From a virus: a stretch of DNA of 53,836 bases. Shown piece after piece: positions 1-53,836 of this stretch; positions within the stretch are counted from its first letter, which is position 1; the number at the start of each line of letters is the position of its first letter. The stretch lies in the IMG/VR virus record IMGVR_UViG_3300032296_001383, positions 1-53,836 of that record; one strand, 5' to 3'. A program made the position numbers and the translations under genes. The notes beneath the pieces are model-generated. The model did no database searches. It worked only from the letters and a program-made list of their open reading frames with translations, and was not told where the DNA came from.

Positions 1-170
1 ACCACGGCATCCCCGTTGCTCCCGATGATGTTACACAGAATTGGGTGGACTATCAGTTTGCAGAATTGAATACACCGCAATTTTGGTATATTGTTTTTGA
101 TGAATCACTCACGCCAATTCTTGTAACGCCTATAGAGTTTGAAGTTGTAACACCCCCATTTCCATACTAA
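1..170 (+). CDS. C-terminal end of an upstream gene (partial)
   Basis: An open frame enters from the left edge and ends with TAA at 168-170, giving about 55 residues. The visible part is rich in aromatic residues and prolines (it ends in PPFPY) and looks like the end of a beta-rich structural or fibre-type protein, but there is not enough sequence to name it. It is on the same strand as everything to the right and ends before the promoter at 248-277, so it probably belongs to a separate upstream transcript. Confidence 0.6.
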   Translation, partial: HGIPVAPDDVTQNWVDYQFAELNTPQFWYIVFDESLTPILVTPIEFEVVTPPFPY

Positions 171-238
171 TGAGCACCGTTAAAAAAACCCCCTCACCTA
201 TCCCTGTTTCCTTTGAGCAATTCCGTACTGTGTTGTAA
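170..238 (+). CDS. possible 22-residue micro-ORF coupled to the upstream stop
   Basis: An ATG overlaps the upstream stop codon in a TAATG arrangement, which often signals translational coupling, and opens a 22-codon frame ending in TAA at 236-238. The peptide is Pro/Thr rich with no recognisable motif. Chance is a real possibility at this length; only the exact TAATG overlap speaks for it. Confidence 0.2.
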   Translation: MSTVKKTPSPIPVSFEQFRTVL

Positions 239-247
239 AAAAAGTAC

Positions 248-277
248 TTGACTTATTTTTTCATAAGTTTATTTTTG
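248..277 (+). promoter_or_regulatory. Bacteroidota-type promoter for the lysis/export operon
   Basis: TTG at 248-250, a 19-nt spacer, then TATTTTTG at 270-277, matching the Bacteroidota primary sigma consensus (-33 TTTG, -7 TAnnTTTG). The start of transcription should fall near 281, leaving a short A-rich leader before the ATG at 301. The same spacing recurs at five other promoters in this window. Confidence 0.75.
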
Positions 278-300
278 TCCGTAGACAAAAAACTATACTT

Positions 301-564
301 ATGAAATTTGTAAACTTTATTGGAGGTCTTTTCAAAGATGAGAAGGGCAATGTCTCCATGAAACGTTTGTGCGGCTTATTTTGCACATTGACTTTGTGCG
401 CTACCTTGTACGCCAACTCTTTTACTGAAGCTCACTTTGCTCCTTCAACTCCGTTAGTAGACGCTGTAGCCTTACTTGCGTTTGGTTGCTTGGGTTTGAC
501 TTCGGTTGAGAAAATTATGAAAAAGCCTGAAGCCTCTAACTCTTCTGAAACCACTGAATCTTAA
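301..564 (+). CDS. small two-helix membrane protein, holin-like
   Basis: An 87-residue protein with two hydrophobic segments, about residues 22-38 and 51-68, and a polar Glu/Ser/Thr tail. The short N-terminal stretch KDEKGNVSMKR before the first helix resembles small phage holins. It is the first gene of the operon and lies just upstream of the cell-wall-enzyme-like gene at 570, a classical holin/endolysin order. A holin would form holes in the inner membrane at the end of infection. Role inferred from topology and position; a second two-helix protein at 3549 competes for the same role. Confidence 0.55.
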   Translation: MKFVNFIGGLFKDEKGNVSMKRLCGLFCTLTLCATLYANSFTEAHFAPSTPLVDAVALLAFGCLGLTSVEKIMKKPEASNSSETTES

Positions 565-569
565 TAATC

Positions 570-1208
570 ATGAACTACACTAGAGAACAAATCGAAGCCG
601 CAGTAAAAGCAAAAGGCTACGTTTACTTTGACGGAACAAAAGACTACGATATCAATATTATCGGAGTACGCAACTCTTCTACTGGTAACGATGTTACCAA
701 CTTGTTTGACGACACTTTGACTGTGTCTTTCAAAGTAGGAGGTGTTTGGCAGTTTCACCAATGGCAAGCAACAACTGATCCCGGAACAAAGGGCGTGAAG
801 GAATTTCACAACGCAGCAGGTGTTGCTCGCTTAGTACCTGGACAATATCGTGGTTCTCACCAATTGGGATTGCACCAAGGTAAATACCAAGCCCTTAAGC
901 AAAAAGCAAACGTAAAGGTTTACAGAGATGCTAACAAGGATATGACTTATGATGAGTCTAAAATCCAAGAAGGTATCTTCGGTATCAACATTCACAAAGC
1001 CGGTGCAGATTCCACATTCGTAGAAAACTGGAGCGAAGGATGTCAAGTGTTTAAACGTGAAAAGGACTTTAATCAGTTTCTTGAGTTTTGCAAATTGGCA
1101 AGCGGTATCCACGGCAATTCTTTTACTTACACTTTGATTGAGTCTGGCGACTTTATTGCTGCCGACAAAGCAGCAGGTGAAGCTAAGAAAGCTGCTAAGA
1201 AAAAATAA
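570..1208 (+). CDS. L,D-transpeptidase-like (YkuD-motif) protein, probable endolysin
   Basis: A 212-residue protein with the pattern His142 ... Ser155-x-Gly157-Cys158 (IHKAG...WSEGCQVF). This matches the catalytic His and Ser/Thr-x-Gly-Cys of L,D-transpeptidase/YkuD-fold enzymes that act on peptidoglycan stem peptides. There is no signal peptide, so release through a holin is expected; the preceding gene is holin-like. The C-terminus is a Lys/Ala-rich tail (about 196-212) that may bind membrane or nucleic acid. In phages such proteins are plausibly peptidoglycan peptidases rather than cross-linkers. Motif is clear; the exact bond cut is unknown. Confidence 0.65.
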   Translation: MNYTREQIEAAVKAKGYVYFDGTKDYDINIIGVRNSSTGNDVTNLFDDTLTVSFKVGGVWQFHQWQATTDPGTKGVKEFHNAAGVARLVPGQYRGSHQLGLHQGKYQALKQKANVKVYRDANKDMTYDESKIQEGIFGINIHKAGADSTFVENWSEGCQVFKREKDFNQFLEFCKLASGIHGNSFTYTLIESGDFIAADKAAGEAKKAAKKK

Positions 1209-1210
1209 TA

Positions 1211-1666
1211 ATGAAAAGGCTGGTCATCAGTCTTTTTTACATCTTGACTATCTCCTGCCAAGCACAAACTATTGCTAAAGCGGGAGATGGTTGGGATTTA
1301 AAGATTGACTCAGCCATACAACTTATTAAGGCTACAGACTCAGCAAAGTATGTAGTTTTTAGGGATGTATGTCAGAGAGTTGATTTTTGGAAAAGTTCTT
1401 TTTCTTCCACCGGTATAGTTGAAGGAGACTATACCATACTGATAGCAGATGCAGACATCAAGTTAAATTCAATTAATAACTTGGCGGCTGTACTAGTTCA
1501 CGAGAGTCTACATCTAATGTTTATTATGGAGGATGCAGTCTTTACGGAAAAGGAAGAAGAATATAGATGCTACTTGTACGAATTATCCTTCATCAAAAAA
1601 CTACCAACCCCAGAGCCATGGTTAACGGCAAATGCTTATGAAAAAATGCAATTATACAAACCATGA
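1211..1666 (+). CDS. exported zincin-type metallopeptidase, HESLH motif
   Basis: A 151-residue protein with an N-terminal signal peptide; the site around residues 16-19 (SCQA followed by Q) fits signal peptidase I cutting before Gln, although Cys16 leaves a lipoprotein possible. The core has a zinc-peptidase motif HESLH at residues 97-101, followed about 15 residues later by an acidic cluster (EEE, 115-117) that could give the third zinc ligand. It would act in the periplasm or outer envelope. Its stop overlaps the next ATG by four bases, so translation is coupled to the T9SS-type protein. It may process exported partners or help break the envelope; no family name is supported. Confidence 0.6.
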   Translation: MKRLVISLFYILTISCQAQTIAKAGDGWDLKIDSAIQLIKATDSAKYVVFRDVCQRVDFWKSSFSSTGIVEGDYTILIADADIKLNSINNLAAVLVHESLHLMFIMEDAVFTEKEEEYRCYLYELSFIKKLPTPEPWLTANAYEKMQLYKP

Positions 1667-3552
1667 AAAAAATACAATCGCTTCTAGTAGGGTTATTCCT
1701 ACTTACGGCTAGCCTCTTTGGACAGAGTGCTAGTTCTTCTCCTGGCACTGGTCACTGGGTCGTAATCGATTCAGGTTACCAAGTAGCAACAAACACCGTT
1801 GGTCAAACCGTTGCTCCCCTACACTTTTACAATACTTCTACATCAGAGAAAATTACAGGTATGCAATTCCGTGTATTCTATGATAAGACTGCATTTGTAG
1901 GAGTTGTTCCTTCTTTAAAGATTTCTACTTCAGACCAATACCTTCAGTACGTAGACAGTAACACCCAAGGATTCTTAACTGTAACTTTAGCTTACACAGG
2001 ATCTAGTGCTAGTTTCAACTACACTGACGGAGCTACATTCGATTTAACCTTTACTCACGCTGCCGAAGCTGTATGGAACAACTTAGATTCTATCAAGACT
2101 TTAAAAGTAGCCGGTGTTAAATCATTCTCTAACAGAGCTGCCACTAACTGGGGTAACGATACTACTTTGGTAGTTTACTCTTATGGTGGTCGCTTCAATC
2201 AGAAAGTATTACGTTTTGCTGCTAAGTTTAAAAACATTACCGGTTCAGATGCTAAGAACTTGTGGGTGTCTTTGGAAAAGAAATCCCCAACTGGTTCTTG
2301 GACTCATGTAGAAGCTAAAGCAACTAACTCTTTAGGACATGTTGTATTCCGTAAATTCTTGGATACTACTTACTGGGATGTACGTATGGTAGTTAAAGGC
2401 GATACAATGATTCCAGGTAACGTATTTTCTACTGCAGATGCACAGAAGATTAACCAAGCTATCCTAGCGCAATACACCCCATCAGGATTTGATTACTACA
2501 CAATGGATGTAAACGGAACTACTGGAGATATTTCTATCGCTGACGTATACTCTGTGTATGGACGTTTGGCAGGTAGATTCTCTAGCTGGCCTAACTCTAA
2601 GAAAGATGTAATGTTCTTCACAGTTGCTGAATACAATGCAATTAATGGAGCCGCTACTAACTTGACTTCTACTTACTCTACAGTAAACAACTTTAACTAC
2701 ACTATTGACGGTAAAGATTCTATCACTTACTACGTGGCTGTTAAGGGAGATGCAAACTCTACTGGATTTAAGATGGCTCGTTTGACTCCAATCAAAATTA
2801 TCAATCCAGCTAACGCTAAAAACTACATCATTGACAAAACTGTAAGTTATGATGATCCTACTTTAGAAACAGTAGAAATCAACATGCCTAAAGTAAAAGT
2901 AGAAGACGGCAACTTGGTAAACGTACCAGTTAAAGTTTTGACTAACGGCAAAGACTTGGGTGCTCTTCAATTAGACCTTAAATACGATACTGCTTACTTA
3001 GAGTTTAAGAACGTAGAAGTAACCGAGAAAATTATGAAGTGGACTGCTTACACCAATCCTTCTAACGGGATTGTTTCTTGGGGAGGTGCAGACCTAACCA
3101 ATGCTAATCTGTTGAAAGATGGTGAGGCTGTGTTTACGCTTCAATTCATTGCTAAGAAACCTCAAGACTCTTGGGCTACTGCAGCAATCTGGACATCAGA
3201 AAAGTACGTAGGAGATGCTAAGGCTAAAGACATGAATATTACTCCTACTATGGGCATTATTGAGGTTCGTAGAAAAGGTGTAGTAAACCTTAACCAAGTA
3301 AGTGACTTGATTGCTTTTCCAAATCCTTCTGAAGGTGCCATCCAAGTACAGTTTAAGATTGCAGAAGAATCAGACGTTAACCTATCTCTTTACAACGAAG
3401 TAGGACAGATGGTTCAGAATATCTTAGACAAGCACATGCCTGTAGGAAACTACAAGTATAGTGTAGACTTGGAAAGACTTCCTGACGGAGTTTATATCTT
3501 AACCTTAAAGACTGAAAAACAAGTCTTAGACTCTAAACTATTAATCATATGA
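1663..3552 (+). CDS. secreted surface protein with cohesin-like and dockerin-like modules and a T9SS C-terminal sorting domain
   Basis: A 629-residue protein. Residues 1-20 are a signal peptide with Gln at the mature N-terminus. Residues about 33-158 and 405-537 look like two cohesin-type beta-sandwiches. Residues 250-306 hold a dockerin-like module whose calcium-loop pattern is D-x-N-G-...-I-S-x-x-D (MDVNGTTGDISIAD). Residues 550-629 match a type A T9SS sorting domain: FPNPS, then LYNEVGQ, then LPDGVYIL, ending in KLLII. Such domains send Bacteroidota proteins through the outer membrane and are then removed. The operon's 7562 gene shares the dockerin-like part. This is highly unusual for a phage; domain calls are by eye but the sorting domain is very typical. 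Confidence 0.75.
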   Translation: MKKIQSLLVGLFLLTASLFGQSASSSPGTGHWVVIDSGYQVATNTVGQTVAPLHFYNTSTSEKITGMQFRVFYDKTAFVGVVPSLKISTSDQYLQYVDSNTQGFLTVTLAYTGSSASFNYTDGATFDLTFTHAAEAVWNNLDSIKTLKVAGVKSFSNRAATNWGNDTTLVVYSYGGRFNQKVLRFAAKFKNITGSDAKNLWVSLEKKSPTGSWTHVEAKATNSLGHVVFRKFLDTTYWDVRMVVKGDTMIPGNVFSTADAQKINQAILAQYTPSGFDYYTMDVNGTTGDISIADVYSVYGRLAGRFSSWPNSKKDVMFFTVAEYNAINGAATNLTSTYSTVNNFNYTIDGKDSITYYVAVKGDANSTGFKMARLTPIKIINPANAKNYIIDKTVSYDDPTLETVEINMPKVKVEDGNLVNVPVKVLTNGKDLGALQLDLKYDTAYLEFKNVEVTEKIMKWTAYTNPSNGIVSWGGADLTNANLLKDGEAVFTLQFIAKKPQDSWATAAIWTSEKYVGDAKAKDMNITPTMGIIEVRRKGVVNLNQVSDLIAFPNPSEGAIQVQFKIAEESDVNLSLYNEVGQMVQNILDKHMPVGNYKYSVDLERLPDGVYILTLKTEKQVLDSKLLII

Positions 3553-3914
3553 AACTAAAAAACAAACTTGGCTTTGGCCAAGCAGAACCCGTAGCAGTAC
3601 CAGATAACAATCGTTTCTACTACATGCTACAACAGATGCAAGCTAACCGCTGGAGAATTACTGCCATTGTATTAGGTCTGTTTACTTTAATCATCGTAGG
3701 TATTAACTCTGCCGTGTTCTTTGGAGCATCTATCGGAGAGGACTGGAAAGAACTATTACTTATCCTTTTGGGTGCCTTTGTAGGTAACTTGAACAAAGTA
3801 GTTGACTACTGGTTTAACTCTGAAGACCGTGATAAAATGCTAATAGCAAAGGTGGATGAGGAAGATGATACCCCAGAAATTTTAGCTGCTAAGTACGGTA
3901 AAAAAGAAGATTAA
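3549..3914 (+). CDS. holin-like membrane protein with two transmembrane segments
   Basis: A 121-residue protein with hydrophobic segments at about 36-60 and 67-86 and a charged C-terminal tail. The stretch LLLILLGAFVGN followed by KVVDYWFNSEDRDK resembles phage holin-type proteins in which the second helix is followed by a tyrosine/tryptophan-rich boundary. The start overlaps the stop of the T9SS-type gene by four bases (ATGA). It could be the true holin, or could anchor or energise the exported proteins. The presence of a second candidate at 301 leaves the assignment open. Confidence 0.5.
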   Translation: MKLKNKLGFGQAEPVAVPDNNRFYYMLQQMQANRWRITAIVLGLFTLIIVGINSAVFFGASIGEDWKELLLILLGAFVGNLNKVVDYWFNSEDRDKMLIAKVDEEDDTPEILAAKYGKKED

Positions 3915-3929
3915 TAAGTAAATTTACAC

Positions 3930-4517
3930 GTGGCTTATCTTTACCGACATATTAGACTTGATAAAAATATTCCTTTTTATATAGGGATAGGTGTTGATGA
4001 TGATGGAGGAAACTTCAGAAGATCCAAGGCAAAAGAACATCGTAATGAATACTGGCATAATATTGTAGCCAAAACAGGTTACAGAGTAGACATCATTATG
4101 AATGACTTGAGTTGGGAAGAAGCTTGTGCCAAAGAAAAGGAGTTTATTAAGTTATATGGGAGAAAAGATAAGTCTCAGGGTTTTTTAGCAAATCAAACTG
4201 ATGGAGGTGATGGAGGTACTGGTGTAATTGTAAAACCAGAAACACGAGAGAAGATACGGCAATTCCAAATTAGTTTAGATAAGAAAGGAAAACCAGGTAG
4301 GGTATGGACGCAAGAATCAAAAGATAAACTTGCAAATACAATACGAGGAGTTAAGCATAGTCCTGAAGCTATTGAGAAGATGCGTAAGCCTAGGAAAAAC
4401 ACAGAAAATTATAAATATCCCAAAGCAAAAATACCATGTCAAGTTTGTGGTTTTATGGCGCAACCTGCTGCAATTTCAAGATGGCACAATAAAAACTGTA
4501 AAAAAATTAATTCATAA
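3930..4517 (+). CDS. GIY-YIG homing endonuclease with NUMOD-type DNA-binding motifs
   Basis: A 195-residue protein starting at GTG 3930. The N-terminus shows the GIY-YIG signature (AYLYRH ... FYIGIG, residues 2-21). The middle has repeated NUMOD3-like helices (ETREKIR..., WTQESKDKL..., SPEAIEKMRK). The C-terminus has a Cys2-His-Cys zinc-finger-like end (CQVCG ... H...NC). Such free-standing endonucleases cut intron-less or variant relatives and spread by repair. It lies between operon genes with gaps rather than the 4-base overlaps of its neighbours, which suggests later insertion. Confidence 0.85.
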   Translation: MAYLYRHIRLDKNIPFYIGIGVDDDGGNFRRSKAKEHRNEYWHNIVAKTGYRVDIIMNDLSWEEACAKEKEFIKLYGRKDKSQGFLANQTDGGDGGTGVIVKPETREKIRQFQISLDKKGKPGRVWTQESKDKLANTIRGVKHSPEAIEKMRKPRKNTENYKYPKAKIPCQVCGFMAQPAAISRWHNKNCKKINS

Positions 4518-4521
4518 TATC

Positions 4522-4839
4522 ATGTCAGAAGAACAAGAAGAAAGCGGAATGTCTGGAGTTAAAAAGGCAATTATCGGAGCCATCACTACCGCAGTTACTG
4601 CCGGTGGTGCTTGGTTTGCTACTACCTTAGGTGGTGGCGAAGATAAAGCCGAAGCTCCTGCAGCTGTAGCTGCCCCTGCCCCGGTAATCAACATTACTAA
4701 CAGTAATGAAAATCAACAGAAGCAACAGAATAATGGCGGTGGCAACACTGTCATCATTAAAGAGAAAGCTGCACCAGCGGCTGCCCCTGCACCTGCTCCT
4801 GCCGCTAAACCTCAAGAGGAAGAGTCTGATCCATGGTAA
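4522..4839 (+). CDS. small membrane protein with Ala/Pro-rich tail
   Basis: The start is ATG 4522 (MSEEQEES...), not the upstream in-frame codon at 4330, which lies deep inside the endonuclease gene. The 105-residue product has one hydrophobic, glycine/alanine-rich segment at about 15-37, then low-complexity Ala/Pro, Asn/Gln and Gly runs, and an acidic end. A single helix plus extended periplasm-spanning tail would fit an accessory lysis or spanin-like role, but there is no recognisable family and no lipobox. Located between the two homing endonucleases, with a 7-nt overlap into the HNH gene. Confidence 0.6.
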   Translation: MSEEQEESGMSGVKKAIIGAITTAVTAGGAWFATTLGGGEDKAEAPAAVAAPAPVINITNSNENQQKQQNNGGGNTVIIKEKAAPAAAPAPAPAAKPQEEESDPW

Positions 4840-5432
4840 AAAAATGTAATATATGTTCTGTAGAAAAAAACTTAACTGACTTTTATAAATCAAAGTCAGG
4901 TAAAGACGGTTTGGAATCTTTTTGTAAAGTATGCAAAAAAGAAAAATCTAAAGTAAATTATGCAAAAAACTTAGAACACAGACTTCTACAGAACAAATTA
5001 TATTACTACGCTAATCATGAAAAACAGAAGGAGGTAAAAAATACTTGGAAGAAAAATAATCCAGAGTTAGTTCGAGCAATAAATAATGCTTGGGAAAAAA
5101 ATAAAAGAAAAGAAGATAAGTTCTGGGCTTGTAAGAAGGCTTTAAGAACACGATTCTTAGGAGCTTTATCTGGAAGAAAGAAATCCAATAGTACTTTAAA
5201 CTTAGTAGGAAAAGATTCTTGGGAAGCATTTAAGTTGTATGTAGAGTTACATTGGAGAGAAGGAATGAGTTGGGATAATTATGGCAGTGCAAAGGATTGT
5301 TGGGTAATTGACCATATTAAACCTCTTGCCTCTGCAAGAACTTTAGAAGAACTTGAAAAACTTCAACATTACACTAACCTACAACCTCTTTGGAGTATTG
5401 AAAATTTACAGAAAGGAACTAAAATTATATGA
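4833..5432 (+). CDS. HNH homing endonuclease
   Basis: A 199-residue protein. The N-terminus has CxxC...CxxC zinc-binding pairs (CNIC, CKVC). The middle is a Lys-rich helical region. The C-terminus has the HNH core: WVIDHIKPL, then HYTNLQPLW and ENLQKG, with the DH pair, Asn and final Asn in the expected order. It overlaps the small membrane gene at its start and the CsgG-like gene at its end (ATGA). A second mobile endonuclease close to the GIY-YIG gene makes this operon a hot spot for homing elements. Confidence 0.85.
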   Translation: MVKKCNICSVEKNLTDFYKSKSGKDGLESFCKVCKKEKSKVNYAKNLEHRLLQNKLYYYANHEKQKEVKNTWKKNNPELVRAINNAWEKNKRKEDKFWACKKALRTRFLGALSGRKKSNSTLNLVGKDSWEAFKLYVELHWREGMSWDNYGSAKDCWVIDHIKPLASARTLEELEKLQHYTNLQPLWSIENLQKGTKII

Positions 5433-6124
5433 AAATGTACAAAAAATTAAGCCTACTACTATTAGTAATTCTTGTCTATGGTTGTGGCTCTATGAAGACC
5501 ACAACCGAGGATGAGGTTATTGAAACAAAAGACATCTCTACTGTATCTGGTTATTCTGATTCTATTAAAAGAACAGTACAAGTAATCAGCATGGACATGA
5601 CCAAAGTATTGGCTATGTACCCTGCATTACAAGAGAAGAATGTCGGACTTGGTTTTGCAGAATCCGTACTAGATTACTTAGATGAAACAAATCGTTTTGT
5701 ATTTACTGAAGAGAAGGGTGAAATCAAGGAAAGGATGGTAACCCAATTCAAAGCTTCTAAAAAAGGAGTCTTTGAAGAACCCATCGACGGTAAAGGAAAG
5801 ATCAAAGCAGCACAGTACTTTGTATACGTGACTGTGGCAGACTTTGCTGTGGATGAAGACGAAACTGTAGAAGGAGCTAAAGCTAAAGTAGTAGTAACTA
5901 CTTTTATCCGTTTGCAGGTTCGTTTTGTAGATGCAAAAACTGGTCAAATCTTTATTGGCTCAGGAGAAGGGGAATCCACTAAAACCGGTGAATCTTTCTT
6001 GAAGTCTCTAGACGGAATGAAATTCTCGCAAAGCACAGTAGGTAAGGCTACCCGTAAATCACTTGAGACTGCATGTACCAAAGTGATTGAAAACCTTATC
6101 AAGAACGGTGTCTTTAAGAGTTAA
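5429..6124 (+). CDS. CsgG-like outer-membrane lipoprotein
   Basis: A 231-residue protein with a lipoprotein signal ending in VYGC (Cys19). The mature part follows the CsgG/HfaB pattern: an N-terminal VQVISMDM strand, GLGFAESVLDYLDETNRFVF, then FIRLQVRFVDAKTGQIF, IGSGEGES and a final helix region VGKATRKSLE...KVIENLI. CsgG forms the outer-membrane pore that secretes curli amyloid subunits. The regions where CsgG carries its membrane-spanning hairpins look short here, so it may form a periplasmic ring rather than a full pore. It is followed by an outer-membrane-barrel-like protein in the same operon, which fits an envelope assembly. Confidence 0.65.
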   Translation: MKMYKKLSLLLLVILVYGCGSMKTTTEDEVIETKDISTVSGYSDSIKRTVQVISMDMTKVLAMYPALQEKNVGLGFAESVLDYLDETNRFVFTEEKGEIKERMVTQFKASKKGVFEEPIDGKGKIKAAQYFVYVTVADFAVDEDETVEGAKAKVVVTTFIRLQVRFVDAKTGQIFIGSGEGESTKTGESFLKSLDGMKFSQSTVGKATRKSLETACTKVIENLIKNGVFKS

Positions 6125-7565
6125 AATATTGCTCTTGTTTTGTACGATAGGACTGGGTTTAAAAGCTCAGTCCTTTACGTATAGCTACTTAGATCCGTGT
6201 ACTAAGGAATTAAAGTTCATTAGTGCGGATATGAATACCCCAATAATGATTTCTTACTATGGACAGGTGAAAGCCTTTTCATACACAGAATTGCAAAACG
6301 GTACGTTTGACGCTTGGTTAAATTCTACCTACACAAATTTTCGTACAACCAAACCTTGCGAAGGTGTACTAACAACCACGACTACTACGACTTCTACCAA
6401 CACGGTAATGGGTTTAGTAAATAGTGTAATGACCTTGAACTCTTTAACGAGTTTAGACTTATCTTCGACATCTCTGGGATCAGGGACTTCTGTCGGAGGT
6501 ACAACTACTTCCGGGACATCGGGAGTTAATGTAAAAACTAAAAATGAAAAACCGAACGACAAACCTAGTGGTGATGGAAGTAATAACACTACTAGTGGCT
6601 CTGGGAATACTTCTAGTTCAGGTGACCAATCATCTGGACAAGGATCCGTGGGGTCGTCGGAAGGACAAGTAGGAAACAATGGAAACGGAAACAATGGTGG
6701 AAATACTGAAGGCAGCGGGTCTTCTAACTCTGGGAGTGGTTCTGGGAGTGGTTCTAGTTCTTCTTCTGGTAGTAGTGGCAATGGTTCTGGTGGAGGGAGT
6801 GGTAACGGTGGTGGAGTGGATAAGAAGCCTGAAGAAAAAACTCCTGAAAAAGTAGAGGAGCAAAAAACCGAAACTCAAAAAGCCGGAGGAAATAGTACAG
6901 CAAAAGCTGCTGCTAAGGGTAAAGTAGAAACTCAAAAACCGGCTATCCTAGTTACCGGTGACATAGTAGGAATCCAAACTGCTAGGAGTGATAAACAAGA
7001 TGCAAGAGGTACAATGTCATTCACTCGTGTTCGAGGAGACGGCACAGCTTCTATTGGTTTGTCTGCCGATTACATGGTTAACGCCAGGATAGGAAATATC
7101 GGAGGTATCAAATCTTGGATTGGCACCAATCAAAAAGGCTACAAACACATTAACGTATTATCTGCCGGCTTAGGATTAATGCCCAAGTCATATACCTCAT
7201 CTTTACTTTTTGTAAGGGTGAACTCAATGAAGAACTTTACAGCACTTTATGGAGCTGCCGGCTCTTATGGTAAGTTGTTTGAGGAAGAACTTATCTCCAC
7301 CATGCTAATAGGTGGTTTCATGTACAAGGGTCAGATTTCTAAGCATATCGACGCTACGATTATTGCTGCGGCAGTCTATGCCCCGTACACAAAATATTAC
7401 ACAGAGAGTTTGTTTAAAAGCAGACCTATCATAGTTCCCTTCTTAAACATTAACTACTCAATCACAAAGACATTTAAGTTTGGTTTGACTGGGGGAGGAA
7501 CTTACATAGCGAACCAAGACGTAGTCAACTATCAGATCTTAATGGGAGGTAAGCTTAAGATATGA
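6108..7565 (+). CDS. exported protein with Ser/Gly-rich linker and C-terminal outer-membrane beta-barrel-like domain
   Basis: No ATG is available; I choose GTG 6108 because it gives a compact signal peptide (Arg/Lys, then LLLFCTIGLGLKA, Gln at +1), although an upstream TTG at 6087 is possible. The product is about 485 residues. It has a small N-terminal domain with two cysteines, a run of threonines, a long Gly/Ser/Asn linker, a Lys/Glu region, and from about residue 270 alternating amphipathic strands (many Tyr, Gly, Phe) ending in GGKLKI, typical of an outer-membrane barrel. It overlaps the CsgG-like gene by 17 nt. The linker could span the periplasm or peptidoglycan. Confidence 0.6.
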   Translation: MSLRVKILLLFCTIGLGLKAQSFTYSYLDPCTKELKFISADMNTPIMISYYGQVKAFSYTELQNGTFDAWLNSTYTNFRTTKPCEGVLTTTTTTTSTNTVMGLVNSVMTLNSLTSLDLSSTSLGSGTSVGGTTTSGTSGVNVKTKNEKPNDKPSGDGSNNTTSGSGNTSSSGDQSSGQGSVGSSEGQVGNNGNGNNGGNTEGSGSSNSGSGSGSGSSSSSGSSGNGSGGGSGNGGGVDKKPEEKTPEKVEEQKTETQKAGGNSTAKAAAKGKVETQKPAILVTGDIVGIQTARSDKQDARGTMSFTRVRGDGTASIGLSADYMVNARIGNIGGIKSWIGTNQKGYKHINVLSAGLGLMPKSYTSSLLFVRVNSMKNFTALYGAAGSYGKLFEEELISTMLIGGFMYKGQISKHIDATIIAAAVYAPYTKYYTESLFKSRPIIVPFLNINYSITKTFKFGLTGGGTYIANQDVVNYQILMGGKLKI

Positions 7566-8758
7566 GATGGATTATTCTTCTATTCTTGTTTGCAAGCCCT
7601 CTGGTGGCCCAATTTACTTATTCTGGATACTTGTATAACGCAAACGGTTCTGGTGCCTCTAACGTGGCTGTGAAACTTTTTAAAAGTACAGCAGGGGCAA
7701 CTACAAAGACAGGGACGCTAACTAAGATAACATCAGGGATTCCTTCTGACAGAGGAAGAGGAACTTCTGTCTTACACTCAACCCTTAACACAGATGAGAA
7801 ATCAGTTGCCATAACTATTCCCTTTACAGTAAGTTATGCCGGTACAAACTACACAAGTGGACATGTTAACGCTAACTCATGGTTTACTTTTGGAACAACG
7901 TCTAGTTCTGGTTTTAACGGAAACGCAACAAGTCCTAACCAACCCACTATCCATATCGGATCGGTAGATAACGGTTCTACGGATAACAACGTTTCTTATG
8001 TTTCAACTGAAGCTTACACAGACGGTACCTACGGGGACGTGTTTAGAGTTAGGTATGAGGGAAACTGTAAATACAACCAAACAGGAATCAACTATGTTTG
8101 GGATTTGTATTTTATCAAAAATCAAACTGCAAAGCAAATAGCAGTTTGGAGAACATTCACAGCTGACGGCTCAAACCAAGAGGTAATGGGTATATCTACA
8201 GGTAGTGCTTGGATGGCAAGTACGTTAGTTACGGCAGGTACTTTTACTAGCACTAGTTGGGAGATAACCTCTACTTCAACTACAACAACCTCATCTAGTT
8301 CTTTAGATGCTACAGCGTATACTAACTCGTCAGGGTATTATTCTTTCTCAAGAACTACAGTTGCGGGGAATCAATTCACAATCCAAGTAGATGCTCCTAC
8401 TAGAATCCAAGCCTACCTAACAACAGATATCCAAGCTGTATCAAATATCATCTTAAACAAAGACGCTAGAAATGGGTTATCCTTCCACATGTTTGACGTA
8501 AATGACGACAAGGTAATTTCTGTTGCCGATAAGTATTATGTGGCAGCAAGAAAAGCTGGGAGATTTTCTAAATGGAGAACGGCACCAGATGTTCGTATCT
8601 TTACAACCACAGAGTACAATGCTATTAAAGCTGCCACAACAAACGTAAGAACAACCTACCCAGGAGTCACTAATCATACAACCTCAACCTTAACTAGTGG
8701 CGGAACTTTAAATTTATACATCATAGCTCCCGGCTATGCAGGACAAGTAACTTACTAA
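7562..8758 (+). CDS. secreted fibre-like protein with a dockerin-like C-terminus
   Basis: A 398-residue protein; signal peptide 1-16 with Gln17 mature. Residues 17-60 and about 245-285 look like carboxypeptidase-regulatory-type beta modules. Residues 84-200 contain a surface-fibre pattern (IPFTVSYAGT...NSWFTFG...IHIGSVDN...FRVRYEG) that I associate with phage tail-fibre proteins. Residues 288-336 are dockerin-like (FDVNDDKVISVAD, KAGRFSKW) and the following stretch (TTTEYNAIKAATTN) is homologous to residues 319-335 of the 1663 protein. Unlike that protein it has no T9SS sorting domain. The start overlaps the preceding stop (ATGA). Confidence 0.65.
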   Translation: MRWIILLFLFASPLVAQFTYSGYLYNANGSGASNVAVKLFKSTAGATTKTGTLTKITSGIPSDRGRGTSVLHSTLNTDEKSVAITIPFTVSYAGTNYTSGHVNANSWFTFGTTSSSGFNGNATSPNQPTIHIGSVDNGSTDNNVSYVSTEAYTDGTYGDVFRVRYEGNCKYNQTGINYVWDLYFIKNQTAKQIAVWRTFTADGSNQEVMGISTGSAWMASTLVTAGTFTSTSWEITSTSTTTTSSSSLDATAYTNSSGYYSFSRTTVAGNQFTIQVDAPTRIQAYLTTDIQAVSNIILNKDARNGLSFHMFDVNDDKVISVADKYYVAARKAGRFSKWRTAPDVRIFTTTEYNAIKAATTNVRTTYPGVTNHTTSTLTSGGTLNLYIIAPGYAGQVTY

Positions 8759-8759
8759 A

Positions 8760-9203
8760 ATGAAAACTATACTATTCACCCTCGTATCCTTAATGGCTCT
8801 TAACCTTCAAGGACAATCCTACAAAGTAGATTCAGTAACATCTACAGCTAGTGTAACTGATATTGCTGGCAGACCAATTACATTCGGTGCACAAACAACC
8901 CTTGAGCAGTTGATTGCAGACAAATTTAGTTTGTCCGACACAGGTCAAATTGTAAAAGTGCAGATTTACTCTATTGCAATGCCAGAAGAATTGGTCAACA
9001 TTATTGGCATCCAATTACTGAAGAGAGATTACATTGTTTCTGTTAGACTGTCAGTAGGAGATAAAGTTTACGAAGCCCAAGCCAAGAAAAGAGTGTTTGT
9101 CAATGCAATGTTCTTGACAGTCGAGCAAATCCCCCACAACAAAAAAGCCTATTCAAAAGCGTTGGAGAAGTCTTTAGCTGCAGCTGTTGCTCAGATGAAA
9201 TAA
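8760..9203 (+). CDS. small exported protein of unknown function
   Basis: A 147-residue protein with a signal peptide (LMALNLQG before Gln19). The mature part is an alternating alpha/beta sequence without cysteine clusters or membrane segments, ending in a helix KALEKSLAAAVAQMK. It is the last gene of the operon and lies one base after the previous stop. I do not recognise a family; a periplasmic helper or chaperone for the CsgG-like/barrel pair is a guess from position only. Confidence 0.55.
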   Translation: MKTILFTLVSLMALNLQGQSYKVDSVTSTASVTDIAGRPITFGAQTTLEQLIADKFSLSDTGQIVKVQIYSIAMPEELVNIIGIQLLKRDYIVSVRLSVGDKVYEAQAKKRVFVNAMFLTVEQIPHNKKAYSKALEKSLAAAVAQMK

Positions 9204-9222
9204 TACACTCCTTCCAGAAACG

Positions 9223-9240
9223 AAAAATCTATTAGATTTT
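9223..9240. terminator. AT-rich terminator hairpin, best read for the minus strand
   Basis: A 7-bp stem (9224-9230 with 9234-9240) around a 3-nt loop. On the minus strand it is followed by a run of five T. It closes the predicted minus-strand RNA, and in the plus direction it may also stop the export operon 20 nt after its last gene. Confidence 0.5.
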
Positions 9241-9471
9241 GTACCGTTTGTAACTTATAGTGCAGCAGTTTTGACCAAATGGATTTCTCCAAGTCTCTGT
9301 TGTGTCCACTTATTGCCTGGGATTGCCAGGTCAGAGCACTGCACATTTCGTTAATAACGTTTTGACACTATCGGAGAAACCTCTTTTCATCTCTAGGATT
9401 ACTCATACATCCGACTTCTGACCTGCTACCTACCATAAGCCCTCACAGGTGATCGTATTGAAACGGTGTCG
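9223..9471 (-). ncRNA. predicted structured non-coding RNA with pseudoknot
   Basis: About 249 nt without a supported ORF, transcribed from the minus-strand promoter at 9475-9504. The 5' end (complement of 9461-9467) pairs with the 3' end (9243-9249) in a 7-bp closing helix, immediately followed by a terminator hairpin. Inside are a long helix 9260-9265/9339-9344 that can continue as 9272-9276/9329-9333, small hairpins at 9316-9330, 9349-9359 and 9421-9450, and a 7-bp helix 9284-9290/9373-9379 that crosses the long helix, forming a pseudoknot. The 9316-9330 hairpin competes with 9272-9276/9329-9333. It matches no RNA class I recognise (no tRNA, tmRNA or RNase P signature). Confidence 0.6.
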
Positions 9472-9474
9472 CTG

Positions 9475-9504
9475 CAAATATAGAAAGAAAATTGAATGGA
9501 GCAA
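9475..9504 (-). promoter_or_regulatory. consensus minus-strand promoter of the structured RNA
   Basis: On the minus strand, TTG (complement of 9502-9504), a 19-nt spacer, and TATATTTG (complement of 9475-9482). This is exactly the geometry of the plus-strand promoters. Transcription should begin near 9471, at the base of the closing helix. It begins 4 nt after the stop codon of the minus-strand gene. Confidence 0.75.
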
Positions 9505-9508
9505 AGAA

Positions 9509-9775
9509 TTAATCTCCTGCAGCTACCTGAGCAGTGCTACTGTCAGTTCTCTGTGAGGGCATAGTGTCATACAAAAGCGTGTCAACGGTAAGGAAGACAA
9601 ACTCATACAGTAGCTTGTCTTTGTACTCTATACCTCGAATGTATCTTTTGAATGACTTGTAGAGATTTTTACTAAACACTTCCAGTTCTCCTGCTAGTCC
9701 TATCTCGTATTCTTTTAACTCATCAACGAGAAGTTCTACCAATTGTTTTTCTGTAGGGATCTTAGTTTTTTTCAT
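9509..9775 (-). CDS. small helical protein, unknown function, only minus-strand gene
   Basis: An 88-residue mostly helical acidic/basic protein (KQLVELLVDELKEYEIG...) with a polar C-terminus. Support for its reality: an AGGAG-type ribosome site before the ATG and a TATATTTG element (complement of 9790-9797) just upstream. It is divergent from the packaging operon and precedes the structured RNA on the same strand. It could be a regulator of the late switch, but there is no recognisable domain. Confidence 0.55.
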   Translation of the reverse strand: MKKTKIPTEKQLVELLVDELKEYEIGLAGELEVFSKNLYKSFKRYIRGIEYKDKLLYEFVFLTVDTLLYDTMPSQRTDSSTAQVAAGD

Positions 9776-9789
9776 GCAAGTCTCCTGTA

Positions 9790-9819
9790 CAAATATACTT
9801 TTATTTCAAAATTTGTCTA
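9790..9819 (-). promoter_or_regulatory. probable promoter of the minus-strand gene
   Basis: TATATTTG on the minus strand (complement of 9790-9797) lies about 15 nt before the start codon. At the usual 19-nt distance the -33 triplet is TAG instead of TTG, so it may be a weaker or activator-dependent promoter. Confidence 0.5.
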
Positions 9820-9870
9820 TTAATCTTTTAAGTTAAGATAGAATTAATCTACAAGATTATAACTTTAAAC

Positions 9871-9900
9871 TTGACTTTTTTTATTAGAATAGTATATTTG
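9871..9900 (+). promoter_or_regulatory. promoter of the packaging operon
   Basis: TTG at 9871-9873, 19-nt spacer, TATATTTG at 9893-9900. Faces away from the minus-strand promoter at 9790. The leader is very short and carries AACCAACC, a motif seen before other late genes. Confidence 0.78.
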
Positions 9901-9916
9901 TCTAAAACCAACCGAA

Positions 9917-10258
9917 ATGAAAGTCGCAAGAAAATACGAAGAAGGAGTCCAACTACACCAGTCATACATTGATATCTTGACTAGATTAGCTGGATACAGG
10001 TTGTCAGATTTACATACTAGTATCTTAGGTTACAGTTCTTACTTTGGAACTATTAACAAAGAAATCAAGGATGAGCTGGCTTCCAAGAACAACACTTCTT
10101 CACAAGTTATTGCTAATGCAATTACCAAGTTAAGAAAGTTAGGATTACTGGAAAAGAATGTGATTAACAAGAAACTATCCCCGAACCAAAAAGAGACAGC
10201 TTCAATTACATTGTTACTAAGTACCGCCAAGAATAAAGAAAATGCCACGATCTCTTGA
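9917..10258 (+). CDS. small winged-helix-like protein, possible late regulator
   Basis: A 113-residue protein. After a short N-terminus, residues about 35-90 fit a helix-turn-helix followed by a wing (EIKDELASKNNTSSQVIANAITKLRKLGLLEKNV), as in replication initiators and MarR-like regulators. It is the first gene after the divergent promoter region, which fits an autoregulator or a factor that directs late transcription. Overlaps the next gene by 17 nt. Family not identified. Confidence 0.5.
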   Translation: MKVARKYEEGVQLHQSYIDILTRLAGYRLSDLHTSILGYSSYFGTINKEIKDELASKNNTSSQVIANAITKLRKLGLLEKNVINKKLSPNQKETASITLLLSTAKNKENATIS

Positions 10259-10802
10259 AAAAAGTAGAAAGGAAGTAGAGTTTAAATCCTATGGGTTATA
10301 CTCGGAAGTTGCTAGGCAAGTTGATTGCACAGCATCAGATGTGGATACTATTTACTCTTGGTACATCAATAAGACCTTAGACCAGATGAACAACGAACCT
10401 TCCGTCAAAGTTTTCTTCAAAGGACTAGGTACTATTAAACTTGACTTTGCTAGAGGCTTAAGATATTTTCAAGGATACATCAGTAGTTTAGATCAGCAAG
10501 TTACTTTTTACTTAGATAAGAACAGACCGAGTTATTTACGTTTAAGTTTTTTGCTTGCCCGTCACAAAGCACTTTCCGAAACAATTACTACTACAAAACA
10601 AAGACTTGAGAAGTATAAAGAAATCGGAGCAATCAAAGAAGCCGGCTACATGAACAAACTAACCCGACTCGACCAACTTCAAAACCGACTTAATTTAATA
10701 TATGAATCCATTCAAAGAATACCTGAATTTGAGCAAAAAAGGACTGCAGAATGCGGACAAAGTGCTTCACGGAGTAACGAACAAGATTGCCAACCAATTT
10801 AG
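10242..10802 (+). CDS. HU/IHF-like N-terminus with coiled-coil C-terminus
   Basis: A 186-residue protein. Residues 14-75 show the HU/IHF sequence rhythm: a helix pair (EVARQVDCTASDVDTIYSWYINKTLDQM) followed by VKVFFKGLGTIKLDF, comparable to the conserved glycine-rich strand of HU proteins. Residues 100-160 are coiled-coil-like helices and the end is polar. crAss-like phages carry IHF-like subunits, so a DNA-bending or packaging role is plausible. The DNA-gripping arms cannot be confirmed by eye. Confidence 0.45.
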   Translation: MPRSLEKSRKEVEFKSYGLYSEVARQVDCTASDVDTIYSWYINKTLDQMNNEPSVKVFFKGLGTIKLDFARGLRYFQGYISSLDQQVTFYLDKNRPSYLRLSFLLARHKALSETITTTKQRLEKYKEIGAIKEAGYMNKLTRLDQLQNRLNLIYESIQRIPEFEQKRTAECGQSASRSNEQDCQPI

Positions 10803-11082
10803 ATTGTTAAGTAATGAGAAACAAGAGCTTATCGCAGAGAGGATGGAGATATGTCTCAACTGTCCTTACAACTCCAGAAACGCTAGAGAATCTGTGGAGT
10901 ATGCAGAACTTACAGGCAAGCAGTACGACACATCCAGGATTGAAGATCACTGTTCGTTTTGTGGCTGCATCCTTGACTTCAAAACCGCATCCCTTTCTTC
11001 GGATTGTGGTATAGCAGATTGGAATGAGGAAAATCCTGAAAAACAATTACCTTTAAAGTGGACAAAATATAACCCATCATAA
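10702..11082 (+). CDS. zinc-ribbon-like small protein
   Basis: A 126-residue protein with two cysteine pairs, CLNCP (after residue 50) and CSFCGC followed by a later DCGIADW, typical of small phage zinc-binding proteins found near terminase genes. The chosen start overlaps the preceding gene by 101 nt; I keep it because the N-terminal helix leading into ERMEICLNCP looks like part of the fold. A start at the internal ATG before EICLNC would remove the overlap. Function unknown. Confidence 0.6.
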   Translation: MNPFKEYLNLSKKGLQNADKVLHGVTNKIANQFRLLSNEKQELIAERMEICLNCPYNSRNARESVEYAELTGKQYDTSRIEDHCSFCGCILDFKTASLSSDCGIADWNEENPEKQLPLKWTKYNPS

Positions 11083-11083
11083 A

Positions 11084-11221
11084 ATGAAAACACAAGCACA
11101 ACCCAAACCAAAGACCATCATTAACCAGTGTGGTGGAAACAAAGGCACTAAATGCGCAGTAGAACTGTACATCATGCCTAACGATGGAAACATCAATGTA
11201 GCGAAAGCTATTAAGAAATAA
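11084..11221 (+). CDS. 45-residue Lys-rich protein
   Basis: ATG at 11084, one base after the upstream stop, and TAA at 11219-11221. The product has a basic, proline-containing N-terminus and two cysteines (NQCGG, TKCAV), then an acidic turn and a Lys-rich end. Tight placement between two coding genes supports it. No family recognised. Confidence 0.5.
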   Translation: MKTQAQPKPKTIINQCGGNKGTKCAVELYIMPNDGNINVAKAIKK

Positions 11222-11227
11222 TAGACA

Positions 11228-11440
11228 ATGGAAACCAACCAACCTATCAAGTCTAACCGTAAGGAGCTACCTGAGCCGCCAAGTACTTTTCAAGATGATT
11301 TATTTTCAACTATGAAAATATTTTGGAAAGCCGGGTACTCTTACGGGAAGACTGGTAACAATGAAGACTTCTATGCAAGGACGCTAGAAGACTTTATGAA
11401 TTTATCTTACCAAGAATTTTTGAAAAAATATGGCAGTTAA
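11228..11440 (+). CDS. small protein of unknown function upstream of terminase
   Basis: A 70-residue mostly helical protein, proline-rich at the start (LPEPPSTF) and aromatic-rich afterwards. It overlaps the next gene by 11 nt and is part of the string of small genes leading to TerL. No motif recognised. Confidence 0.55.
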   Translation: METNQPIKSNRKELPEPPSTFQDDLFSTMKIFWKAGYSYGKTGNNEDFYARTLEDFMNLSYQEFLKKYGS

Positions 11441-11747
11441 AAAGCAAACATACGTATCAGCCGAACTAGAATGGGCAGAGTCCAAGCTAAAGGAATGGCG
11501 TGACTACGTAGATAAGAATCCAATTGCGGAACTCAAAGACCGCATAGAATGGAAGCCAACTTCTAAGGGAGGAGCAATACCTATGGTCATTGCTTCCATA
11601 GAATCACAGATTAAGTCTCTCCGTGATACTATGAAAGAATATCTTTCCCTACTTGAGACTGTAGATAAACTCCGTGAGAAAGAAGAGCAAAAGACAGTTG
11701 CTCGTGGATCACAGGAAGTAAATGGACTAATGAAAAAATTCATGTAA
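11430..11747 (+). CDS. coiled-coil protein, candidate small terminase subunit
   Basis: A 105-residue helical protein; residues 10-35 and 55-90 are strongly charged coiled-coil-like (WAESKLKEWRDYV, SQIKSLRDTMKEYL). Its last base is shared with the first base of TerL. Small terminase subunits are usually short helical oligomers encoded directly before TerL, which is the main reason for this suggestion; there is no clear DNA-binding helix-turn-helix. Confidence 0.45.
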   Translation: MAVKKQTYVSAELEWAESKLKEWRDYVDKNPIAELKDRIEWKPTSKGGAIPMVIASIESQIKSLRDTMKEYLSLLETVDKLREKEEQKTVARGSQEVNGLMKKFM

Positions 11748-13756
11748 TGTATAATCTAGATAGTGCTGAATTCCTAATCAACATGAAGAGCATCCCGGAG
11801 GACGAAACCTCTGAGGAGTTTGAGGCGTTTTGGGAAAACGAGTATAAGAAGATTACGGAGGGAGTCACTATCAATGGATTCTATTTTTCCCCGTTTATTT
11901 ACTGGCATCTAAATTACGGCACGTTATACAAAGATGAGTTAGTTGGTGCCCGCAAAGTCCGTAGACTAGGCAAACCCCAACTGTGGGATAGTTATCTTCA
12001 GATAGATGAGTCAATAGGGAGAGCGGAAAGTCATGAGGATGGTATGAAAGGGCTGGTCATAGTAGGATCCCGTCGTATCTCCAAGACTATTATCACCTCT
12101 TCCTATATGGCTCACAAAGCCGTAACACAGTTTGGTAGTGACAATCTTATTTCAGCTCTAAACCAACCGGATTTAAGCAACACTACCCAGGCTGTAGATT
12201 TGGTTCTGCAGAACTTACCGAAGTACTTTAGATTCCTGCGTATCGAGGATGACTGGAAGCGTCAGGTTACATTAGGTTTCAAAGACAAAACCTCGAATAA
12301 GCGTAACGCCTTCTCACGCATACACGTGCGGAACTTTGATGAAGGAAACAATACGGAGGCAGCGGCAGGTCTTACCCTTTCTTCTTTTATGTTAGAAGAA
12401 GCCGGTAAGGGAAACATGCTTAACTGTCTGTCGGCTACTATTCCTTGTTTTGACTCAGAGTATGGATGGCGCTGTTCTCCGATTGTAATTGGAACATCAG
12501 GAGATATGACCAAGGCTTCTGACTTGGAAGAACTTTTCAATAACCCAGAAGCATACAACTTCCTTTCTGTAGAGGCAAATGAATCAGGAAAATCCTATGG
12601 TTTGTTTATCCCCGGCACTAAATCTCTGAAAGTACCTAGAGAGAATAAACCTTTAGGCTTATACCTAGGCAAGGAGGAATCTTCCGAACTAGATAATATT
12701 ACCATCTGGGTAAGTGACGAGGCTAAAGGTAAAGAGATGATTCTTAAGAACCGTGAGAACGTTAAGAAAGCATCCGGCCTTGAAGCATACTTAAAGGAGA
12801 TAATGTACTATCCTCTAACTCACGAGGAGTGCTTTATGGAAATGTCGCAAAACATCTTCCCGGTAGATCTTCTCCAAGAACAATTACAGAAGTTAACCAA
12901 CCAAGACATCAAGGGAGATAACGTAGAACTTTACCTGAAGCAAGACGGTAAGGTTGCTCACAAGTTTACCGACAAAAAACCCGTAGTCAACTTTCCAATA
13001 AAACCAGCAGATGACATAGAAGGATGTGTAGTGATTTGGGAATACCCAATCTCTGATGCTCCTTATGGTCTTTATACAGCAGGAACGGATCCTTACAAAC
13101 AGTCACAGGCACACTACTCTACTTCTTTGGGATCGACTTATATCTACAAGCGAGTTCATAACCTTTCAGGTGAAGGTTGGCAGAACATTGTAGTAGCTTG
13201 TTACACAGGTCGTCCTAAGAAAATCGAACAGTGGTATGAGACTACCAAACTCTTACTTATGTACTATAATGCTAAAACCTTGTGTGAAAACATGGATTAT
13301 GGTTTTATTCAGCATTGTGTAGAGAAAAACATAAGTCCTAAAGTCCTAGAAAGAACGCCTTCTTTCCTAACAGATATCCACCCTAACTCAATGGTTAATC
13401 GTGACTATGGAATTCACATGACCAAAGAAATTAAATCTTACTTACTAGGATTAATTATTGAATACCTAACTGAAGAGATAGATGTAGAGCGAGATAAAGA
13501 TGGAAATATCAGTAAAACTAGGTTAGGTGTATCTAGAATTTTAGACCCATTACTGTTAAAAGAATTGCTCAAATTTACACCAAAATTGAATGTTGACCGT
13601 ATTATTGCATTTGGATTGACACTAGCAATGTCCCGAACTCTTTATAATAAAATTACTATCCATAGTAATACTGAAGATGGTCGGATGAAAGAATACTTTC
13701 AATCCAGAAAACCTTTCTCACCATTTAAACAATCCTCAAGCTCACTATTTAGATAA
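11747..13756 (+). CDS. terL: terminase large subunit
   Basis: A 669-residue packaging motor and nuclease that pumps DNA into the capsid through the portal and cuts it at headful or site. The ATPase Walker A is GSRRISKT at 107-114 (a variant without the usual glycine before lysine). Walker B with the catalytic Glu pair is FMLEE at 214-218. The RNase H-like nuclease starts with AGTDPY (Asp448) and continues with ENMDYGF (Asp517). The length is typical for crAss-like phages, and the portal gene follows directly. Confidence 0.95.
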   Translation: MYNLDSAEFLINMKSIPEDETSEEFEAFWENEYKKITEGVTINGFYFSPFIYWHLNYGTLYKDELVGARKVRRLGKPQLWDSYLQIDESIGRAESHEDGMKGLVIVGSRRISKTIITSSYMAHKAVTQFGSDNLISALNQPDLSNTTQAVDLVLQNLPKYFRFLRIEDDWKRQVTLGFKDKTSNKRNAFSRIHVRNFDEGNNTEAAAGLTLSSFMLEEAGKGNMLNCLSATIPCFDSEYGWRCSPIVIGTSGDMTKASDLEELFNNPEAYNFLSVEANESGKSYGLFIPGTKSLKVPRENKPLGLYLGKEESSELDNITIWVSDEAKGKEMILKNRENVKKASGLEAYLKEIMYYPLTHEECFMEMSQNIFPVDLLQEQLQKLTNQDIKGDNVELYLKQDGKVAHKFTDKKPVVNFPIKPADDIEGCVVIWEYPISDAPYGLYTAGTDPYKQSQAHYSTSLGSTYIYKRVHNLSGEGWQNIVVACYTGRPKKIEQWYETTKLLLMYYNAKTLCENMDYGFIQHCVEKNISPKVLERTPSFLTDIHPNSMVNRDYGIHMTKEIKSYLLGLIIEYLTEEIDVERDKDGNISKTRLGVSRILDPLLLKELLKFTPKLNVDRIIAFGLTLAMSRTLYNKITIHSNTEDGRMKEYFQSRKPFSPFKQSSSSLFR

Positions 13757-13764
13757 TAATAACC

Positions 13765-16209
13765 ATGATTATAGAAGTTTTAAAGGGGTATAATGACCCT
13801 CTCAATCATTCCTATTTCTACCCGAAACAATTTGTAACTAAGGAAGAAAAAGCCACAGAGACTTTTATCAAGTCTAATATGGACTATTTTGCAAATATTG
13901 CATTTGCTCAGTACAAACAGAATGTTAAGTTCCGTAAGAACTACCGACTGTATAATGGTGAGTTTAACTTTCAGGATTATGTAAACCAACCTGAGTATAA
14001 GGAAATGATTGATTACTTGTCAGACGTACCTGATCAAGAGCCAGACGTTCCGCAATACCTCAAACACTATTCAATAGTAAATCCTCCTATCAATCAGTTG
14101 AAAGGAGAACTCATTAACCGTCCTCACCGTTACAAGGTAAAAGCTGTAGATGATGACGCTATCAACGAGACTATTGACTTTAGAACTCAACTTCTAAAGG
14201 ATCACTTCATGGAACAGCTTCGTGCCAACCTTGAGGGTAAGGACGTTGACCCTGAGATGTTAGCTCAGCAAGAACAGGAAATCCAAGATAAAATTTTGGA
14301 TTACACCTCAACTGCTGAAGAGTGGGGTAACAAAACCCTTAACGCTCTGAAGTATCATTTTAATTTTAAAGAGAAGTCTCAGCAATCTTTCTTGGATTTC
14401 TTGATTACCGGTCAAGAGTTTCACCACTTCTACCCTACCAATTCTCGCATAGGATTTAACTACAAAGTAGAGAACCCTTCTAACGTATGGTACTTGGGTA
14501 ATCGTAACGCAATCTACACAGACGATTGTTGGGCATTGGGAACTATCGAGGTTCTTTCTATGTCTGAAATCGTTGAGAGATATACTTTGACAGCAGAAGA
14601 AGTTGAGCATTTGAATACTCGTGCCGTACAAAACTTACGCAATAACGAGTACTCACCATTATCTCCTGCTCTTCCTAATCCTAATGATCCTTTGTGGCAG
14701 TTGACATTTGAGAACGTAGGTGACTTTGCCAATGGAGGTATTGACCATAACGTATTCTCGTTTAACTCTCAGCATGCATTCACCGTAGTTACTGCTTACT
14801 GGCAGTCTAAGAAAAGAATCTACAAACGTACTTACTTGGATGAAGAAGGATTCCAGCAAGAGATGTTCGTAAATGAGGATTATAAGTTTGACAAAAGGAT
14901 GGGCGACGTAAGCCTAGAAGAACTTTGGATTAATGAATGGTGGAGAGGTATTAAGATTGGTGCTGACATCTACATTAACATCGAACCTCTTGAGTACATC
15001 CAGACTCCTCCTATTGTTGGGATTGTAAATACTGCCCGTAATACTCAAAGCAAATCATTCCTTGATCTAATCAAGCCTTATCAGATTCTCTATAATATCT
15101 GTATGAACCAGTTGTGGGAGATTCTTGAAAAGGAAATTGGTGTTGTGTTCTTAGGCGACTTGAAAGTTGTGCCTAAGAAAGACTCTCAGGATCCAATTGA
15201 GATGATGTTGTGGAATGCTAAGAACCGTGGTGCCCTTTTCATTGATACGTCAATCGAGAACACCGGGGGTGCTGTACAGTTCAACCAGATGTCACGAGTT
15301 GACTTGAGTCGTAGTACAGAGATTCAAACCCGTATTCAATTGGCTCAGTTAATCAGATCAGAAGCTTATGAGTTGATTGGGGTAAGCCGCCAACGTCTTG
15401 GAAGCACTACACCATCAGAAACTGCAACTGCTGCTAACAATTCTCTCCAGCAATCATTTGCTCAAACAGAAACTTGGTTTGCTTGGCATGACGTAGTATT
15501 GCAACGTACCTACCAGACCATTCTGGATATTGCTCAGTACTTTGAATTGCAAAAACCTACCTCTACTCTAAACTATCTTAACTCTGAGTTAGAGAATGTA
15601 TTCTTACAAGTAAGCAAGAATGAACTTCTTCACGAGCTGTTTGTGTTTGTTTCTTCTTACGCAGAAGATAAAGTTACTCTTGATCAGTTGAAACAATTGG
15701 CTCAACCTGCTATGCAGAATGGTGCCGAGTTGATTGAGATGCTTGATTTGTTTACTGCCTCCTCTGAACGTAGTCTTCGTAAGACCTTGACTGATGTTCA
15801 GAAACGTAAGGAAGCCATGCAACAACAACAACAGCAATTGAAGCAACAGGAGTTGGATCAACAGCAACAACAGTTCCAACAGAAGATGCAAGCTGATATG
15901 GCTGCTGCTGCAGAACAGGCTCGTCGTGATGACAATAACAAAGAACTTGATCGTCAGAATCGTCTTGAGGTTGAGAAGCTTAGAGGTATTGCTAACGAAG
16001 GTTCTTTTAACCCAGAGGTAGATACCACAGAACTTCTTATCAAGCAAACTTCTTTGTCTCAGCAAATCTCTAAAGACAACTACGAAAAAGTAGCCAAGAG
16101 TAGAGAAGCTAGCCTCAAAGAAAGAGAGCTTGACCTGAAAGAGAAGGACATCGATACTAAACTTAAAATAGCCCAAACCAACAAAAACAAATACGACAGG
16201 AAGAAATAA
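13765..16209 (+). CDS. portal protein
   Basis: An 814-residue protein directly after TerL. It has the portal-type stretch GVSRQRLGSTTPSETATAAN and the following long helix with QRTYQTILDIAQYF. Twelve copies would form the vertex ring through which DNA passes. The C-terminus (about 690-814) is a glutamine-rich then charged coiled coil, which could form the portal barrel inside the head. An ATG with a short ACC leader starts it, and a strong terminator follows. Confidence 0.92.
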   Translation: MIIEVLKGYNDPLNHSYFYPKQFVTKEEKATETFIKSNMDYFANIAFAQYKQNVKFRKNYRLYNGEFNFQDYVNQPEYKEMIDYLSDVPDQEPDVPQYLKHYSIVNPPINQLKGELINRPHRYKVKAVDDDAINETIDFRTQLLKDHFMEQLRANLEGKDVDPEMLAQQEQEIQDKILDYTSTAEEWGNKTLNALKYHFNFKEKSQQSFLDFLITGQEFHHFYPTNSRIGFNYKVENPSNVWYLGNRNAIYTDDCWALGTIEVLSMSEIVERYTLTAEEVEHLNTRAVQNLRNNEYSPLSPALPNPNDPLWQLTFENVGDFANGGIDHNVFSFNSQHAFTVVTAYWQSKKRIYKRTYLDEEGFQQEMFVNEDYKFDKRMGDVSLEELWINEWWRGIKIGADIYINIEPLEYIQTPPIVGIVNTARNTQSKSFLDLIKPYQILYNICMNQLWEILEKEIGVVFLGDLKVVPKKDSQDPIEMMLWNAKNRGALFIDTSIENTGGAVQFNQMSRVDLSRSTEIQTRIQLAQLIRSEAYELIGVSRQRLGSTTPSETATAANNSLQQSFAQTETWFAWHDVVLQRTYQTILDIAQYFELQKPTSTLNYLNSELENVFLQVSKNELLHELFVFVSSYAEDKVTLDQLKQLAQPAMQNGAELIEMLDLFTASSERSLRKTLTDVQKRKEAMQQQQQQLKQQELDQQQQQFQQKMQADMAAAAEQARRDDNNKELDRQNRLEVEKLRGIANEGSFNPEVDTTELLIKQTSLSQQISKDNYEKVAKSREASLKERELDLKEKDIDTKLKIAQTNKNKYDRKK

Positions 16210-16210
16210 T

Positions 16211-16254
16211 AAAAGGCCGTGACAGTTTTAACTATAATAATCACGGCCTTTTTT
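16211..16254 (+). terminator. strong intrinsic terminator after the portal gene
   Basis: A 12-bp GC-rich stem (16211-16222 with 16241-16252) with an 18-nt loop and a T tail. It ends the packaging operon directly before the next promoter. Confidence 0.85.
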
Positions 16255-16260
16255 AACCTG

Positions 16261-16290
16261 TTGCGTTAATTTTTTATTATATTATTTTTG
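16261..16290 (+). promoter_or_regulatory. promoter of the head operon
   Basis: TTG at 16261-16263, 19-nt spacer, TATTTTTG at 16283-16290. The leader that follows carries CCTAACCAAACCAACC. The TTG inside the -7 box is not a start codon. Confidence 0.78.
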
Positions 16291-16311
16291 AACCTAACCA
16301 AACCAACCAAC

Positions 16312-17490
16312 ATGAATACTAATGAAAATCCATTAGAGAATTTAGAGTTCTTTGAATCATTCTCCAGTGACGATCCAATTGATGTAAACCCTCAATACGA
16401 TCCCAACAAGAACATTGCTCCAGATATTCTGGGTCCAGACGGTACTATTAAAGATCCAATTCTTGACCCTGAATTTGAAGACGAAGAAGAGGAAGACGAA
16501 GATGCGGACGATAACAATCCTCCTGCCCCTGCGAAAAAACCTACTCCTGCGCCTGCTCCTTTAGACGATAATGACGATGAAGATGAGCCAATCGATGACA
16601 ATGACGAAGAAGCCGATGACATCAATTATTTTGAAGTCTTTGGAAAGGGATTAGTTAAAGCCGGATTACTTGATGCGGAAGACGTTGAAAACCAAGAGTG
16701 GACTGAACAGAGTTTCTTAGATAAGATGAGTGAAACCATCGAGAAGAGAGCCTGGGATACCCTTGAAGAGTTGGCAACTGAAACATACGGAGATGCCGGA
16801 GTAAAACTAGTTGAAGATATCTTCATCAACAAAGTTCCTATTCAGCAATACTTGCAGATGTTCAACAACGAACAGATTGTAGATAATGTTGATTTATCTA
16901 ATGAAGTGAACCAAGAAAGAGTGGTTCGTCTTTACTTAGCTAAGACAGGAATGGACGAAGATGAGATTGAAGACCAACTTACTTTTGCTAAAGATAACGA
17001 TAGACTTGGTTCTTATGCTAAGAAATACCATGGCAAACTAGTAGAACGTATGCAACAAGAGAGAGCAACACTTGCTCAGGACAATGCACAACGAGTACAG
17101 GAAATCCAGCAGAAAGAACAGCAACGTCAACAACAGTACGCTTCTGTTCTAGAAGAGTCTATCAAGAAGGGTGAGATTGAAGGTTACCCAATCAATGAAA
17201 CCACTGCAAGTGACTTATTTGATTTTGTACTTTCAAAACCACACGTTCTTCCAAATGGTCAACGTATTACCGACTTTGAATTTAAGTTGGCTACTATGAG
17301 ACAGGAAGATCCTTCTAAGTTTTTGGCAATAGCAAGACTTGTTCAAAATGATCTAGACTTGACTCCAATGAAAAGAAAGGGTGTGACTGAAGAGACAAAC
17401 TCAATCTTTAATGACTTGAAGGTTAAAACTAAAAAATCTACCAAGGGAACAAAATCCAACCAGGATTTATTCACAAGGTACTTTAAATAA
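16312..17490 (+). CDS. acidic protein, probable scaffolding protein
   Basis: The start is ATG 16312 (MNTNENPLENLEF); an in-frame TTG at 16288 lies inside the promoter and is rejected. The 392-residue product has a very acidic, proline-containing N-terminal half (long Asp/Glu runs about 55-110), then a helical centre, a Gln-rich coiled coil (QQKEQQRQQQYASVLEE) and a basic C-terminus (KVKTKKSTKGTK). An acidic body with a basic end, placed between portal and capsid, is what scaffolding proteins look like. No sequence family confirmed. Confidence 0.65.
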   Translation: MNTNENPLENLEFFESFSSDDPIDVNPQYDPNKNIAPDILGPDGTIKDPILDPEFEDEEEEDEDADDNNPPAPAKKPTPAPAPLDDNDDEDEPIDDNDEEADDINYFEVFGKGLVKAGLLDAEDVENQEWTEQSFLDKMSETIEKRAWDTLEELATETYGDAGVKLVEDIFINKVPIQQYLQMFNNEQIVDNVDLSNEVNQERVVRLYLAKTGMDEDEIEDQLTFAKDNDRLGSYAKKYHGKLVERMQQERATLAQDNAQRVQEIQQKEQQRQQQYASVLEESIKKGEIEGYPINETTASDLFDFVLSKPHVLPNGQRITDFEFKLATMRQEDPSKFLAIARLVQNDLDLTPMKRKGVTEETNSIFNDLKVKTKKSTKGTKSNQDLFTRYFK

Positions 17491-17516
17491 ACAAAAACAA
17501 ATAACATAATACTACT

Positions 17517-19061
17517 ATGCCAAATTTAAGTATGCCTAGGGTTAATGGTAAAGTTATAGCTAACTCCCATATGACCAGTTCCTACTATTCTAAGAATGGT
17601 TTGAACAAACTTACAGAAAAAAACTTCGTGGAAACGATGTTGAAGACTAAGCCTGACCAGTATGACAAGATGATGATTCGTTTGTTTACAGACACTCGTT
17701 TGTATTCTAACGATTTGATCGACCTTGTTATGAAGTCTGGTAAGCCTTTCATGGTTAACGACCCTAACGGTGTCTTTACCTACAAGATTAAAAAACGTGC
17801 TGAATTGCCAAAAATCATCGCTACTTATGCAGTAGGTTCTACTTCTGCTATTAGTGCTAGACCTGGTATTGACGGACAAGAGTTTGACGTTGTATTTGAC
17901 AAGCAAGCTTTCACTGTAAATGACATTATCACTGCTCACCGTTATGAGCAAGAAACTCAAATCCAAATCGTAGCTGAGCCTGAGCGTTTCCAAAACGGTT
18001 TCCGTTATCGTTGTCGTGCTGCCGGTTCAACTTCTGCTGATTTTGTTAACTTGCGTTTCCTCGTTGTAGGGGTTGAGTATTTCAAAGTTGGTAACGTGTT
18101 GGGTGAATACACTACTAGTTTCTCTGGTCTTGGTTTGTTCGACGGTCACTTGGAAGTTATGGCTGATGTTCTTAACCAATATGGTGTAGAGCACACTATC
18201 ACTGACTGGGCTGATGCTACTAAGTTGGGTGCACAAACTGATGCTACTGGTAATCCTTTGGATATCACTTACTACTCTGTAACTGATCCTAACGCTGAAG
18301 GTGAAAAAACCAAAATTGTTGGTTGGGAGCCTACAGTATCTCGTCTTCTTCGTATGGAAATGTTGCGCATGCGTGCAAACATGTTGATGTGGGGTCGTCA
18401 AGGTAACACTAAAGATGAAAAAGGTCGTCCAACTCGTTTGAAGCCAGGTTTGTGGCAGCAATTGCACTTGGGTAACGTTCTTTACTATGATCGTGGTCAA
18501 TTCTCTTTGAACCTTTTGCGTTCTGCTATCGGAGATTTGTTCTACAACCGTGTGAAGATTGCTGACCGTTATGTAAAAGTATACACTAACCGTGCTGGTA
18601 TGGAATTGGCTTCTTTGTCAATCCGTAAAGACTTCAACAACCAAAACATGACTTTGAATGCTGATAAGTTCATGGATGGTAAAGATCGTTTGAAGCAAGG
18701 TTATGCATTGCAGTTTGACCACTTCATGACTACTGAGACAGGTCCAGTAGAATTCATCGAATTGGAACAGTTGAACGAGCATGCTACTTTCTTGGAATTG
18801 GGTCCTAACAAAAAGACTCCTCCAATCTTCATCATTATGGACGTAAGCAACGAAGGTGGTGCTAACATCCGTGAGGTGAAATTGTCTACTCGTCCTAACA
18901 TGTACTATCAGTACATTGCAGGTTCAGTAGGATTCGGTCAGTCACAAACTGTGATTGCTAACAAAGATCCATACAGTACCTACATCATGAAGGACTTCTG
19001 TGGTATCTTCTTGGAAGATCCTACTCGTACCGTAATCATTAAAGAATACCCACGCTTGTAA
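17517..19061 (+). CDS. major capsid protein
   Basis: A 514-residue protein in the position, and of the length, of crAss-like major capsid proteins (HK97 fold). It uses a strongly biased, regular codon set with many GTT/GGT/CGT codons compared with flanking genes, as expected for the most abundant protein. It follows the scaffold-like gene. Sequence features include a long beta-rich central region and ends with a strand IFLEDPTRTVIIKEYP. A GC-rich hairpin directly follows, which may protect the message. Confidence 0.9.
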   Translation: MPNLSMPRVNGKVIANSHMTSSYYSKNGLNKLTEKNFVETMLKTKPDQYDKMMIRLFTDTRLYSNDLIDLVMKSGKPFMVNDPNGVFTYKIKKRAELPKIIATYAVGSTSAISARPGIDGQEFDVVFDKQAFTVNDIITAHRYEQETQIQIVAEPERFQNGFRYRCRAAGSTSADFVNLRFLVVGVEYFKVGNVLGEYTTSFSGLGLFDGHLEVMADVLNQYGVEHTITDWADATKLGAQTDATGNPLDITYYSVTDPNAEGEKTKIVGWEPTVSRLLRMEMLRMRANMLMWGRQGNTKDEKGRPTRLKPGLWQQLHLGNVLYYDRGQFSLNLLRSAIGDLFYNRVKIADRYVKVYTNRAGMELASLSIRKDFNNQNMTLNADKFMDGKDRLKQGYALQFDHFMTTETGPVEFIELEQLNEHATFLELGPNKKTPPIFIIMDVSNEGGANIREVKLSTRPNMYYQYIAGSVGFGQSQTVIANKDPYSTYIMKDFCGIFLEDPTRTVIIKEYPRL

Positions 19062-19078
19062 TTTTAGCGGTCTATGAT

Positions 19079-19098
19079 GGGGGAGGTAACACTCCCCC
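19079..19098 (+). terminator. GGGGGAG hairpin after the capsid gene
   Basis: A 7-bp stem (19079-19085 with 19092-19098) around GTAACA. No T tract follows, so it is more likely an mRNA-protecting or attenuating hairpin than a full terminator. It resembles the hairpins at 22194 and 22700. Confidence 0.55.
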
Positions 19099-19141
19099 CT
19101 AATAGATATAAAATTAACCAAAACCAAAACCAACCAAAATA

Positions 19142-20083
19142 ATGACAAAAGCAATTGCAAGAGGGGTGCGTATTATCAGACCCTTTAGAAAAGATCCCGG
19201 AACTAATCTACGTACATTAGAAGGATCGTTGTACCAAAATGGTTACAATTTCATTCCAGGAACAGCTCGTAAGTTTTACCCACGGGTAGATTCACGAGGA
19301 GTAATCAGAACAGGATTAGACGAAAACTCGCAAAAGTTAAAAGCTATTCTTGATCTAAAAGCTAGGGAACAGGAAGTTCAAAGAGTTAGGTTGTTGAAAG
19401 ACTACTATGAAGCTTTACTTGATGAATCTCTTGAACCAACTAGTACGTTCTATGACGAAATAAAAGAAAATGGTATTGGCCTGGAAGATGGCGATAACAT
19501 TTTTAACTTGGATAACCCAAGAGATGCTGTTAACTTTTACTGGCTCATGGAGACAGAAATGGTTGCAGAGAATCTTGATGCTATCGAATCTGGAAGTGTA
19601 GATACATCATTAGTAAAGTTCTACGTATTTGATGGATCCGTTGAATCTAAAGTTACTTTTGATCGTAAGAAAAAGATCAACAGTGCAATTGCTTCTTTGG
19701 ATAAAATGTCTTCATCTAAGCGTAAGAAGATTCAGAAGCTAATTGGTTTAGGATTATCTGGAGATGCCTCCGAAGAAGATGTTTACATTGCTTTGGATGA
19801 GTACTTGAGGATTCCTACAGTAGCTTTGGGTATGGACCCAATTGAAAACTTTGCTAAGATCACCGCATACAGCGATGATTTGCTTGATGTAAAAGCACTC
19901 GTTAAGGATTTAGTAGATACTAACGTAGTGAGAGTTAAAGGTTCTATAGTTTACGAAGGTGATAACGTATGGGCTGCATCTGTTGAGGAGTTTGAACTCT
20001 TCTTGACCGACCCTAAGAACACCGTAGAGTATGAATCTTTTAAAGAAAAATTGAAAAACAAACTTAGAATAAGTACCCTATAA
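19142..20083 (+). CDS. virion protein after the capsid gene, auxiliary head candidate
   Basis: A 313-residue protein, basic N-terminus (ARGVRIIRPFRKDPG) then mixed alpha/beta. No membrane segment or catalytic motif. The position next to the capsid gene and a leader with repeated ACCAAAACC support a virion role such as a capsid-associated or head-tail protein. Family not recognised by name. Confidence 0.55.
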   Translation: MTKAIARGVRIIRPFRKDPGTNLRTLEGSLYQNGYNFIPGTARKFYPRVDSRGVIRTGLDENSQKLKAILDLKAREQEVQRVRLLKDYYEALLDESLEPTSTFYDEIKENGIGLEDGDNIFNLDNPRDAVNFYWLMETEMVAENLDAIESGSVDTSLVKFYVFDGSVESKVTFDRKKKINSAIASLDKMSSSKRKKIQKLIGLGLSGDASEEDVYIALDEYLRIPTVALGMDPIENFAKITAYSDDLLDVKALVKDLVDTNVVRVKGSIVYEGDNVWAASVEEFELFLTDPKNTVEYESFKEKLKNKLRISTL

Positions 20084-20086
20084 TAA

Positions 20087-20803
20087 ATGATAAACGTCGA
20101 GGAACTGATATACGAGTTTAAGTTGATGATCAATAAAGTCAACAGACAGGATAACGTTGATATCCCTGTTGAAGATATTATTGTATACCTTAACCGTGCC
20201 CAGCTATCTTGGATTAAAACCAAGATTAACCCGAATAACGTTTACAAAGTAGGATATGAATCTATTGAAAAGCGTATAGATGATTTACAAATATTGAAAA
20301 AATCATCTGTACGACTTTCACCAATCAAAACTAACGACCTCTTTTATACAGGATTTTCCTGTTCCTTAGAAGATGTTGCGGATTATATGTTTTACGTGAA
20401 TAGTAATTGTGTAGCTAAAAAGCAGGACTGTAGAAAGAACCTAACAATTGATCTCGTAAGACAAGGCGATCTTCACAACATGTATGTGGACGCAAACTTT
20501 AGCCCTTCATTTGAATGGAGAAGCACACTAGCTACCATAGGCGATAATAAGTTGTACGTATACACTACTGAAGAGTTTACAATAGAGAATGTTTATCTCA
20601 CGTATTTAAGGTATCCCAAAAATATTGATATTGAGGGCTACACTAAATTAGACGGTACATTGTCTAATAATGTAAACTGCGAATTGCCGGAATATGCTAA
20701 GGGAGACATAGTTGACCTAGCAGTTAAATTTGCAGCACAGTCTAATGACAACCAAATCCAAGCGGTATTTGCAGAGGATCGTTTAGTTAAAAACTCAGAA
20801 TAA
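20087..20803 (+). CDS. head-tail connector / ring protein
   Basis: A 238-residue protein. The N-terminus (INVEELIYEFKLMINKV...IPVEDIIVYLNRAQLSW) has the pattern of podovirus connector proteins comparable to P22 gp4 and to crAss-like ring proteins: a helix bundle that binds beneath the portal. The middle is beta-rich with paired cysteines. It lies three bases after the previous gene. Name depends on gene order. Confidence 0.6.
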   Translation: MINVEELIYEFKLMINKVNRQDNVDIPVEDIIVYLNRAQLSWIKTKINPNNVYKVGYESIEKRIDDLQILKKSSVRLSPIKTNDLFYTGFSCSLEDVADYMFYVNSNCVAKKQDCRKNLTIDLVRQGDLHNMYVDANFSPSFEWRSTLATIGDNKLYVYTTEEFTIENVYLTYLRYPKNIDIEGYTKLDGTLSNNVNCELPEYAKGDIVDLAVKFAAQSNDNQIQAVFAEDRLVKNSE

Positions 20804-20816
20804 AATATAAAAAACC

Positions 20817-22187
20817 ATGAATCACAAAATCACACAAGTGTTCGTAGTAGGAGGATCCGCTGCGACTGTTGACACTAGCGCAGAAGCATTCCCAGGTACA
20901 GGTACTACCGATACCTTGGTTGCCCGTCAGTTAAACTTTTACAAATCAGATTTTTCTGTTTTGGCTCGTACTGCCAGTAGTGCAACTATTGGTAATGAAA
21001 TCATTGTTGCTGTAGGAACAGGTTCTAGCAAATATGGTAGTTTCAAGTCTTCTGTAATCAAGAAAAACAACTTGACTAAAGTAACTAGAAGTACCTATGC
21101 TAACACTACCAAGCAACAAATCACTTTCATCGGTTATGATGAAATTACAACTAGCAAGACTCCCGTATTTGGTTGTGACGAAGAGTACTTCGTAACTTTC
21201 AAAATCGACGAGTACTGGTCTAAAGGTATCTACCAACCTTTGATTCAAGAGTCAGTTCGTGTTAAAACTACTTCTTGCACAGAGTGTGGCGGTGGTTGCG
21301 ATGCTTTGAACTGTTGGGCTTTCATGCAAGAGTTGACTGACAAGATCAATGCTAACCCAATCTTGAGTAAGTACTTGGCTGCTACCCACTCTATTGTAGG
21401 TACTGCTCCTTCTTACCGTTATGTATTGAACTTGCCTGATTCAGGTGATTCAACTGCAGAAGCCGCTACCTTGAGTGCTTTGCAAGCTTTCTACCCATCT
21501 GGAACGTATGGTACCATCACTGAGACCAACACTGAAGATGCTGATGCTTTGGGTCAAATCTTCTTCATCATTGCCACTCCTTTGGTTGCTATCGATGCAA
21601 TGCCTGTGTACAATGGTGTTGCTTGGGAAAAACAATTAGTATCTGCAGGTTCAGTTACTTCTTGCGGTATCAAAGTAACTGGTAAAGCTGTTGACGCTTT
21701 TGGTAATGCTTGTGTTCCTGATGCAGTTCCTTACGTATTCAACTTGGTTAAATTCCAAGCTAAAGTACACAGAGGTCCTTTCACCACTATGGACTTTGAC
21801 GTAGAAGACTTTGCTAACCCATGGTCAGTTACTACCGTTCAAAGTATCCAGTACCCAATCGGTGCTGTAAGTGCTTTGGCTGAAATGGAGCGTAACTTCT
21901 TCACTAACAACTTGCCTGCTACTGCAGAAGCTCGTTACTACTGGAATCCTATTTACAACGAAGATGCAAACCAATTCTTCTTTGTAGATCAGTCTCGTAC
22001 TGCAAGTGGATACACAATGTATGAAATCTGCTACACTGATCCTTCTCCAGTAGGATTCGAGAAGAAAGACACCAACGAGCATGCGGTAGTTCTTTTGGTT
22101 GATGCTGCTGTATCTTCTTTGGATGCAGACATCAAAACCTTTATTAACGCATTCTTAACTGGTTCTTTCTTGCCTCAGTTGGCGTAA
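20817..22187 (+). CDS. abundant virion protein with cysteine-rich centre
   Basis: A 456-residue protein with the same biased codon set as the capsid gene, which suggests high expression. The centre has TSCTECGGGCDALNCWAFMQELTDKI, a Cys cluster followed by a helix; the rest is beta-rich. It may be a head auxiliary or tail-barrel subunit. A strong hairpin terminator follows. I do not recognise a named family. Confidence 0.55.
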   Translation: MNHKITQVFVVGGSAATVDTSAEAFPGTGTTDTLVARQLNFYKSDFSVLARTASSATIGNEIIVAVGTGSSKYGSFKSSVIKKNNLTKVTRSTYANTTKQQITFIGYDEITTSKTPVFGCDEEYFVTFKIDEYWSKGIYQPLIQESVRVKTTSCTECGGGCDALNCWAFMQELTDKINANPILSKYLAATHSIVGTAPSYRYVLNLPDSGDSTAEAATLSALQAFYPSGTYGTITETNTEDADALGQIFFIIATPLVAIDAMPVYNGVAWEKQLVSAGSVTSCGIKVTGKAVDAFGNACVPDAVPYVFNLVKFQAKVHRGPFTTMDFDVEDFANPWSVTTVQSIQYPIGAVSALAEMERNFFTNNLPATAEARYYWNPIYNEDANQFFFVDQSRTASGYTMYEICYTDPSPVGFEKKDTNEHAVVLLVDAAVSSLDADIKTFINAFLTGSFLPQLA

Positions 22188-22193
22188 TTTAAT

Positions 22194-22217
22194 AGGGGGA
22201 TTAACCTCCCCCTTTTT
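22194..22217 (+). terminator. GC-rich terminator hairpin
   Basis: A 7-bp stem, AGGGGGA (22194-22200) with TCCCCCT (22207-22213), loop TTAACC, followed by a run of T. Located 7 nt after the 20817 gene. Confidence 0.7.
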
Positions 22218-22240
22218 ATAACCTTTTAATTTAAAAAAAA

Positions 22241-22687
22241 ATGAAAGATATCATTCTAAAAACAGGTACATACACAAACGCTGTAACTAACAAGCAAATC
22301 CAATCTGGCGCCATCCCAGGTGCTTCTTTGGAAAAGTTTGTTACTACTCTACTGAAGAACCCTACATGTTGCGCTAAATACGTAACTTTAACTAAAGGAG
22401 CAGTAACGCAATCAGGCAGTATTACTAGTGCAGTTACATTGAACCAGCCTGCTGGTGAGATTACTACTGTAAGTGCTACTATCAGTGCAGGCGCAATGTC
22501 TTCTTTTACTCTTAACAATACTTATATCAAAGCTGATTCTGTTATTGTAGCTACAGTTAACGATACTACTGGTGCTGGTCTATTGGCCGTACAAGTTGAT
22601 GGTATTGTTGCTGGTTCTTGCACAGTATCTCTTGGAGGTGTTGTTGCAAATACCGGAGTTGTAATCGTTGGATTTGCAATTTTCTAA
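22241..22687 (+). CDS. small beta-rich decoration or head-fibre protein
   Basis: A 148-residue protein. The C-terminal two thirds (TLNQPAGEITTVSATISAGAMSSF...GIVAGSCTVSLGGVVAN) is a repeated short-strand pattern typical of phage decoration proteins and fibre-tip domains, ending in VVIVGFAIF. The N-terminus has a cysteine pair (NPTCCAKY). Preceded by one hairpin and followed by another, so it may be made in large amounts. A capsid decoration role is the most likely. Confidence 0.6.
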   Translation: MKDIILKTGTYTNAVTNKQIQSGAIPGASLEKFVTTLLKNPTCCAKYVTLTKGAVTQSGSITSAVTLNQPAGEITTVSATISAGAMSSFTLNNTYIKADSVIVATVNDTTGAGLLAVQVDGIVAGSCTVSLGGVVANTGVVIVGFAIF

Positions 22688-22699
22688 TTAATTCTTTAT

Positions 22700-22726
22700 G
22701 GGGAGGATAACTCCTCCCCTTATTTT
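22700..22726 (+). terminator. GGGGAGGA hairpin
   Basis: An 8-bp stem (22700-22707 with 22712-22719) with loop TAAC, then TTATTTTT. Third member of the G-rich hairpin series behind the head genes. Confidence 0.65.
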
Positions 22727-22732
22727 TAAATT

Positions 22733-23239
22733 ATGCCAAACGTAAAATTAAACCTCGAAATATACAAAGCCAAAGACTGTGCTTTTATCTCAGTCTTAGA
22801 TACATCTTTCTATCCAGTAGCCCCGGATAGTGCTGAACTAACCGTTAGTGTTCCTGGCTATGATACTGCATTTGTATTCGTTTTTAATTTAGGAGAAATC
22901 AATATCTTGAATGGTTACACATTTGGATTTGTATCTTCTGAAGTAGATGCTGGAGATTTGCCTGATGGGGTTTACAATTTTGAGTTGGCTACATGCCCTG
23001 ATCTAGGCATTAATAGCAGGTTCCATTTGAGAACTTGTAAAATAGATTGCCGTCTTGCAGCACAGTGGGTTAAGTACCTAGATTGCTGTGACGATGATAA
23101 GATGTTATACTACTTAGACAGAGTAGATTTTTTACTCAGAGGAGCAGAAGCCCAGGCGGATTTGTGTCATCCTGAGAAAGCTGCTGAACTTTACATAAAA
23201 GCCGATGACCTACTCAGAAGAATTGAACTTGACTGTTAA
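22733..23239 (+). CDS. virion-associated protein of unknown function
   Basis: A 168-residue protein. The N-terminal half is beta-rich, and the second half has clustered cysteines (TCKIDCRLAAQWVKYLDCCDDDK) and a helix. Located between decoration-type and fibre-type genes. Its C-terminal helix (YLDRVDFLLRGAEAQ) may mediate assembly. No family recognised. Confidence 0.55.
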   Translation: MPNVKLNLEIYKAKDCAFISVLDTSFYPVAPDSAELTVSVPGYDTAFVFVFNLGEINILNGYTFGFVSSEVDAGDLPDGVYNFELATCPDLGINSRFHLRTCKIDCRLAAQWVKYLDCCDDDKMLYYLDRVDFLLRGAEAQADLCHPEKAAELYIKADDLLRRIELDC

Positions 23240-23393
23240 GAAAAAACTTGCACATGCTGCTTACAAAGAGTTGCAGCATATCAAGTACTTAACAAAACCA
23301 TACCATAAAAAATCAAGGAAGTATGCTAGCTTCTTAAAGTACCAACACTGCCTTGATTGCTACAATACATTAACTTTTAAAAACAAACACTAA
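23205..23393 (+). CDS. small basic protein overlapping the upstream gene
   Basis: A 62-residue protein rich in Lys, His and Tyr, with a helical centre (VKKKLAHAAYKELQHIKYL) and a CLDC pair. It overlaps the previous gene by 35 nt, and the fibre-adaptor gene begins two bases after its stop. Small gene with no family; tight fit in the operon supports it. Confidence 0.5.
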   Translation: MTYSEELNLTVKKKLAHAAYKELQHIKYLTKPYHKKSRKYASFLKYQHCLDCYNTLTFKNKH

Positions 23394-23394
23394 A

Positions 23395-23943
23395 ATGGCT
23401 AAATGTTGTCAAACTAATAATTGTGTGGAGATAGAACCTTCTGGTTGTGTCAAATACACTGGTACGCCTACAGCTAACGGGCTTATCGATAAGCAGGATT
23501 ATTGCGATCCTTACCTAAACGATATTATTAAGTTGTTTGATGACAACTTGACTTTATTGGATACAAGGGTCGGACTTACTAAAACAACTTTGGATAACGC
23601 CAACACAGCATGTGGTACAGTTCCTTTGATGGACTTGACCTCTGTGACTGTTAAGGATGAAAAGTATTATTCAGCAGAAGTTGTTCTTAAGTTGGTTGGC
23701 GTTATTTGCGAATTGCGTTCTCGTTTGAACTTCCTTGTAAATGGAAATGTTAACACTAACCAAGGAAATTTACAGTGGGAAGATCTTCCTTTAAGCCAAG
23801 AATTTAAAGACTGGATTAGAGAGAACGGCTACTACACTTGCATTGGTATGGATCCTTGTGATGGTACTAAGGAAGTAGATACTTTGGGTAAATTGCTTCA
23901 GGCAATTATTGCTAAACTTTGTGATTGTTGCACTATTCAATAA
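23395..23943 (+). CDS. cysteine-rich fibre adaptor-like protein
   Basis: A 182-residue protein, many cysteines at both ends (KCCQTNNC, LCDCC). The N-terminal pattern C-x-E-...-SGCVKYTG then YLNDIIKLFDD is repeated in similar form at the start of the large fibre at 23952. This suggests a common virion-attachment domain. A collar or adaptor between head/tail and the fibre is plausible. Confidence 0.55.
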   Translation: MAKCCQTNNCVEIEPSGCVKYTGTPTANGLIDKQDYCDPYLNDIIKLFDDNLTLLDTRVGLTKTTLDNANTACGTVPLMDLTSVTVKDEKYYSAEVVLKLVGVICELRSRLNFLVNGNVNTNQGNLQWEDLPLSQEFKDWIRENGYYTCIGMDPCDGTKEVDTLGKLLQAIIAKLCDCCTIQ

Positions 23944-23951
23944 ACTAAGAA

Positions 23952-25880
23952 ATGGGACATTGCGTTGATTGTTACGGAACCAGTACTATAGCACCATGTG
24001 CTGAGGTTGGTTGTTTATCTACAAACTATGGTAAGTGTATTACTTACTCTGGTTTAGATTTATATTGCTCTTTAGGAGCTGTTGGGACTCTTACTTCTGC
24101 GGGTACTGCGGTTGTACCAGGAACTACTACTGTCTATACTCTAGGAGGAACTAACTTAAGTGGTACTGGAACAGGTGCTACTTTCGAAGTAACTCGTACA
24201 GTAGGGTCAGATGTTTACACAGTAAAAATTGCTAACAGAGGTTCTGGATATGCTGTAGGAAACCAAGTAAAAATTCTTGGTACTTCTTTAGGTGGAGCTA
24301 CTACGGCAAATGACTTGGTAATTACTATTGCTACTTTGAATGCAGTAATTCCTACAGGAGCTACTCTAGATTCAATTATCGGCACTTTTCACAATGCTTT
24401 GTGTTCTGCTGTACTTACCGGTGGTATTGACTATTCGTCTTTAAACTATTCTCTCCTTCGTCAAGGAGGCATAATGACTGGAATAGGTCCAGTAATTACT
24501 ACAGAGTCTCAGTTTGTAACTTCTGCCGCTGCTGCGTTATCTAGCTTAAATACTACTTTAACTGCATACGATACTACAGTTAACATCAGTGCATTTACAA
24601 ACGTAGGTTCTTTGCCTGGTGTAACTTCTCCGTATAACCTTAACGAAGTATTGGGTGGAGTTGCTACAAACCTTGTTAACCTAGCTGCACAACAAAACTA
24701 TGCATCAATTACTGCTAACCCTTGTATAGCTTACGCATTCACAACTAAGCCATCTACTAGTGTAATTTCAGATTATTTCAACTGGATCACTACTAACATG
24801 TGTGGCATGTTTGGAAGCTTAACTACAAGTATTGGTACTGTAACTACAAATGCAAATAACTTAAAGACTTACATCTCTGGTGGTAGTGCAGTTCCTGCAA
24901 ATGTAAATACATCTACTCTTCCTGGAGGTTCTGGATCAAGTACAGCATCTGCAGCAATTAACTTATTAGTTTCTCAGGTTGCTGCTTTGAATGCAACTAC
25001 AGCTACAATCCCAGCATCTACTTACGCAGTTACATGGGCATCATGTTTTGGAGGTAGTTACCCAAGTAACTCTGTGTTCAAAACACAAAGTTGGAACTAC
25101 ACCAACACCGCTGCCTCTATCCAAGTTCAGTTTGATAGAATTGTATCTGTACTTTCTACCTTAAATATTAAGTTTGATGCAACTCACTTCACTGTTACTA
25201 CAGGTTCTTGCGGACCAACTATTGCACTAGCTTCAGCTTTTGCTTTCAGTCCTGCAAGTTTGAATGCTGCTACTCTAAATGATTTAGGAGACGTTAACTC
25301 TGCAACTCCAACTACTAACCATTTCTTAGTAAGAGATACTAGTGGTCAGTGGGTAAACAAATCAGTAAGTGTGACTATCAACGGTTCTGCTACAGGTGTT
25401 ACTAAGACAGACGGAGCTGGCGTAGGCGGTGCAGTAAACTTTGATTTAACTATTGAAAACACTGCTCCAGTAACTTATGCTCTTACTGGTAACAGTACTG
25501 CCGAGTACTCTGTATCAAATGCAGTACGATTCCCTCTTGGAAGTCAACCTGTTCCTTACGGAGTTAAGCATGGTAGTATGGTAACTTTGCACGGAGTATT
25601 CCAACTTACTATGTTGGGTGCATTCAGCTGGACTCACCTAGGTACTAAGGTTATTGCTTCTTTACCAGCAGCAATTCGTCCTACAAACCCAACTTACTTT
25701 ACAGCAGAATTATACATCAAAGCTGCAGGAACATATTCAATGACCAATACAAGAGCTACTGGTCAGATTGATTCTGCCGGAAACTTAACTTTAATTCTAA
25801 TGAACAGTGCAGGTAGTATCTCCCTTACTGCTACAGATTTAATTGAGGTAGTAATTGGAGGATTTACCTACGTGATATAA
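23952..25880 (+). CDS. fibre / receptor-binding-like protein
   Basis: A 642-residue protein. The Cys-rich N-terminus (CVDCYG, CAEVGC, KCITYSG) resembles that of the preceding gene. The body is Thr/Ser/Ala-rich with repeat-like helical segments, and the last 150 residues form a beta-sandwich-like tip (HGVFQLTMLGAFSWTHLGTKVIASL, ending EVVIGGFTYVI), as in phage fibre knobs. A likely head or tail fibre that recognises the host surface. The tip should vary between related phages. Confidence 0.65.
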   Translation: MGHCVDCYGTSTIAPCAEVGCLSTNYGKCITYSGLDLYCSLGAVGTLTSAGTAVVPGTTTVYTLGGTNLSGTGTGATFEVTRTVGSDVYTVKIANRGSGYAVGNQVKILGTSLGGATTANDLVITIATLNAVIPTGATLDSIIGTFHNALCSAVLTGGIDYSSLNYSLLRQGGIMTGIGPVITTESQFVTSAAAALSSLNTTLTAYDTTVNISAFTNVGSLPGVTSPYNLNEVLGGVATNLVNLAAQQNYASITANPCIAYAFTTKPSTSVISDYFNWITTNMCGMFGSLTTSIGTVTTNANNLKTYISGGSAVPANVNTSTLPGGSGSSTASAAINLLVSQVAALNATTATIPASTYAVTWASCFGGSYPSNSVFKTQSWNYTNTAASIQVQFDRIVSVLSTLNIKFDATHFTVTTGSCGPTIALASAFAFSPASLNAATLNDLGDVNSATPTTNHFLVRDTSGQWVNKSVSVTINGSATGVTKTDGAGVGGAVNFDLTIENTAPVTYALTGNSTAEYSVSNAVRFPLGSQPVPYGVKHGSMVTLHGVFQLTMLGAFSWTHLGTKVIASLPAAIRPTNPTYFTAELYIKAAGTYSMTNTRATGQIDSAGNLTLILMNSAGSISLTATDLIEVVIGGFTYVI

Positions 25881-25926
25881 GATATTGGCAGGATTTTTTG
25901 GTTGGTTACCCCTGTCTATTACTGGA

Positions 25927-25950
25927 AAGAGCCTAGGAAACTAGGCTCTT
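25927..25950 (+). terminator. 10-bp hairpin with GAAA tetraloop
   Basis: AAGAGCCTAG (25927-25936) pairs with 25941-25950 around GAAA. Only weak T's follow. It ends the head operon just before the tail-operon promoter. The surrounding 131-nt gap holds nothing else. Confidence 0.65.
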
Positions 25951-25967
25951 CTGGTTTAAAGTAAAAC

Positions 25968-25997
25968 TTGATTAAAAATGAAATTTAATTATATTTG
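25968..25997 (+). promoter_or_regulatory. promoter of the tail operon
   Basis: TTG at 25968-25970, 19-nt spacer, TATATTTG at 25990-25997. Unlike the other late leaders, this one has a clear AAGGAG ribosome site before the ATG at 26012. Confidence 0.78.
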
Positions 25998-26011
25998 TAA
26001 TAAGGAGTGTT

Positions 26012-26653
26012 ATGTTGACAAATAATGATTTAATCGCTAGAGTTAAAAACGCTAACAAGTTTGTTAATAGCGATGACTTGATTAGTGATCGTTTTATTTA
26101 CAATATGCTCAAAAGCAAAGCTTCTGTCTTGATTAAGCGGGAGATAAACTTAAAGAAGTTATTGTTCTCTGACAACCTCTACCAAGCATACGAGTGTATT
26201 TGTTTAATACCAGCACCTGGTGCTGAGTGTGACTTAGGATGCCCTATCCGTAGAACTAAGAAAAAACTTCCTCAAATTGAAGAAGGACTTTACTCTTACT
26301 TTATCCAAGGTGTATTCAATACCTCTAACTCTGAAGAACTATTCCCAACAACTATACGTGACTTTATCAATCACACACGTTTGAGAATTAAGACTAACCG
26401 TAAGTATTATACCATTCGTAATGGTTATCTCTATGTTCTAGATCCTGATGTTGAGTCTGTAAACATGTACGCTTACTTTACTGAGTCTATTGAAGACGCA
26501 GATGGTTCTCAGTGTATGAGTATGTATGATAAGCAATTCAAGATTGCTCCTTACCTAGTGGATTCTTTAATCCAAATGGTTAATCAGGACTTAATTAATT
26601 ATCATAAAATACCTGTAGAGCAAGAAAGTAATAATAGAGATGAGCAGACTTAA
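26012..26653 (+). CDS. tail/ring structural protein
   Basis: A 213-residue protein, helical N-terminus (LIARVKNANKFVNSDDLI), a Cys segment (YECICLIPAPGAECDLGCPIRR) and beta-rich centre (KTNRKYYTIRNGYLYVLDPDVESVNMYAYF). First gene of the tail operon. It fits the ring-type proteins of the crAss-like tail by position and size, but I cannot name it firmly. Confidence 0.55.
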   Translation: MLTNNDLIARVKNANKFVNSDDLISDRFIYNMLKSKASVLIKREINLKKLLFSDNLYQAYECICLIPAPGAECDLGCPIRRTKKKLPQIEEGLYSYFIQGVFNTSNSEELFPTTIRDFINHTRLRIKTNRKYYTIRNGYLYVLDPDVESVNMYAYFTESIEDADGSQCMSMYDKQFKIAPYLVDSLIQMVNQDLINYHKIPVEQESNNRDEQT

Positions 26654-26655
26654 TT

Positions 26656-27105
26656 ATGGAAGTTAAGGAAGTAAAGAAAAGAAACACAATATCCTCTGAT
26701 GTAAACAATTCTACTAGGGCAGCCCATAGAAAGTTTATTAAGGAAACCGGACGTTCTGACATTAGCTATGAAATTTTTAGTGATGTGATTGAAGTAATGC
26801 ATGAAAAGATGTTTGAGAAAATTCAACAAGGCATTTACTCCATCAAGATTCCTAAGATGGGAGTAATAAAATTACTCAGAGTGCATGGATTAGGCGGATT
26901 ACACACAAAGATTGATTGGGGTAGATACAATGCTCAGAAAATTTGGGCACCACATAGAAATAACCATTCCGATGGTTTAATCTATAAAGTGCATACTTAT
27001 TTCTACGAAAAAAAATATCCAACGCTAAGTTTCTTCAAGTTTAAATTATCCCAGAAACACAGAAGGCACCTAGCTCAACTTATAAAAAATAACGAACTAC
27101 AATAA
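26656..27105 (+). CDS. conserved-type small protein, possibly HU/IHF-like
   Basis: A 149-residue basic protein. Residues about 30-75 (YEIFSDVIEVMHEKMFEKIQQGIYSIKIPKMGVIKLLR) resemble the helix-then-strand core of HU/IHF, followed by a basic region with many aromatic residues. crAss-like phages carry IHF-like genes in the tail region. A DNA-binding structural role is possible; no confirmed residue pattern. Confidence 0.45.
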   Translation: MEVKEVKKRNTISSDVNNSTRAAHRKFIKETGRSDISYEIFSDVIEVMHEKMFEKIQQGIYSIKIPKMGVIKLLRVHGLGGLHTKIDWGRYNAQKIWAPHRNNHSDGLIYKVHTYFYEKKYPTLSFFKFKLSQKHRRHLAQLIKNNELQ

Positions 27106-27941
27106 TGAAGTACGAAAATATAAACTTCATATCATCGGAACCTTTGGTTGCCGAGGTAAAGCAGGAACTGAAGCATTATTTTGAGGCAGGTGCTATTAGT
27201 GAGGTTTTGATTCCTACTTTCATAGACCAGTCTTTGCGTAAGCTTAAGGTTATGGTTCTCCAACCGGAGGATATTATCTGCCACTTTGTTAACTACAAGT
27301 CAGAGCTTCCATGCGATTTTGCACTTTTAGATAGGGCTGCATTGTATGACTCTCACATAGAACTTAACTCAGGTATCACGACTATGAAAGGCTACTACTA
27401 TCAGTCAAGCGATTGTACTTTTAGCGGAGAGTGTTGCAATGGTAAGACCGAATACTTTGAGCAGATATTCACAAGTGCTCCCGGCTTTAAGATTAGCATG
27501 AAACTTCCCAAACCTGTTCGTATTTATCACGGGTCAAAAGCTTTATGTACCGAAGAGTGTACAGGTCTGTATGCTCCAGGGCCGGACATTATCCAAATCC
27601 ACGACAACAGAACTCTCTCTGCTTCTTTTGAAACAGGCTGTATTTATGTAAGATACTTTTCTAGACCTAGTGATGATGACGGTATTCCAAAAGTACCTGA
27701 AATCCTAGAGGTGGAAGAATACATCAAGTCTTATCTTAAGTTTAAATTCTTTGAAATGCTATGGCATTCTCAGTTAGACGAGTCGGCTGCTCAGATTGAA
27801 CGTAAGTTTCAATACTATAAGCAAGATCAATTGGGTAAGTTACAGGCAGCGTTTAGCTACTTGTTGACCAAAACCAAACAGCAGAGTGCAGATAGCGTTG
27901 TTAAGGCACGTAATAAGTTTAGCAAATTTCACATCATTTAA
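27105..27941 (+). CDS. tail/ring structural protein
   Basis: A 278-residue protein with beta-rich centre containing paired cysteines (CTFSGECCNG, CTEECTG) and helical C-terminus (VEEYIKSYLKFKFFEMLWHSQ). Starts in a TAATG overlap with the preceding gene and ends the same way at the next. Together with the 26012 and 20087 proteins it has the size and layout of stacked tail rings. Confidence 0.55.
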   Translation: MKYENINFISSEPLVAEVKQELKHYFEAGAISEVLIPTFIDQSLRKLKVMVLQPEDIICHFVNYKSELPCDFALLDRAALYDSHIELNSGITTMKGYYYQSSDCTFSGECCNGKTEYFEQIFTSAPGFKISMKLPKPVRIYHGSKALCTEECTGLYAPGPDIIQIHDNRTLSASFETGCIYVRYFSRPSDDDGIPKVPEILEVEEYIKSYLKFKFFEMLWHSQLDESAAQIERKFQYYKQDQLGKLQAAFSYLLTKTKQQSADSVVKARNKFSKFHII

Positions 27942-30900
27942 TGGAAAACAAAGTAAATCAGAATATCATTGGGCTTAATCTAGACTCTATTAACTGGCAA
28001 GTTAAGGAGAATCAGATTACGTGGGCGTTGAATGCTAACGTTCAGTCTCATGATGGCAATTCTATTACTTATACAAATGAACCTGGTAATACCGAGTGTT
28101 ATACTTTTGACACAGGAAACTTAGCAGGATTTGTAGTTGTTGGATTTTTAAATATTGTTGAGCAGTCTAAGGTTGTTTTGTTCTTGAGTCATCCTGACGG
28201 AAGATCTCGTATAGGTTCAATTACTTCTATCAATGATTCTTGCTTAGACATAGAAATAACTGAGAAAGATTGTGGCTGTAAAGAAGGTACAATTATTCAA
28301 GAAGCAACTGTTGTAGAAAGTTTACCTGAGCCAGTAACTACATTAGTTTGTCCAGAGGGATTTACATTTAACCCGGACACACTTCAGTGCGAACAACTAT
28401 CTTACACAGTAATTAATGAGAATGGAATTACCTATAATGCCATAGAAAGTTGTGTAAACGGTAGTCCTTGTGGAGTAGTATCTACTCATGGTTGTTTATT
28501 ACCTAAAGTGTATGCAAGCAACTGGACTACATTAACACCTCCTGACTATGCTTCAATAGCAACTGAACTTACACAACAGTTTTGGATTCCTAACGATACT
28601 TTGCCTCCAGATCCTATCTTCAATAACAGTACATATGTTAAGACCATTGCTGTACAGGCTGATTTAGATCCTACAAACGTTTCTTGCAGAACTTGTCACA
28701 CAATACCTACTACTAGCGTAATACCTTCTGGTTGGATTGGATTTGCAGAAACTGTCTGTATCACACAAACAAAAGAATATTTCTTAGCGGTTAGTGCGGA
28801 CGATTCTCTTCGAGTTTTTATCGATGGAGTAATTGTCTTGGACATTGACGCTAACGACCCTACTAAAAGATTATACAATGCTGCACCACCACTTGGAGGA
28901 GACAACGGGTCTACTATGTGGTCAAGGCTTAATATCTTCCCGATTACTATTACTTCAGGAAGTCACGTATTTAGATTTGAGTACAAGAATACCGCAGGTA
29001 TAGGAATGTTTGCTTACGAGCTGTATGATATGACTCTTGCTGAGTTGTTATCAGTTAGTAGCGAAGTAAACCTAAGATCTAAGATAGTATTAAGTAACGG
29101 CAAACAAATCAGTTCAAAACCTAAACGCCCTATAAGTGCTGGAGGAGAAGGGGCTGCTTTCATAGAATTAACTAATGCTTGTCCTGATGGTTATGAACTT
29201 GTAGTGGACGAGAACTGTGCGCCTATCTGTAGAGCTATTCTGGAAACAGAAAGAATAGTAGTATCAGGTATTGCTACTTGTTGTAAGTACGAAGACATTA
29301 TTGTTGACGATTGTTTAGACGAATGTCCTAATAGTTGTGTTGAGTACGTACTTGATTATGTTGCTGATGCGGTTTATTCTAATCCAGCAATTACAGACCC
29401 ACAGGCTAGCATTCCTAAATACTTCAGATACATTGACTGTGACGGTAACCCAGTTACAGATAGTATCTTAACTACCTCTAAGAGATTTACAGCAAGAAGA
29501 GGTACTTTGGAACTAGACAGTATCTACTTGGCAATTGTACAAGAGAGTTCAGTTCCAGATTCTACAACTGGAACTTTTGCTAAAACCAACTGCTGTTTAA
29601 ATTTTGATCCTGCTTTCCCAGTAAATGCAGAGTATCGCATAGATGACTGTGAAACCAAAGTTTATTATATTAGTCGGAATAATCCACCTCGCTATTTTTC
29701 TACACTGTATCCTTATGGAAAAGACTCCTGTGGGAACAATCGTTCTTGCATTAAAGAAAGCTGCGAAGATTCTAAGTTGTTTCCTGATTTCTGCATTCCA
29801 GAAACTCACATAACAGCTGTTACAAGCGGAGGTCAGTTGGCTGCCGGTATGTATTCTTTTGCCGTAGCATACGCTGACGAGGGAGGAATCGAGCTAACAG
29901 ACTACTCAGACTTAACTAATGGTATTCCAATCTTTGAAAGAGCAATTAGTGAGCAGACAGAATACGTTACTGCTAAGTCTATCAACGTACAGATTAATCA
30001 CAAGACTCGCATATTTGAGTACTTCAATCTGATTGTAGCTGAGAACATCAATACTACAACTACCTACCACTTAGTAGGTACTTTCCGAGTTAACCAATAC
30101 ACAGAACAAGATAGCGTTATCTACACAGGAGATTACAAATCAACCTTCTCGTCTATTGTTCCTTTGATTCGTAGTCCTCATTATGAAACTGCAAATATTA
30201 TTGAGAAGCAGAATGATATCTTGATGCTTGCAGACCTTGAGGAATATCCTAAGTTTAACTTCCAACCGTTTGCCTCTAAGATTAAATTACTTTGGGAAAC
30301 TGTTGAGATGCCTGCCGATGGACAATTTGATTACAGTAATCCTGAGATATCTTACTTCTTCCGCACATACCAACGTGATGAGGTTTATCCTTTCGGAATC
30401 AAGTTCCGTCTAAAGAATGGTAAGTACACAGATGTATTCCATATCCCCGGACGACTTGTTACCGGCAATGACCTAGACGTAGAATACTCAGCAACTAACA
30501 AAGATGTTTTTGTTGGAGAAACTGATTGTACTATCCCTACTGAATTACCTAGATGGAAAGTATACAACACAGCCGGCATCGGGTCTAGCGTACCTTTAGA
30601 TCCAGCACAAGCTACTGATGTTGAAAAACAATACAGCTGTGCTATCACAGTAAAGCATCGTGGAGAATTTGCATATTGGGAATCTACCGAGACCTATCCT
30701 TGTTACGATGAGGTATGGGGACAGTCAAAGAATCCTAACGCACCCTACTACGATCCAGAGGCTTTGGGTGGTAAACCTATCCGTCACCACAAGTTCCCTG
30801 ACTCTGCCGTTACCCACATCCACGATAATAAGATTGCTAGTGGAGGACAGTTCTCAGCAGCAGTAACAAACGACTCTAAAACTTACCTCTACCCTATCGG

Positions 30901-33900
30901 GGTACGAGTAGATGAAGCTGTCATAGTTTCTTTGCTTAACCAGAAGAATCCAGACGGTACTTATGCTTACACAGTGTATGACCCAATCCGTCGTATCGAT
31001 GTTCCTGTTAAGGACGTTGTCTGTGGTTTTGAATTGGTACGTGGCAATCGTGTAGGCAATAAGTCAGTTATCGCAAAGGGTTTAATGTATGATGTTGGAA
31101 CCTACGAGGATAACTCAGGAGATGGTCCAATCAAAAAATACTACTATTCAAACTATCCTTACAATGATTTAAGGACAGACCCTTACTTGATGAATGACAA
31201 TCGTTGGTACAACGAACCAATGAAGACTTTGTTGTTCGAAGATCCTACAACTGTAGGTGCCGTAGGAGGATTCTCTACTGTGCCTATCATAGGAAACAAT
31301 AGATTTACTTTCTACTCGCCTGACACTTCTTTTCAGTATCCTAAGATTGGAACAGAGTTGAAAGTAGAAACCGTAGAGTTTGGTCGTGTACTTGGACACT
31401 TTGTTCCTGTAGCTGAACATCCTCGTTATAGATTACTACAAGACTCTGCTTACTTTGATGCAGGTGCCGTAGCTGGTTTACTTTCTTTTGAGTATGAAGG
31501 TAAGTCAGGTGTGGATGCTACAGTTACCGGTGGAGTTAAATCTGAGGGAGGTATTAAGATTCGCTACGATCAACTACTCATCAATGAGCAATTGATTCTT
31601 GACATTCTTGAGAAGGTAATTCCTTTTGTAAATTTTGCTTACCAGTACAATTCTATTGCTACTTATAACCAATACGTTGCTGTAGGTTCTACAACCCACA
31701 AAGGAAATACCCGTAGATACATTGACCTTGGATATTATGCTAATGAAAGAATTGTTCAAGTATTTGACGATGCTCCATTGCATAACCGTCTAAGAGAAAC
31801 TTCCGTTTATCTTAAGCTACGTGATTATATTCAAAACCTTGAGTCTCAGTTAGTAGATGACTCTCGTTACATTGGTAGTGATCATGGTGATGCTGTAGAA
31901 GTTTTGCATGATAAGAGATTTACCCGTGCCTACTATACTTCTATCAAGCGTCAGTTCCCTAACCAATACGGAATAGTAGATAATCTTAAGTATGTGTCTA
32001 TCGGACAAACGAAAGATATTATTTTAAGAGCAGACGGTACCGCAGAACTAAGCTTTAATTACTACCCTGCATTTGGAGGTGATACTTTCATAACTCCTTT
32101 TGCCCTGAAGCGTAAGCATGCTTTCTTTACTCGTAACCTAGTTAACCTTCCGGCCAAACAAGATGGTATGCCTTTTGACTACTGGTTGTCTCCTAACATG
32201 GGATATCCTAAATACTTCTTAGGTACATCTAGTAATATCAACAACCTTACGGGAATGGATATTGTGTTTGGAGTAGCGGGAGTAGTTGCAGGTATAGCTG
32301 CATCTGCATTAGGTTCATCTGCTGCCGGCATAGTTCTGGTAGCATCTAGTATTGTTGCTAACCAACTTACCATGTTTGGAATTAACTCTGTATGGTCTAA
32401 GTTCAGCAGTAAGACTGCATTGGACGGTGCATCTACTAGTTTTGCAAACCGTTACTTCAAGGATGGTAGATTCTACACAGCCTCTTATGGTATTCCTATC
32501 TTCTACGTAGAGTCTGATATTAATACTCACTTTAGATTTGGTAGAGACACAGACAAAGAAAACTTCTACCCTAACGTAGGTGGAGGAGTTCCTGACGAAT
32601 GGTTGCAAGAGACTACGGTTCCTATTAGATTTGATAACTTCTATCACTACAACGGAACTTACTCTGCACAGAACCTAAGTCCTAACTTCCCTTACAGATT
32701 AAAGTATCCTAACCTTGAGTGTTTGGTAAATCACCAAAACCGTGTAATCTATTCAGACCAAGCAAGTAAGTCTAATCTTCTTTCTGATAAGTGGTTGTCT
32801 TATAGACCAGGCAACTATTATGATTTCCCAAAACAAGGTGGTCGCTTAATTGACTTGAATGCCGGAGAGAGTGAAAAGGTTTACGCTCGCTTCGAGAATA
32901 CCACTAAGGTTTATAATGCACGTATCGTGCTTAGTTCTACTTCTCCTTACCAGTTAGAGATTGGTAATGCGGATATGTTTAAACAGAAGCCTGTTGACTT
33001 ATCTACTACGGATCTTGGTTACATTGGATCTCAACACAAAGCTTACGTGAGAACTGAGTACGGAACATTCTGGGTAGATGCCAAGCGTGGTCACGTATAT
33101 CAAATCACCGGAGCAGGATTCAACGAAATTAAGTCTGAGCTTAACTTTAACTGGTTCAAAGAAAACCTACCATTCCAGATTCTTAAAGATTTCCCTGAAG
33201 CAGATACAGACGTACCTTCTTTGGGACTAGGAATTGTAATGGGATGGGACGAAAGATTTGAAAGAGTATTTATTACTAAGTTGGATTACCGTGTTCTTCC
33301 TGCATACAGGACCGGCACAACAACCATAGAATACATTACAGACAGACTTGATATTAACTACAGGTATTATGTCTTGAAGACTCCTACCGCAGTAACCAGA
33401 GTAAGACTCGGCAATCCTGTTTACTTTGAGAATAAATCTTGGACAGTAGCTTATGCTCCTAAACTTAAGAACTTTATCTCTTTCTACTCCTTCTTACCGA
33501 ACTTCTTTATCTCGCAGTTAGGACACTTTCAAACTATTGTAAATACTCCTGCAGGTGCATCACTTTGGAATCATAACCTTAACCCATACATCTACCAAAC
33601 TTACTACGGCAAGTTGTATCCGTACATTATTGAGTACGTGGTTAATAGTCTTCCTATGCAATCAACAGTTACCTCTGTTACTATTCTTTCTGACATCCTA
33701 GAATACTATTCTAAATACGAGTACTATTCACTTGGAACAAGTAACAATACTAACTTAGCTAACTTTAACAAGGCTATCATCTACAACCGTGAGCAGTCTT
33801 CTGGATTAATTAATTTGATTCCTGAAACTTTTGGTAACACTAAGCAAAAAATAATGTATCCAAGAATGACCACTAGCGGTATTGAATCACTACTATCTCG

Positions 33901-34174
33901 TAGGGAAGGTAGATCTACCTTTAATGGTTTCTGGAACATAGCTGCTCAGGGAAATGGCCAGTCATTGTGGACTAATCAGTGGACAGACTTATCAGCAAAT
34001 TATCCTATTGATAAGTTGCCAAACATGAAAGCCATCCGAAACGTAGGATTATCTTATCAGAAGAATAAAATAAAATCTGACTTCACTAGGGTAAGATTAA
34101 TTCAAGATAAGTACAATAGATATAAATTTGTGAATAACATTCAGATTAATCAAACAAATCAAACTGCCTTATAA
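27941..34174 (+). CDS. very large tail protein (tail stabilisation / muzzle type) with PA14-like insertion
   Basis: A 2077-residue protein. The N-terminal part has repeated Cys motifs and the phrase VCPEGFTFNPDTLQC. Residues about 185-370 form a PA14-like domain (WIGFAETVCIT, SADDSLRVFIDGVIVLDIDAN, SGSHVFRFEYKNTAGIGMFAYELYD), a fold that binds sugars. The rest is beta-rich propeller-like, with a hydrophobic glycine/alanine segment (about 1440-1480, VFGVAGVVAGIAASALGS) that could contact a membrane. It sits where crAss-like phages encode the tail tip/muzzle. Likely the tail end that meets the outer membrane. Confidence 0.75.
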   Translation: MENKVNQNIIGLNLDSINWQVKENQITWALNANVQSHDGNSITYTNEPGNTECYTFDTGNLAGFVVVGFLNIVEQSKVVLFLSHPDGRSRIGSITSINDSCLDIEITEKDCGCKEGTIIQEATVVESLPEPVTTLVCPEGFTFNPDTLQCEQLSYTVINENGITYNAIESCVNGSPCGVVSTHGCLLPKVYASNWTTLTPPDYASIATELTQQFWIPNDTLPPDPIFNNSTYVKTIAVQADLDPTNVSCRTCHTIPTTSVIPSGWIGFAETVCITQTKEYFLAVSADDSLRVFIDGVIVLDIDANDPTKRLYNAAPPLGGDNGSTMWSRLNIFPITITSGSHVFRFEYKNTAGIGMFAYELYDMTLAELLSVSSEVNLRSKIVLSNGKQISSKPKRPISAGGEGAAFIELTNACPDGYELVVDENCAPICRAILETERIVVSGIATCCKYEDIIVDDCLDECPNSCVEYVLDYVADAVYSNPAITDPQASIPKYFRYIDCDGNPVTDSILTTSKRFTARRGTLELDSIYLAIVQESSVPDSTTGTFAKTNCCLNFDPAFPVNAEYRIDDCETKVYYISRNNPPRYFSTLYPYGKDSCGNNRSCIKESCEDSKLFPDFCIPETHITAVTSGGQLAAGMYSFAVAYADEGGIELTDYSDLTNGIPIFERAISEQTEYVTAKSINVQINHKTRIFEYFNLIVAENINTTTTYHLVGTFRVNQYTEQDSVIYTGDYKSTFSSIVPLIRSPHYETANIIEKQNDILMLADLEEYPKFNFQPFASKIKLLWETVEMPADGQFDYSNPEISYFFRTYQRDEVYPFGIKFRLKNGKYTDVFHIPGRLVTGNDLDVEYSATNKDVFVGETDCTIPTELPRWKVYNTAGIGSSVPLDPAQATDVEKQYSCAITVKHRGEFAYWESTETYPCYDEVWGQSKNPNAPYYDPEALGGKPIRHHKFPDSAVTHIHDNKIASGGQFSAAVTNDSKTYLYPIGVRVDEAVIVSLLNQKNPDGTYAYTVYDPIRRIDVPVKDVVCGFELVRGNRVGNKSVIAKGLMYDVGTYEDNSGDGPIKKYYYSNYPYNDLRTDPYLMNDNRWYNEPMKTLLFEDPTTVGAVGGFSTVPIIGNNRFTFYSPDTSFQYPKIGTELKVETVEFGRVLGHFVPVAEHPRYRLLQDSAYFDAGAVAGLLSFEYEGKSGVDATVTGGVKSEGGIKIRYDQLLINEQLILDILEKVIPFVNFAYQYNSIATYNQYVAVGSTTHKGNTRRYIDLGYYANERIVQVFDDAPLHNRLRETSVYLKLRDYIQNLESQLVDDSRYIGSDHGDAVEVLHDKRFTRAYYTSIKRQFPNQYGIVDNLKYVSIGQTKDIILRADGTAELSFNYYPAFGGDTFITPFALKRKHAFFTRNLVNLPAKQDGMPFDYWLSPNMGYPKYFLGTSSNINNLTGMDIVFGVAGVVAGIAASALGSSAAGIVLVASSIVANQLTMFGINSVWSKFSSKTALDGASTSFANRYFKDGRFYTASYGIPIFYVESDINTHFRFGRDTDKENFYPNVGGGVPDEWLQETTVPIRFDNFYHYNGTYSAQNLSPNFPYRLKYPNLECLVNHQNRVIYSDQASKSNLLSDKWLSYRPGNYYDFPKQGGRLIDLNAGESEKVYARFENTTKVYNARIVLSSTSPYQLEIGNADMFKQKPVDLSTTDLGYIGSQHKAYVRTEYGTFWVDAKRGHVYQITGAGFNEIKSELNFNWFKENLPFQILKDFPEADTDVPSLGLGIVMGWDERFERVFITKLDYRVLPAYRTGTTTIEYITDRLDINYRYYVLKTPTAVTRVRLGNPVYFENKSWTVAYAPKLKNFISFYSFLPNFFISQLGHFQTIVNTPAGASLWNHNLNPYIYQTYYGKLYPYIIEYVVNSLPMQSTVTSVTILSDILEYYSKYEYYSLGTSNNTNLANFNKAIIYNREQSSGLINLIPETFGNTKQKIMYPRMTTSGIESLLSRREGRSTFNGFWNIAAQGNGQSLWTNQWTDLSANYPIDKLPNMKAIRNVGLSYQKNKIKSDFTRVRLIQDKYNRYKFVNNIQINQTNQTAL

Positions 34175-34182
34175 TAAGTACC

Positions 34183-34566
34183 ATGATAAAAGAAAAAGAA
34201 ATTTTCACAACAGTTAGACCAGAACTAGTAATTGGTCAACTGTTTCAGTCTCGAGATATGATGCACATAACTCACTTACAGACTCTTAATTTTGCTGAGC
34301 ACAAAGCACTCGGTGATTACTACGGAAGTATTTTAGATTTAACTGACTCTCTGACAGAGACCTATTTTGGTACTATTGGGAAAAGATTAAACTTTAAGAT
34401 TCCTCAGTCAGAGTACATGAATGCAACACAGCATTTGACTCAACTTAAAGACTATGTGTTTAAACACAGAAGTGTCTTTGGTGGAGAAAATACTCATCTT
34501 CAAAACATCATCGATGAGATTATTGCTCTAATCACTAAAACATTATACCTTTTAACCCTTACATAA
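34183..34566 (+). CDS. helical bundle protein, Dps/ferritin-like in outline
   Basis: A 127-residue protein, mostly helical (MHITHLQTLNFAEHKALGDYYGSILDLTDSLTETYF), matching a small phage family I know as uncharacterised and ferritin-like in outline. The His/Glu placement (H...E.H) is reminiscent of a di-metal helical bundle. No catalytic claim. It precedes the ejected-protein genes. Confidence 0.55.
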   Translation: MIKEKEIFTTVRPELVIGQLFQSRDMMHITHLQTLNFAEHKALGDYYGSILDLTDSLTETYFGTIGKRLNFKIPQSEYMNATQHLTQLKDYVFKHRSVFGGENTHLQNIIDEIIALITKTLYLLTLT

Positions 34567-34567
34567 A

Positions 34568-35479
34568 ATGAATCGTTTGCGAAAGTCTTACTCAACTTGC
34601 ATGGAGTGCGGTGGTAAGAAAATGAAATCAGGAGGTAAGTGGATTCAGAAAGCAATTCAGAATCCTGGTTCCTTCACCAAACAAGCACAATCTGCCGGTA
34701 TGTCTGTTGCAGGTTTTAAAAACAAAGTTCTTGCTAACAAAGAAGACTATTCTTCTACTACAGTAAAGAGAGCTAACCTAGCTAACACACTATCTAAAAT
34801 GCGTAAGGGTCAAGGTGGTATGGACTTTAAAGATCCTATGGGACCTGACCGCATGATGGGAGAGATGACACCTCAAATGCCTAAAGAAAGTCCAGTAGAT
34901 CAGAATCTTATGATGGATCAGTTGGAACCTGCAGAGCGTATCCAGCCTCTAGATCCTAAGATGGCTCAAGCTAAGAGCATGGTTAGTGATCTTGAGAAAC
35001 AAGCAGAGCGTGATAATGTTCGTGAGTACCAAAGAATGTTGAACCGTAAATACAATGCCGGTTTGTCAGAAGATGGTGCTTGGGGTAAAAACACTCAAGC
35101 CGCTTACGAGAAATACATCTTGGCTAAGAAAGCAACTCCTGCAGCTAAGCCTGGATTTACTGATGGTACAGAACAGAATCCTGTTAGAATGGGAGAGGTA
35201 AAGATTGTTGCTAAGAAGCCTATGGCTCCTGAAAGAGTTTTACCTGTTCGTCCTATCCCTCAGAAACAACCTAGACTAAGCGATTTCATTACTCCTACTT
35301 ATGTTCCTCCTATGGGTGGTCGTAATTTCCAGGACAATACTCGCTTGGCTACTCCCGTTAGACCTATTACTCCTACTAAGAAACCAGTAGTTAATCCTAA
35401 GCAAACTTACTTGAGTCAAACTCCTGTAGGTAGGGTAAGTCTTTCCTATGCAAATTCTCCTTTGTATAAAAAGAAATAA
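34568..35479 (+). CDS. virion protein with peptidoglycan-binding-like motif
   Basis: A 303-residue basic protein. The N-terminus has CMECGG and MKSGGK, then a coiled-coil-like Lys-rich stretch and Met/Pro-rich linker. Residues about 155-190 (REYQRMLNRKYNAGLSEDGAWGKNTQAAYEKY) match the PG_binding_1 rhythm (repeat helix, DG.WG..T..A). The end is proline-rich. Likely carried in the virion, where the PG-binding-like part would help anchor to the wall during entry. Confidence 0.55.
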   Translation: MNRLRKSYSTCMECGGKKMKSGGKWIQKAIQNPGSFTKQAQSAGMSVAGFKNKVLANKEDYSSTTVKRANLANTLSKMRKGQGGMDFKDPMGPDRMMGEMTPQMPKESPVDQNLMMDQLEPAERIQPLDPKMAQAKSMVSDLEKQAERDNVREYQRMLNRKYNAGLSEDGAWGKNTQAAYEKYILAKKATPAAKPGFTDGTEQNPVRMGEVKIVAKKPMAPERVLPVRPIPQKQPRLSDFITPTYVPPMGGRNFQDNTRLATPVRPITPTKKPVVNPKQTYLSQTPVGRVSLSYANSPLYKKK

Positions 35480-35487
35480 ACTTTAGA

Positions 35488-38064
35488 ATGCAAATCAAAG
35501 AGCTTTATAAAAAATTCTTGAAAGCCAAGGGTTCTAGTATTAACTACAGAAACCTTGCAGCTGGCAAAAAGATTGATGTCAGCAAGAAGGGTTTGTGGGA
35601 CAAAAAGAAGAAACAAGTAATTGTTCCTTCCAACCGTATCACAATGAAAGGACCCAACGGTGAACAAGATTTTTTTAAAAAGCCCGTAGTTGCCACTGGG
35701 TTGCAGTCAGGACAGCAAGTAATGATGCAACCTGGTGGTGAGTACTACTTCCCCAATGATAAGGCCGTACACGAAGTACGTATGCAAAGTGGAGGAAGTG
35801 TTTTTTCTAGAAAAAAGATTGGCGTTCCTGACGAGGATCCACAGTTAGTTAGACCTCCCGACTTACCTACATTGCCTGGTGATGCTGGTACTGTCAATAA
35901 ATGGCTTTACCAAAAAGCAGATAAAAGACAGAAAAAACTTCAATCTCAGTTTGATGCAGAAAGATCATTAGAGAAAGAAGCTAAGTACACAGGAAGTGGT
36001 GATTATGCTGACTTACTTACTGCTGAGTTCTACGGACCCAACAAAACGTTTGATGATTTAAATGATGAGGACAGAAGTAAAATCTCTAACATTATTCAGA
36101 ATCGCCAAAAGAATCTAGATACTATTAGTTTGGTATCCGCAGATTTAACTAATCAAAATATTAAGGCAGGTTACGACCCTAACTACCACAGGATGTACTT
36201 ACCTCCTGTTCCTACAGAACGAGGCGTACATTCGCATGAGTTTTCTCATGTAGGAGATCAAGCTGGTTTTCAGGATGGGGTTAATCCTGGAGTAGGTACA
36301 TACTTCACAGAGCAGCTTAATAAATCTGTTTACCCAAAACAAAGTCCTGACTACTTGAATCAACCTTCTAGTCTTAAAAAGAACAAGACCATTGGGCAAA
36401 ACGTAGAAGAGGGATACAGCGAGGCTGAGTACTTGCAAGATCCTTCTGAGGTAAAAGCAAGACTCCGAGCTTTAAGAGATTCTTCTATTCAACAAGGATA
36501 CAAGTTACTTGAACCTGGTTATGATATCAATAAGTACAAGGAAGGATTTAACCAAGAGGAGAAGAAGCAGTACGAGCAACTTAAGAAGTCTGGTTTATCT
36601 GATGATAAGATAAATCAGATGATGTACTTGTTTGCTAAAAATAATCAAGCACAACCTGCAGTAGCAAAGAATGGTGCAGTAATGGTAGAACTTAATCCTA
36701 ACACACTAGGATTCCAAGATGGTGGTTCAGTCCAAACAGACATTACTACTTCTATAAGACAAAAACCATCTCCAACACAAGATGCGTTTGATGCTATGCT
36801 AGCTAAGTATGAAGCTAGTAAAGAAGCTCCCGAAGAGGATGCTAGTGTTCCAGAAGATATGGGATTCCAATCAGGAGGAGAGTTACCAGTAGTTATTGAT
36901 TCTTTGTTCTCCAACTTTCGAAATGGCATCGGTAGAAAATATGCTCAAAATGGAATGGCTGTTCCCGGTGTGAATGGTACTGTAGTAGCTAACACCAATG
37001 CTCCTACAGATCCCGAACAACGTCAGATGCAGAAGGGAGGATTAGGTAATTTTAAAGAGGCTCCTCAAAAATCCTTATTACCTAGTTGGTTAACAGTAAG
37101 ATCTGATACCCCTTATCAGTTAAATGATTTAACTCCTAATTCTAAAATAGTAGGAAACTTAAACGACTATGGTGTAGGTGATGTATCCGAAGATAAAAAT
37201 GCATTATTTAATAACTCAAGTATTAAACTTTCTACGCAAAAACAGTTGAAGAAAGGCATGGGAAAATTAGATATTAATACCACTGTAACTCCTTTTGAGG
37301 ATAAGAAGTTTACTTCACCTAACATAACCTATTCTAATTCTATAGGCAATGACAAACGTTCCGCAGATATTAGAGTTACACCAGAGAATCAAAGTCTAAG
37401 TCTTTCTAATAATTCTTTAATAGCAGGTAATGTAAATTTAAATAAAAACATTACTTCTAGTGGACCTATAAATAGTTTAGACGCTGATTTACAAATTCCC
37501 CGTACAGGTGCTACTATTGGTAGATCTGTAACTACTAGGCCTGGACAAAAACCAATGTCTGAAGAATTTAGAGTAGGATACTCAGGAGACAAAGTAAATC
37601 TAAAAGCATACTCTAGAAGAGATGGTACCGAGCAGACTTACGGAGGTAATTTGAACACAAATTTAGGGCCTGTTAATCTTTCAGGTAGTGTAAATTACAA
37701 TCCTAAAGGTATGGAGGATTACAATGTTGCAGCCAATGTAGATCTTTTAAAACCTACTAGAGTTAATCCTAATAGAGGAACCTTAAACTTATCTGGTAAC
37801 TACGGAGCTTCTAAAGACATGAGTGGAAAAATGAATCCTAACTACAGAATAGGTTTAAATTATACAAACAGTTTTGAAGAAGGAGGCAAGGTAGAAGATG
37901 ATGACGATAAAGAAATGGTAGACGGAGTAGCAAGTATTCTTCGCAGAGTAAAAGATAAAAATAATCGACAAGACTTGGCTAAGCAATTATCCAAACAGTT
38001 TGACCGGGAAAAGGTTAAATACAATCTAGCTGACTTTTTAAATAAATCCAAAGTAAGGAGATGA
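35488..38064 (+). CDS. large virion protein with HEFSH zincin motif and beta-strand-rich C-terminus
   Basis: An 858-residue protein. The N-terminal basic region (KKFLKAKGSS..., KKGLWDKKKKQ) is followed by xxGG motifs (MQPGGEYYF, RMQSGG). Residues 250-254 are HEFSH, a zincin HExxH with SHVGDQAGF after it. More MxxGG/FQxGG motifs follow. From about 570 to 790 short alternating strands with aromatic ends (NGNYGASKDM, RIGLNYTNSF) look like an outer-membrane barrel. An ejection protein that cuts something and forms an outer-membrane conduit is plausible. Highly charged C-terminal end. Confidence 0.55.
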   Translation: MQIKELYKKFLKAKGSSINYRNLAAGKKIDVSKKGLWDKKKKQVIVPSNRITMKGPNGEQDFFKKPVVATGLQSGQQVMMQPGGEYYFPNDKAVHEVRMQSGGSVFSRKKIGVPDEDPQLVRPPDLPTLPGDAGTVNKWLYQKADKRQKKLQSQFDAERSLEKEAKYTGSGDYADLLTAEFYGPNKTFDDLNDEDRSKISNIIQNRQKNLDTISLVSADLTNQNIKAGYDPNYHRMYLPPVPTERGVHSHEFSHVGDQAGFQDGVNPGVGTYFTEQLNKSVYPKQSPDYLNQPSSLKKNKTIGQNVEEGYSEAEYLQDPSEVKARLRALRDSSIQQGYKLLEPGYDINKYKEGFNQEEKKQYEQLKKSGLSDDKINQMMYLFAKNNQAQPAVAKNGAVMVELNPNTLGFQDGGSVQTDITTSIRQKPSPTQDAFDAMLAKYEASKEAPEEDASVPEDMGFQSGGELPVVIDSLFSNFRNGIGRKYAQNGMAVPGVNGTVVANTNAPTDPEQRQMQKGGLGNFKEAPQKSLLPSWLTVRSDTPYQLNDLTPNSKIVGNLNDYGVGDVSEDKNALFNNSSIKLSTQKQLKKGMGKLDINTTVTPFEDKKFTSPNITYSNSIGNDKRSADIRVTPENQSLSLSNNSLIAGNVNLNKNITSSGPINSLDADLQIPRTGATIGRSVTTRPGQKPMSEEFRVGYSGDKVNLKAYSRRDGTEQTYGGNLNTNLGPVNLSGSVNYNPKGMEDYNVAANVDLLKPTRVNPNRGTLNLSGNYGASKDMSGKMNPNYRIGLNYTNSFEEGGKVEDDDDKEMVDGVASILRRVKDKNNRQDLAKQLSKQFDREKVKYNLADFLNKSKVRR

Positions 38065-38525
38065 AACAGATGATTAAACGTAAAGATGGTTCGTATTCAC
38101 AACGTGGTTTGTGGGATAACATACGTGCTAATAGAGGTAGTGGTAAAAAGCCTACTTCTGAAATGCTTAAGCAAGAAAAAAAGATTAAAGCCAAGTCTAT
38201 GGCTAGTGGAGGCAGTCTTTATAATAGCTATATGGCAAAAGGCGGAACAATACGCCACACAACCAAAGGTCCTGGCGCCAACTACCGTCCTACTAAATCA
38301 GGTGCAGGTATGACGGCTAAGGGAGTTGCTGCTTATCGTAGAGCCAATCCAGGTTCTAAATTACAAACAGCAGTAACAGGTAATGTTAAACCCGGCAGTA
38401 AAGCTGCTGGTCGTAGAAAATCTTATTGTGCTCGTTCACTTGGACAGTTACAGAGGGCTTCTCAAAAAACCAAGAATGATCCTAACTCAAGAATACGTCA
38501 AGCACGTAGACGTTGGAAATGCTAA
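38061..38525 (+). CDS. small Arg/Lys-rich virion protein (DUF5872-like)
   Basis: A 154-residue very basic protein. The stretch KGPGANYRPTKSGAGMTAKGVAAYRRANPGSKL and CARSLGQ...RRRWKC match a widespread phage and large-virus family known to me as DUF5872. It has two MxxGG motifs (MASGG, MAKGG). Its last codons overlap the upstream gene by 4 nt. A nucleic-acid-binding or packaged role is suggested by charge. Confidence 0.65.
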   Translation: MKQMIKRKDGSYSQRGLWDNIRANRGSGKKPTSEMLKQEKKIKAKSMASGGSLYNSYMAKGGTIRHTTKGPGANYRPTKSGAGMTAKGVAAYRRANPGSKLQTAVTGNVKPGSKAAGRRKSYCARSLGQLQRASQKTKNDPNSRIRQARRRWKC

Positions 38526-38548
38526 CCACTAAACTAAACTAACTATAA

Positions 38549-38710
38549 ATGGCAACCGCAGCAAAATCAACCAAATCAAAATCAACTTCAACCGCACTAA
38601 AGTTTAAGACTAGACCTAAAGTAAGAAGGAAGGGAGTTGTAGCAAAGACTAAAGCATCTAAGCTAAAGTCTAGTAAGAATTATCTCAAGAAAAGTAGAGG
38701 TCAGGGGTAA
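38549..38710 (+). CDS. 53-residue histone-tail-like basic protein
   Basis: ATG 38549 to TAA 38708-38710. The product is nearly all Lys, Ser, Thr, Ala and Arg (KSTKSKSTSTALKFK, KVRRKGVVAKTKASKLK), like the tail of histone H1. The stop codon lies within the following terminator hairpin. An A-rich leader with AACC repeats precedes it. Likely binds DNA non-specifically, perhaps compacting the packaged genome. Confidence 0.55.
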   Translation: MATAAKSTKSKSTSTALKFKTRPKVRRKGVVAKTKASKLKSSKNYLKKSRGQG

Positions 38711-38730
38711 GCAATTACCCCTTGCTTTTT
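38703..38730 (+). terminator. intrinsic terminator overlapping a promoter
   Basis: An 8-bp stem (38703-38710 with 38715-38722), loop GCAA, then TGC and a T tract. The stem contains the TAA stop of the upstream gene. Its last base is the first base of the next promoter's -33 TTG. Confidence 0.8.
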
Positions 38731-38751
38731 TATGTTAATCTTGTATATTTG
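38722..38751 (+). promoter_or_regulatory. promoter of the cargo-protein operon
   Basis: TTG at 38722-38724, 19-nt spacer, TATATTTG at 38744-38751. The expected leader of about 60 nt before the ATG at 38815 is the longest here and AT-rich. Confidence 0.75.
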
Positions 38752-38814
38752 TATTATAAGTATAACTTATTGAGTTATTAATCTTTAATGTTATAATCTT
38801 TAAAATTAAAATCA

Positions 38815-41800
38815 ATGCTTAGACATTCGTTATATAAAAAGTTTGCAAAGACTAGTTTTCAACCAGGAGGTCAAACCCTTGACCCTAATCCTGCACCCAC
38901 TCTTCTTCCAGGAAGTGGGTTACTTACTACTGATTTAAATGACCCCACAAAATTAAATTTGGGTCCTGAAGGTCAAAAGAGAGAAAATGTAGCATGGGGT
39001 TCTACTACTCCTGAACCTAATATCCAAAGACCTAAGTCTATTTATGACAATGATATGTTTAAAATTCCCAGTTACAATATGCCTACTGAGGAACAGAAAT
39101 TTTCTAAACAAGACGAGTTAACAAAAAAACAAACAACTACGCCAAGTGAACCTAGTTTTTTAGATAACGTCAAAGGTAATCTTAAAGACAACTGGCAGGA
39201 CTATGCTACCTTAGGATTAGCAGGCGCTTCTAATGTTTTGAATTATCAAGATGACATACGTAAACAACAGGAGTTACAGACCTCTATTCAAAACAGAGGC
39301 GTAGATGCAAAACCAATAAATGACTACAACTGGATGTACGGACGTACTACTAGTGGCGGCACAGAATATCAACCTACAATCATGGCTAAAGACGGAGCAA
39401 AGATTAATACTCGTTATGGGTTAAATGATCGCACAATATCTAACGTAGAGATTGAGGGAGGAGAGTTTTTGATTCTTCCCGATGGAACTACAGAGATTGC
39501 TAAAGGACCTTCACATAAAAAAGGAGGTATTAATACTATCCTTCCAGAAGGAACTAAAGTATTCTCAAACCACCTCAAACCAAAAGACTTGCATAAAATG
39601 CCTGCTGAACAGAAGTTTATGCTTATGAACAAGTACATGGAAGATGGTGGGGATATGTCTATGGGATTAGGCCTAGACTACCTTGAAGATATGAAAGAAC
39701 TTATCAAGGGTAGCAAAGACAAGAAAGAGTCTGACGAGGAAGTAGGTCCAAAGAAGTCTGGATATAAAGACAATACTAGAACCTTTGCTGAGTTAGCAAA
39801 GCGTTACGATTTGAAACAGTATCAAGAGTTACTTGACAATCCTTTTACTAACCAAGTAGACAGACAGACTGCCGAATTACTTCTCAAGCGTAATCAACAA
39901 ATCCTTGATCAATTGTTCCGTGATCAACAAATTTTGAATAATAATTCTACAGGGGAACCTATGCCTGAACAAACTCAAATGGCTAATGGAGGTATTAACA
40001 ATCCCGGCTTTGAGGCTCTTCCTAGGTACGTTCAAGCAAAGATTACTTCCAACATGCAAGATGGTGGTAAGAAATATAAACTCCCTGACAATGCTGTTAT
40101 CCTAGATGAGAAGGATCAAACAAAAGCAAACGTAGGTGACTACGTTAGAAGTGCTGATGGTACTATCAAAAAAGTAACTAGTAAGAATGTTAAACAAGTA
40201 CAAGAAGGATTCAATACCAACTACGATGACATGGCTGCCCGTTGGAATGATCCTAAGATGCAACCTGTAAAGGATGCAATGTACCAAAGATATTTACAGT
40301 CTCACCCTGGATCCACTATAAGTAAAGATGCATATATGCAAAATTACATGGATGCACAGAAACAACTGTATACCGTACAAGCTGCTGCTGCCAAAGATCC
40401 ATCCATAGATCTAAGAGATCCTATGTGGGATAGAACTGCTGGTGGTATGAAGAATAAAAAGTACCAAGAGATTGCTAAGAGAGTTGGTGTTACTCCTATG
40501 AATGAGGAGCAAGCTAAGCAATTCCAAGCAGGGTACAAGGACCTAGCTGATTTGCAAAATGATCCAGAGTTTGCTCCATTACTTTCTGACTTTGATTTAA
40601 GACCTAAAGGTGTTGGTGATCAGATGTATTCTGGTAAAGCTATCTCTGGTGAAGATGCTATTGTAGGTAACACTACCATTGGACAAGTTCAGTATCTGAA
40701 AAAGATGCGAGAAAATCCTGAATTAGGTTTTGAGAATGTTCCTGAAGAAACTCCTCCGGGAGGTGAGTTTAATGTACAGACAGTTGAACAAGGTAAGTAT
40801 GAAAGGGAGCCATTCCCTGTTAATCAGTATATCCCTGGTGCATATGCTCTTGCTCAATCACAGGAAGCCTTCACTCCTGCAATTCCTGAAGTAGCTGCAC
40901 CTTATGTTAGACCGCAAACGCTTAACATCCAAAGTCAACTTCAAGACGCAGACAACAACGCTATTGCTGCTATGCGTTATGGAGCTGATCCTAACATGGC
41001 TTACATAGCAGGACTTGATTCTAAACAGAAAGCATTCCAAACTAAACAGAACTATGATGCTGAAGGCAGGTGGAAGGCTGATTTGTATAACGCAGATGCC
41101 AAGTTCAAAGCAGACGTTTACAATGCCGATGCTTTCAATACAGGTTACAACGATATGTACGCTACTGCATTAGGTAATCAGAGTGAGGCTAAACAGGCTT
41201 CTATTGCTAACCTTGTTAATCTTAAAAATAAGTATAACCAAGACGAAAACCTTAAAGAGTTTTACCTTAATACTTACGGTCCAAGCTTAAACAAAAAACA
41301 AGGAGAGAATAAAGTAACGCCAACACCAGGTGCTGCCTCTTTTAGTTGGAGCAGCTCTTCAAGTAGTTCAGGTAAGACTAGTCCTGCAGCATCTAGTACT
41401 ACAGGAACTCCTTCTGTAACTACAGGTGCAACTACAGGTGCAACTGGTACTACAAATCCTGCAACTACTTCTCCCAATACTACTACTCCTGCTGCAAATG
41501 CTCCAGCAACACCAGCTGCAAAGACTGCTGTTAAAGGTAATGGCTACCAATTACCTGCTAATGCTCCTGAGATGACAGCAAATGAGACAGAACCAACGTT
41601 TAATTTACAAGCTCAAAAAACTAACTTAAATCCTAACTTGCCCTTGTCTATGCAATATAGACCTACCTTTAACCAAGATAACGGAGTTAACTTGTTAACC
41701 TTGCCTGAGTCTATGGGTGGTGCAATGAAGACTGAAGGTACTGTTCCTCCTCCGTCCACTCCTTCTACACCAGTAACAAAACGTAGTTTAAATACTAACC

Positions 41801-41907
41801 TACCTTTGTCTATGCAGTATGGTCCTAGTTTTAAGATGGGTGGAGAACTAGATAATTATCTCAATCCATTTAAAAAGAACAAAGCTAGAGGCTTTAGAAA
41901 GAAATAA
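38815..41907 (+). CDS. large cargo protein, beta-solenoid-like domain and Ser/Thr-rich linker
   Basis: A 1030-residue protein. A short N-terminus contains SFQPGGQ. Residues about 195-265 (INTRYGLNDRTISNVEIEGG, LPDGTTEIAKGPSHKKGG, LPEGTKVFSNHL) are a glycine-turn domain found in crAss-like cargo. The middle has Gln/Lys-rich helices with NMQDGGKKY and MANGGINN. Residues about 840-940 are a Ser/Thr/Ala/Pro linker, and the C-terminus repeats NTNLPLSMQY-type segments twice (NPNLPLSMQYRPTF, NTNLPLSMQYGPSF). Ejected during infection by analogy. Confidence 0.5.
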   Translation: MLRHSLYKKFAKTSFQPGGQTLDPNPAPTLLPGSGLLTTDLNDPTKLNLGPEGQKRENVAWGSTTPEPNIQRPKSIYDNDMFKIPSYNMPTEEQKFSKQDELTKKQTTTPSEPSFLDNVKGNLKDNWQDYATLGLAGASNVLNYQDDIRKQQELQTSIQNRGVDAKPINDYNWMYGRTTSGGTEYQPTIMAKDGAKINTRYGLNDRTISNVEIEGGEFLILPDGTTEIAKGPSHKKGGINTILPEGTKVFSNHLKPKDLHKMPAEQKFMLMNKYMEDGGDMSMGLGLDYLEDMKELIKGSKDKKESDEEVGPKKSGYKDNTRTFAELAKRYDLKQYQELLDNPFTNQVDRQTAELLLKRNQQILDQLFRDQQILNNNSTGEPMPEQTQMANGGINNPGFEALPRYVQAKITSNMQDGGKKYKLPDNAVILDEKDQTKANVGDYVRSADGTIKKVTSKNVKQVQEGFNTNYDDMAARWNDPKMQPVKDAMYQRYLQSHPGSTISKDAYMQNYMDAQKQLYTVQAAAAKDPSIDLRDPMWDRTAGGMKNKKYQEIAKRVGVTPMNEEQAKQFQAGYKDLADLQNDPEFAPLLSDFDLRPKGVGDQMYSGKAISGEDAIVGNTTIGQVQYLKKMRENPELGFENVPEETPPGGEFNVQTVEQGKYEREPFPVNQYIPGAYALAQSQEAFTPAIPEVAAPYVRPQTLNIQSQLQDADNNAIAAMRYGADPNMAYIAGLDSKQKAFQTKQNYDAEGRWKADLYNADAKFKADVYNADAFNTGYNDMYATALGNQSEAKQASIANLVNLKNKYNQDENLKEFYLNTYGPSLNKKQGENKVTPTPGAASFSWSSSSSSSGKTSPAASSTTGTPSVTTGATTGATGTTNPATTSPNTTTPAANAPATPAAKTAVKGNGYQLPANAPEMTANETEPTFNLQAQKTNLNPNLPLSMQYRPTFNQDNGVNLLTLPESMGGAMKTEGTVPPPSTPSTPVTKRSLNTNLPLSMQYGPSFKMGGELDNYLNPFKKNKARGFRKK

Positions 41908-41913
41908 CCTACC

Positions 41914-43533
41914 ATGATTACACATCGTTCCAAAGGTTTTGTATACCCTGATTATGTCTCTCCGCTACCTGCGGATGAGTTTCTTAAGGGTGTACAATAC
42001 AAGCAAAAAATGTTTGATGAGGGAGTTTCATTAGTAAACTCTCAACTAGATACATATAGAGAAATTCGTAACTCTTTACTAAAAGATCAAGATAAGAAAT
42101 ACTTTGACCAAGAAGCAACTAAACTTGTCAATGCCTTGAACAAAACTGCAGGGCTTGATTTCTCAGTTAAAGGAAATGTTACAGCTGCCTTGAATACCGG
42201 CAAACAACTTATCAATGATCAATACATCAAGTCAGCAGCAGAGTCTAGTGCTACTTACAAGAAGATGATGGAGGAGTACAGTAAGTTGGATGCCTCTAAG
42301 AAGAGTAACGTAAATGACTTTTTCTTCTTCAACGAAATTAAGAATTGGCAAAACGATGGTAAGGTTGGTAGTAAGTTAAACTACAATCCTTATACAGTCT
42401 ACACAGATGAGCATGTTAAACTCTGGGGCGAGCTATCTAAGACTCTTAAACCTGAAGAGGTTGAGTACCCTGAGTTTGACGAAAGAAGTGGTCAGTGGAT
42501 TATGAAGAAATCATTCTCTGGTGTATCTGCTGAAAGATTTAGAAATGCTTACTTAAACGGTTTGAGTGCTCAAGGTAAGAATCAGTTAGACATGGAGGCT
42601 AGATACCGTGTGATGAACTCTGATAAAGATGCATTGGTTAAATCCTTCTATCAGAATCATCAGACTATCCTTACAGATATTGGTGCAAAGATAGCTAAGA
42701 ATGAAGCAGACAAGAATGAGTTAACTAAAAGATACGGACCAAACTCTCCTGAAGTTATGAGGGTTAACGAAAGTATCAACCAACTTAACCTAACTAGGCA
42801 GTATTACAATGAGCAAACTAGTAAGTCTCCTGATCAAATTTCTGACAATGACTTAGCAAGTTTTATTAAAGACAGCATAATTAAAGATGCTTCTGGCTCT
42901 TTTGCATACGAGAATAAGAAGACTGAACTAGAAGCCAACCCTTATGCACTAGATCGTGCTAAGATGGCAAACAACATCACAGAGGCACAAGCTAAAGCAC
43001 GTATCGACATTGCTAAGGAGCAAGAGTTGGATAGACTTGGTTTGAGTGCTAGAAAAGCTTCAGGAGAAGAATCTCTTGCTCCCGGTGCCTACATGCCTAC
43101 TGCTGCTTATGATAAACAACCAGGTGTTCAGTCTTTTGTAGATTGGTACGGTCAAGTAGAAAGCTTAGCTCAAGGTAAACAAAACCAAACTGCTATTCAA
43201 AGGTTTGCAGGAGCTAAGACAGTAGAAGAAACTCTAGAAAGAGCAAGTCAAGAAAATTCTTGGAATCCTGTAGACCGTCGTATGATTAATGAAACCTTTA
43301 CATCCCCTGAAATAGCTGAACAGTTTTTTTATAAGTTGATGGGAATTAGAAATATATTGAATGGTACTAGTAAAGCTAAGAACTCTTCTGGAACCGATGT
43401 AACTATCAACCCAAGTACTATTCTTTCTGTTAAAGAAGTAACTGGACAAGTAAGAGATATTCCTTATAGTGCTTTCTTGAAAAAACCAGGTTCCTACCTA
43501 GCCGCTATACAAGAGATTAAGATTAAAGAATAA
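41914..43533 (+). CDS. coiled-coil-rich cargo protein
   Basis: A 539-residue mostly helical protein (charged coiled coils throughout, for example YKKMMEEYSKLDASKKS, AKARIDIAKEQELDRLG). The N-terminus is aromatic/proline-rich (FVYPDYVSPLPADEF). No catalytic motif. Tightly packed between other cargo genes (6 nt from each). Probably a structural part of the ejected assembly. Confidence 0.5.
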   Translation: MITHRSKGFVYPDYVSPLPADEFLKGVQYKQKMFDEGVSLVNSQLDTYREIRNSLLKDQDKKYFDQEATKLVNALNKTAGLDFSVKGNVTAALNTGKQLINDQYIKSAAESSATYKKMMEEYSKLDASKKSNVNDFFFFNEIKNWQNDGKVGSKLNYNPYTVYTDEHVKLWGELSKTLKPEEVEYPEFDERSGQWIMKKSFSGVSAERFRNAYLNGLSAQGKNQLDMEARYRVMNSDKDALVKSFYQNHQTILTDIGAKIAKNEADKNELTKRYGPNSPEVMRVNESINQLNLTRQYYNEQTSKSPDQISDNDLASFIKDSIIKDASGSFAYENKKTELEANPYALDRAKMANNITEAQAKARIDIAKEQELDRLGLSARKASGEESLAPGAYMPTAAYDKQPGVQSFVDWYGQVESLAQGKQNQTAIQRFAGAKTVEETLERASQENSWNPVDRRMINETFTSPEIAEQFFYKLMGIRNILNGTSKAKNSSGTDVTINPSTILSVKEVTGQVRDIPYSAFLKKPGSYLAAIQEIKIKE

Positions 43534-43537
43534 GAGA

Positions 43538-46500
43538 ATGGCAAAAAAACTTCAAGGAAATTTTAATTTCTTAGGACTAGATCCTTCGCAGAGTGCTTTA
43601 GATTCTAATGTAATTAAATCTGCAGTAGATAATGTTTTAGGCCAAGACCCTAATATATTTAAGAGTTACCACTCTGAGGAATTTTTAAGACCTCAAGTAG
43701 AGTATGCTAGATATAAAAATGAAATTGATCGTCAACGAAACCTAAGTGTAAACTCACTTAACTTTTTGGCTAAGGAAGCTGGGTACGATGACGCACATGC
43801 TTCTAATCTCTACAATCGAATTACTAGTATCTCTGATTTAGATTTTGATAAAGGTTCAGAAGAACTTAAAAATCTGACAAAAGAGTTAGACGACTTACAA
43901 GAACAAGCTACTACAAATCAACATAGTGGGGTTGATTACTGGGCTGACTTTGCAAGTGGTGTAGAATCATTATCTAGAGGTACTGCTAAGTTATTTCAAT
44001 CAGATGATACTAATAAAAAATACGACTTAGAAAAATACTTAGGCAGTAACAAACCTGATTACGCTTCTTTGAAGGAGTATAGTACTCCTGAGGATGTGAC
44101 TAAATATGTTTCTAAACTAGTAAACCAACAACGTCAGTTGCTTGAGTCACGTAAGGTTGTAAGTGATTTAGGCATAGACAAGATGGTTAATCTACTTGAG
44201 CAAAGTAGTAAGGTCTCTAATAAACCTAATGCTCTTGACGATATAATGATGCCATTGTTAGAGACCAAGTTTAAAACACCTGGCTCAGACTTTTTTAGAG
44301 ATCCGAACAGCGACTTAGCTTTGACTACTTTTGACAAGTGGGCATCTTATTGGAATCCTGAGATGGTTGGGTCTAACATGCAGAAGAACGCTGAGTATGT
44401 TAAAGACTTCCAAGATAAAATGCGTAGGACTGTTAAGAGTGATCCTACAAAATCTGTCTTTGACGAATCTGCTTTCTTGAAACATGATTTAGCATCAGAA
44501 GCTTTAGGTACTTATAAGTTAGCAATTCAAAACGAATTGAATAAAACTCTGGAAGCCGCAAGACTCCAAGAAGAAAAAGCACCAACAGGAGTTAGTCCTA
44601 AGAACAATCCTCTTTACAAGTCAAAGATTGAGAAGCTTAACAATGCTTTGAACATCGCAGTTCAGCATGAAAAAGAAATAGATAGTATCTATGGAGTACA
44701 GAAAGGAGATAGAAGCGGTGCATTGAATGCTTTGTATCATTCAGGTAAGGAAGCTATGGTAGCCGGAACTAATTTCTTGTTTAACCTAGCATTATTAGGC
44801 AATTTACCTAAGACAGGTACTTATGATGCGAACACTACCTTAGCTTTAAATGCTGGTTATAAACCTGAAGTAATTGACTATGATAAGTACGGGAATCCTG
44901 TTTTATCGAGTCAAGTATTCTACGAAACAAAAGCCGGTTCTAAAAAGAACTGGGGAGGTTTTTTTGAATCAGGTCTTCAGATTGTAGGAGATATGATACC
45001 TACTATTCTTCTGACTAGAGGAGTAGGAGGCGCTGTACGTTCTGCTGCTTCTGCTGAAGCTGCTGCTTTATCGGAAGGAGCTTCTACTGCTGGTCTTGCT
45101 ACTAAGACTCTTAATGTTTACGACAAGATAAATAAAGTTGCAGTTCTTCCTAAGAAAGTTCCTTTAGTTGGAGGTCCTCTAAGAATAGCTGATAGGGTAG
45201 CAACTACTGCTTCTGTTTATACAACTGTGTACCCTCGTGTATACCAAGAAGAACTTAAGTGGGGAGGCAATGCATCTGAAAGAGCTAGACTAATGGCTTT
45301 CAATGAAGCTCTTACGGAAGGATTAGGATTTCCCGAAGTTGGAGGTTTAAAGGTTACTGGATACCGAAGAAGTCTTGGTGCCGCAGCAAGAACAGCTACA
45401 GATGTTCCTTTGACAAGAACTCAACGTTTTACAAACTTTGCAAACGGAGCCGGATACTTTACCAAGACTGCTTTAAAGGTTAATCTTTTGGAAACTATGG
45501 AAGAGGAAATGGCCTTGTTTGGTGAGTACATGATTTCCAAAGGTTACGAAGAAGAGTACGATAGAGTAGGCAGACAGAAGACAGAACTTAATGACAGTAC
45601 TATCATTGATACTTTTGTAGAGTCTTTCAAGGGAGGTTTGCTTTACAGTGGTCTGAATACAGGCATGCGTCATTATCAGATTACTCGTCCTGATGCATTG
45701 CGTGATTACGCTCGTTATGAGGCTGCGCAAAACCCTGAACTATTTAAAGCTAAGTTAGTAGCTGACTTTAGAAAGAATCCAGGAAGTATGACTCAGAAAG
45801 ATCTACAGAATGGAATTATTGAGATTGACAACCTAGCAAGTACATTTAAGTCATTGAGTTCTTTAGATAACCTAAAGGACTTGAATACTTTCTTGGACGA
45901 CGAGGATGCTCGATTCAACTTGTTTACTAGGGCCGACCAAAGAAATACTTTGAGCATGATTGACTTTGAATCTCTAACAGACGAACAGAGAGAAGAGTTG
46001 ACCAGTTACAAATTGATGAGTGAAATCTCTGATAAAGGACTTAAAAGAGCAGACGAGTTAAAGCTTAGAGTGGCTGAGTTGACTGAAAGAGCTAGAGAAG
46101 AAACATTAACTCCAGAAGAACAGGCGGAGTACATGAAGTCTCAGCAAGATTACTTTGCGTTGAAGCAGTTAAGTCGTTATAAGTATTTCAATAGAAGAGA
46201 TTTATCTACAGAACAAGTTAAGTTCTTGACTGAGAATGGTATAATGACTGATAACTCATTCAACTTTACTCAGGAAGATTTGAATAAAATGATTTCTGAT
46301 GTAGATACAGATATTCTTAAGACTGAGAAAAGAGCTTTTCAGTATGCTAGTATGACTGAGTCTCAGAAAAAACAGAGAATCAACCAAGCGTATGATGATA
46401 GGATTAGTTTGATATCTCAGATGCAAAGTCCTGCCGAACTTAATAATTCATACAGTGCTATTAAGAGAGACTACGAGTATCTAGATCAAAACGTTGCGAA

Positions 46501-49500
46501 TGTTAGCCAAGAAATGATGGATAACAAGAAACGTTTGATGGAAGCTTACGGTGCTCGTTTTGATGAATTGACCGCTACACAAGAGAATGGTAGGAATGCT
46601 TTTGAAAATTCTATAGCTGAAGTTAGCTTAGAAGAACTCATCAATAGTAATGACTTGACTGGTTTGCATGACTTGGTTAGAGCACTTAGTAAAAACCAAG
46701 ACCATGTTGATAGTGGATTCTTTAACATCATGCAGGAGAGCATTGGTATAGCCCACGCCACTATTATAGATAATCTTAGCAAGCTAAGTCCAGAGGCTAA
46801 GATGAATGCTTTGCTTCCTATCTTCGATAAGTTGGTTAAGGAAAACGTTAAGTCTTTCTATGAACCAGATGCACTTCGTGAAACTTTTACCCATGACGAA
46901 GGATTAAAACTAGACATCTCTAATGAAGAGTTTGAAGCACTTCGAAATAATTTGATGGAACTCCGTGGCAAAAGAAGAAGTGATTCTTTGGCTGCTACCG
47001 GTAGATTGGATAACGTAGATACTCCAGTAGTAGATCCTGCTAATCCTCCGTCAGACGAATTGTCTGAATTGGCTAATGCGGCTAGTGTTGCAAGTACTGA
47101 GGTAGATGAGGCAGGAGATTCTGAAAAGAAACTTAAAGAGAATGACTACTACAATCGTATCACGGCAAATAAAACTCCTCAACAAATTGTAGAGGTTATT
47201 AAGAACCGAATTAATTCTCGATTCAACGCTCAAAGTAAAAGAGCAAAATCACTCATTAAGATTATTGATAATTATCTGGCTGATAAAGATCGGGTTAAAT
47301 TTGATACCGAGTGGAAAGCAGTTGTAGAGGATATCCAGAATGAGATTGATAACCTACTTACAAGTAATGCTAAAAGCAAAAGAGCAGAAACCTTAACAGA
47401 AACTTTGAATGAAGCGGCTTTGTGGAATCGTTCCATGAAGAAGATGTTACTTCAGAATCCTACTACTACGTTTACTCCTAGTCCTGGAACTGTAGAGGAG
47501 GCTCCTGAAGGCCTTAACCCTAATGCACCTATAGAAGATGCTCCCGTAGTACTTTTAGAGTCTCAGGAGAAAGAACTAGAACAACTAGACAGCGTACAAC
47601 AAGCACGTAGGTCTAGATTGATGCAGTTGACAAGTTCTTTGAAGACAGCCGCTATTGAGTATGACGGTAAGAATGTAAGAAACTCTGACATAGCTGTAGC
47701 TCGTAGAGTAGCTCAATTAGATTCTTTATCAGAAGAAGGTGAGATTCAAACTAAGATTGTTAACCGCAGACAGTACTTAAGAGAAACTCTTGGTAAGTTG
47801 TACCCTAACAAGTCTAATCAAGAGATTGAGGAAGACCTTCAAGCAATTAACCAGTTCTTCACACAGACAGATATGACTGTAGATGTGTGGGATAGTTTGA
47901 ATGATTCTCAGAAGGATGAGTTCTTACAGCCTATCAATGATTTGCTTGGCAAACACTTCTTCAGTAACAACGAGTTTTCCTACTTCATTAAAAATAAAGG
48001 TAAGGGTCTTATAACCCAACCTTCTGTTATTGTTACTGTTGCTGATGAGAAAGGCAAGGTAGCTTTGATTGATGGTTATCCTTTAGAGTTACAGTTTACT
48101 ATTTCTGAAAAGAACGCAAACAAAGCATGGCCTAATATTCCTTGGAGAAACTCTCAAAGAGTTGTAAAAGATGCTCAAGACTTTAGTATCAAAGAGGGAG
48201 ATGTAATGAATGCTCATAAGAAAGGTTACGAGGCTCGTGAGGCTTTGGTAAAGTATCTTTCTGAGAATGACGATGCAGATGTTATTGTGCCAGCAGAACT
48301 AACAGCAGGTGTACTTATTGGTCCCGAAGCATTCCAATTCATTGGTGAGACTACCGTAGGACAGTCTGTAAAACTAGAGGACTTTCAGTTGGCTGAGAAT
48401 GCTGCTACAGCAATCTTTGGAAAACGATTTAAGTTTGACTTAGGTCGTCTGTACTATAACAACAACGGAAACCCATTGATCATTATGAACACTCAAATCA
48501 GTAAAGAAGATGCTGATGTGTTGGCTGACTTGGTTTTCTCTAACGATGCTTCTGTAGTAAATCCTGTTGTTCTTAAAGAGTATCTAATGTCTATCATGAA
48601 CCAGATAGATCCTCAGAGTCGTATTCTTTTATTTGACGGAGATACTTATGCCTTTACTAACGCTGAAGGTCAGATGGTTTATCAACTTGACCAACTCTTG
48701 AAACCAACATTAACTACTGGTAAGAAGGGAAGTTACAAGCACAGAACTTTGGGTAAGGAAGAATTTTCTCAACTACTCCAAAAGATGTACTACAAAGTAG
48801 ACAAAAAGTATCTACAAGACGGGGAGCGTGAGGGAGATAGATTGCCTAGATTCAAAAGAGTACAGGATGCAGAAGGTAACATGACTATCACTATGTCAAA
48901 TGAAAGTTACTTAGACTATCTTAAAAGGACTCATCAGTTCCCAGTAGACAAGGAAGACAACTTACTTACTTTGGGTAACAAGAATCTTTACTTAGACTCT
49001 GCTGCCGTAGAACAGAAGGCTACTACAAAGAAGACTAGTGCTCCTGCTCCCGTAAAGAAAACTCCTACTAGACCAGCTCTTACACCTAAAGTAAATGATG
49101 AGTTGCAGATTATACCTACAGACCAAGTAGAAAGTGCATTAGGTCTTACTCAGCCTATCAATGCTGACAAGTACAATGCTGCCGTGGCTGCTATGCGGAT
49201 TAATCCTGCAAACATTGTAAACATTGAAGTGATTACTAAAGACCCACAGACCGGTCAACTTGCAACCTCTGATTATGAGGTAGGCAGTGCATTTGCAAAT
49301 ACTTTCTTCTACCGTATTACAGTTAAAGTAGGTGACACAAACGCTGCAGTATTTGCCTTTAAGGGTGGTCTAAGAGATAATCCTATGTCAATACAGGTAA
49401 CAGGAACAGGATCTAATACTAAGTTTAATGTAGTGTCTAACGAAACTACTGCACCTGAAGTAGAAGAGAATGTTCCAAGTGGTAAGATGTCCCTAGAAGA

Positions 49501-49675
49501 GTTGAGTGCAGCTGTAGAGGAAACTCCTCAGACTCCTGCCAACTCTGTTGTATCTGATTCTATGGATAACTCTCAGCAAGAGGAGGGTAAGAAGAACCAA
49601 GAAGATTGTAAACCTTCTGCAGGTAATCGATTCAAAACTTTCGGTAAGAACAAACCCAACAGGTTTAACTTTTAA
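43538..49675 (+). CDS. giant helical cargo protein
   Basis: A 2045-residue helical protein. A hydrophobic stretch at about residues 420-440 (NFLFNLALLGNLP) and a further Gly/Ala-rich stretch at about 480-520 (MIPTILLTRGVGGAVRSAASAEAAAL) could contact or cross a membrane during DNA entry. The rest is long coiled coil. A late segment ILLFDGDTYAF recalls the DxDGD polymerase motif but lacks its first Asp, so I do not call it a polymerase. The C-terminus is Glu/Lys-rich. By position a member of the crAss-like giant virion proteins. Confidence 0.55.
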   Translation: MAKKLQGNFNFLGLDPSQSALDSNVIKSAVDNVLGQDPNIFKSYHSEEFLRPQVEYARYKNEIDRQRNLSVNSLNFLAKEAGYDDAHASNLYNRITSISDLDFDKGSEELKNLTKELDDLQEQATTNQHSGVDYWADFASGVESLSRGTAKLFQSDDTNKKYDLEKYLGSNKPDYASLKEYSTPEDVTKYVSKLVNQQRQLLESRKVVSDLGIDKMVNLLEQSSKVSNKPNALDDIMMPLLETKFKTPGSDFFRDPNSDLALTTFDKWASYWNPEMVGSNMQKNAEYVKDFQDKMRRTVKSDPTKSVFDESAFLKHDLASEALGTYKLAIQNELNKTLEAARLQEEKAPTGVSPKNNPLYKSKIEKLNNALNIAVQHEKEIDSIYGVQKGDRSGALNALYHSGKEAMVAGTNFLFNLALLGNLPKTGTYDANTTLALNAGYKPEVIDYDKYGNPVLSSQVFYETKAGSKKNWGGFFESGLQIVGDMIPTILLTRGVGGAVRSAASAEAAALSEGASTAGLATKTLNVYDKINKVAVLPKKVPLVGGPLRIADRVATTASVYTTVYPRVYQEELKWGGNASERARLMAFNEALTEGLGFPEVGGLKVTGYRRSLGAAARTATDVPLTRTQRFTNFANGAGYFTKTALKVNLLETMEEEMALFGEYMISKGYEEEYDRVGRQKTELNDSTIIDTFVESFKGGLLYSGLNTGMRHYQITRPDALRDYARYEAAQNPELFKAKLVADFRKNPGSMTQKDLQNGIIEIDNLASTFKSLSSLDNLKDLNTFLDDEDARFNLFTRADQRNTLSMIDFESLTDEQREELTSYKLMSEISDKGLKRADELKLRVAELTERAREETLTPEEQAEYMKSQQDYFALKQLSRYKYFNRRDLSTEQVKFLTENGIMTDNSFNFTQEDLNKMISDVDTDILKTEKRAFQYASMTESQKKQRINQAYDDRISLISQMQSPAELNNSYSAIKRDYEYLDQNVANVSQEMMDNKKRLMEAYGARFDELTATQENGRNAFENSIAEVSLEELINSNDLTGLHDLVRALSKNQDHVDSGFFNIMQESIGIAHATIIDNLSKLSPEAKMNALLPIFDKLVKENVKSFYEPDALRETFTHDEGLKLDISNEEFEALRNNLMELRGKRRSDSLAATGRLDNVDTPVVDPANPPSDELSELANAASVASTEVDEAGDSEKKLKENDYYNRITANKTPQQIVEVIKNRINSRFNAQSKRAKSLIKIIDNYLADKDRVKFDTEWKAVVEDIQNEIDNLLTSNAKSKRAETLTETLNEAALWNRSMKKMLLQNPTTTFTPSPGTVEEAPEGLNPNAPIEDAPVVLLESQEKELEQLDSVQQARRSRLMQLTSSLKTAAIEYDGKNVRNSDIAVARRVAQLDSLSEEGEIQTKIVNRRQYLRETLGKLYPNKSNQEIEEDLQAINQFFTQTDMTVDVWDSLNDSQKDEFLQPINDLLGKHFFSNNEFSYFIKNKGKGLITQPSVIVTVADEKGKVALIDGYPLELQFTISEKNANKAWPNIPWRNSQRVVKDAQDFSIKEGDVMNAHKKGYEAREALVKYLSENDDADVIVPAELTAGVLIGPEAFQFIGETTVGQSVKLEDFQLAENAATAIFGKRFKFDLGRLYYNNNGNPLIIMNTQISKEDADVLADLVFSNDASVVNPVVLKEYLMSIMNQIDPQSRILLFDGDTYAFTNAEGQMVYQLDQLLKPTLTTGKKGSYKHRTLGKEEFSQLLQKMYYKVDKKYLQDGEREGDRLPRFKRVQDAEGNMTITMSNESYLDYLKRTHQFPVDKEDNLLTLGNKNLYLDSAAVEQKATTKKTSAPAPVKKTPTRPALTPKVNDELQIIPTDQVESALGLTQPINADKYNAAVAAMRINPANIVNIEVITKDPQTGQLATSDYEVGSAFANTFFYRITVKVGDTNAAVFAFKGGLRDNPMSIQVTGTGSNTKFNVVSNETTAPEVEENVPSGKMSLEELSAAVEETPQTPANSVVSDSMDNSQQEEGKKNQEDCKPSAGNRFKTFGKNKPNRFNF

Positions 49676-49698
49676 CGAGCAAACTTTTATTAATAAAG

Positions 49699-49706
49699 TA
49701 TATTTG
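49699..49706 (+). promoter_or_regulatory. -7 element before the giant open gene
   Basis: TATATTTG at 49699-49706 with no TTG at the usual distance (ACGAG instead). If used, transcription would start at or within a few bases of the ATG at 49714, giving a leaderless message. Confidence 0.4.
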
Positions 49707-49713
49707 TAATACA

Positions 49714-52700
49714 ATGATTTGTCCTAATCTAACTAATTCCACTATACGTAAACAATTCAACAGCCTTGTTGATGTTGTGGGTGAAGATTTTGCCTACTAC
49801 CTATGGGATAAAAATAATGGTCTTCCATTATCACAACAAACAACAGGTAAAGGTGCTACAGAAAGTGTTTCTGCAAACCCTCTATATGCTAACCTGGAAG
49901 GATTGTACGAAGGAGATAGTCGTAAGGCTACTTTAGCTGTAGCTATTACCTTTGGGAAAAACTTTCAAAAGAAGTATGCTGGATTTAATAAGATGTCTGT
50001 AGCCGACCAAGTAAAGTCAATTACAGATTATATTTTTAATAGTGATAAATCTTTAGAAGAAATTGCTGCTGGATACATTCGTAGAGCTAACCAAATGAAT
50101 GTACAAAAGGGTCGTGCTATTAGTGTGAACCAAGAGCAAGTATCCCGTGAAGATCTCCGCAAGGATCCAAACTCTGTAGTAAATAAGATAGAGGAGGTTA
50201 CCGGCTTAGATAGATTAGAGGCTTACAACAATTTCAAGAATAGTCCTATCAGTAGGTTTACAAGTTTTGCGAACATGCACAATGTGGTTAACAGCGGTGC
50301 CTATGCTACTTGGACAAAACACGCTTTGACTCTTTACAAAGGTTCTGACTACACTGATATCTACCACGAGTCTTGGCATGAATTCTCACAGAAGTATTTA
50401 ACTCCTGCTGAGAGAGCTGCTTTGTATCAAACCATCACAAGTCGTGAAGGTAGTTTCAAGATAGGCAACATGTCTATCCCCTACAATGCATTGACTCAGC
50501 GACAAGCAGAGGAAGTATTGGCAGAGGAGTACAGAGCATTTGCCTTGAAGAAATCAAAAGACGTTACTGAGGTTGCTAAGGTTGAGAAACCTGTTGCTAA
50601 ACTGTTTGACCGTATTTACTACTTCTTGCAGTCACTGTTTAATGGTGTGACTAAAAAAGGCAACTTATCTCCAGAGGATTTAGCTCAGAGTAAAGTTACT
50701 GAGGTATTTGAAAACCTTTACTCAGGTAAGATCTACACCTACAGAAGGTCTGAGAAGAACATAGCAGAAACTATTCTTAACCGTACCAAGTCATTTACTT
50801 TGGTTACTGAGGATGAGAAGGGTAAGCATACTATGGACTATGCAGCCAATGATGGCTTTGAGATTCTTAACTTCATAGATTATAGTTTGTACGCTAAGAT
50901 GAAAGCTGATGGCCGTAAGATTAGTGATTTGCTAGATGAGAGTATCCGTAATCAGTATGTACCTGAGTTGTATAATGCTGTACGTGAAAACTTCCGTCAA
51001 GCAATTGCTGAATACGAGGCTCAACTTCAAGTTGCTATTAATAAGAAGGACGCAGGTACTGCAGACATTCTTCAAGATAGAATAGATAAGCTAAAGCCAA
51101 TCGTATACAACGACGAGACTTGGTTGGATACAGTAGATCACCACCAATCATTTGTACAAGGAGACTTGTTCAAAGTGCAATCTGAAATTACAACTAAAGA
51201 CGATACTCAAGAAAGTGTACAGGAAGATACTATTCCAGGAGAAGAAGGTAAGGACGTAGGTCAATATGCAGATAGATCTGCTGTTAACCCACTTCAGTAC
51301 TACGACCCTTATGTAGTAGAGTTGATTCGCAGTCTTCCAAACAAACAAGTGGTTGCTGGTCAAGTTATAGTAGTTACCGGAGATTCTCTAGGTCTTCCTA
51401 CCAATGGAGATTTCCTATACAACAAGAACTTACTACAGGATAAACTTTCTGGTGTTACCAACTACGAAGAAGCTATCAAGATTATTGAAGGTTTGGTAGA
51501 GTACAATCCGCAGATGCGTGACTTGCTTGACATGCTTCCTAGTCCTAAGCAAACTGAGTTGACTCCTGAAGAATTACTACTTAAGAGTCAGTTCATACAG
51601 TCTATGTCTATGCCTCAAGTTACTCCTTTCCGTCTTAAAGCAGAGAAGATAGCTCGTATCATAGAAACAACCAAGGGCAATAAAGAAGTATCTGGTCTTG
51701 GATTCAATACTTTCTTTGTAAGTACCTTAACACAAGATGCTCTTTTAGAGTTCTTTGATAACGAGTTCCAACAAAGTGCTTTGCGTGAACACCGTTCAGA
51801 GAATGCAGAAGAAGGCAGGAAGTTTGTAAAGAGTGCGCCTAATGGATTAGAGTTTGCTACATTCTCAATAGAGTCTGCGCTTACCTCCTATAAGTTGAGT
51901 CCTCAGTCTAGCACTAAGGAACTGTTTGACTTTATGCGTGATGCTTTTGGCATTGACTTGTATCCTCAAAACATGGCTTCCTTCTTCGATAAGCAAGGAA
52001 ACATTAGACAGACCTTATCTCCTTACTCAGCTACAACTGAAGATGCTATGCGTAAGTCTGCTTTGGCTGCTTACAATAAGATGGTCTTGTACAACATGAT
52101 CAACAAACTTCCAGTCAAAGAATATAGGAACTTGTTGAACAAGGTTAACAAGGCTGTTGAAACCCCTGCACGTACTTTCTTATCTGATGTACGTAAAGAC
52201 ATTTCTAGTTTGTTGCAAGAAGGCATCAAAGAACTAAAGGGTAATACCGCTATCACAGAAAAAGATACCGAGGCTACTATTGCTTACAAAAACGTACTTC
52301 AACACTTTAACGAGAACATAGGTAACCAGACTCTTGCTAACGAAAGACAATTACTATTTAAAGCTGCTGAGAACTTCTACTACGTAACTAAATCTGCTTC
52401 ATTCATCAACGATGAAGGAAACATGGAGTGGTCTATCCGTGAGTGGCAACACCTAGTATCTGAAGTTAGTAACGTAAACAATGTCCAGAACGTCAAAGAT
52501 CTTTCTGGGCACCTTAACTTAAACAGCAATGACTTTGTAGGAAACTTTGATAAGTCAGGTTCATTTGTAACCAACTCTGCTCTACTGAATAAACTATTCA
52601 ATCAATCAGGAACCCGTAGAAAGAATCTTAGTAAAGAGTTTAGAAAGATGGAGGTAGTTAACTTTACTGGATACACTCCTGGTGTAGATGGTAAAAAGAC

Positions 52701-53836
52701 TATTAACCTTAACCCTGAAGATAAACTTATTCAAGATTTAGGTGCTTACCTTAAGGAAGGCGTGTTTGAGAATATGCGTCCCGGCTCTAAGGCATCTTCC
52801 TACGCTACTCGTATGAGTGGTTCCCGTGCCGAGAGATTGTACTACGATATTAATTCTTTCGGATTAGATTCTGAAAGTGGTGCTGTAATGCTTCCTGGAG
52901 AAGTAGTAGAGCAGTTCTACAAGTATCTTAAGTTTGAGTTGTCTCGTGCCTACACAGATACCAATGGGAAAGAAAAACTTACCGCTAAAGAAAAGCGTGG
53001 TGGTCAGTTTATCATATTCAACGGAATAATTCCTAAAGACATAGAGAAGCAAATGCTTGACACTATCAAGAGTAGTGAGTTGTCTAAAGAGGAAACTGTT
53101 GATCAGGTAATGAAACTTATGCCTTTGGCTTCGTTTAAAAGTTATCTAGAGCCTTTCTTTAATGCTGAGGTTCAGACGTTTAAACTAGAGTTGGCTGAGG
53201 CAATTAACTTAGGTCAGATCGAGAAGAATCCCAGAGATTCTAGCACTATGAGTTTGGAGGACAGGTTTAAAACTTTATTCCCTGATACTCCTAACCTTGA
53301 TATAGTACTTGCTGACTACATCACAAACTACAGTACGCATCAGATTGAATACATGCACCTGTTTGTAGGGGATCCTTCTAACTTTAACATCAATACTGAT
53401 GACTTAAAGCAAGATAACTGGCGTGAGGTATTCAAGCGTATCGGTGCATCTATATCTCCGGGCCGTCAGCCTAAGATAGATACCCAAGACTTAAATACTT
53501 TTAACGGCAATAAGAAGCTTAGTAGAGGTCTTGAGTCATTGGTAAGTCCAAACACAGTAAGAAACTACGGCACTACATTTAACTACGTTCAGTTCAAAGA
53601 CATTAATACTTTTGAAACTCCTGAACAAAGAGTTGTTTTTGCTCGTCAGATAATTACAAACTATGCCTCTCATCTATCTACTGAAGATAAAGGTAAGTTG
53701 TCTATGGACGAATACATTGCTAAAGCCGAAGACTTACTTGGAGATAATATTGCTGCAGTACTTAACCAAAAGAAAGAGTCTGATGCCCAGGCATATATGA
53801 ACCTTGACTTTATGCGTTTCTACCTACACTCTATTG
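49714..53836 (+). CDS. giant virion protein with HESWH zincin motif (partial, open at the right edge)
   Basis: The frame opens at ATG 49714 and has no stop to the window edge, giving at least 1374 residues. Residues 218-222 are HESWH, preceded by YKGSDYTDIY and followed by EFSQKYL, with an acidic segment LAEEYRAF later; this fits a gluzincin/zincin. The rest is helical with repeated helix-turn segments and no membrane helices. Its size and position match the giant crAss-like virion proteins, some of which combine a peptidase-like domain and the virion RNA polymerase; any polymerase core would lie beyond the window. Confidence 0.65.
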   Translation, partial: MICPNLTNSTIRKQFNSLVDVVGEDFAYYLWDKNNGLPLSQQTTGKGATESVSANPLYANLEGLYEGDSRKATLAVAITFGKNFQKKYAGFNKMSVADQVKSITDYIFNSDKSLEEIAAGYIRRANQMNVQKGRAISVNQEQVSREDLRKDPNSVVNKIEEVTGLDRLEAYNNFKNSPISRFTSFANMHNVVNSGAYATWTKHALTLYKGSDYTDIYHESWHEFSQKYLTPAERAALYQTITSREGSFKIGNMSIPYNALTQRQAEEVLAEEYRAFALKKSKDVTEVAKVEKPVAKLFDRIYYFLQSLFNGVTKKGNLSPEDLAQSKVTEVFENLYSGKIYTYRRSEKNIAETILNRTKSFTLVTEDEKGKHTMDYAANDGFEILNFIDYSLYAKMKADGRKISDLLDESIRNQYVPELYNAVRENFRQAIAEYEAQLQVAINKKDAGTADILQDRIDKLKPIVYNDETWLDTVDHHQSFVQGDLFKVQSEITTKDDTQESVQEDTIPGEEGKDVGQYADRSAVNPLQYYDPYVVELIRSLPNKQVVAGQVIVVTGDSLGLPTNGDFLYNKNLLQDKLSGVTNYEEAIKIIEGLVEYNPQMRDLLDMLPSPKQTELTPEELLLKSQFIQSMSMPQVTPFRLKAEKIARIIETTKGNKEVSGLGFNTFFVSTLTQDALLEFFDNEFQQSALREHRSENAEEGRKFVKSAPNGLEFATFSIESALTSYKLSPQSSTKELFDFMRDAFGIDLYPQNMASFFDKQGNIRQTLSPYSATTEDAMRKSALAAYNKMVLYNMINKLPVKEYRNLLNKVNKAVETPARTFLSDVRKDISSLLQEGIKELKGNTAITEKDTEATIAYKNVLQHFNENIGNQTLANERQLLFKAAENFYYVTKSASFINDEGNMEWSIREWQHLVSEVSNVNNVQNVKDLSGHLNLNSNDFVGNFDKSGSFVTNSALLNKLFNQSGTRRKNLSKEFRKMEVVNFTGYTPGVDGKKTINLNPEDKLIQDLGAYLKEGVFENMRPGSKASSYATRMSGSRAERLYYDINSFGLDSESGAVMLPGEVVEQFYKYLKFELSRAYTDTNGKEKLTAKEKRGGQFIIFNGIIPKDIEKQMLDTIKSSELSKEETVDQVMKLMPLASFKSYLEPFFNAEVQTFKLELAEAINLGQIEKNPRDSSTMSLEDRFKTLFPDTPNLDIVLADYITNYSTHQIEYMHLFVGDPSNFNINTDDLKQDNWREVFKRIGASISPGRQPKIDTQDLNTFNGNKKLSRGLESLVSPNTVRNYGTTFNYVQFKDINTFETPEQRVVFARQIITNYASHLSTEDKGKLSMDEYIAKAEDLLGDNIAAVLNQKKESDAQAYMNLDFMRFYLHSI

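Follow-up and report, generated by a model that had tools for sequence, protein, structure and literature searches.

A recurrent phage cluster of exported and membrane protein genes that may give infected Bacteroidota cells an exchangeable lectin surface

The window analyzed here, meaning the whole stretch of 53,836 nucleotides from IMG/VR virus record IMGVR_UViG_3300032296_001383, carries a compact run of plus-strand genes in which a first-pass annotation had recognized six exported products. All six of these open reading frames (ORFs) were found at their places within 1211-9203, and their coordinates, tight coupling, and export signals were borne out. The features of the locus are as follows.

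301..564, plus strand: two-helix, putatively holin-like gene (context)
570..1208, plus strand: endolysin-type gene, by PHROG matches (context)
1211..1666, plus strand: MP, accessory member; small exported metallopeptidase-like protein with HESLHL (HExxH, at 1499-1516) and a downstream EE
1663..3552, plus strand: COH, core member; cohesin protein with a Sec signal and a C-terminal T9SS type A sorting domain
2398-2574, plus strand: dockerin-like stretch of COH, read by eye
2875-3264, plus strand: best cohesin match of COH (PF00963)
3316-3546, plus strand: T9SS type A sorting domain of COH (TIGR04183, PF18962)
3549..3914, plus strand: TMb, accessory member; membrane protein in whose sequence two hydrophobic stretches can be read
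3930..4517, plus strand: GIY-YIG-type homing endonuclease-like ORF (family name by reading); an insert outside the module function
4522..4839, plus strand: TMa, core member; a single hydrophobic stretch followed by a tail rich in Pro/Ala/Asn/Gln that ends in DPW
4833..5432, plus strand: HNH-type homing endonuclease-like ORF (HNH read from the sequence); an insert outside the module function
5429..6124, plus strand: CSG, core member; predicted CsgG-like outer-membrane lipoprotein, by lipobox and fold
6108..7565, plus strand: OMP, core member; small N-terminal domain, disordered Ser/Gly/Asn-rich linker, and predicted 12-strand outer-membrane beta-barrel
6942-7556, plus strand: barrel of OMP (AlphaFold2 model)
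7562..8758, plus strand: FIB, core member; modular adhesin-like protein whose ends are fixed and whose centre is exchangeable
7688-8299, plus strand: exchangeable centre of FIB
around 8426-8560, plus strand: dockerin-like end of FIB, read by eye
8760..9203, plus strand: PER, core member; small exported protein with a signal peptide
35488-38064: putative tail protein, so called only because it varies and lies among virion genes

From 301 to 9203, adjacent genes overlap by 4-17 bases or sit 1-15 bases apart; the module begins at 1211, 2 bases after the endolysin-type gene, and a gap of 713 bases follows 9203. The six genes had been described as coupled neighbors; the coupling holds, but they are not adjacent, the run being interrupted by TMb, the GIY-YIG-like ORF, TMa, and the HNH-like ORF and starting upstream with the holin-like and endolysin-type genes. 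The earlier list was right in the six genes it named, but had overlooked TMa, TMb, the homing-type ORFs, and the linkage to lysis genes. The start of TMa (ATG 4522) was set from homologs, and for OMP a TTG start at 6087 was replaced by GTG 6108 as the most likely one. The GIY-YIG-like ORF matched NUMOD3 below the cut-off (E 0.004) and has relatives at other positions in other loci, while the HNH-like ORF had no Pfam match and only sporadic homologs in relatives. Scans of regulatory signals yielded nothing usable for sigma-70 promoters (18 found, 27.2 expected) or terminators (8 found, 7.9 expected), and the Bacteroidota pattern TTTG-N18-21-TANNTTTG occurred 0 times in locus L082 and three times in the window, none of them between 1211 and 9203.

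Export signals were scored with a crude, home-made rule applied to 39 plus-strand ORFs of the window, TMa being left out. All six products had a cleavage or lipobox site and a hydrophobic core of 2.59-3.46; at the rule's own threshold of 1.6, three of the 33 other ORFs (starting at 301, 3930, and 20817) also passed, with cores of 1.84-1.93, and none of the 33 did so at 2.5, a threshold picked after the values were known. Among distinct relatives, scored with a revised form of the rule (core threshold 2.2), the signal was present in 73/78 MP, 85/95 COH, 103/103 CSG, 71/102 OMP, 86/119 FIB, and 82/89 PER proteins, far above the 24/319 of a comparison set of flanking genes.

The C-terminal tail of COH exceeded the curated cut-offs of both sorting-domain models (TIGR04183, 37.4 bits against 23; PF18962, 43.9 bits against 27) and its cohesin domain that of PF00963 (48.9 bits against 24.1), in agreement with the earlier description of a T9SS-type protein with cohesin. 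PF18962 matched all 40 COH proteins scanned (the window copy and 39 of 69 non-redundant sequences from 151 found), and each of 25 carrier records had exactly one such tail. A search of phage records with the tail alone gave no match, a weak negative because the immuto tail, which Pfam does detect, went unnoticed as well. Both COH and FIB show one DxN-type loop per protein when read in sequence. The Dockerin_1 profile (PF00404) matched 7/40 COH and 2/46 FIB proteins at E up to 0.01 and neither window copy; of the earlier label "fibre-like dockerin-type" for FIB, the adhesin-like character stands and the dockerin part is weak.

Structural modeling of CSG supported the fold behind its earlier name, CsgG-like lipoprotein, better than its sequence did. 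The AlphaFold2 model (pLDDT 65.5) had CsgG (4uv2) as its best PDB match (Foldseek E 1.1e-5; TM-score, 0.40; Z 10.8; rmsd 3.8 over 156 residues), with PelC, FlgT, LptE, and PqiC ranking behind at lower Z. In sequence, however, the window copy scored 14.3 bits against PF03783, whose gathering score is 20.8; 3 of 28 members of the CSG set matched that profile at E up to 1 (best 1.9e-4), and CSG profiles found no match among PDB sequences. Because of the sub-threshold score, we speak of a predicted CsgG-like fold and assign no membership of the CsgG family. The monomer model has a single long hairpin (130-148/151-168), and CSG may lack the pore hairpins. A lipobox is present in the window copy and in 76 of 103 distinct relatives, the other 27 having only a type I-like site by the rule. 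Among the five core families aligned, CSG is the most conserved, with a mean column identity of 68% against 31-51% for COH, OMP, PER, and FIB.

The OMP model (mean pLDDT 58.2) places 12 strands in residues 279-483, a stretch in which a pLDDT of 70 or more was reached by 15 of 22 ten-residue blocks, and the fold resembled porin-like proteins (Z 18.1 to CymA); together with its signal peptide under the home-made rule, this agrees with the barrel-like protein reported before. PER, which is probably periplasmic, aligned across phage groups with 23-83% identity to the window copy, which itself had no Pfam family and no PDB match better than E 0.12. The metallopeptidase call for MP gained from the retention of HESxHL and EE in all 78 distinct relatives, although a profile search found no Pfam family. 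MP and TMb occurred in 64 and 58, respectively, of 84 full-flank loci; TMb weakly matched PHROGs of unknown function, and its two hydrophobic stretches suggest a class II holin-like topology. The tail of TMa, which ends in Trp in 103/103 distinct relatives, is probably periplasmic.

The six core families (COH, TMa, CSG, OMP, PER, and FIB) occurred together in 84/84 phage loci with enough flank and in 37/37 representatives after removal of near-copies, a presence that is partly by construction in the loci used to build the profiles, since the profiles came from them. They were also found together in loci anchored on PER (15/15), OMP (14/14), and FIB (26/26), which are largely contigs already in other sets and where, for PER and OMP, the FIB profile may count COH because of the shared dockerin-like part. 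Among the carriers are phages whose TerL is crAss-like and contractile-tailed phages in which the capsid genes are of T4 type. The window TerL has relatives in 133 phage records, and 15 of 25 among the matches listed are named 'uncultured phage cr...', a designation of crAss-like phages; the capsid protein of the window matched phrog_11589 (major head protein, E 1.7e-28). The CSG tree is by itself compatible with a single origin of the crAss-like label (starred branches) and does not force transfer between phage types. The statement that phages rarely encode even one such protein was contradicted by IMG/VR, where whole sets are common; among 50,697 annotated phage records, COH or CSG was found only in the four immuto records. 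Most carriers are thus far known through DNA sampled from the environment.

In the window, TerL and the capsid gene lie 2.5 kb and 8.3 kb downstream of the module on the same strand, and phage virions can bear adhesins with lectin domains, so FIB and its partners might be decoration or tail proteins whose N-termini resemble signals by chance. We regard this as very unlikely, because relatives retain the Sec and lipoprotein signals as well as the T9SS tail. Moreover, carriers differ in virion type and, in contractile-tailed records, linear coordinates separate the T9SS tail from the sheath match by 18 kb or more (16 records) and from the capsid match by 36 kb or more (12 records). The domains are of a bacterial surface-protein type, which would fit a Bacteroidota adhesin operon taken up as cargo and kept for the benefit of the host. 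That origin is highly improbable: in a scan of one genome from each of 84,980 species, whose negative outcome is weak because two peptide patterns only were used, the sole CSG relative was on a metagenome-assembled contig bearing the phage module itself, and 72,556 plasmid records gave no match.

The variable part of the module is FIB, whose centre is swapped between close relatives. Of 46 proteins scanned, the centre matched Lectin_C in 20, Laminin_G_3 in 6, GEVED in 5, and PA14 in 3, other centres having an unnamed domain; the window FIB had no Pfam match. The scan took 46 of 54 rows (the window and 53 non-redundant of 171 found), keeping the middle ORF L099:2519-3610 and leaving out seven immuto-group middle ORFs and L127:14651-15574. 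Sharing of a FIB domain with tail fibres was considered and rejected: in 25 carrier records, the matches of the Lectin_C profile (a single place in each of 16 records) and of the window centre (a single place in each of 6) all lay within 5 kb of the COH T9SS tail, with none elsewhere.

If the module shielded receptors, the FIB type should follow the receptor-binding protein. Such coupling to the putative tail protein, which itself had no PHROG match, was unsupported: its identity was 0.55 in 17 pairs with the same FIB and 0.44 in 21 pairs with a swapped FIB, for which, the 38 close pairs coming from 20 records and being non-independent, no test statistic is claimed. The tail protein was often widely different despite the same FIB, falling as low as 26-34% identity in same-type close pairs whose FIB centres were 79-100% identical, and the window centre was 84-88% identical to those of four other carriers, three of them contractile-tailed. 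The centre stays alike while the tail protein may diverge, as if a few common ligands were bound and not a strain-specific receptor. This pattern, along with the many centres that match carbohydrate- or surface-binding folds, speaks for adhesion or aggregation, in which a lectin coat would fasten infected cells to algae, to particles, or to other cells and progeny would be freed among new hosts; we nevertheless consider this explanation rather doubtful.

The gene neighborhoods raised the question of lysis. In 27/37 representatives, an endolysin of the window's family or of an unrelated GH19/PG-binding family is found no more than 2 kb from the module (the window gene matched phrog_3000 of unknown function at E 5.2e-37 and the endolysin phrog_33083 at E 2.7e-11). 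The holin-like family, searched with three queries, is in the fetched flank of 26/37 and within 2 kb in 20/37; the window gene had no PHROG match better than E 0.04. In 33/37, TMa is immediately 5' of CSG, and one TMa relative (L116:3644-3967) weakly matched the 'hol-like' PHROG 2658 (E 0.0027). These features, and the window cluster's place directly behind an endolysin, would suit a lysis-phase module in which TMa and CSG act as a spanin-like pair and TMb as a holin, the surface proteins loosening or cross-linking the outer layer until the cell breaks open. We consider this unlikely, since a T9SS-sorted cohesin protein and a swappable lectin would be superfluous for lysis and the match of CSG to a spanin PHROG is confined to residues 3-41 (E 0.017). 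Furthermore, the neighborhoods are mixed: 8/37 representatives, mostly immuto-like, have no such endolysin in the fetched flank, and whereas most representatives have lysis genes nearby, the immuto group has genes of the replication and nucleotide type.

An exported set with an adhesin-like protein that occurs together in every full-flank locus makes the joint exported assembly of the first-pass annotation a sound proposal, consistent with its signals, T9SS tail, CsgG-like fold, and barrel. More specifically, we give about an even chance to an apparatus that spans the envelope and presents a glycan-binding protein on the infected Bacteroidota cell. In this scenario, the phage would install the apparatus during infection; COH would leave the cell through the type IX secretion system of the host and stay on the surface, serving as a cohesin scaffold, and the envelope-crossing part would consist of CSG, OMP (whose barrel carries a periplasmic arm), PER, and, in the inner membrane, TMa, all forming one complex. 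FIB, with a glycan-binding-like centre in most types between its fixed ends, would reach the cell exterior, perhaps anchored to COH by its dockerin-like end; its lack of a T9SS tail counts against outside display. A lectin coat chosen by the phage would then cover the infected cell and, once it has lysed, its debris.

The benefit to the phage may take several forms. Shielding, which would block superinfection and wasted re-adsorption of progeny, is plausible though short of probable; tethering or aggregation is more doubtful, and a lysis-linked role unlikely. Improbable as it is, the module might also time lysis by sensing across the envelope: the surface lectin would feel glycans, debris, or other phages outside, and the signal would run through OMP, PER, and CSG to TMa and the neighboring two-helix holin-like proteins, so that lysis is hastened or delayed. 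Such a sensor would correspond to the lysis inhibition of tailed phages, but with several parts and directed outward. In any case, the same exported and membrane set is retained in tailed phages with two or more virion types; judging by its genes, it would use the host type IX secretion system, and it offers an exchangeable lectin slot. If the display apparatus is real, infected Bacteroidota would show a virus-chosen surface, affecting superinfection, particle attachment, and phage dispersal.

Several known systems share parts of this module. In bacteria, CsgG/HfaB-type lipoproteins export adhesins or curli; CSG has their predicted fold (PDB 4uv2, 6l7a) and, in the window copy, a lipobox by the home-made rule, but its sequence is below the Pfam cut-off and no other curli gene was recognized. 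The amyloid transporter FapF combines a barrel with an N-terminal periplasmic part and is among the Foldseek matches of OMP (PDB 5o68), although identity is 4-7%, several porins and autotransporters score higher, and no amyloid gene was recognized. Cohesin-dockerin scaffolds define the cellulosome, which the cohesin domains and dockerin-like ends within one gene cluster resemble; in contrast, dockerin matches are weak here and no enzymes of the cellulosome kind were seen. Flavobacterium is a genus with a T9SS and the host of phage immuto (MW353176), which has relatives of all six core families but no MP or TMb within 7 kb, a COH region spread over two ORFs, and its module beside replication genes. 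The immuto module is annotated as hypothetical except for 'cohesin' and 'lectin C-type', and this cultured carrier opens the module to direct test.

Phage-made surface proteins on infected cells are known mostly as single small exclusion proteins. The phage-made outer-membrane lipoproteins T5 Llp and Cor stop superinfection, and exclusion proteins also avert unproductive adsorption to lysed cell fragments (PMC9586334); this type is a single small periplasmic protein jamming one receptor, with no surface lectin, barrel, or T9SS cargo. A close precedent is Cryophage, whose T9SS type A sorting domain proteins vary between variants, one with PA14, and for which superinfection exclusion or inter-strain competition has been proposed (Bellas et al. 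2020, PMC7468147). According to the description cited, on which our comparison is based, its tails are on endoglucanase, GH39, and PA14 genes, whereas the tail in our module is on one conserved cohesin protein (PMC7468147). The variable FIB is tail-less and belongs to a constant set that also includes a CsgG-like, a barrel, a periplasmic, and an inner-membrane protein, a set that does not figure in that description (PMC7468147). With each part close to known families and phage T9SS cargo genes already reported (PMC7468147), the novelty of the module appears to lie in the combination of its parts.

Six protein families, namely a cohesin protein (COH), a membrane protein (TMa), a CsgG-like lipoprotein (CSG), a predicted outer-membrane barrel (OMP), a modular adhesin-like protein (FIB) and a small exported, probably periplasmic protein (PER), were encoded together in all 84 full-flank loci (at least 7 kb on either side of CSG) among the 162 examined. 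Searches of IMG/VR yielded 94 relatives with COH and 113 with CSG from immuto (Flavobacterium phage MW353176, a cultured carrier), 80 being kept in each case. Two accessory members, a metallopeptidase-like protein (MP) and a second membrane protein (TMb), were found in 64 and 58 of the 84 loci. Once near-copies were removed, all six core families were retained in 37/37 representatives (CSG below 95% identity). The six also occurred together at loci with enough flank anchored on PER (15/15), OMP (14/14) or FIB (26/26), which lay largely on the same contigs as the earlier sets; in the PER- and OMP-anchored sets the FIB profile may count COH. Immuto, one of the 84, has a C-type lectin FIB, a two-ORF COH region, TMa, CSG, OMP and a PER relative.

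The window comes from a phage whose TerL is crAss-like. Twelve plus-strand ORFs (301-9203), spaced by 1-15 bases or overlapping by 4-17 bases, form one run followed by a 713-base gap. The features run as follows.

301-564, +, holin-like
570-1208, +, endolysin type
then, +, MP, COH and TMb
3930-4517, +, GIY-YIG-like ORF, homing-endonuclease-like
then, +, TMa
4833-5432, +, HNH-like ORF, homing-endonuclease-like
then, +, CSG, OMP, FIB and PER, ending at 9203
11747-13756, TerL, with relatives in 133 phage records
17517-19061, capsid gene, matching a major head protein family

The homing-type names of the two ORFs within the module rest on a reading of the sequence and one sub-threshold NUMOD3 match; in other phages, relatives of ORF 3930-4517 sat elsewhere in the neighbourhood of this module. 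A virion-region ORF (34568-35479), well away from the lysis-type gene (570-1208), weakly matched an endolysin (phrog_2649, E 2.4e-4). The homolog of 16288-17490 contained one in-frame TAA within the match in five records (G040, G041, G043, G044, G045). Among the 25 TerL matches listed of 133, 15 were "uncultured phage cr..." records, which we take to be crAss-like, and Leptolyngbya phage Lbo-JY46 (PP438436.1, L083) ranked first at 40% identity. Its TerL was thus the closest among the listed phage records, yet a cyanobacterium is named as its host; 40 kb of its record gave no match to any module gene.

The first-pass annotation had assigned signal peptides to MP, COH, CSG, OMP, FIB and PER, and this assignment held, with hydrophobic cores of 2.59-3.46 under a simple rule used in place of SignalP (threshold 1.6 in the window). 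Only 3/33 other window ORFs passed, and none of the 33 exceeded 1.93. With a later version of the rule (core 2.2), signals were called in the relatives of MP (73/78), COH (85/95), CSG (103/103), OMP (71/102), FIB (86/119) and PER (82/89), as against 24/319 other genes of 23 loci, 1/103 for TMa and 0/65 for TMb; wrongly chosen starts may account for part of the misses.

COH contains a cohesin domain (48.9 bits; cut-off, 24.1) and a T9SS tail (43.9 bits; cut-off, 27; TIGR04183, 37.4 against 23); among 40 COH sequences scanned, the tail was present in 40 and cohesin in 35, and each of 25 carrier records had exactly one tail. The sequence of CSG fell under the Pfam cut-off for the CsgG family, and its predicted structure (mean pLDDT, 65.5) matched CsgG chains best in the PDB (Foldseek E 1.1e-5; Z 10.8 over 156 residues), ahead of PelC, FlgT, LptE and PqiC; the top BFVD match was likewise named CsgG. 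In the predicted OMP structure, a helix and a disordered stretch lie between a small N-terminal domain and a 12-strand barrel (mean pLDDT, 58.2, with at least 70 in 15/22 ten-residue blocks of the barrel), with Z up to 18.1 against porins. HESxHL and a downstream EE were kept in 78/78 distinct MP sequences, and tryptophan was the C-terminal residue in 103/103 distinct TMa sequences (DPW 60, ESW 31, EPW 8, DSW 4), preceded by a low-complexity tail.

The best-supported reading is that the module is a display apparatus. COH would be exported via the host T9SS, the best grounded step of this reading, and remain on the cell surface; CSG, OMP, PER and TMa together would span the envelope, with FIB displayed outside the cell. 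By analogy with CsgG-type systems, and given the cohesin and dockerin-like parts, FIB may pass through or over CSG/OMP and bind COH.

The ends of FIB are constant but its centre varies: among 46 sequences scanned, matches were to Lectin_C (20), Laminin_G_3 (6), GEVED (5) and PA14 (3); the window centre had no Pfam match. In three close-relative pairs, the centre was replaced while the remaining module and the TerL-to-capsid region were mostly 90-100% identical; the other genes that differed belonged mainly to the virion region, and one pair also had changes immediately upstream of the lysis-type gene. Correspondence between FIB and the receptor-binding protein was assessed through a putative tail protein in 38 close pairs from 20 records, and no clear coupling emerged: mean identity was 0.55 with the same centre (17 pairs) versus 0.44 with a swapped one (21), and some same-FIB pairs fell to 0.26-0.34. 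This result lowered the standing of shielding as the use to the phage, which we regard as possible, if somewhat doubtful; tethering appears less probable, and a lysis-linked role slightly less probable again. Same-type centres in close pairs were 79-100% identical, the window centre was 84-88% identical to those of four other carriers (three contractile-tailed), and in the records searched no copy of these domains turned up away from the module. These observations suggest that the centres bind a small number of common ligands, not a strain-specific receptor.

Carriers belong to different phage types. The window TerL was found in 4/24 carrier records tested, whereas 16/25 had a contractile sheath domain and 12/25 a T4-type capsid protein, the longest carrier contig measuring 308 kb. 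In the CSG tree, one supported group (100/100) took in the window together with other crAss-like carriers and contractile-tailed ones, and inside it three contractile-tailed carriers formed a supported clade (99/97). L056, a T4-type carrier, shared 73% (COH) and 82% (CSG) identity with the window, and its record had no match to the window TerL. Transfer of the module between unrelated phages is the simplest reading, although the CSG tree by itself does not force it. In linear coordinates the T9SS tail lay at least 18 kb from the sheath match and at least 36 kb from the capsid match, which speaks against a virion part; the window is a counter-case, with TerL 2.5 kb and the capsid gene 8.3 kb downstream of the module.

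Endolysins of either of two unrelated families, the second being GH19/PG-binding (L145:6280-7101; phrog_181, E 1.1e-70), occurred in the fetched flank of 29/37 representatives (within 2 kb in 27), and a two-helix holin-like family in 26/37 (within 2 kb in 20). A non-specific DNA/RNA nuclease whose N-terminus resembles a signal peptide (L102:5191-5769; PF01223, E 1.5e-24) lay inside or adjoining the set in 8/37 (also L051, L082, L098, L130, L137, L154, L160). A ribonucleotide reductase gene lay upstream in 12/37, and likewise in immuto. Lysis and replication neighbourhoods thus both occur. At one locus, 2 kb upstream of the module, lay a gene for an SLT transglycosylase-like protein (L053:6948-7490; PF01464, E 7.8e-12) that is hydrophobic near its N-terminus.

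Among 50,697 annotated phage records, tblastn found CSG or COH only in four immuto records; therefore, gut crAss-like phages among those records seem to be without the module, which would be consistent with dependence on a T9SS host. Scanning one genome per species (84,980 species) with two peptide patterns gave one relative, on a MAG contig bearing the phage set. A species genome labelled Sphingomonadaceae (L084, RFPL01000028.1) contains the module, most probably because a phage contig was binned with the MAG.

We found no description of this gene set in open papers, a scope outside most subscription journals and bioRxiv. T9SS tails are reported near BACON genes in gut phages, and the T5 lipoprotein Llp is a known exclusion protein (PMC9586334). 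Genes with T9SS tails are also reported in Cryophage, where superinfection exclusion is offered as a guess (Bellas et al. 2020, PMC7468147).
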